Notes under the pieces: generated by a model
Told to the model about the DNA's origin: nothing
The model's input: only the letters and a program-made list of their open reading frames with translations
Database searches by the model: none
Program-made: the position numbers and the translations under genes
In this document: positions 1-32,566 of the stretch, piece by piece
Layout of the letters: each line of letters starts with the position of its first letter
Numbering within the stretch: position 1 is the first letter of the stretch
IMG/VR virus record: IMGVR_UViG_3300031772_000169
Coordinates: 1-32,566 of that record
From: a virus
Reading direction: 5' to 3' (one strand)
Length of the DNA stretch: 32,566 bases

Positions 1-170
1 ATCGCTTTCCGGGCATTCTTGGTCATGTCGAATCCCGCATCGATAAGTTGGAGATCGGTAAAGACCTCATGATCTCCGGGATTCAGGGCATATAAATTCT
101 CCCAAAATGGATTTTGGTCTTTTTTTTCCGTAATCCCCATCAACTTTTTAATTCTTTCCAGCCATCTCAT
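1..170 (-). CDS. Hypothetical protein, C-terminus cut by window edge
   Basis: An open frame begins with ATG at 170 after AGGAGCAAAA, a good Shine-Dalgarno at normal spacing, and runs off the left edge without a stop. The visible 56 residues begin MRWLERIKKLMG, a basic amphipathic start, followed by a stretch rich in acidic and aromatic residues. I do not recognise a family. It is the last visible gene of the long leftward operon, 22 nt after the preceding stop, so it is probably co-transcribed. Confidence 0.6.
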   Translation of the reverse strand, partial: MRWLERIKKLMGITEKKDQNPFWENLYALNPGDHEVFTDLQLIDAGFDMTKNARKA

Positions 171-192
171 TTTTGCTCCTCTTCTTTCAAGA

Positions 193-393
193 TTATTTTA
201 CTTCGTGTAATTTATATATTTCTTCTTGACTCTTCCCATGCGCAAACCACTCTTTTTCAGAATATTGCATTGACCAGTTATTGCCGAATTTTTTAAACAT
301 TTCTTCCCTGGCTTCATCATATGTTTTTGATTCGATAACATGAAATCCATTTTCATGGGGTTGTCCAAACCCGAAAGTAAAATAAAATCTCAT
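193..393 (-). CDS. Small conserved phage protein of unknown function
   Basis: 66 residues from ATG at 393, which follows AAGGAGAAAAG; the frame stays open further upstream but lacks a better start. The sequence starts MRFYFTFGFGQPHENGF and continues with a 'TYDEAREEMFKKFG' helix. It resembles a widespread class of 60-80 residue phage proteins that begin with a TFG-type strand and contain an 'eAReeMf..fG..W...Y' helix. Function is unknown. It belongs to the leftward operon. Confidence 0.75.
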   Translation of the reverse strand: MRFYFTFGFGQPHENGFHVIESKTYDEAREEMFKKFGNNWSMQYSEKEWFAHGKSQEEIYKLHEVK

Positions 394-563
394 CTTTTCT
401 CCTTGATTGGGCAGACGGGTTGCTCGGCGCCTTCCACCCACAATTCACCGCTTTTCAGACGGCTGCCTCTGCCCTGGTTGCCCCCGTGCCCAGCCGCGCA
501 ATCGGCGGTTCTGGCAAGCGGCCTACCCCGACATCCTTGCGGTATGCCGACGGGAGCAAGTAT
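394..563. other. GC-rich gap without a convincing gene
   Basis: This 170-nt stretch is clearly richer in G and C than the genes on both sides. On the minus strand a TTG-started frame of about 34 codons and a second overlapping frame are open, but neither has a clear ribosome binding site. The segment CGG-TATG-CCG near 540-549 can form a small hairpin. It could be a structured RNA element, a remnant of transferred DNA or a tiny gene; I cannot decide. Confidence 0.35.
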
Positions 564-827
564 TTATCCCATAAATCTATGATGAATTTTTTTATGGCAG
601 ATCACTTTCTTGGCTAGGGCTTTCAGGGCCCGCCCCGAGGCAATGGCCTGTCCTGTGTTGTCATTCGGTTCATCGAGATGAGATCTCCGGGCAATTCCTT
701 CCGCACAAAAGAGTTGATCTTTGATCTTGATCTCTGCCCTGGCTACCGTGAACCATCCCCCCTGATAAACGATGGTCGGGGCCAATTCCGGATTCAGTTT
801 CAGAAGTCTCTCTACTGACTTTTGCAT
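564..827 (-). CDS. Hypothetical phage protein, 87 aa
   Basis: ATG at 827 follows GAGGAAAGCACT, a good ribosome binding site. The 87-residue product contains a hydrophilic core with 'AEGIARRSHLDEPND' followed by 'GQAIASGRALKALAKK', a Gly/Ala-rich basic helix. Similar short proteins occur in phage early operons, but I know no function. There is no signal peptide and no membrane segment. It is followed after about 170 nt by the next gene of the operon. Confidence 0.7.
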   Translation of the reverse strand: MQKSVERLLKLNPELAPTIVYQGGWFTVARAEIKIKDQLFCAEGIARRSHLDEPNDNTGQAIASGRALKALAKKVICHKKIHHRFMG

Positions 828-845
828 AGTGCTTTCCTCCTCGGT

Positions 846-1430
846 TTAATCTCGGTATAATTCCTTTTTTAATTGCCCCGGGAAATAGATATAAGCCTCT
901 TCAAAGTTGGACAAATATCTTCCAATCCGCATTATCCAATCACGATTACGAATGAAATTCTCAAACCTTCCGATTTCTACATTGCACTTGTAACAAAGGA
1001 GACCACGTACCTTACCCGCTTTATGGTCATGGTCAACATGCAATTCTGTTCTTCTGGTATTCCGGTCCTGTTGACCGCACAGATCACAGCAACCATTTGA
1101 TGAAATTTGTAGCACATTCAATTCTTCCCGAGTGAGACCATAAAATTTAAGATATCTTCTGGTCGCCAATGTACGGCGGCTTTTTGGATTTATAGATCTT
1201 AGCCGATTTAAGCGTCTTGCCTTTTCTGGGTTAGCTGCACGTCGAAGACGTTGCCTTTCGTTTATTCTTGATCTATTGTTTTTAGCCCAAAGACTTGCCA
1301 TTTCATTAAGTCTTTCTCGATTTTTATCTCGCCATCTATTCTGTCTTGCTTGAAAGGCCTCCTTATGTTTGGCGCGATATCGGCGCACTGTTTCTTTACG
1401 CCGTTCTTTTCTTTCTTCGGTAGTCATCAT
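846..1430 (-). CDS. Endonuclease VII-like HNH nuclease
   Basis: 194 residues. The C-terminal half carries the recombination endonuclease VII (T4 gp49-type) pattern: CxxC at 115-118, HVDHDH at 131-136, then 'KVRGLLCYKCN' with CxxC at 146-149. The cysteines bind zinc and the HNH region cuts branched DNA in characterised family members. Residues 1-95 are very basic and heptad-like with loose repeats of 'RW.dkNRERlNE', probably a DNA-binding or oligomerisation arm. The start overlaps the upstream stop (ATGATG/TGA). It could resolve replication or packaging intermediates, or be a free-standing homing-type HNH nuclease. Confidence 0.85.
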   Translation of the reverse strand: MMTTEERKERRKETVRRYRAKHKEAFQARQNRWRDKNRERLNEMASLWAKNNRSRINERQRLRRAANPEKARRLNRLRSINPKSRRTLATRRYLKFYGLTREELNVLQISSNGCCDLCGQQDRNTRRTELHVDHDHKAGKVRGLLCYKCNVEIGRFENFIRNRDWIMRIGRYLSNFEEAYIYFPGQLKKELYRD

Positions 1431-1648
1431 ATGCGGTAACGATCTTCCTCGATCGATGGGAAATGAACCTTTGCCTCAATGAATCCCAACTTATCCCCAC
1501 GTCTTGCTATCCATTCTGGAGAACCATGACCCACATAGGCCGCATAATCGCCGATTTCGCCTTCAACCAAAACCACGGTTATTTTAAACGGAGGGACACC
1601 TTCATATTCATTCGGATAACATCTTGTGTTTATGCCGAGTATTTTCAT
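1427..1648 (-). CDS. Hypothetical protein, 73 aa
   Basis: Bounded by ATGA overlaps at both ends, so it is firmly placed in the operon. It is a mixed alpha/beta-looking protein with 'PPFKITVVLVEGEIGDYAAY' in the middle and an acidic C-terminus. No catalytic motif, cysteine pair or membrane helix is visible. Function unknown. Confidence 0.7.
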   Translation of the reverse strand: MKILGINTRCYPNEYEGVPPFKITVVLVEGEIGDYAAYVGHGSPEWIARRGDKLGFIEAKVHFPSIEEDRYRI

Positions 1649-1794
1649 GGTTTACTATATACCCAAATTTCTAAAAACCAAAGGGCAACCCCCCCCACGA
1701 TAAACCAACCCCAATCCCCAATTCCTAAAAGATACCCGGCGCATCCGGTACAGATGCAGACCAAACCCATCACGTCCAGCAGATTCCATCTCAT
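1645..1794 (-). CDS. Small two-helix membrane protein, 49 aa
   Basis: The frame is open as far back as 1947, but that part overlaps the deoxyribosyltransferase-like gene in another frame. ATG at 1794 overlaps the upstream TGA as ATGA, matching the style of every neighbouring junction, so I use it. The product has two hydrophobic segments, 'LLDVMGLVCICTGCAGYLLG' and 'WGWFIVGGVALWFLEIWVY', with a short loop, giving a hairpin inner-membrane protein. A lysis or superinfection role is possible but unsupported. Confidence 0.65.
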   Translation of the reverse strand: MRWNLLDVMGLVCICTGCAGYLLGIGDWGWFIVGGVALWFLEIWVYSKP

Positions 1795-2135
1795 TTTAAA
1801 AGCCAATCCTTCCTTAAGCATTCTGCTTCGTACTGCCTCATAAAATTGGCGATTATCTTTGGCTCGATGTAGGCCAATCGAATAGACTTGCGCAAGGCAA
1901 AAGCCATACAGAAATCCCCAAAGGCTCCCGGGCTTCTCTGGTCCCAAACAAAATAGATCACGTCAGCCCATTCGATTTTCGCCCGATTTGCTGCCATGAT
2001 CATAAGTTCAGTAACCTTGGAAGTATGATTATCCAAAACTGGCAATACTACGTCATGCCCCTCCTCCTCCAAAGAGCATCTAAGTGTAAGCATTTTTTCT
2101 AAAAACTGCGTACTGCCCATGATTGCAATTTTCAT
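1791..2135 (-). CDS. Nucleoside 2-deoxyribosyltransferase-like protein
   Basis: 114 residues with a small Rossmann-like layout: an N-terminal 'MKIAIMGSTQF' strand-loop, then 'AKIEWADVIYFVWDQRSPGAFGDFCMAFALRKSI' split by the 'ADVIYFVWD' strand. This matches the general pattern of the nucleoside 2-deoxyribosyltransferase/DUF4406 class, where a glutamate after an SPGT-like turn is catalytic. Here the turn is 'RSPGAFGDF' and the usual Glu is not obvious, so activity is uncertain. It lies directly downstream of an RNA ligase (ATGA overlap), suggesting nucleotide or NAD-related chemistry. Confidence 0.65.
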   Translation of the reverse strand: MKIAIMGSTQFLEKMLTLRCSLEEEGHDVVLPVLDNHTSKVTELMIMAANRAKIEWADVIYFVWDQRSPGAFGDFCMAFALRKSIRLAYIEPKIIANFMRQYEAECLRKDWLLK

Positions 2136-2707
2136 TCTTCTTTTACTCCCTTCGGTAATTCATCCTTTTCTAAAGTTTTTTTAAACATAAGATTCCCTGC
2201 CGTATGATAGATCACGATGCCTTCCGGTTTCATAAATCCTGGGGCTGCATGACTACCCAGGGCCCTTAAGGTCTCTAGACCTTGATGCACAGTTGTGGTG
2301 CAGAATTCACCGCGAATAATCTCCGGTACAACATAACAGCAAGTTGGACGGACAAAAGGATCACCCCACCTTTTGAGATTGAACAGGGAGAATCTTTTCT
2401 CCTTGAGTCCATACCCACGCTGAATGCCCTGTCCCCACCACTCACCGAAGTGGAAACCGGGACCAAGACGCATCAGTTCTAAGACATTCCCATATGCCCA
2501 TTTTGCAAATCCGTGGTTGTCATCCTCTGGACTGATCCATCGGGAGCGAGAACCGCAGAGAAACGGAACGATTCTACCCGAGTCAGGAGTAATGGCATCA
2601 AAGTTATCGGCAATATAAATACACCCATTCGTCCCGTCGATCTTCTCCGTGATGATGCACTCCCGAGAATATCTTGGAATTTTAGAGAATCCCACAAATT
2701 CAATCAT
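2132..2707 (-). CDS. RNA ligase family nucleotidyltransferase
   Basis: 191 residues with the nucleotidyltransferase motifs of RNA/DNA ligases: motif I EKIDGTNG (Lys22 would carry AMP), a motif III-like stretch 'FHFGEWWGQGIQRGYG' around 86-100, motif IV 'PEGIVIY' at 162-168 and motif V 'FKKT' at 175-178. It resembles compact phage Rnl2-like ligases lacking a C-terminal domain. Known phage RNA ligases repair tRNAs or RNAs cut by host defence. A phage tRNA gene lies about 800 nt upstream in the same operon. The start overlaps the preceding small gene by 8 nt. Confidence 0.85.
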   Translation of the reverse strand: MIEFVGFSKIPRYSRECIITEKIDGTNGCIYIADNFDAITPDSGRIVPFLCGSRSRWISPEDDNHGFAKWAYGNVLELMRLGPGFHFGEWWGQGIQRGYGLKEKRFSLFNLKRWGDPFVRPTCCYVVPEIIRGEFCTTTVHQGLETLRALGSHAAPGFMKPEGIVIYHTAGNLMFKKTLEKDELPKGVKEE

Positions 2708-2840
2708 TTGAGTTCTCCCTCTTTGGAGGCCATTTGCCTTTTATCCAAAAAATGACGACAAAGATTAATCTTAGCTGCCTGAGTCTTCCGATTCTCTTAA
2801 ACCGAAGTATGTTAGGCCAAACGAATCTTATGCGGATCAT
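2700..2840 (-). CDS. Small basic protein with one hydrophobic segment, 46 aa
   Basis: A short gene bounded by overlaps: its ATG at 2840 overlaps the upstream TGA as ATGA, and its TGA overlaps the start of the RNA ligase. The product begins MIRIRFVWPNILRFKRIG, is strongly basic, and has a hydrophobic 'LRLIFVVIFWI' segment. The tail contains AAAGAGGGAG in DNA, which serves as ribosome binding site for the ligase gene. It could be a membrane-associated peptide or merely a coupling leader. Confidence 0.5.
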   Translation of the reverse strand: MIRIRFVWPNILRFKRIGRLRQLRLIFVVIFWIKGKWPPKRENSND

Positions 2841-3001
2841 TCATCTGACTCCTCAATAGTGATCTTCAATTCCTTTAGGATCTTCCATGGCGAGCCAGAA
2901 AATTGACCGGACTTCACTGCCGCAAGAGCGGCTTCTGAAGTCTCGTATTCTTCCAGCCGCCAACCTTCATAGCATCCATAATCAATCGCCAAATAAACCA
3001 T
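2837..3001 (-). CDS. Hypothetical protein, 54 aa
   Basis: ATG at 3001 directly follows the TAG of the upstream gene, and its TGA overlaps the next ATG. A GGGAGAATAAATAG stretch supplies a ribosome binding site. The product starts MVYLAIDYGCYEGWRLEEYE and has an Ala-rich helix and an acidic end. It looks like a small soluble beta-alpha protein. No family recognised. Confidence 0.6.
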   Translation of the reverse strand: MVYLAIDYGCYEGWRLEEYETSEAALAAVKSGQFSGSPWKILKELKITIEESDE

Positions 3002-3235
3002 CTATTTATTCTCCCATCCGATCAGTTTGCTGATCTCCGGCGTGAACCCGCCAAACTCTTTCAGACGTTCCGCAATGCGATCCATAATAGGTATTTGCTT
3101 TGCTAAAAGTCTTCTAAAATTCAATCCCGGATTACCTATTGCGGAAGATCCAGGACTCGGCAAAAATCTATACCATCGGCAAAGTTGAATCCGATCGGCC
3201 TTCTCTACTTCTTCCATAGTGGGATAGTTCACCAT
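3002..3235 (-). CDS. Conserved phage protein of unknown function, 77 aa
   Basis: The product contains 'QLCRWYRFLPSPG' and ends 'FGGFTPEISKLIGW', a combination I associate with a recurrent family of short phage proteins without known role. The middle, 'NFRRLLAKQIPIMDRIAERLKE', is a helix. Start choice: ATG at 3235 overlaps the upstream stop by 7 nt; a GTG one codon later would give a GTGA overlap and is equally plausible. Confidence 0.7.
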   Translation of the reverse strand: MVNYPTMEEVEKADRIQLCRWYRFLPSPGSSAIGNPGLNFRRLLAKQIPIMDRIAERLKEFGGFTPEISKLIGWENK

Positions 3236-3429
3236 CTCTCCCCTGATGGAGTGCTGACTACTTCCGAAATATCCGATGCGGGATAGGCGTATTGTTTATC
3301 CCAACAATCGGTCACGATGACGAAACCACCCTCAAACCTGACTTTGTTGGTGTAGCTTCCCCCTGGCCTTCCCTTATCTGGAAAGGATTTAACCGTTCCG
3401 TCTTTCATCTTGATGGAAATATCAGCCAA
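3229..3429 (-). CDS. Hypothetical protein, 66 aa (TTG start)
   Basis: It starts with TTG at 3429 after AAGGAGAATAGA, an excellent ribosome binding site, just downstream of the tRNA. The product is a likely all-beta protein: 'MADISIKMKDGTVKSFPD', then 'VRFEGGFVIVTDCWDKQYAYP', and an 'ISEVVS' strand. This resembles small phage proteins that begin with a 'dGt...f' beta hairpin. Function unknown. Confidence 0.7.
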   Translation of the reverse strand: MADISIKMKDGTVKSFPDKGRPGGSYTNKVRFEGGFVIVTDCWDKQYAYPASDISEVVSTPSGERW

Positions 3430-3442
3430 TCTATTCTCCTTG

Positions 3443-3516
3443 TGGGGTGCCCCATGGGACTCGAACCCACCTTTGCAGGGCCACAGCCTACCGTCCTACC
3501 GCTGAACGAGGGGCAC
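3443..3516 (-). tRNA. tRNA-His (anticodon GTG), CCA encoded
   Basis: Read on the minus strand it folds as a complete cloverleaf: 7-bp acceptor GTGCCCC/GGGGCAC, D-stem GTTC/GGAC, anticodon stem GTAGG/CCTGC around loop CTGTGGC (U33, anticodon GTG = His), a 4-nt variable loop, T-stem GTGGG/CCCAT with loop TTCGAGT, discriminator C73 and an encoded CCA. C73 fits histidine identity. The base at -1 is A, not the usual G. It sits inside the leftward operon, so it must be excised from the polycistronic RNA. Confidence 0.93.
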
Positions 3517-3608
3517 TAAATCGCTATTTGATATTTCTTCTCGGGCACCAGACCCACTATTACGACCGCGACTACGCATGCAGCCAGGACGATCAATAAC
3601 TTTTTCAT
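3516..3608 (-). CDS. 30-aa membrane or lipoprotein peptide
   Basis: ATG at 3608 overlaps the upstream TGA as ATGA and follows AAAGGAGATTTACGG. The peptide MKKLLIVLAACVVAVVIVGL is one hydrophobic helix after two lysines, then a short polar tail. 'VLAAC' fits a lipobox, so it may be a tiny lipoprotein (Rz1-like size), or simply a single-span membrane peptide. Its TAG stop uses the first nucleotide of the tRNA-His gene. It lies three genes downstream of the transglycosylase, so a lysis role is possible. Confidence 0.6.
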   Translation of the reverse strand: MKKLLIVLAACVVAVVIVGLVPEKKYQIAI

Positions 3609-3790
3609 CCGTAAATCTCCTTTGCGAATTTACCGAAGTTCGTCACTCTTAGACTGAGTTTTGCAAGAACCTCATAATCAACCCTAAACTCCCAAGCGAT
3701 GTGCATAGTATCCATTGGAGAAAGCCTCATTCCCTTCTCTAAACGATACTCGATGACCTTATCTAAGGCCACTCTCCATTTGAATCTCAA
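3605..3790 (-). CDS. Hypothetical protein, 61 aa (TTG start)
   Basis: The frame is open to 3877, but the N-terminal part is an Arg/Gly-rich shadow of the upstream gene. TTG at 3790 follows AGGAGGTAGAACA and overlaps the upstream stop as TTGA, so I choose it. The product starts MRFKWRVALDKVIEYRLEKG and contains 'MDTMHIAWEFRVDYEVLAKL'; it appears helical, and the 'W.A..dkviE.r...G...SP...A....V..e.L' layout is plausible for a small DNA-binding or adaptor protein. Family unknown. Confidence 0.65.
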   Translation of the reverse strand: MRFKWRVALDKVIEYRLEKGMRLSPMDTMHIAWEFRVDYEVLAKLSLRVTNFGKFAKEIYG

Positions 3791-3972
3791 TGTTCTACCT
3801 CCTTGGCCTCGGCCTCGATGATTCGATCTGGCTCTGCCGGATCTGGAATTTCGACCTGGATGAGGTATCTCTTGCATCCGGAACGTTTTGACCCCGGGAA
3901 ATTACTGGCGAGGATCTGCATCGAAGGGTTTTTCATATATGGATAAATATCCATGTAAAGATCGACCTTCAT
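3787..3972 (-). CDS. Hypothetical protein, 61 aa
   Basis: ATG at 3972 overlaps the transglycosylase stop as ATGA; an in-frame ATG 15 nt earlier lies inside that gene. The product begins MKVDLYMDIYPYMKNPSMQI, contains 'KRYLIQVEIPDP' and ends in an acidic tail. It looks like a small beta-sheet protein. Function unknown. Confidence 0.65.
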   Translation of the reverse strand: MKVDLYMDIYPYMKNPSMQILASNFPGSKRSGCKRYLIQVEIPDPAEPDRIIEAEAKEVEH

Positions 3973-4559
3973 TGACTTTTCTCCCATTTCTTGATTAAGG
4001 ATAACGCGAGATGATTGCGCGTGATCTGATCGACGTAACCCTTTTGTTTCCCGCCAACATATGCTTCCAAGGCCCTGACTGGATCTCCTCCGTACTGATT
4101 GAGTAAATCCATCAAAATCAAATTCCCGGCCCGGATGCTCTTGTCCACATCAAATAGATCTCTGGCATTAGTACAAATCCCCGCCTTGACCAGAGCTTTT
4201 CCGTGAACAGAATACCTTACTTGAGTCAATCCCCATGCCTGGGCTGAAGAGATCGCCGTGGGCGTGAATTCGCTTTCGGCTCGGATCAGGGAGAGAATCA
4301 GTAAGGGATAATCGCACTTCATGGCCTCGGCCACGATCTGGCGACTCATATTCATTGAGATTTTATTGGATCTACCGAATACCCATTGCGCCAAATTCTC
4401 CTGATAGGCTTGATCGACTTTGGCCGGAGCCTTCAGTCTCATGAGAAGAAAATCTCTTTCCTCTTGGATACTTTTATAATCTGCCTTGGAAGTAAAAACC
4501 AAAAATGCAAAGATTAAACAACACAAAATTAAAAACGAAATGGGTATTATTTTTTTCAT
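3969..4559 (-). CDS. Membrane-anchored lytic transglycosylase (SLT domain)
   Basis: 196 residues from ATG at 4559, which overlaps the upstream stop as ATGA. Residues 3-22 are a hydrophobic helix after MKK (signal anchor). The SLT/lysozyme-like domain follows: 'LSLIRAESEFTPTAISSAQAWGLTQV' split around catalytic Glu95 (RAES), with the Gly-Leu-x-Gln turn typical of family 1 transglycosylases, and 'YVGGKQKGYVDQI' near the end in place of the usual 'YN.G'. These enzymes cleave murein between MurNAc and GlcNAc. It may serve in host lysis or local wall opening. Confidence 0.85.
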   Translation of the reverse strand: MKKIIPISFLILCCLIFAFLVFTSKADYKSIQEERDFLLMRLKAPAKVDQAYQENLAQWVFGRSNKISMNMSRQIVAEAMKCDYPLLILSLIRAESEFTPTAISSAQAWGLTQVRYSVHGKALVKAGICTNARDLFDVDKSIRAGNLILMDLLNQYGGDPVRALEAYVGGKQKGYVDQITRNHLALSLIKKWEKSQ

Positions 4560-4981
4560 CCTTCCTCTTTTGGGGGTCTTACCCCTCTTTTCTTGTAATA
4601 CCAAGCCAAATTATTGATCCGGATGTTTTTTGTCCGGCACTCAGAACCGCATATCTCCTGTTTAGGAAAACATAAAAGAGTGAATTCTTTCTTACAGACC
4701 TTACAGATGAAAAACCGGATCTTCTTCTTAGGCTTTGGCATTTGTCGATTCTTGGTACAGTAAACCTTTTGAAAGATTTCGATTGGAACATCATCCAGAC
4801 GACTCGGGACTTTAAAATAATATTCATTGGAGAACCCACAAATGCAGGCCACCCGACCACTTCCAAGATTCAGGCGTTCCTGAAATAGTTTCCTGCCACA
4901 CTTTGGACAAATCATCGTCTCCAATAGATCGAGCCTGAGAGGGGGAATGATCGGATTTTCTGGTTCTGGAATTACTTGCAT
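4556..4981 (-). CDS. Zinc-ribbon protein with two Cys clusters
   Basis: 141 residues with two probable zinc sites: CPKC with CIC at about 25-48, and CKVC with 'CGSEC' at about 93-114. The second resembles small nuclease- or RNA-associated treble-clef fingers ('FFICKVCKKEF...CGSECR'). The C-terminus is basic and ends in a Gly/Pro/Lys tail. A DNA- or RNA-binding role is likely. ATG at 4981 overlaps the DUF5131 gene by 10 nt. An internal Met just before the first CPKC is an alternative start. Confidence 0.65.
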   Translation of the reverse strand: MQVIPEPENPIIPPLRLDLLETMICPKCGRKLFQERLNLGSGRVACICGFSNEYYFKVPSRLDDVPIEIFQKVYCTKNRQMPKPKKKIRFFICKVCKKEFTLLCFPKQEICGSECRTKNIRINNLAWYYKKRGVRPPKEEG

Positions 4982-5871
4982 ATCGGTAACTCGCTACACT
5001 CTTTTCCATCGAGAAGACGGCCAGCGGTTTTTTTGCCGATGCGATAAACCTCTTGGTAATCACCAAATGGTTGTGTTCCCCTTCCTTCCCATGTGGCAGC
5101 ATCAAAAATTCTTGCCTGTGATGCGCCTACCCATTCCCCCCATTGTTTAAAGTAAAATGGCACCCCCGCCTCCTGGCATTGATCCCTGACCGATCTTGCC
5201 CAATCCGGGTGCATCGGCCTTGCGCCTGGGCCGGACTCTCCGCCGAGGACTACCCACTTAATCAATCGTTTTAATTTCCATGAACCCCATAGGCAATTTA
5301 TGTATTCGTTAAGTTTGAGATCGATAGGGCCTAACATCGGCTCAATAGAGAGCCACCTAACCGTTGCCGGTATCTTCACTAATTCGCGGATTTTCCTATC
5401 TGCCTCTCCCTGGTTTACGATCGTCACCCCGGGCCAAACATTTGGGATATAGTCTCCTCCGCCCAATTTTATTCCATAAAGTTTTCCCTTTATCAGAGTT
5501 GCCCTTTTTGTGAGCAATAGAAAAATATGTTGAGGGCAGACCTCCATCACATCAAGGGCCTGGTCGATAAAGCTATTCGGCACTTGCTTATGAAAAAGAT
5601 CATTAAGGATCAGCCAGGACTGTGGTTTTTTGGTGCGGAGGGGAAGGTCAAGATTACTTTCTCTCAGACGAATTTCCCCTGTCCATCCGATCCTTGACAT
5701 CGTTGTTAATTGAGCCACCGGAAGATGAATTTTTGGATTTGGATTAAAGGCCATTCTCGTTGATTCTCTTGCACTCCAGCAATGTTCACAACCAGGAGAA
5801 CACGGGGTACAACCGTCCACCAGGCGCCATAGTCGATCCCAATAAATCCCTTGACCGATTCGATCAAACAT
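4972..5871 (-). CDS. DUF5131 (phage Gp37/Gp68) family, radical-SAM-like
   Basis: 299 residues. The N-terminus has 'DGCTPCSPGCEHCW' with Cys24-x3-Cys28-x2-Cys31, the spacing of a radical SAM [4Fe-4S] site, plus Cys21. Later family marks are 'WLSIEPMLGPI', 'WVVLGGESGPGARPMHPDW' and 'FYFKQWGEW', ending 'GKKTAGRLLDG'. This is the DUF5131 (Gp37/Gp68) family, common in phages and of unproven function, possibly RNA or base modification. ATG at 5871 has AAGGTGG five nt upstream; a GTG at 5880 is less likely. It lies 2 nt after the ASCH gene. Confidence 0.88.
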   Translation of the reverse strand: MFDRIGQGIYWDRLWRLVDGCTPCSPGCEHCWSARESTRMAFNPNPKIHLPVAQLTTMSRIGWTGEIRLRESNLDLPLRTKKPQSWLILNDLFHKQVPNSFIDQALDVMEVCPQHIFLLLTKRATLIKGKLYGIKLGGGDYIPNVWPGVTIVNQGEADRKIRELVKIPATVRWLSIEPMLGPIDLKLNEYINCLWGSWKLKRLIKWVVLGGESGPGARPMHPDWARSVRDQCQEAGVPFYFKQWGEWVGASQARIFDAATWEGRGTQPFGDYQEVYRIGKKTAGRLLDGKECSELPICK

Positions 5872-5873
5872 TT

Positions 5874-6224
5874 TTACCACCTTATTAAGAGGCCGCAGAA
5901 TGGAAGTCTGCCTTTAAAGAAATCAAACATCTCGGCCCAAGTGCTGAACCCATCCGCATGAGCCAAGGATTCACGTTCATCTGGATCAAGATAAATGCCC
6001 CGGTACTGAACTAAACTCGAACTCCATATCTCGATTCCCTCAACGGAATAACATGTTCTTCCACCCAAACTACGAACGGCTTTAGTTCTAAGTCCTACGT
6101 ATAGGTATAGAAGATCTCCCATTTTTGGATCTCTACCATCTTTTCGTTTTGCGCGAATGGTCTGTCTTTTAAGGTCTAATTCTATGGCCCGAACAAATCT
6201 TGGTTGAAAATTAAGGGCTGGCAT
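5874..6224 (-). CDS. ASCH-like RNA-binding-fold protein
   Basis: 116 residues starting MPALNFQPRFVRAIELD, then 'KRQTIRAKRKDGRDPKMGD' and 'LYLYVGLRTKAVRSLG', ending 'FFKGRLPFCGLLIRW'. The 'kRQTIRAKRkdgr.pk.GD.LyLY.G.Rt' signature is that of phage ASCH-like (PUA-related) proteins, thought to bind RNA or modified nucleotides. It is next to a DUF5131 gene, a pairing that suggests shared work on RNA. It overlaps the upstream resolvase gene by 14 nt. Confidence 0.8.
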   Translation of the reverse strand: MPALNFQPRFVRAIELDLKRQTIRAKRKDGRDPKMGDLLYLYVGLRTKAVRSLGGRTCYSVEGIEIWSSSLVQYRGIYLDPDERESLAHADGFSTWAEMFDFFKGRLPFCGLLIRW

Positions 6225-6702
6225 TTCCTACCCCCTTTAAAAACTTTTCTCGATTATCAGCAAAGTATATACTGACTGCTAAAGCACTCCATTCATGACC
6301 ATGGATCTGATATAATTTGCCTGGTTCTTTCTTGGTCCCGATCGCGCCGAATCGATCAATCAGAACTTGTTTAATATTGGTATCCTGGGCCCTGGCAGTT
6401 CCGCAGAAATGGCATTTGATCTCTCCCCGGTAAACTACATAGATCTTAGCTGTGTAATCCAAAAGTCTTTCCTGGAGATGCCCGATGAAATTTTCGGTCA
6501 TCAGAACACTCTTGCCGATCGGCATTCCCATGTGTTGGATACCTTCTATGACCGGGATGCCCTCGAACTCTTCGGCTACCCTGAGATCGGCCAGAATCTT
6601 TTCATTCAAGTCGGTAAAATTCTTGATCACGGTTTCTGTTGCCGTATCCCAAAGCACAAAAGCTGTCTTGTCCGTACCTGGGTCAAAACCTGCTATCCTC
6701 AT
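6211..6702 (-). CDS. RuvC-like Holliday junction resolvase
   Basis: 163 residues with an RNase H-fold nuclease pattern: Asp7 in 'GFDPGTDKTAFVLWD', Glu53 in 'PVIEGIQ', and a C-terminal 'GKLYQIHGHEWSALAVSIYF' helix where cellular RuvC has an Asp/His pair; here His134, His136 and Glu137 are the candidates. This is the usual look of phage RuvC-type proteins. It would resolve recombination intermediates made by the YqaJ/RecT pair of the same operon. Start by ATGA overlap. Confidence 0.75.
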   Translation of the reverse strand: MRIAGFDPGTDKTAFVLWDTATETVIKNFTDLNEKILADLRVAEEFEGIPVIEGIQHMGMPIGKSVLMTENFIGHLQERLLDYTAKIYVVYRGEIKCHFCGTARAQDTNIKQVLIDRFGAIGTKKEPGKLYQIHGHEWSALAVSIYFADNREKFLKGVGNASP

Positions 6703-7034
6703 CCGTTACTCCAATCCATTTGAATTTGACGACCTGTTTTGCGAAGACTTTCCAAATATTTTTGTTCTTTGCGAATTAACTCTTCCATAGATGATGTTGC
6801 TTCTTCCGGATATAGATTATGATGTATTTTACATAAGACTTCTCTGAGAGCCTTCTTGTGATCTTCCATCAACCCTTCCGCCATGGCCTGTAGGTCTTTG
6901 ATAATCTTTATCCCGTCTTCACCGTCCTCTGTGGGCACGGCTTTAATTTGCAGACTTGGCCGGAAATTAGAAAACTGCTCGTATGGATGATTAAAAGTGC
7001 GACCTGCTGATATAGTGATCTCGGTGATCTTCAT
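6699..7034 (-). CDS. Conserved phage protein of unknown function, 111 aa
   Basis: ATG at 7034 follows AAAGGAGAAT. The N-terminus 'MKITEITISAGRTFNHPYEQ' followed by 'FSNFRPSLQIKAV' is a beta-rich pattern that recurs in phage recombination/replication operons ('iSaGrtfnhPyE.ysN.rP'). The rest is a long charged helix. Residues of enzyme sites are not apparent. A role linked to the neighbouring resolvase is possible but only positional. Confidence 0.7.
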   Translation of the reverse strand: MKITEITISAGRTFNHPYEQFSNFRPSLQIKAVPTEDGEDGIKIIKDLQAMAEGLMEDHKKALREVLCKIHHNLYPEEATSSMEELIRKEQKYLESLRKTGRQIQMDWSNG

Positions 7035-7048
7035 ATTCTCCTTTCATT

Positions 7049-7082
7049 GCGCCCCCACCTGACTCCACTCAAGAGGGGGCGC
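7049..7082. other. Strong intergenic hairpin
   Basis: A perfect 8-bp inverted repeat, GCGCCCCC and GGGGGCGC, with an 18-nt loop, fills most of the 67-nt gap between two leftward genes. There is no T-run, so it is not an intrinsic terminator. It may protect the downstream mRNA end, tune translation of the gene at 6699-7034, or be an RNase processing site. Confidence 0.55.
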
Positions 7083-7101
7083 TTCGGTATCGAGTTACCG
7101 T

Positions 7102-7386
7102 TTATTCTAATTGCTCATCTGAGGACTCTATCGCATTCTTGGGCATCTCCTTTCGTTTCTGAATTTCCGAAGACTTCTCCTGCGGAGGCTTCGGATTCGG
7201 TTTCGGTAAAATGCTTATATCAAGTTCCGCCTCAGTCCCGATCGCCTGGATCTGGACCCGATCGCCACTATCGAGCGTTAGGATAACCGCATCACTTCCG
7301 TTCTTGTCCGCATACTTCAGGTCCACGCTCATGATGACTCGGGCGGGCATCTTCCTGGTTATGTCGAGAATGAAATCGGGTATCAT
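7102..7386 (-). CDS. Hypothetical protein, 94 aa
   Basis: ATG at 7386 overlaps the upstream stop as ATGA. The N-terminal 55 residues look like an all-beta domain ('ARVIMSVDLKY', 'AVILTLDSGDRVQIQAIG'), followed by a Pro/Lys-rich, then charged tail ('PKPNPKPPQEKSSEIQKRK'). The hydrophilic tail suggests a flexible protein-interaction arm. No family recognised. Confidence 0.65.
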   Translation of the reverse strand: MIPDFILDITRKMPARVIMSVDLKYADKNGSDAVILTLDSGDRVQIQAIGTEAELDISILPKPNPKPPQEKSSEIQKRKEMPKNAIESSDEQLE

Positions 7387-7553
7387 ATTTTCTTCTCCTT
7401 CACGTCAGTTGGATAAGACAGGGCCAGGAATAGGGCCCTTCGTTCTTCCTTCCCCTCGGCCACTTGCTGATCGAAGATTTTCTTCTGGAATCCGGTAAGG
7501 GCCGCGATCTTTTCTCTTATCCATTCATTGGATCTGGCCGGGAAATACTTCAT
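7383..7553 (-). CDS. Hypothetical small helical protein, 56 aa
   Basis: The frame extends upstream into the replication gene, but ATG at 7553 overlaps that gene's TAA by one base (TAATG) and follows GGAGATCAAG. The product starts MKYFPARSNEWIREKIAALT and is predicted helical and charged. Coupling to the replisome-organiser gene suggests an accessory replication role, which is inference. Confidence 0.65.
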   Translation of the reverse strand: MKYFPARSNEWIREKIAALTGFQKKIFDQQVAEGKEERRALFLALSYPTDVKEKKI

Positions 7554-8572
7554 TACTTGATCTCCTTCCCGATCTTCGATAGCAAATCTTTTATCTGATC
7601 TGGATTCATGGGTTTGAAGCAGGCCGGGCAGCATTCAAATTTCTTCAGATCTTCCAGGAGCGTTTCCTTCTTGCATTTTGGACAGGTGCCCCAAAGATCC
7701 TTGGCGACAACTTGTAGTTTCGGTCTTGCCTTGGACTGTCTGATATTGTCGTATTTCCCCTCCAGTACGCCTAGCGCATTCTCCTGGTTGGCCACAACCC
7801 AATCGTAAGTAGCTCGCCATCCCCGATCATTTTCTCCCATCAGAAAAGGTGTTTTGATGATCTTCTGGAAGACCTGGACCCAATAGGTATGTATATCCGG
7901 ATTCTCGCGTAGTCTGATCTTTGCCTTCTGGATTCTTGACGGTAGAGCTTCACGGACTTCCGGCAGGCCGGCATCGGCGCAAATGGCATTCCACGCCTGA
8001 ATCAGTTGGTGCGCATCCTGAAGTAATTTTTGATCTCTCACTTCTTCCTCCTCTGTCCTTTCCTGCTCGGGTGGATTCTCTGGTTCTTCTTCCTCTTCAA
8101 TCTCCGGCTCCAAAGCCTTATTCAGGCGCTTACTACTCAAGACTTTTTCGACCATAGAAATCAATTCTTCGTTATGACTTACTCTTCTAATTTCAGACTC
8201 CTGAATCCAATATCGAAACAGTTCTACCAATTTACTTTTTGGCAGTTTCGTGAGATTTGTCGCTATGCCCTTTGCATGTTTCTGGTTGGTGGCTGGATTG
8301 TATTTGAGAAAATTTTTGATGAAGATCACTGAATTTTCCTCATCAAAAGCTATCATCTTCTTTTCGATTAATTCCTGTCTGGCCGCGTTGTAATCCTCTT
8401 CCGTGAATTTTTTCAGATGTAGGAAAGTATATCCATTCCTAATGACGTAAAGGCCGATTCCGTTGGACTGAGGAGAAGTCATTAGATAGATAAAGAGGAT
8501 CATCGCGTCTTTACTCAAATACGGAAATGTTTGATCTTCCCATATTTTTACAAAGATCTTCCGGTAGTTCAT
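7553..8572 (-). CDS. Replisome organiser-like protein with C-terminal zinc ribbon
   Basis: 339 residues. The first 130 resemble the winged-helix N-terminus of phage replication initiators ('RKIFVKIWEDQTFPYLSKDA', 'ILFIYLMTSPQSNGIGLY'). A Glu-rich linker near 155-185 follows, then a helical domain with 'WNAICADAGLPEVREAL...R', a pattern seen in phage replication-protein C-terminal regions. The last 45 residues hold CPKC...CCPAC, a probable zinc ribbon. Such proteins load helicase at the phage origin. It would be the candidate initiator for the repeat region at 24811-25118. Confidence 0.75.
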   Translation of the reverse strand: MNYRKIFVKIWEDQTFPYLSKDAMILFIYLMTSPQSNGIGLYVIRNGYTFLHLKKFTEEDYNAARQELIEKKMIAFDEENSVIFIKNFLKYNPATNQKHAKGIATNLTKLPKSKLVELFRYWIQESEIRRVSHNEELISMVEKVLSSKRLNKALEPEIEEEEEPENPPEQERTEEEEVRDQKLLQDAHQLIQAWNAICADAGLPEVREALPSRIQKAKIRLRENPDIHTYWVQVFQKIIKTPFLMGENDRGWRATYDWVVANQENALGVLEGKYDNIRQSKARPKLQVVAKDLWGTCPKCKKETLLEDLKKFECCPACFKPMNPDQIKDLLSKIGKEIK

Positions 8573-8584
8573 CGATTCGCCGTT

Positions 8585-9847
8585 CTATTTGCTGTGGAGA
8601 AAACAAGCGTTCTGTTTGTAAAAAGTGCATAGGTTGACACAGTAGATAGTGGCTACCCGGCAATTCTGCTTCTCTCCCCCTGGAGGACATTTAACCTCAT
8701 CGTTCGGAAAGATGAAATCATTTCTACTCATTCCTTTGGGCAACATCAATTTGGGCATCAGTTTTTCTTTCCCCGGTTTGATCACGGCATTTCTATCGTG
8801 GAATGATTGTGGCCCCGACGATTCAAACATGGGAATATCTTCGTCATCTTCTCCGGGTTCCCGGGAAGGTCTTGCCGGTTCCTGAAGCGGGGGCTCGGGC
8901 GGTAGTGCGGGAGGAGGGGAAGGTTCAGGCTTACAAGGAGGCGCCGGCTGTGCCAAGGCAGCCGGACTTGTCTTTATGCTCTGACCTTCCCCTGAGAGCT
9001 TTTCGGTTAGCTTATTTTCTTTATCCGCGGTCTTCTGCTCGACCGTCTTGGATGATTCCGGAAGTTGGGCGAGATCCAATCCTACATCCGGATCAATTAC
9101 CTGAATGCCCGCTTCCTGATACTCATCGATGATTGCTGCCTTCTGCCATTCAGGAGAGAGGGGTAGCCATTTTGCCAATCGGCGCATCGGAGTTTTCTTC
9201 TCCATCTCTTCAGGAAACTTATTCCATGGACTATCGGAAACATTTTTCTTGTTGGCCAGGGCTTGTTTTTTCGTTTCCTCGATTTCCTCAGCCCACATCC
9301 ATTCCCACTTAGGCGTTCCATCTTTCATGATCGCCATGGAATAAACTCCGAGCATTGCCTTACCCCGTTTAGAGGGCGGTAAAGGTTTATGAATCATTTT
9401 ATGATCGCTGCCCTCATCGAGAACGAATACCTCGTTCACATAGACAATCCGGGAATAGCAATCCTTTACTTGATTGCTTCGATAAGCGAGTTCAACATAC
9501 CCCCGATAGCCGATGATCAGTTGGCAATCATATCTATTGAACTGAGAATTCCAGAACGGGACCAGGTTTGCATGGCCAAGATGCTGGCCGATCTCCAGGC
9601 CAAGATTCGCGGCCTGCATGATCGATCCTAAGAAGCTCTTCTGGTCACACTCCAGGAGTTTGGGGTTTATCCTCACAGCATTAACTACCAGACTAATAAG
9701 CCTGTCGGCCTTCAGGTGCTTGGGAAGGGCATGTTCAAGCCGAGCCTTATTTTTGGTCAATAGATCTAAAACTGTGCCCGCTGTTCCCTGGACTGCCGGG
9801 AGTCCTCCGGTTTCTGGTTTCTCACTTGGATTGATTTTGGTTGCCAT
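8585..9847 (-). CDS. recT: RecT single-strand annealing protein with Cys-rich tail
   Basis: 420 residues from ATG at 9847 after AGGAGCAAGAAC; the frame stays open to 9961 without a better start. The RecT core includes 'DQKSFLGSIMQAANLGLEIG', 'LIIGYRGYVELAYRS' and 'KKTPMRRLAKWLPLSPE'. RecT anneals complementary single strands for recombination and partners with an exonuclease, here the YqaJ gene just upstream. Unusual: after the core comes a Pro-rich linker (about 290-340) and a C-terminal tail with five cysteines in the last 40 residues, a possible zinc site. Confidence 0.92.
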   Translation of the reverse strand: MATKINPSEKPETGGLPAVQGTAGTVLDLLTKNKARLEHALPKHLKADRLISLVVNAVRINPKLLECDQKSFLGSIMQAANLGLEIGQHLGHANLVPFWNSQFNRYDCQLIIGYRGYVELAYRSNQVKDCYSRIVYVNEVFVLDEGSDHKMIHKPLPPSKRGKAMLGVYSMAIMKDGTPKWEWMWAEEIEETKKQALANKKNVSDSPWNKFPEEMEKKTPMRRLAKWLPLSPEWQKAAIIDEYQEAGIQVIDPDVGLDLAQLPESSKTVEQKTADKENKLTEKLSGEGQSIKTSPAALAQPAPPCKPEPSPPPALPPEPPLQEPARPSREPGEDDEDIPMFESSGPQSFHDRNAVIKPGKEKLMPKLMLPKGMSRNDFIFPNDEVKCPPGGEKQNCRVATIYCVNLCTFYKQNACFLHSK

Positions 9848-9953
9848 GTTCTTGCTCCTTTGTTTATTTTTATCCGATTCGCTGTCCTGCGGGATTTTTC
9901 TTGATTTCCGGTGGCTCGGGTTTATCAAGATTATATGGAATCCATTAATTCTC

Positions 9954-10922
9954 CTATTCAATCAAAATTGGCTTTATGATATAGGGTCTAAAAACTTTCA
10001 TGGGCTTCCCGGTTTTCATGTAGGATTCCATGATCTCATAAGCCGGAGGATTCCCTTTAGCAAAACCCTTCTTATCTAAACTTTGTCTTCCTGCCTGCTC
10101 TTTGAAATACACGCGCATTCCAGAACCCTCAGCGATAGAGGCACTTGCCGAATCCATCATGGACTTTATGGAATTTTCAGCGATCTCAAGAAGACCCTCT
10201 GCATTCTCTCTCAGATTTTTGGCAACTTGATATTGCTTGACAGCTTCGGCCCATTCGTTGGGATTGATTTTCTCCATGTTCACCAGTTCACCACGGAGAA
10301 CTTCCGGCATTTCGATTTGGACTGTTTCTTCCTCGGGTGCAATCCCATTTAAGACGCCTTGCCAAAACTCATTGTCCTTTTGAAAGATGATCTCTATAAG
10401 CCGCTCATTGCGCTGTACGTCAAAATGGATGAGTTTCCATTTTTCTGCGGAGAAGATGGCAAAAGATCCCCACTTTTTTCCCGTCACACCCAAGTAATGG
10501 GCCAACTGGACGAGATAATATTCGGGCAATCCTTCACGTTCACACTTTCCGAAAACTCCCAATCCCGGACATTTAATCTCTAAGATTCCTTCACCAAGTT
10601 TAGGATCTACAAGTTTGCGATCGATGTGCGCCCACAGATGCTTGTGAATTGGATGAAGGATTTTCTGTTTGACGATTTCAACCTGACGGCCAGTGATCTC
10701 GCCATATAGATCCGCGACAATCGATTCAAGGCGCTTCCCCCGCATGGCAGCCGGGCCAGTGGGTTCTTGTTCCTTCAATCCAACTTTCTCCAGGAAAAGA
10801 TCTCTTTTGGTCTTGAAGGGCGATATGCCTAATATGATGGCCGAATCGCTCCCACCGACCCCACCCTTTCGCTGGGAGACATCATCTTCATCAATTTGAA
10901 GTTGCCTAAGTTGCTGTTCCAT
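9954..10922 (-). CDS. YqaJ-like viral recombinase exonuclease
   Basis: 322 residues. The lambda-exonuclease/YqaJ fold is shown by 'GGVGGSDSAIILGISPF' at 20-35, 'RGKRLESIVADLY' at 61-73, 'AHIDRKL' with Asp101, and 'GILEIKCPG' with Glu115 and Lys117 (PD-(D/E)XK core). The C-terminal half is a helical extension. It resects double-stranded DNA ends so that RecT can load. It is 5 nt after the ParB-like gene and about 100 nt before recT. Confidence 0.92.
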   Translation of the reverse strand: MEQQLRQLQIDEDDVSQRKGGVGGSDSAIILGISPFKTKRDLFLEKVGLKEQEPTGPAAMRGKRLESIVADLYGEITGRQVEIVKQKILHPIHKHLWAHIDRKLVDPKLGEGILEIKCPGLGVFGKCEREGLPEYYLVQLAHYLGVTGKKWGSFAIFSAEKWKLIHFDVQRNERLIEIIFQKDNEFWQGVLNGIAPEEETVQIEMPEVLRGELVNMEKINPNEWAEAVKQYQVAKNLRENAEGLLEIAENSIKSMMDSASASIAEGSGMRVYFKEQAGRQSLDKKGFAKGNPPAYEIMESYMKTGKPMKVFRPYIIKPILIE

Positions 10923-10927
10923 GAAGA

Positions 10928-11812
10928 TTAATATCTGAAGAGATCTTTGACTTCTCTGATCGTGCTCATTTGCCGGTTGGCAAAATATTCATATCCGAAT
11001 CTACCATCTGACAAGGTTTTTCGTTCCCGATTCAAAAGGAGATTCATGAGCGCATTCAGAGTAACAATACTTACTTTGTAACCATTCTGTCTTTTCTTTT
11101 CATCCATGGCTCTTCCCGACAACATATAATCACGCAATAAAAGCATAGGATGGGCGCGGGGAAGATTTTCTCCTTTTAGATAAGCCTCTTCATATTGCAT
11201 GATCTTTTCAAAAGAAACTTTTGCTGCAAAAGCGAAACACGCCAAAACAGTGCTCATCTTTAAATTTTTAAGATGAGCACTTTTTGAATGTACGATTACT
11301 TCATCAACCTCTTTTTTGTAGATTTGATAAATTTTGTTGGCCAAAGATGAAGTAATTTGGTGATGTCTATTGGTACATAAACTACAAAGTGCCCCCAGTA
11401 TCGAAGCCATCAAGGTTCCTTGTTTCCATCCATAAACAAGCATGCCCGTGTCTCCCACTCCTCTTTTGCGTCCTATGTCACACTTTCCGACCGCAGTTTT
11501 TGGAAGACCCTTGATAGCAGAAAAGATTTGATTCGTACCAGATAGAATAATGGCCTCTATGCGATGTTGACCATCAATCAGATGTCCATCAAAAGCGAAT
11601 CTGATTGGATCACCGACAAATTCCCAATCCCCATGTTTCATTGCAATCGTATAATTTTCAGCCGTCTTTGGGTAAAGCGGCCTATTATGGCCATTCCTCG
11701 TCGTCTTGATTTTAAGGGCCAACTCCGGCGTCATTTGGATACGCCTCATTTCTTCCTCCGGTGAATCGATCCACTTTTCCACTTGATTGGCTGACATAAT
11801 TACTTTGTCCAT
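10928..11812 (-). CDS. ParB/Srx-fold nuclease-domain protein
   Basis: 294 residues with 'FAFDGHLIDGQHRIEA' at 73-87, the phosphate-binding DGxHR motif of ParB/sulfiredoxin-fold proteins. The rest is helical with 'PRAHPMLLLRDYM', typical of phage members of this group rather than plasmid ParB; there is no clear HTH like that of the neighbour. Role unknown: possibly a nuclease or NTP-binding regulator. It directly follows the second ParB-like gene. Confidence 0.8.
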   Translation of the reverse strand: MDKVIMSANQVEKWIDSPEEEMRRIQMTPELALKIKTTRNGHNRPLYPKTAENYTIAMKHGDWEFVGDPIRFAFDGHLIDGQHRIEAIILSGTNQIFSAIKGLPKTAVGKCDIGRKRGVGDTGMLVYGWKQGTLMASILGALCSLCTNRHHQITSSLANKIYQIYKKEVDEVIVHSKSAHLKNLKMSTVLACFAFAAKVSFEKIMQYEEAYLKGENLPRAHPMLLLRDYMLSGRAMDEKKRQNGYKVSIVTLNALMNLLLNRERKTLSDGRFGYEYFANRQMSTIREVKDLFRY

Positions 11813-11813
11813 A

Positions 11814-12512
11814 CTATTCCTCCTCTTTTTTTGATTCTTGGTTCTCTTTAATCCAAGATAAAAATCTTTTCCGGTCTGCCTTACTTGCTATAGTCCAATA
11901 GCGTTTTAATGAGCGAAGCGTTTCTGTGCCTTCTGCCTTCTCCTCCGCAGTCTTTGGTTTCCTTGTAGGTCTTTTCTTCGGTTCTCCCTTCAATATTCTC
12001 GTTTGCTCTTCCGGAGAAAGATTATCTACCCATTTTGCTGCACGCTTCACCGTGGCCGGACTGACATGGTGCTGTTCGGCTATTTTCTCGGCCGTAGAAA
12101 ACGATGGTTCATTTTGATCTATCGTTTTTCCCCTTCCCGGACCAGCCTTCTGGAATACTTGTGCTTCCTTCTTCTCCAAATTATATTGAGTCCCAATGAG
12201 AACCCTTCTTTGGAGTGGTGTCAGATTCCGGCGGGCAAGTTGATTCCCGATGATCCATATTTTCGCCGCATCCCGATCATCAAAGGTCTTGGAGTGCGTC
12301 TTGAATTCGATCTCATGTCTCTTGCAAATCTCATATCTGGAATGGCCATCCAGCAACTTCCCATCCCAAAGAACGAGAGCATCCCGGCATCCTTCTTTTA
12401 ATAATGATGCCTCCAGCGCTTCCTTCTCGTCGGCTGTTAGGACTGGAATAAGATCTCTAAATTCAGGATCGATCTCTACGACGGGTATATCGATCATTCT
12501 TGGGGTATTCAT
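11814..12512 (-). CDS. ParB-like protein with helix-turn-helix
   Basis: 232 residues with the ParB N-terminal fold: 'LTADEKEALEASLLKEG', then 'LLDGHSRYEIC' (DGHSRY at 55-60), followed by a helix-turn-helix, 'STAEKIAEQHHVSPATVKRA', at about 139-159. The C-terminus is Lys/Glu-rich. Proteins of this design bind DNA and often act as phage or plasmid regulators. It starts immediately after the upstream stop (TAAATG). Confidence 0.85.
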   Translation of the reverse strand: MNTPRMIDIPVVEIDPEFRDLIPVLTADEKEALEASLLKEGCRDALVLWDGKLLDGHSRYEICKRHEIEFKTHSKTFDDRDAAKIWIIGNQLARRNLTPLQRRVLIGTQYNLEKKEAQVFQKAGPGRGKTIDQNEPSFSTAEKIAEQHHVSPATVKRAAKWVDNLSPEEQTRILKGEPKKRPTRKPKTAEEKAEGTETLRSLKRYWTIASKADRKRFLSWIKENQESKKEEE

Positions 12513-12773
12513 TTATTCCTCCACCACTACCGAGCCGATGACCATGCAGATAATCCGCTCGCGCCTCGGCCCAATCTTTTCGTTGATTACAACCCAATCG
12601 CTGGAGGCGTGGAATAGGTATTCCTCGCCATTGGATGCACGCCAGACTGGAGAAGTGACGGGCAACTTGGCCAGCTTGATAAGCTCTTGCAGGGGGCCCT
12701 TTAATTCCAATTCTCCAACTTTAGAAGACTTCGTTTCGGCTCGAAGTTTAGAAATAGTATTCTCTTCAGCCAC
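12513..12773 (-). CDS. Hypothetical protein, 86 aa (GTG start)
   Basis: The frame extends to 12842, but its first 23 codons are the shadow of the small gene at 12766-12924. GTG at 12773 follows AGAGAGGCATCC and overlaps that gene's TGA by 8 nt. The product starts MAEENTISKLRAE and ends with a beta-rich part, 'EYLFHASSDWVVINEKIG' and 'RIICMVIGSVVVEE'. No family recognised. Confidence 0.6.
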   Translation of the reverse strand: MAEENTISKLRAETKSSKVGELELKGPLQELIKLAKLPVTSPVWRASNGEEYLFHASSDWVVINEKIGPRRERIICMVIGSVVVEE

Positions 12774-12924
12774 GGATGCCTCTCTTTCTCCGGTTGCGGG
12801 CCCGGCGCCTTTCCATTTCCTCTGTGCCCCAGGGAAGTTCATCCCAGGACGTTAGTCCTTCTTCCGGGAAAGATTTGCGGGCGAATTCGTATATTCGCTT
12901 CTTAGCCTTGAGTGCGCGTTTCAT
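12766..12924 (-). CDS. Small basic protein, 52 aa
   Basis: ATG at 12924 overlaps the upstream TGA as ATGA and follows GAGGAAGAGGA. The product is very basic at both ends ('MKRALKAKKRIYEFARKSFP' and 'RRRARNRRKRGIRG') around 'GLTSWDELPW'. It may bind nucleic acid. A longer reading of the neighbouring frame in this place would give an Arg/Gly-poor composition without a ribosome binding site, so this frame is preferred. Confidence 0.6.
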   Translation of the reverse strand: MKRALKAKKRIYEFARKSFPEEGLTSWDELPWGTEEMERRRARNRRKRGIRG

Positions 12925-13352
12925 TCCTCTTCCTCCACTACTGGCTCTTCCTCGTCGATCCCCATGCGCATGAGGGCCAACCTTTCTTTCTTTATGGCCT
13001 GCCGTTTCATGAGCAAGGATTCACCCAATTCCAGTAAGTTCATCTGTTTGCCGAAAATAACTTTAGCGCCCAGGGGTTGGATCAGGGCCCGGATGGGTTC
13101 AAGACTTTGGGTGACATGGCAGAAGATAGGAAGAAGGTCGAGGGAGGGAATTCTATTTTCCTCGTTTTTGGTCCAGGAATTGATCACCACGGTTGTGATC
13201 TCCTTAGACCGCCCCTCGACCCCCAGGATTTCGTTCATCCGGTCTGCTATTTGATCTCTGGAAAGGTTTGAATCTTTAATGGCTTGGCGTAAGGCGCGTT
13301 TAAGGTGGGGAACCACTTCAAGGAATGATGGCGTCTTGGCGTTGTCTATCAT
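12921..13352 (-). CDS. Early regulator, putative DNA-binding protein
   Basis: 143 residues; first gene of the leftward operon, opposite the repressor. ATG at 13352 follows CAGGAGGCTAA. The N-terminal part 'LRQAIKDSNLSRDQIADRMNEILG' reads as a helix-turn-helix of the lambda-repressor-like class, followed by 'PSLDLLPIFCHVTQSL' as later helices. The C-terminus is charged and ends in four Glu. By position it corresponds to a Cro/Ner-like or early activator protein. The identification rests on position and the HTH-like stretch. Confidence 0.65.
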   Translation of the reverse strand: MIDNAKTPSFLEVVPHLKRALRQAIKDSNLSRDQIADRMNEILGVEGRSKEITTVVINSWTKNEENRIPSLDLLPIFCHVTQSLEPIRALIQPLGAKVIFGKQMNLLELGESLLMKRQAIKKERLALMRMGIDEEEPVVEEEE

Positions 13353-13364
13353 TTAGCCTCCTGT

Positions 13365-13378
13365 GGTCATTTCTGACC
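13365..13378. promoter_or_regulatory. Candidate repressor operator, early leftward promoter region
   Basis: Perfect inverted repeat GGTCA-TTTC-TGACC immediately upstream of the ribosome binding site of the first leftward gene. Its core CATTTCTGA (13368-13376) recurs exactly in the integrase promoter (14238-14246). The divergent gap 13353-13505 should hold both the leftward and the repressor promoters, but I see no clear sigma70 pair in it. Confidence 0.6.
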
Positions 13379-13505
13379 CTAAATTAGACATTGCTTTTTA
13401 AGGCAAAAAAATATAGACTGATTAACAGAATCCCCGACACGATGTTAAAAGTTTTGCCCATTAAATTTTGCATTGGATGATTCTTTATACACCAGGAGTT
13501 ATCAA

Positions 13506-14213
13506 ATGTCAAGTAAAAAATACGCCTATGATGTAAAATTTTCAGAAATAATTCCACGTCTGATGAATTTGGTCAAGATTACAAAATATAAAGACCTTGC
13601 CCCGTTCTTCGATATTTCATCCCAAAGTCTTGGAAATTATAAAAAGAAAGACAAAATCGCCCCGGAGTGGATTTTTAGATTCGCCGAGAATGCCAAGATT
13701 TCGATAGATTCTTTATTGAAAAAACATGAACCTGATTTGGCGAACAGCCAACTATTGAGGAAAATAGATATGGGGAATAATACTGAGCACAACCGCAGAG
13801 TTGAGGATATTCATTATTGCCAGGTTCAAAACCTGATCCGAGAGACAGGGACGGGCCTTCCCGAGATCGTCGCCGGCCATCCGATCGTAAAATTATTTCT
13901 TCATAAGGATTCCTTTCAGCGGGATTGCAACATCTCCAGCCTTAAGTATATCGTGTTGAGCGAATCGAACATGGCCCCCACGGTCCCCGCCGGCAGCATC
14001 CTTGTTGTAGATCAAGAAGAAAAAGGGATAACCGAATCCTTATACATTCTCAAGATCAACGATGTCTATCTCCTAAAAAGAATTCAGCCGTTGAATAATA
14101 ATAAGGTGAGGGTAATTTCAGACAATCCCAAATACGAGACCTTCACTATAGATCTGGATGAGATCGCGCCCATGATCTTTGGCCGGGTGATATGGATCGT
14201 CTTAAAGATCTGA
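13506..14213 (+). CDS. CI/LexA-type prophage repressor (S24)
   Basis: 235 residues from ATG at 13506 after CAGGAGTTATCAA. Residues 27-55 match the CI-type HTH ('KYKDLAPFFDISSQSLGNYK'). The C-terminal half is an S24 peptidase domain: a possible Ala-Gly cleavage site at 123-124, Ser154 in 'SESNMAPTVPAG', and Lys191 in 'LLKRIQ', 37 residues apart as in LexA. The motif is abnormal: GDSM is replaced by ESNM, with Asn155 between Ser and Met. It would hold lysogeny by repressing the early and integrase promoters. Confidence 0.88.
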   Translation: MSSKKYAYDVKFSEIIPRLMNLVKITKYKDLAPFFDISSQSLGNYKKKDKIAPEWIFRFAENAKISIDSLLKKHEPDLANSQLLRKIDMGNNTEHNRRVEDIHYCQVQNLIRETGTGLPEIVAGHPIVKLFLHKDSFQRDCNISSLKYIVLSESNMAPTVPAGSILVVDQEEKGITESLYILKINDVYLLKRIQPLNNNKVRVISDNPKYETFTIDLDEIAPMIFGRVIWIVLKI

Positions 14214-14225
14214 TACACTTTTCGC

Positions 14226-14254
14226 TTGACAAAACTACATTTCTGATGTATATC
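14226..14254 (+). promoter_or_regulatory. Strong sigma70 promoter for HTH/integrase genes with operator
   Basis: TTGACA at 14226-14231, a 17-nt spacer and TATATC at 14249-14254. The expected start site is about 14261-14262, coinciding with the ATG of the next gene. The spacer holds an inverted repeat TACAT-TTCTG-ATGTA (14236-14250) that contains the 9-mer shared with the early operator, so the repressor probably blocks this promoter. Confidence 0.75.
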
Positions 14255-14261
14255 TTTGCCC

Positions 14262-14597
14262 ATGATCCAAGAAAATTTGGGCAAAAGGCTTACCAGGCAA
14301 GAACTCTCATCTGTTCTCGGGCTGAATTACAGAACAATCTGTGACCACTATGAAGACCTAGGCGGAATTCGGATAGGTAATCGATACCTTTTCTTTGAAA
14401 AGAATGTAATCCATGCCATACAAAAGGGGATCAATGTGGGTGGGCGAGGTCCGGCGGGGACGGCAGAGGATTCAGAAGTTATTCGGGTCCAAGAGGAAGG
14501 CGCTGGATTGGGAGAAAGACCAAAAAGACATTCCCGCCGAAAACTGGAAGATCGCCACGGAATCTTCCTTGGGCGAAATGGCTCTCGACTATCTTGA
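14262..14597 (+). CDS. Small HTH protein, possible excisionase, overlapping integrase
   Basis: The first 55 residues, 'RLTRQELSSVLGLNYRTICDHYEDLGG' in two parts plus 'RIGNRYLFFEKNVIHAI', form a MerR/excisionase-like winged helix-turn-helix. The tail (about 55 residues, polar and charged) overlaps the integrase gene by 185 nt in another frame and may be poorly constrained. There is no Shine-Dalgarno; the promoter places the transcript start at the ATG. Such genes upstream of phage integrases often direct excision or control int. Confidence 0.75.
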   Translation: MIQENLGKRLTRQELSSVLGLNYRTICDHYEDLGGIRIGNRYLFFEKNVIHAIQKGINVGGRGPAGTAEDSEVIRVQEEGAGLGERPKRHSRRKLEDRHGIFLGRNGSRLS

Positions 14598-15402
14598 TTA
14601 TTCCAAATCAAAACATTCAGCAAAAACGTACCAGACTAAAAAATCAGTCTTTGGACGATTCTTCGTATATTCTGATCCGGATATTCCCCCAGATAAACTC
14701 CGCGCCGATCAAGTTTTCTTTTACTTACAGGATCAGTTTAAAAAACGCTCGGGATATGCAGCAAACAAGGACCGTAAAAACCTACTTGCTTTTACCTCAT
14801 GGCTCTGGCGATACAAAGAAATACGATCTACCGCTGTTTCCTCTTGCGAAAGATTCCCCGAAGAACGCAGCCCCCGTTATATCCCCCCGGAAGAAGATTT
14901 CTGGAAAGTCTACGGAGAGGCGCCAACTCAAGATCAAGTAATGCTCCTCGCCTATCTGCATCTCGCGGCCAGGAGATCCGAACTCTTCCGGCTGAAGTGG
15001 GAGGATGTGGATTTTTCCCGCTCTCAAATCCGTCTGACCACCAGGAAAACCAAGGATGGCTCATGGAAGGCTCATTGGCTTCCCATGACCCCAAGACTCT
15101 CCAGCGCCCTCTTAGATCATCGGCAGGGCCAAGACGAAAAGAATGAGCTGGTCTTTTTAGATCCTCGCACAAACCTCCCTTATGTGAACCGATTACACCG
15201 GATGCACGATCTCTGCCAAAAAGCCGGAGTAAAGTTTTTCGGATTTCACGCGATAAGACATTTAACGGCTTCGCTCTTGGCCAAGGCAGGGGTGCCCATG
15301 ATCACCATACAGCAAATCCTTCGCCACGAATCATTGGCGACGACGGAGCGATACCTGCACAGCTTGGGGGATCTACGGCGAGCCTTGGAAAGTGTCTTTT
15401 GA
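14413..15402 (+). CDS. int: Tyrosine integrase
   Basis: 329 residues. It starts MPYKRGSMWVGEVRRG, the usual N-terminal arm-binding pattern of phage integrases, followed by a core-binding SAM-like domain (about 50-150). The catalytic set is present: Arg188 in 'ARRSELFRLKW', Lys212, His279/Arg282 in 'FHAIRH', His305 in 'LRHES', and nucleophile Tyr314 in 'TTERYLHS'. It catalyses attP x attB recombination. The gene starts inside the HTH gene, so the two are translated from one message. Confidence 0.94.
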   Translation: MPYKRGSMWVGEVRRGRQRIQKLFGSKRKALDWEKDQKDIPAENWKIATESSLGEMALDYLDYSKSKHSAKTYQTKKSVFGRFFVYSDPDIPPDKLRADQVFFYLQDQFKKRSGYAANKDRKNLLAFTSWLWRYKEIRSTAVSSCERFPEERSPRYIPPEEDFWKVYGEAPTQDQVMLLAYLHLAARRSELFRLKWEDVDFSRSQIRLTTRKTKDGSWKAHWLPMTPRLSSALLDHRQGQDEKNELVFLDPRTNLPYVNRLHRMHDLCQKAGVKFFGFHAIRHLTASLLAKAGVPMITIQQILRHESLATTERYLHSLGDLRRALESVF

Positions 15403-15418
15403 GAAGGAGGTAGGAATT

Positions 15419-15748
15419 ATGAAAAGATCATTTTTGGTCTTGATTTTTATTCTAATCACTGCTGGCGTTGCCTCAGCTGAAGCTTTTGTTTTTATTTACA
15501 ATGCCGAGACAGGCGATGGTTTCGTTTATACAAGCACAAGCCAACAGGGAAATGTTTTACTCGTATTTTACCCAACTTTTAATAAGGTATTCTCCTATTC
15601 GGTCAGAGGTCAAGAATTGTATTTCGCCGACGATATGCTTAAATTCTTTTTGCAATACGGCATTGAGATTGATGCCTCGACTAGAAGTTATATCAAACGT
15701 TATCCTGGACGCACTATTATCAGTCCACTTGATCCGCGTTTTAAATGA
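15419..15748 (+). CDS. Secreted protein of unknown function (cargo)
   Basis: 109 residues from ATG at 15419 after GAGAAGGAGGTAGGAATT. It begins with a Sec signal peptide: MKRS, a hydrophobic core 'FLVLIFILITAGV' and an A-S-A cleavage site near residue 20. The mature part is beta-rich with many aromatics ('FVFIYNAETGDGFVYTS'). No enzyme motif is seen. Position between integrase and the proposed attP suggests a gene expressed from the prophage for the host's benefit. Function unknown. Confidence 0.7.
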   Translation: MKRSFLVLIFILITAGVASAEAFVFIYNAETGDGFVYTSTSQQGNVLLVFYPTFNKVFSYSVRGQELYFADDMLKFFLQYGIEIDASTRSYIKRYPGRTIISPLDPRFK

Positions 15749-15947
15749 AGGCTCATTTGAAGGCTTTTTCCTACCGAAGGCTGCACTAAAGACCATAATT
15801 TAGGGCAAAATCATTAAGGCATTTTGCTTTAACTGACCTATTGGGGCGGCAGCTACATGCCAACTACTCTTCATCACCCTAATAAATTCAATATCTTACA
15901 GATTGGATATGATAACCGGAAAGATTTTGAAGGCTCCCCTGAAGGCT
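15747..15947. repeat. Paired GAAGGCT repeats, candidate attP
   Basis: GAAGGCT occurs at 15747, 15759 and 15776, and again at 15929 and 15941; each close pair is exactly 12 nt apart. Between the clusters lies AT-rich DNA with an inverted repeat GCAAAAT/ATTTTGC (15805-15827). The layout, short direct repeats flanking an AT-rich core near int, resembles arm-type integrase sites around a core. No gene is visible in 15749-15996. The GCAAAAT repeat might instead be a weak terminator between convergent genes. Confidence 0.5.
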
Positions 15948-15996
15948 TTAATTTCCAGGTTCGTATGCGCGCCGCGATTTTCCTATTTGATTAGTC

Positions 15997-16593
15997 TTAT
16001 ATTTCATCGAATAATTTTGGCTGACGCAATTTCCCTTTTTCACCTATCACTTTTCCCTGCAAAAGCCTGAGATCAACAACTGCCCCATATTCAATGAACA
16101 CATCACGGAATCTATCAATATCCTTGTTCCAATAGATCATGGCGCATGACATTGGTGCACCCTTACCTTCGTCCTTCCCCTCAACGAGAAAACGGAGTCT
16201 CGTATCGTACAGAAAGCATACAGCGCTTGCCCGTCCCCACACATATTCCTTCCAATGGCTGGTGTTGGTTGCAACAGGCACTAAAGCAAGAACTTGCGAT
16301 CCATAATTCTTGTGGGCATGGGCACACTTATAAAGCCAATGTTTTATTGTCGTTCTATTCTCTTTGTCAGAGCCATAAGGTGGATTCACATAGATCGTAG
16401 GATAATTCCATGATTCCTTGAGTCCATTTTTTTCTGGTAGGCGGTATTCTGTCTTAGCATGGACAACAGACCACTCATTCGAGCATGGGTCAAGAAATAT
16501 TTTACCGCCAAAGACTCTTCTGACTGCGTTCACATACTTAGGAGGCGTACACCAGTTGACACTCTGCGAATTAACTGTCCTTCCCGCCGTCAT
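15997..16593 (-). CDS. Dam-type phage DNA N6-adenine methyltransferase
   Basis: 198 residues with the phage Dam family layout: 'WCTPPKYV' at 14-21, 'FLDPCSNEWS' at 33-42, catalytic 'NPPYG' at 70-74 (the DPPY-type motif IV), and a following 'LVPVATNTSHW' strand. It transfers a methyl group from S-adenosylmethionine to adenine in DNA. Its ATG overlaps the stop of the putative restriction enzyme gene (ATGA), so the two form an operon. It probably protects DNA against its partner. Confidence 0.88.
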   Translation of the reverse strand: MTAGRTVNSQSVNWCTPPKYVNAVRRVFGGKIFLDPCSNEWSVVHAKTEYRLPEKNGLKESWNYPTIYVNPPYGSDKENRTTIKHWLYKCAHAHKNYGSQVLALVPVATNTSHWKEYVWGRASAVCFLYDTRLRFLVEGKDEGKGAPMSCAMIYWNKDIDRFRDVFIEYGAVVDLRLLQGKVIGEKGKLRQPKLFDEI

Positions 16594-17732
16594 GAGTGTA
16601 TCTCCTGCCAGTTCTTTCCTTTCAAAGTGTCAAGTTCTTCCTTAAGAACAGCAAGCTGTTTCCCTGCTGGGGCGATGATGTTGAACCATCCTTCGATCAC
16701 CTTCATGTGCGACTTGAAATAGGACTGGAGAGCGGCATCAGCGGCAAGGGCAATCTGAACCTTTGTGAACTGATTGACTCCCTTCTCGCCTGTGTAGCTC
16801 GCCAGAAATGCCTCTTTCGCTGCCGTCAGTTCCCTTGCTGGATGGAACAACAACTCGTCAATAAACTGTGCAATTCCCGCATCGGTCAGAAAAAGAAGCC
16901 AGTCATAGGATTGAGCGAGAACCTTCAGTTCCTTGTTGTGATTTTCGGACGTGAACCAATTGCCGTGATTACTGACAACTCCTACCGTTAGAATAAAACG
17001 CGACAGAAGTTCCGAATCATCAGATGCGATAATTTCAGCCATCAGCTTGTAGTAGTCGTCAAGTCGGAACGATCCGTCACGCTTCTGAATCAGGCCGCCC
17101 ATACTGCCATTGGTCAACCTTATCTTCTGTAACGCGGACACTGTCCGAGCAACATAGGCTCCTTGCTTCGCCTTTTCGATTGTCTGTGGACCTTTCCGCA
17201 TTCCTTCTTCGACCCCCACCCGCTTGCACTCAAAAATCGCGAATGGGCGACATCGAAGAATCACAACAGAATACTGTCCTTTGTCCTTTTCGAGTTGGTC
17301 GAGATACGCATTTATGAAGGTTGCGCCAAGATCGCAGACGGTGCATGAGTTCCGAAGAATCAAGTCCTTGCTCAACAAAGCGTGCGACTTCATCGAACCA
17401 GCGGAGATTTCAATCTCGGCAAACTGTTGATTTTTGGAAATCTTCCTTGCTGTGATGGGAAGTTCATCTCGGCCAAACTCCGCTGTCATCAGATGGGTTG
17501 AGGGATGAAGACTGTACTCAACATTGTGGGTAATATCATCTTTACCGAACTCAGGTAGCGGTTTCTCTATCGCAATATTTTTTTCAAACCCCCATGATTT
17601 GAGGGCGTAGAACGTGATAATCTCGACAAGGGTGCCGAGCGCACGCCCCGCAGCTTTCTTGGAGTCTTTGGCGTAGTGGAACACCTTCTCGGTGAGAACC
17701 TTCTGGAGTTGGTCAACTGATGGGTATGACAT
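16590..17732 (-). CDS. Putative type II restriction endonuclease
   Basis: 380 residues from ATG at 17732 after ACGGAGA. The N-terminus 'KDSKKAAGRALGTLVEIITF' is helical with Glu36, and 'RPFAIFECKRVG' at 162-173 is a beta strand ending in E-x-K (Glu168, Lys170), the core of a PD-(D/E)XK nuclease; a preceding Asp at about 145-150 could complete it. Coupling to a DNA methyltransferase strongly suggests a restriction-modification pair. The cut site is unknown, though a Dam-type partner hints at an adenine-containing target. Confidence 0.75.
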   Translation of the reverse strand: MSYPSVDQLQKVLTEKVFHYAKDSKKAAGRALGTLVEIITFYALKSWGFEKNIAIEKPLPEFGKDDITHNVEYSLHPSTHLMTAEFGRDELPITARKISKNQQFAEIEISAGSMKSHALLSKDLILRNSCTVCDLGATFINAYLDQLEKDKGQYSVVILRCRPFAIFECKRVGVEEGMRKGPQTIEKAKQGAYVARTVSALQKIRLTNGSMGGLIQKRDGSFRLDDYYKLMAEIIASDDSELLSRFILTVGVVSNHGNWFTSENHNKELKVLAQSYDWLLFLTDAGIAQFIDELLFHPARELTAAKEAFLASYTGEKGVNQFTKVQIALAADAALQSYFKSHMKVIEGWFNIIAPAGKQLAVLKEELDTLKGKNWQEIHS

Positions 17733-17771
17733 TCTCCGTTTTCCCTTTCTGGTCTTCATATTCTTTATTTC

Positions 17772-17811
17772 TTTATGGCTAAATTGGAAGGAATTGTCAA
17801 GGCTAATTTAG
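17772..17811 (-). promoter_or_regulatory. Promoter of the restriction-modification cassette with inverted repeat
   Basis: On the minus strand TTGACA (17800-17795), a 17-nt spacer and CATAAA (17777-17772) form a promoter about 40 nt before the nuclease start. CTAAATT (17779-17785) and AATTTAG (17805-17811) make an inverted repeat that brackets the -35 box, so a regulator could bind here. No control protein gene is visible in the cassette. Confidence 0.6.
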
Positions 17812-17812
17812 G

Positions 17813-17848
17813 GCTTCGTATGTGAGGCGAGCTTCGTATTTGAGACGT
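17813..17848. repeat. Two tandem 18-bp repeats
   Basis: GCTTCGTATGTGAGGCGA is followed directly by a copy with 15 of 18 matches (17831-17848). They lie just upstream of the restriction cassette promoter and before the terminator of the right-hand operon. A regulator binding site or remnant of a duplication are both possible. Confidence 0.5.
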
Positions 17849-17909
17849 GATTGCCGGGCGGGCCATCCGGCGCATCCAGGGTGTCCCGGGCGCGTTGGGT
17901 GCGGTGCGC

Positions 17910-17948
17910 AAAAAAACCCGAGGGCTGCTTTTTGGGCCTCCCCCGGGT
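17910..17948 (-). terminator. Intrinsic terminator of the right-hand leftward operon
   Basis: Minus strand: ACCCGGGGG and CCCTCGGGT form a 9-bp stem with one G-U pair, a 15-nt loop, and a run of seven T follows (A7 on the plus strand at 17910-17916). It ends transcription coming from 24506-17986 and insulates the restriction-modification cassette. Confidence 0.88.
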
Positions 17949-17985
17949 GCGTTCCTAAGTTCTATTCGGTTGTCTGATTACCTTT

Positions 17986-18276
17986 TCACTTCTTTGGCTT
18001 CTCCTTTCTTCCGCTCTTTATGACCTGCAAGGGGGCGTCTTCCTCAGTGTGCAGGATGATGGCGGGCTTTATTCCTCCCTTCAGGATAAGTTTACCTGGA
18101 TGTTGCGGGCCTTCCTTTCCGAGAAACATAAAGTCAACTTCTTTCTGGTTTTCTCTCGGGCTGCGCTTAGTCGATATTACTATAGGTCTCATCCCCATCC
18201 TTTCCGGTTTCCCGAGTCTGATTAAACCTCTCTTTTGTTTGGCCAGGGCGATTTTTCTTAGACGCTGATAGCTCAA
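17986..18276 (-). CDS. Hypothetical basic protein, 96 aa (TTG start)
   Basis: TTG at 18276, a few nt after AAGAGGATTGA and right next to the upstream stop. The product is rich in Lys/Arg ('MSYQRLRKIALAKQKRGLIR', ending 'SGRKEKPKK') with a central hydrophobic strand, 'GKLILKGGIKPAIILH'. It is the last gene before the terminator. A nucleic-acid-binding role is plausible. No family recognised. Confidence 0.55.
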   Translation of the reverse strand: MSYQRLRKIALAKQKRGLIRLGKPERMGMRPIVISTKRSPRENQKEVDFMFLGKEGPQHPGKLILKGGIKPAIILHTEEDAPLQVIKSGRKEKPKK

Positions 18277-18675
18277 TCAATCCTCTTCGGGTAACATAAT
18301 TGTTATGACTGGCTCTTGCTCATCTCCACTATGGCACAGCGATTTGAGCCGGTGGACGTGCTTCCCAAATTTCACGCTAAAAAAGATCAGGTCAGCCGGG
18401 CCTTGCTTCCCTTTAATAGCAAAATGCATCATATTGAACATATCGCGGGCGCGGCCTTTCTCGCTCTGTCCTATGTTCCTGGAGTGGTCCGAAGGCTCCA
18501 GTAAGGCATATACGGCGGCGGTCACTGCTACCGGGTATTTAAACCCGGCTTCCCTTGCCCACTCGCTCACGTCAACCAGGCATCCGTCCTCCATAGCCTG
18601 GGCGCGGGTGTAAACGCTTATTACCTCAAAGGGTTCCCCATACAGCGTTACGGTATTACCTTCTTTCGTGGCCAT
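18277..18675 (-). CDS. DUF6573-like phage protein
   Basis: 132 residues. 'LYGEPFEVISVYTRAQAMED' with 'GCLVDVSEWAREAGFKYPVA' is the signature of a widespread phage/plasmid family I know as DUF6573 ('i..YtraqAi.DG.LvDvs..a.eaGfk.PVa.t.av'). The C-terminal part is a beta-rich 'ADLIFFSVKFGKHVHRLKSL'. Function unknown; the family is common beside DNA-metabolism genes of mobile elements. Confidence 0.8.
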   Translation of the reverse strand: MATKEGNTVTLYGEPFEVISVYTRAQAMEDGCLVDVSEWAREAGFKYPVAVTAAVYALLEPSDHSRNIGQSEKGRARDMFNMMHFAIKGKQGPADLIFFSVKFGKHVHRLKSLCHSGDEQEPVITIMLPEED

Positions 18676-18679
18676 GGTT

Positions 18680-18955
18680 CTATTCCCCTCCTTCCAGTTC
18701 TTTGGGTTCTAAGATCTGATAGGAATTCCCTATAGGGAAAGGGTCTCTTTTTTCCATCCTGTCAACACTTTCCTTTGCTTCTCGCTCGGTCTTAAACCAC
18801 CCCGAAGAAAGAATAGTTTTCTCGTCTGCATGGTAAAAAGTTAAGTGCCATTTCATGTATTTATTGTACTTGGATGTTTCCCTAACGATGCGATAAGGGG
18901 CCAGGGTTCTATATAGGGATTTGCCTAAATAGCCTTCTCTTTCTAAGTTTGGCAT
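18680..18955 (-). CDS. Hypothetical protein, 91 aa
   Basis: ATG at 18955 follows AAGGAGGGGAATAG. The product has 'YMKWHLTFYHADEKTILSSG' and 'WFKTEREAKESVDRMEKRDP', an alpha-beta pattern like small proteins that pair a sheet with one long helix. It overlaps the upstream gene by 13 nt. No function suggested. Confidence 0.65.
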   Translation of the reverse strand: MPNLEREGYLGKSLYRTLAPYRIVRETSKYNKYMKWHLTFYHADEKTILSSGWFKTEREAKESVDRMEKRDPFPIGNSYQILEPKELEGGE

Positions 18956-19173
18956 CTATTCCCCTCCTTGGTTTCGTTTCCTTCCCATGGCTCGACCTTG
19001 TAAACCGTAAGCCATAGCGTGGCGATTATATAGCCTATATATTTTGATCTCCCCCCCTTAGTATCTACATACATTTTTTGGCCGTGTTTCCTCCCCAACT
19101 GCTCCATAAGATCTTTTCGGGGGTGCTTCAGGCCATGGAAGGTCTGTCCGTATTGGTCGATGGCCATAAACAT
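18943..19173 (-). CDS. Hypothetical protein, 76 aa
   Basis: ATG at 19173 follows GGAGGGGAATAAA; the Met two codons later is an alternative. The product starts MFMAIDQYGQTFHGLKHPRK and includes 'GRSKYIGYIIATLWLTVYKV'. The 'hPRkdL...lG..ha.kMYvD...g...hIGYiI...W...y.v' pattern recurs in small phage proteins. Function unknown. Confidence 0.65.
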   Translation of the reverse strand: MFMAIDQYGQTFHGLKHPRKDLMEQLGRKHGQKMYVDTKGGRSKYIGYIIATLWLTVYKVEPWEGNETKEGNRCQT

Positions 19174-19209
19174 TTTATTCCCCTCCTTCTTGCTTTTATT
19201 TTTTGGTTC

Positions 19210-20115
19210 TTAACTCAGGTCAAGGCTTCTCTTATACTGTCCGGTTACTTCGCTCACGTCATTCAGGTTCATGGCTTGCTTGGCTATCTCATGGGCAACA
19301 TTCCCAAGCTCCCGTCTCAAGGTCTCATTGTCTCTTAAGTCTTTGGCAATTTCCTTCGAGTCGTGGCCGTTCATGTGTTTCCTAAGTTCGGCCAGCTTTT
19401 CGTCTATGCTATGGTCCCCGATAAAGTTCAACTCCTGGAAGTGCTCTATGGTTTCCTTTACGCTCTTGATGGTGTTGGCAGTGACTACCTCCCCATTGAT
19501 AATCCGCGTTGATAATTTCTCACAGCTTTCGGCTACGGTGGCTCGCATGTCAATAACTACGTCTTCCAAGAATAAATCAAACTTCTCTTGAAGTTCTCTT
19601 TTAAAGCGCTCATAAGCTTCAATTACTTCCTGGCTTGTAGTCTCGTTCATTTTGGTATCTGTGATCTCGAAGATTGCCCAAGTAAAACTAAACTTCCTCT
19701 CAATGACATTGCGGGCCGGGTAGTATGGTTCCAGCTTGTCGGCGTAAAGCGGGTAGTTCTGAAGCATTTCCCTTTTTATTTGTTCATAGCGGTCCAGGAA
19801 ACTTAAGACGGTGCTTTGAAATAATGCCTTGTACTGCTCCAAGTGGGCCGCGGTATCAACGAGCCTGTCTCGGGGAACAAAGCGGGCGCCACCTACCGGG
19901 AAAGGGAAACTCCAGCGGTCTAGGAAGTTCCTCGCATTGTTTTCAACCTGCGTGAAGCTATTCCTTTCATTCTCGGGGATAAGTAATTTCTTTCCGAGTC
20001 TCATAAAGTCCGGTATGTCCTCGGGGCTCAATCCCAAATCAGAGGGCTCCAGCTTCTTGGCTCCGCTCCATTTTGACACATTGAGTGTCAGCAAAACTCC
20101 ATCCTTAAAATTCAT
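19210..20115 (-). CDS. DUF3150-like protein
   Basis: 301 residues. It starts 'LLTLNVSKWSGAKKLEPSDLGL', then 'GKKLLIPEN', 'NNARNFLDRWSFPFPVGGAR' and 'FVPRDRLVDTAAHLEQYKAL', the layout of DUF3150. The rest is a long helical, charged region. DUF3150 genes are typically found in phages and mobile elements near AAA+ ATPases, and here one lies about 1.1 kb upstream in the same operon. The partnership is inference. AGGAGGTAAAAGAATT supplies the ribosome binding site. Confidence 0.82.
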   Translation of the reverse strand: MNFKDGVLLTLNVSKWSGAKKLEPSDLGLSPEDIPDFMRLGKKLLIPENERNSFTQVENNARNFLDRWSFPFPVGGARFVPRDRLVDTAAHLEQYKALFQSTVLSFLDRYEQIKREMLQNYPLYADKLEPYYPARNVIERKFSFTWAIFEITDTKMNETTSQEVIEAYERFKRELQEKFDLFLEDVVIDMRATVAESCEKLSTRIINGEVVTANTIKSVKETIEHFQELNFIGDHSIDEKLAELRKHMNGHDSKEIAKDLRDNETLRRELGNVAHEIAKQAMNLNDVSEVTGQYKRSLDLS

Positions 20116-20122
20116 AATTCTT

Positions 20123-20302
20123 TTACCTCCTTTCGTTTTTGATGTTGTGTAGCCTATTCATAACGGCGATAGCTCCAATTTTGTAAACCGTTATGCAAAT
20201 TAATTCTTCTTTTTCATATAGGGCATAGAATCTTGAATCATGAGGTTTGATTATAAAATTCCCCAAAAATTCAGTTTTTCGCATCCGCCTTTCTCCAACC
20301 AT
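20123..20302 (-). CDS. Hypothetical protein, 59 aa
   Basis: ATG at 20302 follows AAGGGGGGAAA. The product 'MVGERRMRKTEFLGNFIIKP' continues with 'HDSRFYALYEKEELICITVY' and a basic helix at the end. The final codons (AGG AGG TAA) double as the ribosome binding site of the DUF3150 gene, indicating coupling. Family unknown. Confidence 0.6.
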   Translation of the reverse strand: MVGERRMRKTEFLGNFIIKPHDSRFYALYEKEELICITVYKIGAIAVMNRLHNIKNERR

Positions 20303-20311
20303 TTTCCCCCC

Positions 20312-20491
20312 TTATCCGCACCACTGATTCCCAGCGGTACAGTCAATAGGCTTGTCTTTGCTTCTCCATCCTGGGCAGTCCTCGCACAATGCGCAAAGTA
20401 AATCCCCCGTTTCTTCATCCCACCAGTCAGAGATTAAATGACCAGTCGGGCCAATAGAAATAATGATGGGGTGAGGGTCAGCGGCCTCCAT
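20312..20491 (-). CDS. Cys-rich small protein, 59 aa
   Basis: ATG at 20491 lies 14 nt inside the DUF2997 gene. The product has 'GHLISDWWDEETGDLLCALC' then 'EDCPGWRSKDKPIDCTAGN', ending WCG; five cysteines (CxxCxxC plus two) suggest a bound metal, perhaps zinc or iron-sulfur. It sits next to DUF2997/DUF1257, which in cyanobacterial genomes are neighbours of ferredoxin-type genes. That link is only suggestive. Confidence 0.6.
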   Translation of the reverse strand: MEAADPHPIIISIGPTGHLISDWWDEETGDLLCALCEDCPGWRSKDKPIDCTAGNQWCG

Positions 20492-20678
20492 TGGTGTTTA
20501 CCCTTACCCTTTCCTCCAGGGCTTCCACATAATATTCCCCGGTTCTTTTGATCTCGGTGGTATTGCCGAGGGCCTCTTCAATGAATTTGGAAACATCCAG
20601 GCATCCTTTGCCCTTTACTCCCTTAGTCTCTACCGTCACGTTTCCGGCTTGGTCGATGTTTAAGATGATCTTTTCCAA
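20478..20678 (-). CDS. DUF2997 protein
   Basis: 66 residues: 'MEKIILNIDQAGNVTVETKG' followed by 'KGKGCLDVSKFIEEALGNTT' and 'EYYVEAL'. This is the DUF2997 signature (I.v..dG.v..e..G..G..C...t..le.alG.v......Y). In cyanobacteria and many mobile elements DUF2997 lies beside DUF1257, as here. Function unknown. It starts 1 nt after the DUF1257 stop. Confidence 0.88.
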   Translation of the reverse strand: MEKIILNIDQAGNVTVETKGVKGKGCLDVSKFIEEALGNTTEIKRTGEYYVEALEERVRVNTNGGR

Positions 20679-20679
20679 G

Positions 20680-21069
20680 TTATTCTCCTCCCCTACTCAT
20701 GGTTAGTTGGATGTTGCGTCCATCCTCCGTTACTTTCTCGTACACGCTAAAGCCTTTCCGGCGGGCCTGGATCTTGGCTTGCTCTACAGCATAGGCTTGT
20801 TTGAGAAGTCCTGCATTCTGCCCTAATTTTGAAACTAAGCCTCCGCTTGACCAGGAATCCCATTGAAGGGAGAATTCCCCCTCGCTCTCCAAGAGTCCCA
20901 CTTCAAATTTAGCACCAGGGATACTGATGGCATGGGAGCACTTGTTTTCCCCATAGTAGGCGCGGAAGGTCTTTTGTCCTTCCATGAATTTACAACCCAA
21001 GCGCTCGCACGCTGCCTTGAGTGCTTGAAGGCTTTTGATCTTCAATTCTATTTGTGACACGTGGCTCAT
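20680..21069 (-). CDS. DUF1257 (Ycf35-like) protein
   Basis: 129 residues beginning 'MSHVSQIELKIKSLQALKAA', then 'SHAISIPGAKFEVGLLESEG', 'FSLQWDSW' and 'LKQAYAVEQAKIQARRKGF', matching DUF1257, the family of the chloroplast gene ycf35. Function is unproven; it keeps company with DUF2997 and Ycf46-type ATPases. The ATG overlaps the stop of the zinc-ribbon gene (ATGA). Confidence 0.88.
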   Translation of the reverse strand: MSHVSQIELKIKSLQALKAACERLGCKFMEGQKTFRAYYGENKCSHAISIPGAKFEVGLLESEGEFSLQWDSWSSGGLVSKLGQNAGLLKQAYAVEQAKIQARRKGFSVYEKVTEDGRNIQLTMSRGGE

Positions 21070-21236
21070 ATCTTTTTTTTCCTTTCTTTTAGGAATTTTT
21101 CAAAGGCTACCGCGTTGGTAAAAAGCGATCTTGCGCAACGAGGGCAAAAGAACTTTACCTCTTCTGCATCGGTTCTAAAGGAAAAGGCAATATTGGATCT
21201 TGTGATTTTTTCTTGACAGTATGGGCATGACGGCAT
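21066..21236 (-). CDS. Zinc-ribbon protein, 56 aa
   Basis: ATG at 21236 is 1 nt after the ATPase stop and follows GGAGGAGAATAAACTAA. The product has CPYC at 4-7 and CPRC at 31-34, a typical zinc ribbon, and a Lys-rich end. Tight coupling with the ATPase before and DUF1257 after suggests it belongs to that module, perhaps as a substrate or nucleic-acid adaptor. Confidence 0.7.
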   Translation of the reverse strand: MPSCPYCQEKITRSNIAFSFRTDAEEVKFFCPRCARSLFTNAVAFEKFLKERKKKI

Positions 21237-21237
21237 T

Positions 21238-22656
21238 TTAGTTTATTCTCCTCCTTCCGCTTAGATTTACTGTCTCTTGATCAAGACTCGCGGGGATGGT
21301 TCTTTGTTTTGCCCATTGCCTCAAGGCTCCAATTTTATCCGCCATGCTTTGGGATAAGGGCATAACATAGGCTTCTGCTTCCTTGATGGTGGTTTGCATC
21401 ATGGCTGCGATACGGCATAGGCTCTTTATCTCCGCTCCGCTCCATCCTTCGGTGGTAGTGGGTTCCCCTTCAACATGATATTGATGTTGATAAAGGTCTA
21501 AGATGATTTTCCGCTCGCGGCTTGTAGGCAAGTCAACAAAGAAAATAGCATCCCATCGCTCAGCGCGTAGGAATTCGGGGGGTATTTTGGTAATGTCATT
21601 GCAGGTAGCAATAACAAACACTCGGCTTTTATGATCGTTTAGCCAGGTCAAGAAAGTCCCAAATACTCGGCTTCCGGTTCCTCCGTCTGTCTGTCCGCTC
21701 GATTGAATACCGCTTAAACCTTTTTCTATCTCGTCGATAAAGAGAATGCAGGGGCTAAAGGCGTCGATTATCTTGAGTGCTTCGCGGATTCTACTTTCGC
21801 TCTCTCCCACCAGGCTTCCAAACATACGGCCAAAGTCGAGACCCGCGGTGGGGATGCCCAGGGCTTTTCCTAATCCCTTGGCAAAATGGCTCTTGCCAGT
21901 TCCTGGAGTCCCAAGCAATAACACTCCTTTGGCTAAAGGGCTGCGGGCTATCTTAAGGCAAAATTGCTTGAGGTTGTCTAATCCTCCCAAGTTCTCTAAG
22001 GTCTCGTCGTAGTTCTCAAGCATAAGGCTCGCGTTCTTCCTGATAAGCTGTGTTTTCTGCTCGACGATTACGGCGGGGTCAAACTTCTTCTTAGTTACTA
22101 GAGATAGGGCCAGCGCGTTTTCAAACTCGAATGAGGTCAAACCTTTCGCGGCTTCTAAGATAAGGTCGGTCTCTTCTTCGGTGGGCATGGGCATCTTGGC
22201 GGAGTCTGCCATATACATGAGAGTTTTTTTCAAGGTCTCTTTATCCGGTAGATCGAAGTTTAAGACGGTGAAAACTTTTTCAAGCTCGGTGGGGATTTCG
22301 ACGATGGGCGCTAATACAATGATCGTTTTTCCGTTTGCCTTGTAAAGATCCACAAGGTTTAAAACTTCTTGAATATTTTCTATTACTTTGATGTATCTAT
22401 GGAAATTGTGAAGGAAAAGAATCGCCCTTCCTTCCCCTGTTGCTCCGGTGGCTAAAAAGCCAATGGCTTTCAGCGGATCCGGTTCTTCCTTCTTAAAGGG
22501 GCCTTTTACCGCTCTAAATCCTTGCTGGCAATCCCACTGAAAAGGCTTGTAGCCTGCTTGGGCTGCTTCCTCTCCCCACTCGCTCACAGTCCTTTGAGAC
22601 TCGCTCGTTTGTACCCATAGGGCGGGGAAGCCCGCTCTTAAGTGTTCTATAAACAT
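21238..22656 (-). CDS. Ycf46-type AAA+ ATPase
   Basis: 472 residues from ATG at 22656, after AGGAGGAAGTAAAGATT. Residues 1-140 are a degenerate N-terminal ATPase-like domain ('AILFLHNFHRYI', 'TIIVLAPIVEIPTELEK'), typical of chloroplast/cyanobacterial Ycf46. The active domain has Walker A GTPGTGKS (249-256), Walker B ILFIDE (304-309), sensor Asn353 and 'LRAERWDAIFFVDLP' with arginine-finger candidates at 364-367. Cellular Ycf46 function is poorly known; AAA+ rings remodel proteins or complexes. Downstream come a zinc ribbon, DUF1257 and DUF2997. Confidence 0.9.
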   Translation of the reverse strand: MFIEHLRAGFPALWVQTSESQRTVSEWGEEAAQAGYKPFQWDCQQGFRAVKGPFKKEEPDPLKAIGFLATGATGEGRAILFLHNFHRYIKVIENIQEVLNLVDLYKANGKTIIVLAPIVEIPTELEKVFTVLNFDLPDKETLKKTLMYMADSAKMPMPTEEETDLILEAAKGLTSFEFENALALSLVTKKKFDPAVIVEQKTQLIRKNASLMLENYDETLENLGGLDNLKQFCLKIARSPLAKGVLLLGTPGTGKSHFAKGLGKALGIPTAGLDFGRMFGSLVGESESRIREALKIIDAFSPCILFIDEIEKGLSGIQSSGQTDGGTGSRVFGTFLTWLNDHKSRVFVIATCNDITKIPPEFLRAERWDAIFFVDLPTSRERKIILDLYQHQYHVEGEPTTTEGWSGAEIKSLCRIAAMMQTTIKEAEAYVMPLSQSMADKIGALRQWAKQRTIPASLDQETVNLSGRRRIN

Positions 22657-22846
22657 AATCTTTACTTCCTCCTTTCTTGGCCTCTTCGCACTCAATAGCT
22701 AATTCTCCATCAGGGCCAATTTTCTGGAGTATGCTTTTTAGGTGATCTTTCCATTTTCGATCAGTGGATACAACTTGCCCAACTTCATACTTATCGCGAA
22801 CTGTGTAATAGATTTCTATCCAGTCTTCTTTTGTTAGATTAAGCAT
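22514..22846 (-). CDS. Small phage protein with tail overlapping the ATPase gene
   Basis: ATG at 22846 lies after AAGAAATG-type sequence; residues 1-60 include 'MLNLTKEDWIEIYYTVRDKY' and 'WKDHLKSILQKIGPDGELAI', resembling short phage proteins of the type 'L...dW.EIYYal..K........W..HL..I..kIGPDG'. These usually end soon after GPDG. Here the frame continues about 50 residues, the last 143 nt being inside the ATPase gene in another frame. The tail may be a consequence of a lost stop or frameshift. Confidence 0.6.
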   Translation of the reverse strand: MLNLTKEDWIEIYYTVRDKYEVGQVVSTDRKWKDHLKSILQKIGPDGELAIECEEAKKGGSKDYVYRTLKSGLPRPMGTNERVSKDCERVGRGSSPSRLQAFSVGLPARI

Positions 22847-22866
22847 TTCTTGATCTTTCCTCCCGC

Positions 22867-23049
22867 TCAAGCCGTGGCCTCTTTCCCGTGCGTCAAGTAA
22901 TACGGCATTACTAACTGGGCCGCGCAATAGTCACAGATTTCTTTTTTCTGTTCGGCGCCCACTTTCACGGCGTCCTCTATACCGGATACTTCCGTAGGCT
23001 CGAATTGGACGTGGCCACATCGTCGCATAGTCACAATGATCAACTTCAT
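22867..23049 (-). CDS. Hypothetical protein with Cys motif, 60 aa
   Basis: ATG at 23049 follows GGGAGGAAAAA. The product 'MKLIIVTMRRCGHVQFEPTE' has a CGH, and later 'KKEICDYCAAQL' with CxxC, so one zinc-binding site may form from these residues. This resembles small phage proteins that begin with a CGH-type zinc half-site and later carry CxxC. Function unknown. Confidence 0.7.
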   Translation of the reverse strand: MKLIIVTMRRCGHVQFEPTEVSGIEDAVKVGAEQKKEICDYCAAQLVMPYYLTHGKEATA

Positions 23050-23059
23050 TTTTTCCTCC

Positions 23060-23164
23060 CTAAAAAGACGAAAATTTAAGCGCTGTCTTCGCCATTACCC
23101 AAAGGATTATAAACAAAGGAAAGCATACCCCGAGAATGGCTATAGTCCATTGGATCAACTTCAT
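23060..23164 (-). CDS. Single-span membrane peptide, 34 aa
   Basis: ATG at 23164 overlaps the upstream TGA as ATGA. The peptide is almost entirely one hydrophobic helix: 'IQWTIAILGVCFPLFIILWV', then a short basic end. Its stop lies in the ribosome binding region of the next gene. It could be a small inner-membrane regulator or a spacer peptide; no function can be assigned. Confidence 0.55.
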   Translation of the reverse strand: MKLIQWTIAILGVCFPLFIILWVMAKTALKFSSF

Positions 23165-23424
23165 ATCGCGGCCTCCTCGCTTCCGTTTCCCTTGTTCTTC
23201 TCGATAACAAGGGCCTCGACCATTTCTTTTTCCAGACGATCTAAGACTTGATTGGGTGGATTTTCAAGATTTGCAAGCTCTTGTTCCTGGTCTGCGATTA
23301 TTTCCCCAAGTTCGCGCTTTTCGTCGATGGCTGCGCAGAGAGGACAAAAATCCTCGGCGAAGATAACCACGGCCTGCAGGTGCTCTTGGCATGTTCTCAA
23401 CTCCAAAGTGGCTTTGATGGTCAT
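23161..23424 (-). CDS. Hypothetical coiled-coil protein with CxxC, 87 aa
   Basis: ATG at 23424 follows AAGGAAAGGAACCCT. 'RTCQEHLQAVVIFAEDFCPLC' (split at 11-30) carries Cys12, Cys27 and Cys30 plus His15, a possible zinc site; then 'EIIADQEQELANLENP' and following residues form a coiled coil. Small proteins with a CPLC site and a coiled coil are common in phages. No function known. Confidence 0.65.
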   Translation of the reverse strand: MTIKATLELRTCQEHLQAVVIFAEDFCPLCAAIDEKRELGEIIADQEQELANLENPPNQVLDRLEKEMVEALVIEKNKGNGSEEAAI

Positions 23425-23437
23425 AGGGTTCCTTTCC

Positions 23438-23671
23438 TTAAATTATTCGGTCAATGACTGTTCCTGATATTCTTTCCGACTTGATGATCTTCCGCCAAAA
23501 GTCCACGGTGTTCCAATACTCTTTGGCTTCCCGATAATTCTTCTCATAACATTCTGAGCATTCAACCCAAGCATCTAACTCCATGGCGGTCATGGCTCCA
23601 TTTTTAGCCTGGATTTCAATTTCCACGGGCTTTCCACAACACCAACATTCAACCTCTATTTTTATTGTCAC
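23438..23671 (-). CDS. Zinc-finger-like small protein, 77 aa (GTG start)
   Basis: GTG at 23671 follows AAGGAGAGAAAGTC. CWCC at 9-12 and CSEC at 38-41 give a likely zinc-binding site in a beta-rich N-terminal half; the C-terminal half is helical ('EYWNTVDFWRKIIK'). It probably binds nucleic acid or a protein partner. Family unknown. Confidence 0.65.
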   Translation of the reverse strand: MTIKIEVECWCCGKPVEIEIQAKNGAMTAMELDAWVECSECYEKNYREAKEYWNTVDFWRKIIKSERISGTVIDRII

Positions 23672-23738
23672 GACTTTCTCTCCTTCCGAAGGTTAGAATC
23701 ACAACTCCGACGATTAAGGCAATAATGATGGCCTGCAA
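23649..23738 (-). CDS. Possible 29-aa membrane peptide (TTG start)
   Basis: TTG at 23738 follows AAGGAGATAGT; the frame codes 'MQAIIIALIVGVVILTFGRR' and a polar tail, overlapping the GTG-started zinc-finger gene by 23 nt. One hydrophobic helix followed by Arg-Arg fits a tiny membrane protein. Size and start codon make it tentative. Confidence 0.42.
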   Translation of the reverse strand: MQAIIIALIVGVVILTFGRRESRDNKNRG

Positions 23739-23755
23739 ACTATCTCCTTCTTTCT

Positions 23756-24229
23756 TTAGACTAACCTTGGCTGGCCATTGGCCTGAGTTGGCTTTATTAG
23801 ACCAGCTTCAGTAAAGGAAGAATACTTCCCGTCAATCCCAAGGATGATATGATCCAATAATCTTATGCCCAGAAGGGCCAAAGCATTTTCAATTACTGAG
23901 GTTAAGTTCTTGTCATCCAACGAGGGTCCCGGATCTCCGCTTGGATGGTTATGGACGAGCACCACGCTCGCGGCGCCAGCTAAAAGAGTATGCTTCGCTA
24001 TCTCGCGGGGATAGATGATGGATCGGTCAATACTGCCTGGCTGGATGGTAATCCCTAATAGATGGTTTCTCTGGTCCAGGTAGATGACTATCATTTTCTC
24101 TATGTCTGAATTCTGAAGTTCGTGGGCGAAGGCGACCACCGTTTCAGGGGAATTCAGGGTGCGGTGTGCGTCATAAGGGAAGTCAGGCTCTTTAATTCTT
24201 CTGCTCTCTAACCGATACGCAAAGCTCAT
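23756..24229 (-). CDS. RadC-family JAB/MPN domain protein
   Basis: 157 residues. 'VVLVHNHPSGDPGPSLDD' holds the JAMM metal motif: His93, His95, Ser97 and Asp106, with an upstream 'ERE'-like Glu provided by 'YPREIAKH'. The C-terminus 'LLGIRLLDHIILG' is the usual RadC strand. Only the JAB domain is present; the N-terminal HhH domain of cellular RadC is missing, as in most phage and plasmid copies. Biochemical function is unsettled. It starts by a TAATG overlap. Confidence 0.9.
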   Translation of the reverse strand: MSFAYRLESRRIKEPDFPYDAHRTLNSPETVVAFAHELQNSDIEKMIVIYLDQRNHLLGITIQPGSIDRSIIYPREIAKHTLLAGAASVVLVHNHPSGDPGPSLDDKNLTSVIENALALLGIRLLDHIILGIDGKYSSFTEAGLIKPTQANGQPRLV

Positions 24230-24506
24230 TACTCTTGGCCTCCTTCCATGGCTAAATTCTTTTCAAGCTCGTCCATGGCGTCTGCTGCGGCCTTCTCGAT
24301 GGCCTCGTCGCTCAGGAATTCCTTGTAATCCCGCTCTCAAGGAAATCGATCAGCGCCCAAAGATTGGAGTCAAGCTCCTGGATCTCGTTGATGGTTAGCT
24401 GCGGTAATTCTACGTTGCTGTACTCTGGGTTTTTTAACAGGATGTCGCGGATCTTCGCGGCGCCCTCCAGAATCGAGTGTAAATATCTTGGTTCTATTTT
24501 TGGCAT
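24229..24506 (-). pseudogene. Frameshifted (or recoded) small helical protein
   Basis: ATG at 24506 follows AGGAGGATTCAGGGCC. Frame 1 codes 'PQLTINEIQELDSNLWALID' then FLE and, after GAGAG, runs to a stop at 24312 (64 aa). In another frame the DNA continues from the same point as ERDYKEFLSDEAIEKAAADA and an acidic end, stopping at 24229 in contact with radC. Removing the two bases GA from GAGAG (24334-24338) fuses both into one coherent protein of about 91 aa. A mutation, sequencing error or programmed -2/+1 shift could explain it. Confidence 0.6.
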
Positions 24507-24548
24507 GGCCCTGAATCCTCCTTCTTGGGGATATTTTCTTTGTTTTTA

Positions 24549-24581
24549 TATATAGCAAACCGCGTGCCAGAAGTCCACTTC
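24549..24581 (-). promoter_or_regulatory. Candidate promoter and operator of the right-hand leftward operon
   Basis: Minus strand: TGGACT (24577-24572), a 17-nt spacer, TATATA (24554-24549), about 30 nt before the ribosome binding site of the first gene. GAAGT-CC-ACTTC (24570-24581) overlaps the -35 box and may bind a regulator. A further inverted repeat ATTCAT-TGGTT-ATGAAT lies at 24617-24633. Confidence 0.55.
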
Positions 24582-24810
24582 CAGTGTAAAATAATCATCA
24601 AAAGTTTATCAGTATAATTCATTGGTTATGAATGATTTAAATCGAAGGCGATGAAATACTTCACCAAGAGTGTTCAAGGGTGGCAAAAAATGTCCATTTT
24701 TGTCTGTAAAATGTCAATTATGGAAGAGGATTAGACTATGAACGGGTAGGAACTGATGGTATTGAAGAGGATAAAATAGGAAAGGCCAATGATTATGCTT
24801 TATTGGCTTA

Positions 24811-24872
24811 TACTCTATGATACCCTATAGATAGTCTATCGATAGTCTATGATACTCTATCGATAGTGTATA
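24811..24872. repeat. Six tandem 10-11 bp iterons
   Basis: The consensus TA(C/G)(T/C)CTAT(C)GA is repeated six times head to tail: 24811, 24821, 24832, 24843, 24853 and a partial at 24864. Unit lengths of 10 or 11 bp put the copies on one face of the helix. Two contain the palindrome CTATCGATAG. Such arrays bind replication initiators or partition proteins. Confidence 0.75.
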
Positions 24873-24942
24873 TTTTGCAACATAGGAATTGCCGTATTTG
24901 ACAAAAAAGTGTAGCAATTTGCCACATGAGGCATTTTGCCCC

Positions 24943-24951
24943 TGTGGATAA
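24943..24951 (-). promoter_or_regulatory. Perfect DnaA box
   Basis: TGTGGATAA on the plus strand is TTATCCACA on the minus strand, the consensus DnaA box, between the two iteron clusters in AT-rich DNA. A chance single match is possible, but the company of iterons supports an origin. Confidence 0.6.
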
Positions 24952-25064
24952 GTCCTGTAAAAAAAAGACCAGCACGAGCGAAAAAAAATCAGTCAGGATT
25001 TTTCGTTTAGGGGAACTTGGCATCATGAAGTCACGTTCTTTAAAGAAATCAACAAGAAAGGCGA

Positions 25065-25118
25065 TAGAGTATCGATAGTCTATCGATACCCTTCTTATTC
25101 TTATTCTTATTCTTATGT
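25065..25118. repeat. Second iteron cluster and TTATTC tract
   Basis: TAGAGTATCGA and TAGTCTATCGA stand in tandem at 25065-25086; the second is identical to the copy at 24832-24842. TACCC follows, then TTATTC three times and a partial copy (25095-25118), an AT-rich hexamer tract suited to strand opening. Together with the first cluster and the DnaA box this gives the classical parts of an origin. Confidence 0.7.
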
Positions 25119-25382
25119 ATTTAGTTCTTTCTTTATGAACCTTTCTTTCTTGTCAGCTCGAAAAGGCTCAAGTCTAAATCGGCGAAACGAAAACGTCTGA
25201 TAATAGTTAAACTGTAAACTTCAGATGTAAACTTTAGAGTGGCCGGCGAAACGAGAAGCCTTACAATCGATATCGGATACCGAATGGCTGTCACCCACGC
25301 ACTTTGCCTCCAAAGGATGACAAGGCCAGCTTTCCAAAGTCCCGTCCTGGACGATTCTACGAGCCTGGCTTTTGACAGCTCC

Positions 25383-25525
25383 AGGTCTAGGCCCAGGTCC
25401 GGGCCCAGGTCCAGGTCCAAACCAAGCTTTATGTCCATAGCCTGCAGGTCTAGGCCCAGGTCTAGGCCCAGGTCCGGGCCCAGGTCCAGGTCCAAACCAA
25501 GCTTTATGTCCATAGCCTGCAGGTC
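25383..25525. repeat. GC-rich 75-bp tandem repeat built of 12-mers
   Basis: The block ending GTCCATAGCCTGC recurs with a 75-nt period (25383-25444 and 25445-25519), the second copy having one extra AGGTCTAGGCCC unit. Within it, AGGTC(T/C)(A/G)GGCCC 12-mers repeat. Because both periods are multiples of three, frames on both strands remain open (Gly/Leu/Asp-rich one way, Arg/Ser/Pro-rich the other), but no start signal supports a gene. Possible protein-binding or packaging site, or replication-slippage product. Confidence 0.75.
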
Positions 25526-26130
25526 TCACTCCCGGCTCGATGAGGGCTTGGCCCTGAATCCCGCGTCCTTTGGCGTGTTAGTTTTACAACATTCAACCCT
25601 TTTCCTCTATTAGATTTGCCTTCATGCCCATCCAACCCACAAAAATAGGGCAGGGTAGGGGCATGAGTCATCAAGGCCCGGGGAAGAGGGAGAGGGCCAA
25701 TGGTTCTACTCCCTCTCAAGCACATGAACACCCCTTTTTATAATTTTTCCTCTCAATTCTGCAAATAATCATTTTTGATTATCTATCGACCCCGTTTTTC
25801 CCCCAGGTAACGATTTCCGTTACTATTTGCAACTCCCAGTTTAAAAATATCTCCATTCCTCGACTTCCGGTACTGTTTTTCTCTTATTTATAAAATTTTC
25901 CCCTTCACTTATTAAGATTTGCAGGTATTTTGTCGCAAGTTCTGTCGCAAGTCTGTTTTTCCCCCTAATCATCACCTAAATTCTCCGGTTTCCGCTTAAT
26001 CCTTGCCGTCAAGGTGACACTATCGACCTCTTCCGCGTCTCTTTTTACGTCCGGAAGGTTAAAGTCTCGCCTAAATCGATCTGGCTGATTCACGATCGAT
26101 GTATTTTTAAAATTTTCCTCAAAATAATTC
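25526..26130. other. Gene-free control region with inverted and direct repeats
   Basis: No convincing gene. Visible structure: ATAATCA-TTTT-TGATTAT (25765-25782), GTAACG-ATTTC-CGTTAC (25807-25823), and TGTCGCAAGT twice with a 12-nt period (25931, 25943). GTAAACTTCAGATG occurs at 25214-25227 and again at 26194-26207, inside the start of the small membrane gene. These are plausible operators for the late operon or binding sites for packaging or replication proteins. Confidence 0.5.
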
Positions 26131-26159
26131 GTGACAAATCCAATGAAAGAGTGTATCAG
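26131..26159 (+). promoter_or_regulatory. Candidate promoter of the packaging/structural operon
   Basis: GTGACA at 26131-26136, a 17-nt spacer and TATCAG at 26154-26159; the transcript would start near 26166, just before the first small gene. Five of six bases match at -35 and four of six at -10. A phage late activator might be needed. Confidence 0.45.
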
Positions 26160-26183
26160 GAGATTATATTGATTACATTTACG

Positions 26184-26303
26184 ATGAATCGCGGTAAACT
26201 TCAGATGGAAAATTGGGGTCAGGACAGACCGAGAGATTCGATGTGGGATTTAGTGGTCTTTGTGGCGATTATGTGCCTGATCTTATGGGTCGTAAGGGGG
26301 TAA
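26184..26303 (+). CDS. Small membrane protein, 39 aa
   Basis: The frame MNRGKLQMENWGQDRPRDS continues with 'MWDLVVFVAIMCLILWVVRG', one clear transmembrane helix after a polar N-terminus. Start options are ATG 26184, ATG 26205, ATG 26241, or TTG 26169, the last with AGGAG at good spacing. It precedes the packaging genes. Function unknown; a holin-like role cannot be judged from one helix. Confidence 0.5.
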   Translation: MNRGKLQMENWGQDRPRDSMWDLVVFVAIMCLILWVVRG

Positions 26304-26309
26304 AAGTAT

Positions 26310-26669
26310 CTGAGAACGACGGCCAAACACTTCGAAGAGTTCAAGACGGAGTTCTTGCGATGGCAAAACTACTTCGGATGTATGGATTGGGAAATAATCT
26401 TCGAATGGAAGCCACTGGAAGATGCGGACGCAGAGATTCATTGGGATATCGCAGGGAAAATGGCCACGGTCCGTCTCAACACCATATTGGAGCGGGGAGA
26501 TCCCAAATTTGCAGCCTTTCACGAGGCGGTCGAACTCTGGTTGGCTCCACTTCGATATATGTGCAAAGCGCGATTCATAGATTTCGACACGATGAATCAG
26601 GAATTCCATGGGATCGTCCGGTTCATCGAGAATCGGTTTTATCCGCTGATCAAAGGAGGGGGGAAGTGA
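26310..26669 (+). CDS. HExxE-containing phage protein upstream of terminase
   Basis: The coherent reading frame opens at 26304 with KYLRTTAKHFEEFKTEF, then 'WQNYFGCMDWEIIFEWKPLE', 'ATVRLNTILERGDP', 'FAAFHEAVELWLAPL' and 'HGIVRFIENRFYP'. The His-Glu-Ala-Val-Glu in a helix and general layout recall a phage family found near terminase genes and resembling small metallopeptidases. No ATG is available: CTG 26310 (8 nt after AAGGGGG) or TTG 26355 are candidates, and I chose CTG because the N-terminal part looks coding. The stop overlaps the next GTG. Confidence 0.65.
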   Translation: MRTTAKHFEEFKTEFLRWQNYFGCMDWEIIFEWKPLEDADAEIHWDIAGKMATVRLNTILERGDPKFAAFHEAVELWLAPLRYMCKARFIDFDTMNQEFHGIVRFIENRFYPLIKGGGK

Positions 26670-26920
26670 ACGGTAAGCGGGCGCGAGAACTTCGCAAGGC
26701 TGTTTACGGGAAAAGGTACATTCGGCAAACCGAATTCCTTAACCCGGCCATGGCCTACGACATGACAAACGTGAAACTCCAGGAGAAGGCCGTCGGTATT
26801 GACTTAGAGACTTTCTTGCCCATCAAGGTCAAGACCATCGTGGATGCCACGGTGATCTGCATCGGGCCCCGGGCAAAGTATCAGGAGTTGAAGAAAAATG
26901 CGGGCACCCGCCGAGCCTAA
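26666..26920 (+). CDS. Conserved phage protein preceding terminase, 84 aa (GTG start)
   Basis: GTG at 26666 follows AAAGGAGGGGGGAA and overlaps the previous stop (GTGA). The product starts 'MNGKRARELRKAVYGKRYIR', then 'KVKTIVDATVICIGPRAKYQ' and ends basic. The frame stays open far upstream, but that part is the shadow of the preceding gene. Short proteins starting 'ngKeAR.LRk.vYG' and ending 'R..Yq..Kk' commonly precede phage terminase genes. Function unknown. Confidence 0.75.
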   Translation: MNGKRARELRKAVYGKRYIRQTEFLNPAMAYDMTNVKLQEKAVGIDLETFLPIKVKTIVDATVICIGPRAKYQELKKNAGTRRA

Positions 26921-27572
26921 AAAACTTATGCGTCCCCTGATCCCGGAAGTTATTGCCGATGAGGGCAAATCGACGGCTTTGGTTCAAGTGGGGCGGTCAG
27001 CCGCAGTATTAGCAGCCGCCGCCCTGATCAAAAAAGGGAAGCCCTGGGATTTCTTGGAGCAAGAGAAAGCCTTCGAATTTTATTTTAATCTTGGAGAAAA
27101 ACGAACTCTCGATCAAGTTGCAAAAAAGTTAAAAGTTCCCATCGCCTCAGTTGAGAATTGGAAGGAAGAATACCATTGGGACGCCAATCTTAGAGTTAAA
27201 ACTTTTATGGGGGAAATGCGGCCAAGCCTTCAAGAGGCAAAAGAAGCAAACGATTTATTACTTCATAGAATGACCATGCCGGAGTTGGAAGAGATAAAAA
27301 TAGAAAGTGGGAGATTGAAACCGGGTCGAAGATTAATTGACTCTGAAAATCGCTTGCCCATTCCGCCCAAACGGGTATTAAACCCCGTTTACGCAGGATC
27401 AAAAGCCCTATCTGATATTATTGGGAATTATAAAGATCTAAAGACTCTGGCCTACGATGAACGCGACAAAGAAATAGCCATAGCAGAGTCGTTAAGGGGC
27501 AAAGTTGAAGATGAGTCTGGCAAGGGTCCAAAGAATATAGTTCAAGTCAACGTCCAAGTCATAAAATCATGA
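26898..27572 (+). CDS. terS: Terminase small subunit
   Basis: 224 residues. A helix-turn-helix lies at about 73-100: 'RTLDQVAKKLKVPIASVENW' followed by 'KEEYHWDANL', the Trp-rich pattern of phage terminase small subunits, which recognise the packaging site and regulate the large subunit. The C-terminal third is charged and ends 'NIVQVNVQVIKS', a strand seen at the C-terminus of many small terminases. It overlaps the next gene by 4 nt (ATGA). AGGAG lies 11 nt upstream of the ATG. Confidence 0.8.
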   Translation: MRAPAEPKKLMRPLIPEVIADEGKSTALVQVGRSAAVLAAAALIKKGKPWDFLEQEKAFEFYFNLGEKRTLDQVAKKLKVPIASVENWKEEYHWDANLRVKTFMGEMRPSLQEAKEANDLLLHRMTMPELEEIKIESGRLKPGRRLIDSENRLPIPPKRVLNPVYAGSKALSDIIGNYKDLKTLAYDERDKEIAIAESLRGKVEDESGKGPKNIVQVNVQVIKS

Positions 27573-30037
27573 GTGGGTCTCAATATATATACAACATAGT
27601 GTTTGATTACCGAAACGCGCCCACACTTGAGCGTTTCAGCAATAGCGATAAGCGCATCCGGGCGGTCGTCGGTCCATTCCGAAGCGGAAAATCAAGTGCC
27701 TGTTGTTTTGAACTTTATACAAGGGCTACGCAGCAAAACCCTGATTCCAAAGGAGTCCGGCGCACACGTTGGGCAGTGGTGAGGAACACCTACCCCGAAC
27801 TCAAAGACACAACCATCAAAACCTTTCTCGATTGGTTCCCTCCAGAATACTTCGGGCATTTCCGTTTAAACCCGAATCCAGAATACCAAATGAACTTCCC
27901 GCTGCCCGACGGTACTACTCTGCAAGCGGAATTCCTGTTTCGGGCACTCGATAAACCCGAGCACGTCAAGAATCTTCTGTCTCTGGAGGTAACGGGCGCC
28001 TGGTTCAACGAGGCCCGGGAGATCCCCAAAATCATCATCGACACAATGGATGGTCGTATCAATCAATATCCGGCCATGAAGGACGGTGGGGCTACCTGGG
28101 GTGGGATGATCTTAGACACGAACCCCTGCGATACGGACCATTGGTTTTATAAACTTTTCTGCGAAGATCTTCCGAATAATCTCGCCCTTCAAGACCATTA
28201 CGAATATTTTCATCAACCTTCCGGTCGATCACCGCGGGCTGAGAATCTTTCCCATTTACCCAAAAATTACTACCAGGATTTTATGGTTGGGAAAGACGCC
28301 GACTTTATCAGCGTCTATGTGGATGGGCAGTACGGATTCGTCCGAGAGGGCAAGGTCATCTATACGAATTACTTGGATTCCGCTCACTGTGCCACAGAAA
28401 TTCTTAAGGGCAGGGCAGGACTTCCACTTATTACCGGCTGGGACTTCGGTTTGTGCTATTCGGCAGATACCGAAGTTTTAACGATTGATGGATGGAAATT
28501 TTTTAAAGATGTGGATGAGAAAAGAGATCTTGTCGCTACTCGCAATCCCGAATCAGGAATGATGGAATATACCAAGATCAATTTTAAGATCGAGAGGGAT
28601 TACGAAGGCGAACTTTTGGAATGGTCAAACCAAAATGTAAATTTTTGTGTAACCCCAGAACACCGAGTACCATTTACCTTCCGGGATACTCCAAATAGGG
28701 TTGTTTTCGGGTCTGCGGAATGGTTAGCGCAAAATCCTGGTGGACATCATTATGTCGATTTAGTTTCCAGCTGGAATGTGCTTCCTACCAGCAAGAAATA
28801 TTTGGCCGGCATGTGTGCAAAAGATTATGCCAGATTCATGGGCATTTATTTGGCTGAAGGTTCTTCGGATACCTGGAGAACAACCATTTATCAAAAATAT
28901 CGAGAATCCGATATCGAGGAGATTTTGGTAAAAACGGATCTTCCGTGGAAGTGGAATTCAGACAAGAAAACGAGTGGATGGAGACTCAATAAAACATCCA
29001 TTGCTAAAGAACTAAAAAAACTTGGTACAGCAAAAAGCAAAAGAATTCCACGGGAAATTAAAGATATGCCATCGGATTGTATCTTGGCCTTTATTCTGAC
29101 CTACACAATGGGTGACGGAAATATTAGGGTTAGAGAAAACGGGGCTTTTGAACACACCATATTTACTGTCTCCCCAAATATGGCGGATGACTTTCAAGAA
29201 TTGGCTCAAAAGATTGGATGGTACGCCAGTATCCGCAAGGTGAAACCGCAGGAAAGTACGATCATAGAAGATGGTCTTCCCAGGAAGATAAAGAACAACG
29301 GTGGATTTTCTATCACATTCAAAAAGGGAGCCAAAAGAGCGGAATTATTTTCCAGAGATTTTCTGCGCGTGCCATATTCTGGAAAGATTTATTGTCTCAA
29401 TGTTCCCTATCACACCCTTTATATTCGCCGAAACGGGATTGCTTCCTGGAATGGTAATACCCCGGCTTGCGTGATTATGCAGTACGAACCCAAGGGGCGC
29501 CTGAATGTTCTCCATGAACTCTGCGCATCCGAAATGGGGATCCGGTCTCTGGCCACGAACGTGGTCAAGCCTTTTATCCTGGCGACCTACCCGGGATTCC
29601 AAATCATCTCCGGATGTGACCCGGCGGGTACTCATCGCTCCGAGATCGACGAGAATCTTACCGCGATCATCGAACTTAAGAACTGCGGATTCAGCGTGAA
29701 ACCGGCCTGGACGAATGCTCTGGAAGCGAGATTCAGCACGATCGATAACTTCCTCACCCGAAGGATAGAGGGTGATAAGCCGGCCTTCCAACTTTCTCCG
29801 GAGTGCAAGGTTCTCAGAAAGGGATTCAACGGGGAATACAAAAGGCGTCGGCTCCAGGTAGCCGGAGCAGAGATCTATTCCGACGCCCCGGAAAAGAATA
29901 TGGTCTCCCATCCTCACGAGGCCCTTCAGTATGCGGCCATGATCATCGAACGCGGGATGAGAAGTTACGAAAAGACCGGCTGGAATACCCAAGGCGCCGT
30001 CAAGACAAATCCCCCTTCAAAGTTGGCGTGGGCATAA
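27569..30037 (+). CDS. terL: Terminase large subunit interrupted by an intein
   Basis: 822 residues as encoded. ATPase: Walker A 'GPFRSGKS' at 35-42; 'VTGAWFNEAREI' at about 143-154 is the Walker B region with catalytic Glu. The nuclease domain begins 'LITGWDFGL', its first Asp being metal-binding, then is interrupted by an intein (residues 296-630) and resumes 'TPACVIMQYEPKGRLNVLHE'. After splicing the protein would be 487 residues, normal for a phage packaging motor. It cuts and translocates DNA into the prohead through the portal encoded downstream. Confidence 0.93.
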   Translation: MSGSQYIYNIVFDYRNAPTLERFSNSDKRIRAVVGPFRSGKSSACCFELYTRATQQNPDSKGVRRTRWAVVRNTYPELKDTTIKTFLDWFPPEYFGHFRLNPNPEYQMNFPLPDGTTLQAEFLFRALDKPEHVKNLLSLEVTGAWFNEAREIPKIIIDTMDGRINQYPAMKDGGATWGGMILDTNPCDTDHWFYKLFCEDLPNNLALQDHYEYFHQPSGRSPRAENLSHLPKNYYQDFMVGKDADFISVYVDGQYGFVREGKVIYTNYLDSAHCATEILKGRAGLPLITGWDFGLCYSADTEVLTIDGWKFFKDVDEKRDLVATRNPESGMMEYTKINFKIERDYEGELLEWSNQNVNFCVTPEHRVPFTFRDTPNRVVFGSAEWLAQNPGGHHYVDLVSSWNVLPTSKKYLAGMCAKDYARFMGIYLAEGSSDTWRTTIYQKYRESDIEEILVKTDLPWKWNSDKKTSGWRLNKTSIAKELKKLGTAKSKRIPREIKDMPSDCILAFILTYTMGDGNIRVRENGAFEHTIFTVSPNMADDFQELAQKIGWYASIRKVKPQESTIIEDGLPRKIKNNGGFSITFKKGAKRAELFSRDFLRVPYSGKIYCLNVPYHTLYIRRNGIASWNGNTPACVIMQYEPKGRLNVLHELCASEMGIRSLATNVVKPFILATYPGFQIISGCDPAGTHRSEIDENLTAIIELKNCGFSVKPAWTNALEARFSTIDNFLTRRIEGDKPAFQLSPECKVLRKGFNGEYKRRRLQVAGAEIYSDAPEKNMVSHPHEALQYAAMIIERGMRSYEKTGWNTQGAVKTNPPSKLAWA
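28454..29458 (+). mobile_element. Intein with LAGLIDADG-type endonuclease in terL
   Basis: 335 residues. Block A 'CYSADTEVLTIDGW' starts with Cys1; block B 'FCVTPEHRV' has the Thr-x-x-His; blocks C and E are 'FMGIYLAEGS' and 'LTYTMGDGNI', degenerate LAGLIDADG motifs ending in Glu-Gly and Gly-Asp-Gly; block F/G is 'KIYCLNVPYHTLYIRRNG' and the end is Trp-Asn-Gly-Asn followed by Thr+1. The penultimate residue is Gly rather than His. It splices itself out; the endonuclease spreads the element into empty terL alleles. Confidence 0.92.
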
Positions 30038-30039
30038 AA

Positions 30040-30195
30040 ATGCGGGAAAGATCAGTTGAACTGGAAGAAAAAGGTAATCAGCAATTCAAGCGCTACTGCC
30101 CGGGCTGCAAACATTGTGTGATACCAAAACGGTTAAAGGAAGAGATCAAGTGGTTTATGAAAGATAACCGGAAAAGGATTCAAACCGATGTCTAA
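30040..30195 (+). CDS. Small Cys-containing protein, 51 aa
   Basis: ATG at 30040, two nt after the terL stop. The product is 'MRERSVELEEKGNQQFKRYC' then 'PGCKHCVIPKRLKEEIKWFM' and a basic end; CPGCKHC could hold zinc or an iron-sulfur site. The frame is open upstream but that is a shadow of terL. It overlaps the portal start by 8 nt. No family recognised. Confidence 0.6.
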   Translation: MRERSVELEEKGNQQFKRYCPGCKHCVIPKRLKEEIKWFMKDNRKRIQTDV

Positions 30196-32233
30196 CGGAC
30201 TCGTACCGGTGAAGACACCGGACCAAGTTACCCAAGAGAAAATCAAGGCGGGCGAAATCCCCATTGCTACAGCTACGGCAATTCCCGATTCGGCCCTTTC
30301 TTCTTTGGCTGCCCATATCCGCAGATTCTGGTCGGCGGCAGTAAAGGCGAAGAAAGCTCCCGAAGATCAGATGTTAAAGAACCTGCGGCAGATCGAGGGG
30401 ATTTATGAACCGGATGTAGCGGCGGCCATCAAGGAAGTGGATGCCCCCATGATCTATGCCAAACTTACAGATGCCAAATGCCGCTCAGCCATCGCCTGGA
30501 TCAAAGAAGTTATTATTCAGCCGCAACCACCTTGGTCCATTGAAACTACTCCCGAACCTGATATGCCGGATACGGTCATCGCGCAGATTCGGAATACTTT
30601 CATCCAAGAAGCCTTCTCCACCCTTATGACCTCGATGAGTCAATCGGGACAACCTGTTGACCCCATGATGGTCTTCTCACAGGTCCGACAGATGATCCCG
30701 GTATTTGAAGAGGAAATGAAAAAGATCGTTCTTAAGAAGGCCAAGGAGATCACGCAGAAATTAAAAGTCACGATCGATGATCGTCTTGTAGAAGGCGGTT
30801 GGTATGAAGCTCTTGAAGACTGTATTCCCGATATCGTGCAGTTAAAGGCCGGATTTATTAAGGGGCCCGTCTATCGCAAAGAGAAAGTAAAAAAGCCAGA
30901 ACAAAGTGAAGAGGGGAAATTCAAGATCGTTTACAAAGATCAGGTCATCCCGAAATACGAGTGGCGGTCTGCATTTAATATTTATCCATCCCCCGATTCC
31001 ACGGGCATCAACGACGGGGGGGTGATCGATTTGATTTCCATCCGATCCCGGGATCTCCACGGACTTATCGGGGTTGAGGGATTCAAGAAGGAAGAGATTG
31101 AAGCGGTCATTACAGATTACGGAACTGGAGGTCTCCAGGAGTGGACCAAAAAGGCCGCCGAGATGGAAGTGGCTATGATTCAGGGCATAGATTCGTCCTC
31201 CGTCTGGCAATCCCAAAAGATCGACTGTCTGGAATATTGGGATGTTGTGTCCGGTAAGATGTTGATCGAATGGGGGATGACCAAAAAAGAAATTCCCGAT
31301 CCGACCAAACAATATCCGATCTGCGCCTGGCTGATTGGCACGCATGTTATCAAAGCCATGCTCAATGAAGATCCCCTCGGCAAGATACCATTTCATAAAG
31401 TTTCCTTCAACGAAAAGCCTGGCGTCTTTTGGGGAGAAGGTTTACCGGAACTCATCGCCGATATCATACGCTCCCTCAATGCCTGCTTCCGGGCGATTCT
31501 ATACAATATCGGAGTTGGATCTGGTCCTCAAACCGAAATTGATCAGGATCGATTGGCCCCCGGCGAATCTCCCAAACTCTGGCCGTGGAGGGTATGGCTT
31601 ACCAAAAATGAAACCATGCTCAATCAGCCGGCCATCCGGTTTTATGCCCCTCCGATGGTCGTGGAGAGATTGATCAGCGCGTTCAACTTCTATTCTAAAT
31701 TGGTTGACGAATACTCGGGTGTTCCCGCTTACGCTCATGGAGATCCGCAAGTAGGCGGTGCCGGGAATACGGCCTCTGGACTTTCCATGTTGATCACCCA
31801 GGCGGCCCGGGGGATCAAGAACGTCATCAAGAATATCGACCGCAATTTGATTGAACCTACAGTGACAGCGCAGTTCGAGATGACGATCGGAGACGAACAG
31901 AATATCGGTCTGATCCCGGATTACAAGATCATAGCCCGCGGATCTTCCACCCTGATCGCCAAGGAACAGCAAGCGATTCGGAGAACCGAATTCCTGGCCA
32001 TAACCAATAATCCACTGGATTCGCAGATCATGGGCGCGGAGGGGAGGAGCTACCTTCTGGAAGCTGCGGCCCAACCCCTCGACCTTGATCTCGACAAACT
32101 TCTTCCAAACAGAAATAACCCACAGGCGCAGTTACCGCAGCAAGCTATTGCTTCACCTGCTGCGCCTCAGACTTTGAATGCGGGGGGCGAACCGGTGGTG
32201 GGAACCGACTTTCGCCAGTTTGGTCAAAGATAA
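30188..32233 (+). CDS. Portal protein
   Basis: 681 residues. 'VEGGWYEALEDCIPDIVQLK' then 'AGFIKGPVYRKEKVKK', 'FNIYPSPDSTGINDGG', 'PFHKVSFNEKPGVFWGEGLP' and 'AGNTASGLSMLITQAARGIK' give the pattern of large portal proteins of podovirus-like phages. Portals form the dodecameric ring through which terminase pumps DNA. Its place right after terL and the small gene agrees. The C-terminus is Pro/Gln/Ala-rich and probably flexible. Confidence 0.85.
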   Translation: MSNGLVPVKTPDQVTQEKIKAGEIPIATATAIPDSALSSLAAHIRRFWSAAVKAKKAPEDQMLKNLRQIEGIYEPDVAAAIKEVDAPMIYAKLTDAKCRSAIAWIKEVIIQPQPPWSIETTPEPDMPDTVIAQIRNTFIQEAFSTLMTSMSQSGQPVDPMMVFSQVRQMIPVFEEEMKKIVLKKAKEITQKLKVTIDDRLVEGGWYEALEDCIPDIVQLKAGFIKGPVYRKEKVKKPEQSEEGKFKIVYKDQVIPKYEWRSAFNIYPSPDSTGINDGGVIDLISIRSRDLHGLIGVEGFKKEEIEAVITDYGTGGLQEWTKKAAEMEVAMIQGIDSSSVWQSQKIDCLEYWDVVSGKMLIEWGMTKKEIPDPTKQYPICAWLIGTHVIKAMLNEDPLGKIPFHKVSFNEKPGVFWGEGLPELIADIIRSLNACFRAILYNIGVGSGPQTEIDQDRLAPGESPKLWPWRVWLTKNETMLNQPAIRFYAPPMVVERLISAFNFYSKLVDEYSGVPAYAHGDPQVGGAGNTASGLSMLITQAARGIKNVIKNIDRNLIEPTVTAQFEMTIGDEQNIGLIPDYKIIARGSSTLIAKEQQAIRRTEFLAITNNPLDSQIMGAEGRSYLLEAAAQPLDLDLDKLLPNRNNPQAQLPQQAIASPAAPQTLNAGGEPVVGTDFRQFGQR

Positions 32234-32242
32234 GGGGAAAAT

Positions 32243-32512
32243 ATGACCAGAGAGGACGAGAAATTTTACAAGGCGGTGATCAGTTTGCAGGGGAACTTCG
32301 ATTTTGAAACCGTCCGGGACCGGATCAAAGGGATGAGAAGCATAATTGCCTTCAGTTGGTATAAACAGAATCCTGATCAATACGAACGACTCGCCGGGCA
32401 AGCCCAGGCATTGGCCAGAATTATTTCTGATTTGGATGCGACAAAGGCCATGTTCGAACTGGATGCAGCTAAAAACGCAACCGAAAAACCAAATCCGGGG
32501 AGCACCCTGTGA
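32243..32512 (+). CDS. Hypothetical structural-operon protein, 89 aa
   Basis: ATG at 32243 follows AAGGGGAAAAT. The product is mostly helical: 'EKFYKAVISLQGNFDFETVR', 'AGQAQALARIISDLDATKAM'. The polar Asn/Pro tail ends at 32512, overlapping the next GTG. Small helical proteins after the portal are often scaffold-like or head-completion factors; this remains unknown. Confidence 0.65.
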   Translation: MTREDEKFYKAVISLQGNFDFETVRDRIKGMRSIIAFSWYKQNPDQYERLAGQAQALARIISDLDATKAMFELDAAKNATEKPNPGSTL

Positions 32513-32566
32513 AGGTGAAGCGTTGCAAAAAATGCGGTAGGCCATTGGCGGAATGTAATCCAGAAG
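32509..32566 (+). CDS. Zinc-ribbon-like protein, C-terminus cut by window edge
   Basis: GTG at 32509 overlaps the upstream TGA (GTGA). The 19 complete codons read VKVKRCKKCGRPLAECNPE, with CKKC and a third Cys, and the frame continues past the right edge. Probably a small metal-binding protein of the late operon. Little more can be said. Confidence 0.5.
   Translation, partial: MKVKRCKKCGRPLAECNPE

Follow-up and report, generated by a model that had tools for sequence, protein, structure and literature searches.

A Ycf46-like AAA+ ATPase encoded with DUF1257 and DUF2997 proteins in a viral gene cassette that recurs in phages, plasmids and bacteria

The window analysed here is the whole 32,566-nucleotide stretch of the viral record IMGVR_UViG_3300031772_000169. 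The carrier is a virus of sediment bacteria, and the viral contig contains genes for RecT, a YqaJ nuclease, a CI/S24 repressor, an integrase and an intein-bearing terminase. A nearly gapless cassette lies at positions 19210-22656 on the minus strand. In gene order, it encodes an AAA+ ATPase of 472 aa (21238..22656), a 56-aa zinc ribbon with a CxxC...CxxC pattern (21066..21236), a 129-aa DUF1257 protein of the Ycf35 family (20680..21069), a 66-aa DUF2997 protein (20478..20678), two 59-aa proteins, s59a with five cysteines (20312..20491) and s59b without a family (20123..20302), and a 301-aa DUF3150 protein consisting mainly of long helices (19210..20115). The coordinates, gene order and strand given in the initial annotation were all confirmed. 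The spacing between successive genes is +1, -4 (overlap), +1, -14 (overlap), +9 and +7 nucleotides, and a purine-rich stretch resembling a ribosome site is found at most of the genes. As judged from the overlaps and gaps, the cassette appears to be one transcription-like unit. A RadC-type JAB protein is encoded at 23756..24229 on the same strand (Pfam RadC, 120.7 bits). RadC is a recurrent neighbour of uncertain membership; it is also near the cassette in L010, L080 and L086, and beside DUF3150 in L084. Separately, a putative restriction-methylation pair was noticed about 1.5 kb downstream of the cassette.

The AAA protein is a classical AAA ATPase, scoring 91.3 bits against Pfam AAA (PF00004; cut-off 21.2). 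Its C-terminal half carries a P-loop (GTPGTGKS) at residue 249, a Walker B motif (ILFIDE) at 304, sensor-1 N353 and the arginine fingers R364/R367. The Walker A/B motifs, sensor 1 and arginine fingers are conserved in 36-38 of 38 aligned relatives, and by sequence the C-terminal half is predicted to be catalytically competent. In the N-terminal half, a P-loop was found in 0/38 of these relatives. The profiles of the two halves are collinear along 150 columns (E 2.2e-5, probability 52%), and ILFLHNFH is aligned to ILFIDEIE. Because of this collinearity, the facing motifs and the missing P-loop, the N-terminal half can be regarded, with moderate strength, as a degenerate ATPase-like domain, which agrees with the earlier description of a degenerate N-half joined to an active C-half. 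Given the conserved inter-subunit arginines, the protein would be expected to act as a hexameric ring. The best matches of the AAA domain are CDC48/FtsH-type ATPases, and its similarity to DnaC loaders is weaker.

The initial annotation had identified this protein as Ycf46. A profile of the window family matched cyanobacterial proteins, which we take to be Ycf46, with scores reaching 584 bits across positions 2-482, including the degenerate N-half, whereas ordinary AAA proteins were matched with about 180 bits and in the C-half only. Full-length homology was thus found, but the window protein falls outside the cyanobacterial clade. In a tree built without any plastid sequence, it is placed in the other half of a split with support of 99/98, together with members from Nitrospirota, Planctomycetota and viruses. 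Because it lies on this sister side, we call the protein Ycf46-like rather than Ycf46; it belongs to a well-supported sister lineage of cyanobacterial Ycf46 and is not its ortholog. To our knowledge, the function of Ycf46 and Ycf35 has never been settled.

The second assignment, DUF1257 as a ycf35-family protein, also stood in part. The window protein scored 27.3 bits against PF06868 (cut-off 22.2), but cyanobacterial Ycf35 reached about 140-158 bits. An ortholog-level match to Ycf35 proper was not found, and by sequence the window protein is a remote member of the family. Some of its relatives fall below the PF06868 cut-off (L028, 17.9 bits; L050, 20.1 bits), and the DUF1257 alignment has no conserved stretch usable as a query of genome collections. 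An AF2 model of DUF1257 had a pLDDT of 89, and a structure search with this model gave no significant fold match in the PDB. Likenesses to Bcs1-type AAA and START-like folds were weak and scattered (E >= 0.35, TM < 0.4) and were discarded. The DUF2997 assignment was upheld, with 53.3 bits against PF11211 (cut-off 24.1) and invariant columns G12, G23 and C26, the last a cysteine. Two Bacillota metagenome-assembled genomes encode DUF1257 and DUF2997 as a natural fusion (e.g. L124:1438-2103). Fusions of AAA with DUF1257 had been suspected from open frames of 650-714 aa in planctomycetes; these proved to be GC-rich spurious frames.

DUF3150 was correctly recognised as well (79.8 bits against PF11348; cut-off 24.9). 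Its AF2 model had a pLDDT of 89, a fold search against the PDB returned nothing significant, a tblastn search of GenBank phages gave no match, and the term DUF3150 was not found in the open-access literature searched. No credible relative with a solved structure emerged for DUF1257, DUF2997 or DUF3150 in a sequence search. The zinc ribbon and both 59-aa proteins reached no Pfam cut-off, the zinc ribbon showing only weak matches to zinc-ribbon models. Of these three genes, which had been counted as cassette parts, only s59a is conserved: its family was found in 22 loci, and in 33 after bacterial contigs were added. The family retains a C-terminal WCG, and some of its members lack the other cysteines. 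Just one other distinct contig (L009) has the zinc ribbon and none has s59b, its 2 loci both belonging to the same phage. The zinc ribbon and s59b are local and are not conserved parts of the cassette. Besides the DUF families, two small families are conserved, the WCG-tail protein and a RASxVE protein; the latter is absent from the window.

We determined how often these families occur together from the AAA scan and from genome surveys of Planctomycetota and Cyanobacteria. Among 61 AAA clusters on viral, plasmid and bacterial contigs, DUF1257 was present in 43/61, DUF2997 in 36/61 and DUF3150 in 32/61. Viewed from the DUF1257 side in Planctomycetota, 22/24 DUF1257 genes have the AAA gene as a same-strand neighbour, 11 in each of the two gene orders. 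The cyanobacterial survey gave 39 adjacent AAA-DUF1257 pairs, all on the same strand, in 32/79 genomes; an AAA protein without a detected DUF1257 was found in 12/79. The presence of the two families was correlated (Fisher p 3e-12 and 9e-11). No partner gene could be recognised in L003, a mycobacteriophage relative. Small unknown genes crowd the early regions of phages and 2/7 cassette genes are local, so that a chance clustering of unrelated early genes might be supposed. However, the same neighbours are found again in distant phages, plasmids and phyla, whichever gene comes first; we give this reading almost no weight, and it is already refuted for AAA, DUF1257, DUF2997, DUF3150 and s59a. The co-occurrence of the cassette families is far beyond chance. 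The initial annotation had in advance staked its reading on such co-occurrence beyond this genome, and it was found in phages, plasmids, Planctomycetota and Cyanobacteria, with the core AAA-DUF1257-DUF2997 itself present in phages, plasmids and bacteria. Its proposal of one functional unit is supported by the recurrent adjacency and the DUF1257::DUF2997 fusion.

The neighbours of the core differ between cells and viruses. A radical-SAM Fer4_12 gene lies beside the module in L082, L126, L118, L152 and L156, Hsp70 and GrpE in L083, and Hsp70 in L161. Radical-SAM activase partners occur in Paenibacillus, Acidobacteria and Planctomycetes, and a ferredoxin in cyanobacteria. In the viral loci, a radical-SAM gene was in range only in L040, and nearly all of them lack an Fe-S partner. 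The phage version may therefore do something else. The explanation we favour, tentatively and at somewhat less than even confidence, is that the cassette encodes an AAA+ remodelling machine with a DUF1257-DUF2997 adaptor and a DUF3150 partner, whose ancestral job concerned redox or metal cofactors. The AAA protein, with its degenerate and active domains, would form the ring, and DUF1257 and DUF2997 would jointly present a client or control the ring. In mobile elements, DUF3150, accompanied by the RASxVE and WCG-tail small proteins, may be a further partner. The cellular form of this core would work with Fe-S proteins and sometimes with Hsp70/GrpE; because it accompanies such proteins there, the folding, activation or repair of a redox or metal-cofactor protein is its most likely ancestral job. 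The machine seems to have been adapted by phages and plasmids to a client probably needed during replication, and its role would lie in phage replication or in metalloenzyme maintenance. Points that weigh against this explanation are the near absence of Fe-S partners at viral loci, the separate placement of the ycf46-DUF1257 pair and the DUF2997-ycf35-ferredoxin operon in cyanobacteria, the cyanobacterial genomes with the AAA protein but no detected DUF1257, the missing fold matches for DUF1257 and DUF3150, and L003.

Other contexts suggested instead a replication or recombination remodeller of phages and plasmids, a ring that would act on replisome or annealing proteins by loading, displacing or recycling them; the Fe-S link would then not apply to its phage form. 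In Rhizobium phage RHph_I4, genes for a DnaB-like helicase and DNA polymerase follow closely downstream of the cassette, as do two genes annotated for DNA replication in Pseudomonas phage PA_L9; window RecT and YqaJ are on the same strand as the cassette; and in two plasmid records, DUF3150 comes after ssb-bet/RecT-exonuclease, together with vWA and an AAA ATPase, of MoxR type or otherwise. However, many unrelated genes sit beside replication genes in phage early regions, cyanobacteria carry this core on the chromosome, and the AAA domain resembles CDC48/FtsH-type ATPases more than DnaC loaders. We consider this reading unlikely, though it deserves attention. None of the purposes that the initial annotation had raised for the cassette, replication, host takeover and defence, was supported; the replication genes next to it in several phages are context only. 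The defence reading has some points in its favour. PADLOC and NCBIfam report an IetA/IteA-type AAA similarity, and RadC/JAB, ThiF in some relatives and the restriction-methylation pair are nearby, as a module for defence, superinfection exclusion or counter-defence might have. The defence profiles, however, matched only the generic AAA core (IetA, 52.7 bits; NCBIfam, 43 against a cut-off of 510), neither a full-length IetA nor an IetS protease partner was found among the window proteins scanned, the cassette has no effector domain, and the core is a stable chromosomal pair in many cyanobacteria. Such a conflict role is improbable. Still less probable is a machine for ubiquitin-like conjugation or deconjugation whose ATPase would unfold tagged proteins: Prok-JAB and ThiF (E1-like) follow DUF3150 in three Pirellulaceae loci, ThiF is near the fusion in a Syntrophomonas element and RadC-JAB is near the window cassette, but JAB and ThiF are missing from nearly all other loci and no ubiquitin-like protein was found.

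The remodelling machine with its DUF1257-DUF2997 adaptor may be set in a wider frame. Many algal plastids and cyanobacteria have retained ycf46 and ycf35. The gene linkage suggests that their products work as parts of one machine, and it names DUF2997 as a likely small subunit. A bolder version, which we hold as a possibility and with more reserve, is an undescribed, widespread ATPase-adaptor machine that would also explain plastid Ycf46/Ycf35: a remodeller of redox or radical enzymes linked to Fe-S proteins and Hsp70, whose mobile form would have DUF3150 and RASxVE in place of the Fe-S partner, to serve a phage or plasmid client. The compact forms, the fused ones and those carried by phages lend themselves to purification and testing. 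In the open-access literature that our search covered (subscription papers lay outside it), linkage of Ycf46 with Ycf35/DUF2997 genes was not described. In red-algal plastids, each of ycf35 and ycf46 is present or absent in step with marine versus freshwater habitat, and both are lost from the plastid in many freshwater red algae (PMC5940233).

Several known systems resemble parts of the cassette. Cyanobacterial and plastid Ycf46 (slr0374 in Synechocystis) shares full-length homology with the AAA protein and in cyanobacteria has a DUF1257 gene next door; unlike it, the window cassette includes DUF2997 and DUF3150. Cyanobacteria also have a duf2997-ycf35-fed7 gene cluster, in which the ferredoxin Fed7 binds a DnaJ-like protein and is protective under iron limitation, oxidative and metal stress (PMC4284462; locus L122). 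DUF1257 and DUF2997 are neighbours there as in the window, but the window has no ferredoxin, its DUF1257 reaches only 27 bits, and its unit includes the AAA gene as well. The cyanobacterial ycf46-DUF1257 pair lies at another locus than the DUF2997-ycf35-ferredoxin operon, and the two loci carry different DUF1257 paralogs. DUF3150 is likewise beside an AAA ATPase in the mobile elements pR997, of the SXT/R391 type, and a P. putida plasmid, both sets being near RecT/Bet and exonuclease, with RadC nearby in pR997. Those sets differ from the window in having vWA and lacking DUF1257/DUF2997; the P. putida ATPase is annotated as MoxR-type, and neither plasmid ATPase was matched by the AAA profile used. 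DUF3150 accompanies MoxR/vWA in the plasmid records L084 and L085, and vWA is beside AAA-DUF1257 in the relative L058. No cassette protein gave a vWA match and the AAA protein matches CDC48/FtsH-type models rather than MoxR, which sets the cassette apart from the MoxR/vWA group. Finally, p97/Cdc48 and other tandem-AAA remodelers, which gave the best PDB sequence matches, share the tandem layout, Walker motifs and arginine fingers, whereas the window protein has a single competent domain and no Cdc48 N-domain.

The window spans an entire IMG/VR virus record and carries RecT, a YqaJ nuclease, a CI/S24 repressor, an integrase and an intein-bearing terminase. The cassette comprises seven consecutive minus-strand genes from 22656 to 19210, spaced by -14 to +9 bases, in the order AAA ATPase, zinc ribbon, DUF1257, DUF2997, 5-Cys protein, 59-aa protein (s59b) and DUF3150. 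Coordinates, spacing and Pfam matches showed that the initial annotation had described the gene content, order and overlaps accurately, and its placement of proteins in the AAA, DUF1257, DUF2997 and DUF3150 families was borne out by scores above the curated Pfam cut-offs. It had also joined all seven genes in one complex. Locus comparison narrowed this unit: AAA, DUF1257, DUF2997 and DUF3150 recur elsewhere, but the conserved set leaves out two local genes, those for the zinc ribbon and s59b. Elsewhere in the window, the intein lies in the terminase large subunit (27569-30037, plus strand; intein-family matches at about residues 418-562), and a gene pair (15997-17759, minus strand) weakly matches a restriction enzyme and an orphan methyltransferase. 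Low-complexity repeats at 25133-25613 form GLDLDLGPDLG-type open frames on both strands and are probably no gene.

The recurrence of the partners was counted from the ATPase and from DUF1257. For the former, 72 loci from a viral-contig scan, plus phage, plasmid and bacterial-contig loci, gave 61 ATPase clusters at 85% identity. With profiles iterated on those same loci, DUF1257 and DUF2997 were both found in 36/61 clusters (DUF1257 without DUF2997 in 7 more), DUF3150 in 32/61, and these three with the WCG-tail protein, the family of the 5-Cys protein, in 9/61; some clusters scored as lacking partners hold very divergent candidates with weak matches. An independent Pfam check of representatives confirmed many assignments, not all: the DUF1257 cut-off was passed at loci L015, L045, L062 and L002, L028 and L050 fell under it, and L047 gave no DUF1257 match. 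The viral contigs L047, L049 and L058 have the order DUF2997-like, DUF1257, AAA; a vWA protein comes next in L058 (Pfam), and a related gene follows AAA in the other two.

The DUF1257-first surveys were independent of ATPase-based locus selection. Planctomycetes yielded 24 DUF1257 matches in 20/149 genomes, 22 of the 24 with an AAA match within 3 kb, always on the same strand, DUF1257 coming first in 11 and AAA in 11. DUF2997 adjoined DUF1257 in 18/18 planctomycete loci inspected. Among Cyanobacteria (DUF1257 in 40/79 genomes), 39 adjacent AAA/DUF1257 pairs in 32 genomes lay on one strand throughout, with a median of 213 bases between match edges. The AAA protein was present in all 20 planctomycete genomes with DUF1257 (n=149; Fisher p 3e-12), and 39 of the 40 cyanobacterial genomes held a full-length AAA match and one a contig-end fragment (Fisher p 9e-11), both p values disregarding kinship among genomes. 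Because the gene orders are independent and the phyla distant, chance adjacency of AAA and DUF1257 is untenable. The conserved cassette genes thus co-occur beyond this genome, in phages, plasmids, planctomycetes and cyanobacteria. A DUF1257 gene (L081, 6001-6408) also lies within a contractile-tail-like cluster of a Treponema succinifaciens plasmid. In the Pirellulaceae loci L102, L104 and L105, a large serine recombinase immediately upstream of the DUF1257 operon suggests a mobile element.

The ATPase was examined in 38 aligned relatives. In the C-half, the P-loop, sensor-1 Asn and one arginine finger were conserved in 38/38, and the second arginine finger and the Walker B D/E in 36/38, the remaining two rows being gapped at Walker B. 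The N-half P-loop was absent from all 38. The two halves were collinear over 150 columns in profile alignment (E 2.2e-5, probability 52%), and ILFLHNFH of the N-half paired with ILFIDEIE of the C-half. The annotated active C-terminal half was upheld at the sequence level and the degenerate, ATPase-like N-terminal half with moderate strength; the collinear match and the missing P-loop support a tandem AAA protein whose first domain is probably dead, as in Ycf46. Given the conserved arginine fingers, we infer that it would form a ring. Some AAA genes are split into two frames or carry insertions, probably intein-like or other (L058 5728-8451, which contains MDPYILGLLIGDGSFGN; L050-L054 5965-7953; L041 5995-8321; L068 3406-6648).

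DUF1257 and DUF2997 (46.6 and 43.1 bits, both above the Pfam cut-off) form a single fused protein in two Bacillota MAGs, Thermincola and Syntrophomonas, and a Gly, a Gly and a Cys are invariant in DUF2997. AF2 models of DUF1257 and DUF3150 (mean pLDDT 89 each) had no significant match in the PDB; A0A7S5REL3 was the sole match of the DUF1257 model in a viral structure library at E 0.001 or better. A conserved family of about 80 aa, named RASxVE after its motif, has no Pfam match and is absent from the window. It accompanies DUF1257/DUF2997 modules at 34 searched loci (L105:11297-11551, L104:9458-9712 and L002:8649-9026, among others), some of them in GenBank phages and one on a Manganitrophus plasmid; in planctomycetes it follows DUF3150 or DUF2997.

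Accessory genes differ from lineage to lineage. Cyanobacteria have the order DUF2997-DUF1257-ferredoxin, the ferredoxin being confirmed by Pfam and the cluster also reported previously (PMC4284462). A radical-SAM Fer4_12 protein is beside the module in a Paenibacillus plasmid, one acidobacterium and two planctomycetes, and adjoins the ATPase alone in a myxobacterium. GrpE and Hsp70 lie near it in a Pseudanabaena plasmid, Hsp70 in one planctomycete, JAB and ThiF in Pirellulaceae loci, and vWA in some viral contigs; the fusion in the Syntrophomonas element has ThiF and an anaerobic ribonucleotide reductase close by. DUF3150 keeps company with a different AAA ATPase and vWA in pR997 and on a plasmid of P. 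putida; this change of ATPase partner suggests that DUF3150 acts as an adaptor or a regulator and not as an enzyme.

The cassette most likely encodes an AAA+ remodeller for which DUF1257-DUF2997 would be the adaptor. In cells, the remodeller would fold, activate or repair redox or metal proteins, given the Fe-S and Hsp70 neighbours, the data on Fed7, which binds a DnaJ-like protein and has a role when iron is limiting and during oxidative stress (PMC4284462), and the fact that red-algal plastids have lost ycf35 and ycf46 in parallel, in a habitat-linked manner (PMC5940233). Since the Fe-S partner is mostly missing from phage loci, the phage client may differ from the cellular one. The main rival is a replication client for the phage cassette, and replication genes adjoin it in two phages. 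As for the remodeller with its adaptor, the open-access papers found do not join ycf46 with ycf35 or DUF2997 as one machine, nor do they mention DUF3150; Jiang et al. 2015 dealt with Ycf46 and CO2 use, as cited in PMC7496141. The annotated kinship with the plastid proteins held in part. The window ATPase is homologous to Ycf46 over its full length in profile comparison but falls outside the cyanobacterial clade in the tree, and is by these comparisons Ycf46-like. Likewise, the window DUF1257, above the Pfam cut-off at 27 bits versus up to 158 bits in cyanobacteria, is by its score a family member and not Ycf35 proper.

Follow-up and report, generated by a model that had tools for sequence, protein, structure and literature searches.

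A candidate iteron-type replication origin with conserved position and divergent repeats upstream of the terminase genes in an uncultured temperate phage and its relatives

What is the role of a gene-free stretch of about 1.6 kb, with clusters of short repeats, that separates two divergent operons in an uncultured, temperate phage? The stretch is found in a 32.6-kb virus record (IMG/VR record IMGVR_UViG_3300031772_000169; the whole of its 32,566 nucleotides is called the window here), which is evidently a fragment. Two contigs, G008 and G009 (99.99% and 99.98% identical), and the terminase locus L009 (100%) extend the phage to 55.8 kb; the ends of this assembly are not closed, and we infer a circular map. 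The stretch extends over roughly 24507-26212, and only unmatched ORFs occupy it, in agreement with the original prediction. Five ORFs of 62-126 aa within it or at its edge (24370-24558, 25133-25513, 25221-25529, 25239-25613, and 25504-25731) gave no match in Pfam or PHROG. To the left is a leftward operon with RadC and AAA+/DUF1257/DUF3150 genes. Rightward from 26.9 kb are the terminase small subunit (26898..27572, + strand; PHROG 6299, E 3.4e-11), the terminase large subunit (27569..30037, + strand), and a portal-like gene (SU10_portal, under the Pfam cut-off). The window also encodes a CI-like repressor, an integrase, RecT, YqaJ, and an O/DnaD-like initiator. On balance, we favor the reading that the region at 24.8-25.1 kb is a theta origin of the iteron type. 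Its initiator would probably be the O/DnaD-like protein, whose gene lies 16 kb from it.

The elements on which this reading was first based, namely six units of 10-11 bp, two more units, one DnaA box, and hexamers, are all read directly in the sequence. Repeat cluster 1 (24810..24872, + strand) consists of six head-to-tail 10-11 bp units of the form GATAS-N-STATC: ATACTCTAT(G) at 24810-24819, GATACCCTATA at 24819-24829, GATAGTCTATC at 24830-24840, GATAGTCTATG at 24841-24851, GATACTCTATC at 24851-24861, and GATAGTGTATA at 24862-24872. Repeat cluster 2 (25063..25089, + strand), about 190 nt beyond cluster 1, has two complete units, GATAGAGTATC at 25063-25073 and GATAGTCTATC at 25074-25084, the second identical to the unit at 24830-24840, followed by a partial unit, GATAC, that extends to 25089. 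Palindromes had been noticed earlier in the repeats; the units are near-palindromes, and cluster 2 holds a 9-bp inverted repeat, GTATCGATA.GTC.TATCGATAC.

When the window was searched for GATAS-N-STATC with at most one mismatch, all seven matches were inside the two clusters; the shuffle control gave a mean of 2.3 matches, and 2 of 100 shuffles reached seven. TRF scored the array 64, 84, and 96 at periods 11, 21, and 32, respectively. The repeated-8-mer score was 30, compared with 12 or less in 200 shuffles (0/200 reached 30). The autocorrelation of the array in 60 bp had a z of 4.97, only equal to the best of 20 shuffles, and two other places scored higher, namely 25381-25526, a G/C-rich duplication, and a window of 9-bp period at 17846. 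Because autocorrelation alone is unremarkable, the strength of the case comes from the clustering and from the comparison with other genomes. A cluster of tandem repeats beyond chance, as expected of an iteron origin of the lambda/SPP1 type, is thus present in this phage.

Eight TerL loci were available for the comparison with close relatives. One of them, L009, is this phage, and three (L011, L012, and L016) hold little upstream sequence; the relatives with enough upstream sequence were G001 (TerL 80%), G002 and G003 (69-70%), and L015 (51%). A tandem 12-bp array was found in the same intergenic region of G001, G002, and G003, with sequences that differ from those of this phage. The array of G001 (31794-31980 in G001 coordinates) is TGATAATACGAG x7.6 facing an inverted ATTATCACCACA x5.6, that of G002 is TACCGTATGGGA x4.3, and that of G003 is AGCCCGTTTAAC x3.8. 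Among 9-13 bp periodic windows, the arrays of G001 and G002 are the top ones of their records, and the array of G003 ranks second behind an adjoining AGAAAG tract; all three exceed 20 shuffles. In L015, the next relative with upstream sequence, no array was found at the corresponding place.

Little else of the intergenic sequence is shared. BLASTN of 24551-26200 gave no match in G002 or G003 at E 0.01 and a single match in G001, at 25657-25728 (72%). When viral contigs were searched for the same 20-bp iteron pair, the one match was another contig of the same phage. The original prediction had named absence of the repeats from close relatives as grounds for giving it up. Taken literally, this is what was found for the exact repeats, but other arrays take their place at the same position. 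The helical phasing that was claimed for the units is limited in a similar way: it suits this phage, with its 10-11 bp units, better than the relatives, whose period of 12 bp is not a whole helical turn. A position that is kept while the sequence is wholly replaced looks like what is expected of a co-evolving pair of protein and site.

A candidate DNA unwinding element adjoins cluster 2. The tract at 25089..25155 has low stability, is pyrimidine/purine-asymmetric, and contains (TTCTTA)4, detected by TRF as (TTCTTA)x4.2 at 25092-25116. By computed stability, the least stable 60-bp window of the 55.8 kb begins at 25091, on the TTCTTA hexamers. In the duplex-stability check that had been proposed for the locus, the 60-bp minimum fell in the intergenic region in 4/4 genomes (this phage, G001, G002, and G003), counting known sequence only, with G002 a fragment of 16.8 kb and G003 one of 28.6 kb. 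The minimum was also intergenic in 4/4 genomes with 100-bp windows, and in 3/4 with 150-bp windows, where this phage ties with 13442 in the CI-Cro gap. A candidate unwinding element beside the repeats, the second feature of lambda/SPP1-type origins, is present by computed stability. Against an origin, A/T-richness is common in divergent promoter regions anyway.

The strand asymmetry of the tract, which we noticed post hoc, is shared as well. A purine/pyrimidine-asymmetric 60-bp tract was present within 250 nt to the right of the array in 4/4 genomes, ranking in the top 0.08% of 60-bp windows in this phage, 0.19% in G001, 0.19% in G002, and 0.01% in G003; to the left of the array, the corresponding figures were 0.69, 12, 2.8, and 1.2%. 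The tract is the genome-wide maximum in G003 only. Its + strand is pyrimidine in this phage and G002, and purine in G001 and G003. In ori-lambda, nearly all purines of the A+T-rich region are described as lying on one strand (PMC5043065). In sum, the original reading as an origin gains from the same-position arrays and from the weak duplex and asymmetric tract in 4/4 genomes, and loses from the missing exact repeats.

The third sequence element, the box between the clusters, adds less. TTATCCACA at 24943..24951 (- strand), which we take to be the DnaA box consensus, has no second TTATNCACA beside it anywhere in the phage's 55.8 kb. Chance alone would give about 0.5 TTATCCACA in that length, so the box is weak on its own. 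G003 has three boxes, none of them farther than about 560 nt from its array, and G001 and G002 have none; a DnaA box was thus found in 2/4 genomes.

The main rival explanation is that the repeats are an operator array for divergent transcription, in which a phage regulator binds them cooperatively and controls the leftward and the rightward (late) promoters. We consider this unlikely, but it has real points in its favor: the array lies between divergent operons, and its units are near-palindromic, as expected for a dimeric regulator. The corresponding region of G001 has 18 promoter-like sites, compared with 5.6 in shuffles, and nine of them are in the array or overlap it. These nine arise because the unit TGATAATA reads as TTATCA/TATTAT (-35/-10) hexamers. 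In this phage, only three promoter-like sites were found in 24200-26400, compared with a shuffle mean of 3.8, and none was inside the clusters. Operators do not by themselves predict the nearby strand-asymmetric tract seen in 4/4 genomes. Operators of CI and Cro in particular were rejected as an identity of the units, since the CI-Cro intergenic gap (about 13352-13473) has no such units.

Closeness to the terminase genes raises a second explanation, a packaging site (pac/cosB-like) in which a ring of the terminase small subunit binds the repeats. The array is 1.8-2.1 kb upstream of terS, the arrays of the relatives are similarly placed relative to terL, and TerS of this phage shares only 24-26% identity with that of the relatives, so that TerS sites could diverge. 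The helix-turn-helix stretch of TerS nevertheless still aligns (34-42%, in G001 and G003), yet the arrays are wholly different. A better cos/pac candidate is the 25657-25728 match, the only intergenic sequence whose conservation BLASTN detected, and we regard packaging by way of the repeats as improbable.

This conserved element (25657..25728, + strand; AGGGGCATGAGTCATCAA...CCCTCTCAAGCACATGAA) is 72 bp long and lies upstream of terS. It is conserved while the remaining intergenic sequence differs, and it is a candidate packaging (cos/pac) or regulatory element.

Still less probable is a partition centromere of the ParB, ParR, or TubR type, bound by the protein of 10928-11812 or of 11814-12512. 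Tandem repeats of 11-12 bp suit ParR- or TubR-type centromeres. The original prediction had offered these two proteins, both described as ParB-like, as alternative binders; only the 11814-12512 protein matches a ParB family (PHROG, E 2.5e-7). At E 1e-3, G001 showed no homologue of either gene although its array is the largest, and this weakens both proteins as binders. ParA, ParM, and TubZ were not recognized among the proteins scanned (a subset of the ORFs of an unclosed genome), and a phage with an integrase need not partition. Least probable of all are attP arm sites for the integrase (14413-15402): clusters of short repeats flanking a spacer can occur at attP, but the integrase gene is 9.4 kb from the array, and G001 carries an array yet has no homologue of the window's integrase at E 1e-3.

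The preferred reading, an iteron-type origin, calls for an initiator. The candidate is the O/DnaD-like replisome organizer encoded at 7553..8572 (- strand), which has a C-terminal CxxC-CxxC motif and matches PHROG 10469, 1701, 345, and 6251 (DnaD-like helicase loader, O-like, replisome organizer). A homologue was seen in G001 only, G002 and G003 being fragments; its identity was 37% in one alignment, and 51% in a C-terminal and 38% in an N-terminal segment. From these matches, a phage-encoded O/gp38-like initiator, the third feature of lambda/SPP1-type origins, appears to be present. The AlphaFold model of the protein was poor (pLDDT 52) and gave no PDB fold match at E 0.001. Repeats of the lambda-O type inside the initiator gene were also sought, and none was found by TRF or period scan in this phage or in G001. 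The distance of 16 kb between initiator gene and repeats, which the original prediction had pointed out, is not disqualifying, because in phage SPP1 a distance of about 13 kb separates oriR from oriL, and oriL is inside the initiator gene 38 (PMC6316719). The prediction was also right that no standard Rep gene is beside the repeats: the scanned neighbors were RadC, AAA+, TerS, TerL, and the unmatched ORFs. Judged from these gene matches, the locus does not appear to be a classical iteron plasmid origin, in which a Rep-type initiator gene is beside the iterons.

Several known origins resemble the locus in part. Both the lambda iterons and the classical plasmid iterons are longer than the 10-11 bp units here. 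The nearest precedent is oriR of SPP1, used by the initiator gp38, which is in a long intergenic region remote from gene 38 (PMC6316719). Like the locus here, it has direct repeats and an A+T-rich unwinding element, and SPP1 encodes a single-strand annealing recombinase (PMC6316719), as this phage encodes RecT. The likeness is one of layout and gene content. There are two differences: SPP1 has oriL inside gene 38, whereas no repeats were found in the initiator gene here, and oriR interrupts the late region, whereas the array here is at the divergence point.

The lambda origin shares iterons and an A+T-rich tract with purines almost all on one strand (PMC5043065), and the initiator here matches an O-like PHROG; in contrast, the lambda origin is inside the O gene, and the array here is intergenic and remote. 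Iteron plasmid origins (P1, F, RK2, and R6K) share phased direct repeats, an A+T-rich region, and a DnaA box (PMC5043065). They differ in that no RepA/RepE/pi-type initiator was found among the proteins scanned here, no rep gene is beside the repeats, and only a single DnaA box is present. The origin of the Vibrio satellite PLE has semi-palindromic, noncoding repeats bound by PLE's own initiator (PMC7145576), but that initiator is of the RepA_N type, and the one here is O/DnaD-like.

Layout of the genome and GC skew were also analyzed. From the array, a long late region reads rightward and another region leftward; the two converge near -1.0 kb (window coordinates), a point nearly opposite the array if the genome is circular and close to 55.8 kb in size. 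The arms from the array are about 25.9 and at least 29.9 kb in this phage; for G001, provided that its contig is nearly complete, they are about 24.8 and 22.9 kb. Skew had been suggested as a check on the origin, and the outcome was divided: the cumulative GC-skew minimum of G001 (31869) is inside its array, with the maximum (6720) at the convergence point, but in the 55.8-kb sequence of this phage the minimum is at window position 26141, about 1 kb to the right of the array. The third-codon-position skew of this phage (+ strand) has a slightly negative value to the left of the array and to the right of it alike, with no sign change. This indicates that most of the skew signal follows gene orientation, and we rejected GC skew as proof of an origin. 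Confounded as it is by gene direction, it gives weak support.

If the region is an origin, initiation might proceed as follows. The phage O/DnaD-like protein (7553-8572), most likely, would bind both repeat clusters and wrap or bend the DNA. The hexamer tract at 25089-25155 would then melt, possibly with host DnaA assisting at 24943-24951, and loading of the replicative helicase would follow. Forks would depart both ways and travel toward the place where the operons converge, almost across the circle from the array. We infer the binding, melting, initiation, and directionality of this scheme, as we do the circular map, from the features described above.

The comparison was extended to the wider TerL clade. 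A TerL profile scan gave at least 80 loci, of which 37 with less than 2.6 kb upstream of terL were excluded; 42 of the other 43, together with the window and L015, made up the 44 loci used for repeat scoring. Loci that had over half of their TerL 12-mers in common were treated as near-duplicates; 11 were dropped on this ground and 33 remained, the window and its relatives among them, and the addition of L057, whose redundancy was checked against eight loci only, gave 34. The densest short-repeat 600-bp segment was 0.9-3.1 kb upstream of terL at 25/34 loci among the matches listed (24/33 without L057), by a score that pools coding and noncoding repeats and has no shuffle control. At the other nine (L015, L024, L031, L034, L035, L040, L044, L045, and L047) the peak was absent from this interval. 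L080, with 2.5 kb upstream and thus under the limit, scored 3. In this window the absolute 600-bp peak was the G/C-rich duplication; when it was masked, the array formed the peak, with a score of 30. The least stable 100 bp was 0.9-3.1 kb upstream of terL at 19/33 loci (L057 excluded), compared with 7.3 expected by length. In a repeated-8-mer test of 21 hand-chosen gap regions, 14 were at 0/200 shuffles and L018 (G002) was at 1/200; L059, L082, L031, L026, L048, and L015 were not significant.

The repeat words differ among loci. Counted with no shuffle control, words of the CTTTACA/CTTAACA/CTTGACA type were among the commonest in 14/27 listed loci, and ACTATCT was among the commonest in 7/27, L085 and L092 being near-duplicates. 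Dense fields of two motifs were seen about 0.9-3.1 kb upstream of terL in L049, L050, L068, L085, and L092, with up to 23 copies of CTTTACA/CTTAACA and nine of ACTATCT in L092. The repeats in this wider clade need not have the same function as those here. Among named phages with a related TerL, gene order is divergent upstream of terL in Cronobacter Ss1, Vibrio VA-RY-3, and Pelagibacter Hodr, and no clear iterons were found in their gaps when these were read by eye, unscored. Other named phages with a related TerL, by annotation only, are BcepC6B, MEP301, Pmp11, Rollin, RHph_TM3_14A, and vB_Pun_Y3. In the open-access literature searched, no origin was found described for phages of this group.

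The region is likely a further example of a known origin type, and the fixed position with complete turnover of the repeats is most worth following. If the reading is correct, origins in an uncultured phage group could be found by a simple rule, at the point upstream of terS where the operons diverge. The initiator/iteron pairs would also form a natural series, with the position kept and the sequence fully turned over. Such a series would be useful for studying the co-evolution of origins and initiators, and how neighboring phages avoid cross-firing of their origins. A broader and rather doubtful possibility is that the clade with related terminases has a replication control region of fixed position and volatile sequence beside the packaging genes, each lineage with its own repeat set (GATAGTCTATC, TGATAATACGAG, or CTTTACA with ACTATCT) and a melting tract nearby. 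The control region here is about 0.6 kb from the conserved candidate packaging element, and so it may link packaging to the switch from theta replication to concatemers. In SPP1, such a role has been proposed for the stalling of forks at oriR bound by gp38.

As for the host, no TerL relative was found among the genome contigs scanned, and a second scan gave a single weak match, at 30%, to an AAA+ protein from a Sphingomonas MAG. Several other features of the window were observed. The G/C-rich duplication (25381..25526) is an exact tandem duplication of 71/75 bp with G/C-rich 12-mers, and in sample 3300031707 the same phage is split at it, G009 ending at 25385 and L009 starting at 25522. Relative to the TerL of G001, the terminase large subunit carries an insert of about 340 aa with a LAGLIDADG domain, a probable intein. 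The 389-aa protein of 16590-17759 matched nothing in Pfam or PHROG at E 0.001. The leftward operon contains an RNA ligase-like gene (2132-2707) and a tRNA-His gene (3443-3516). A DUF5131 protein (4972-5880, E 1.9e-72) is kept in G001, with 52% identity over 187 aa.
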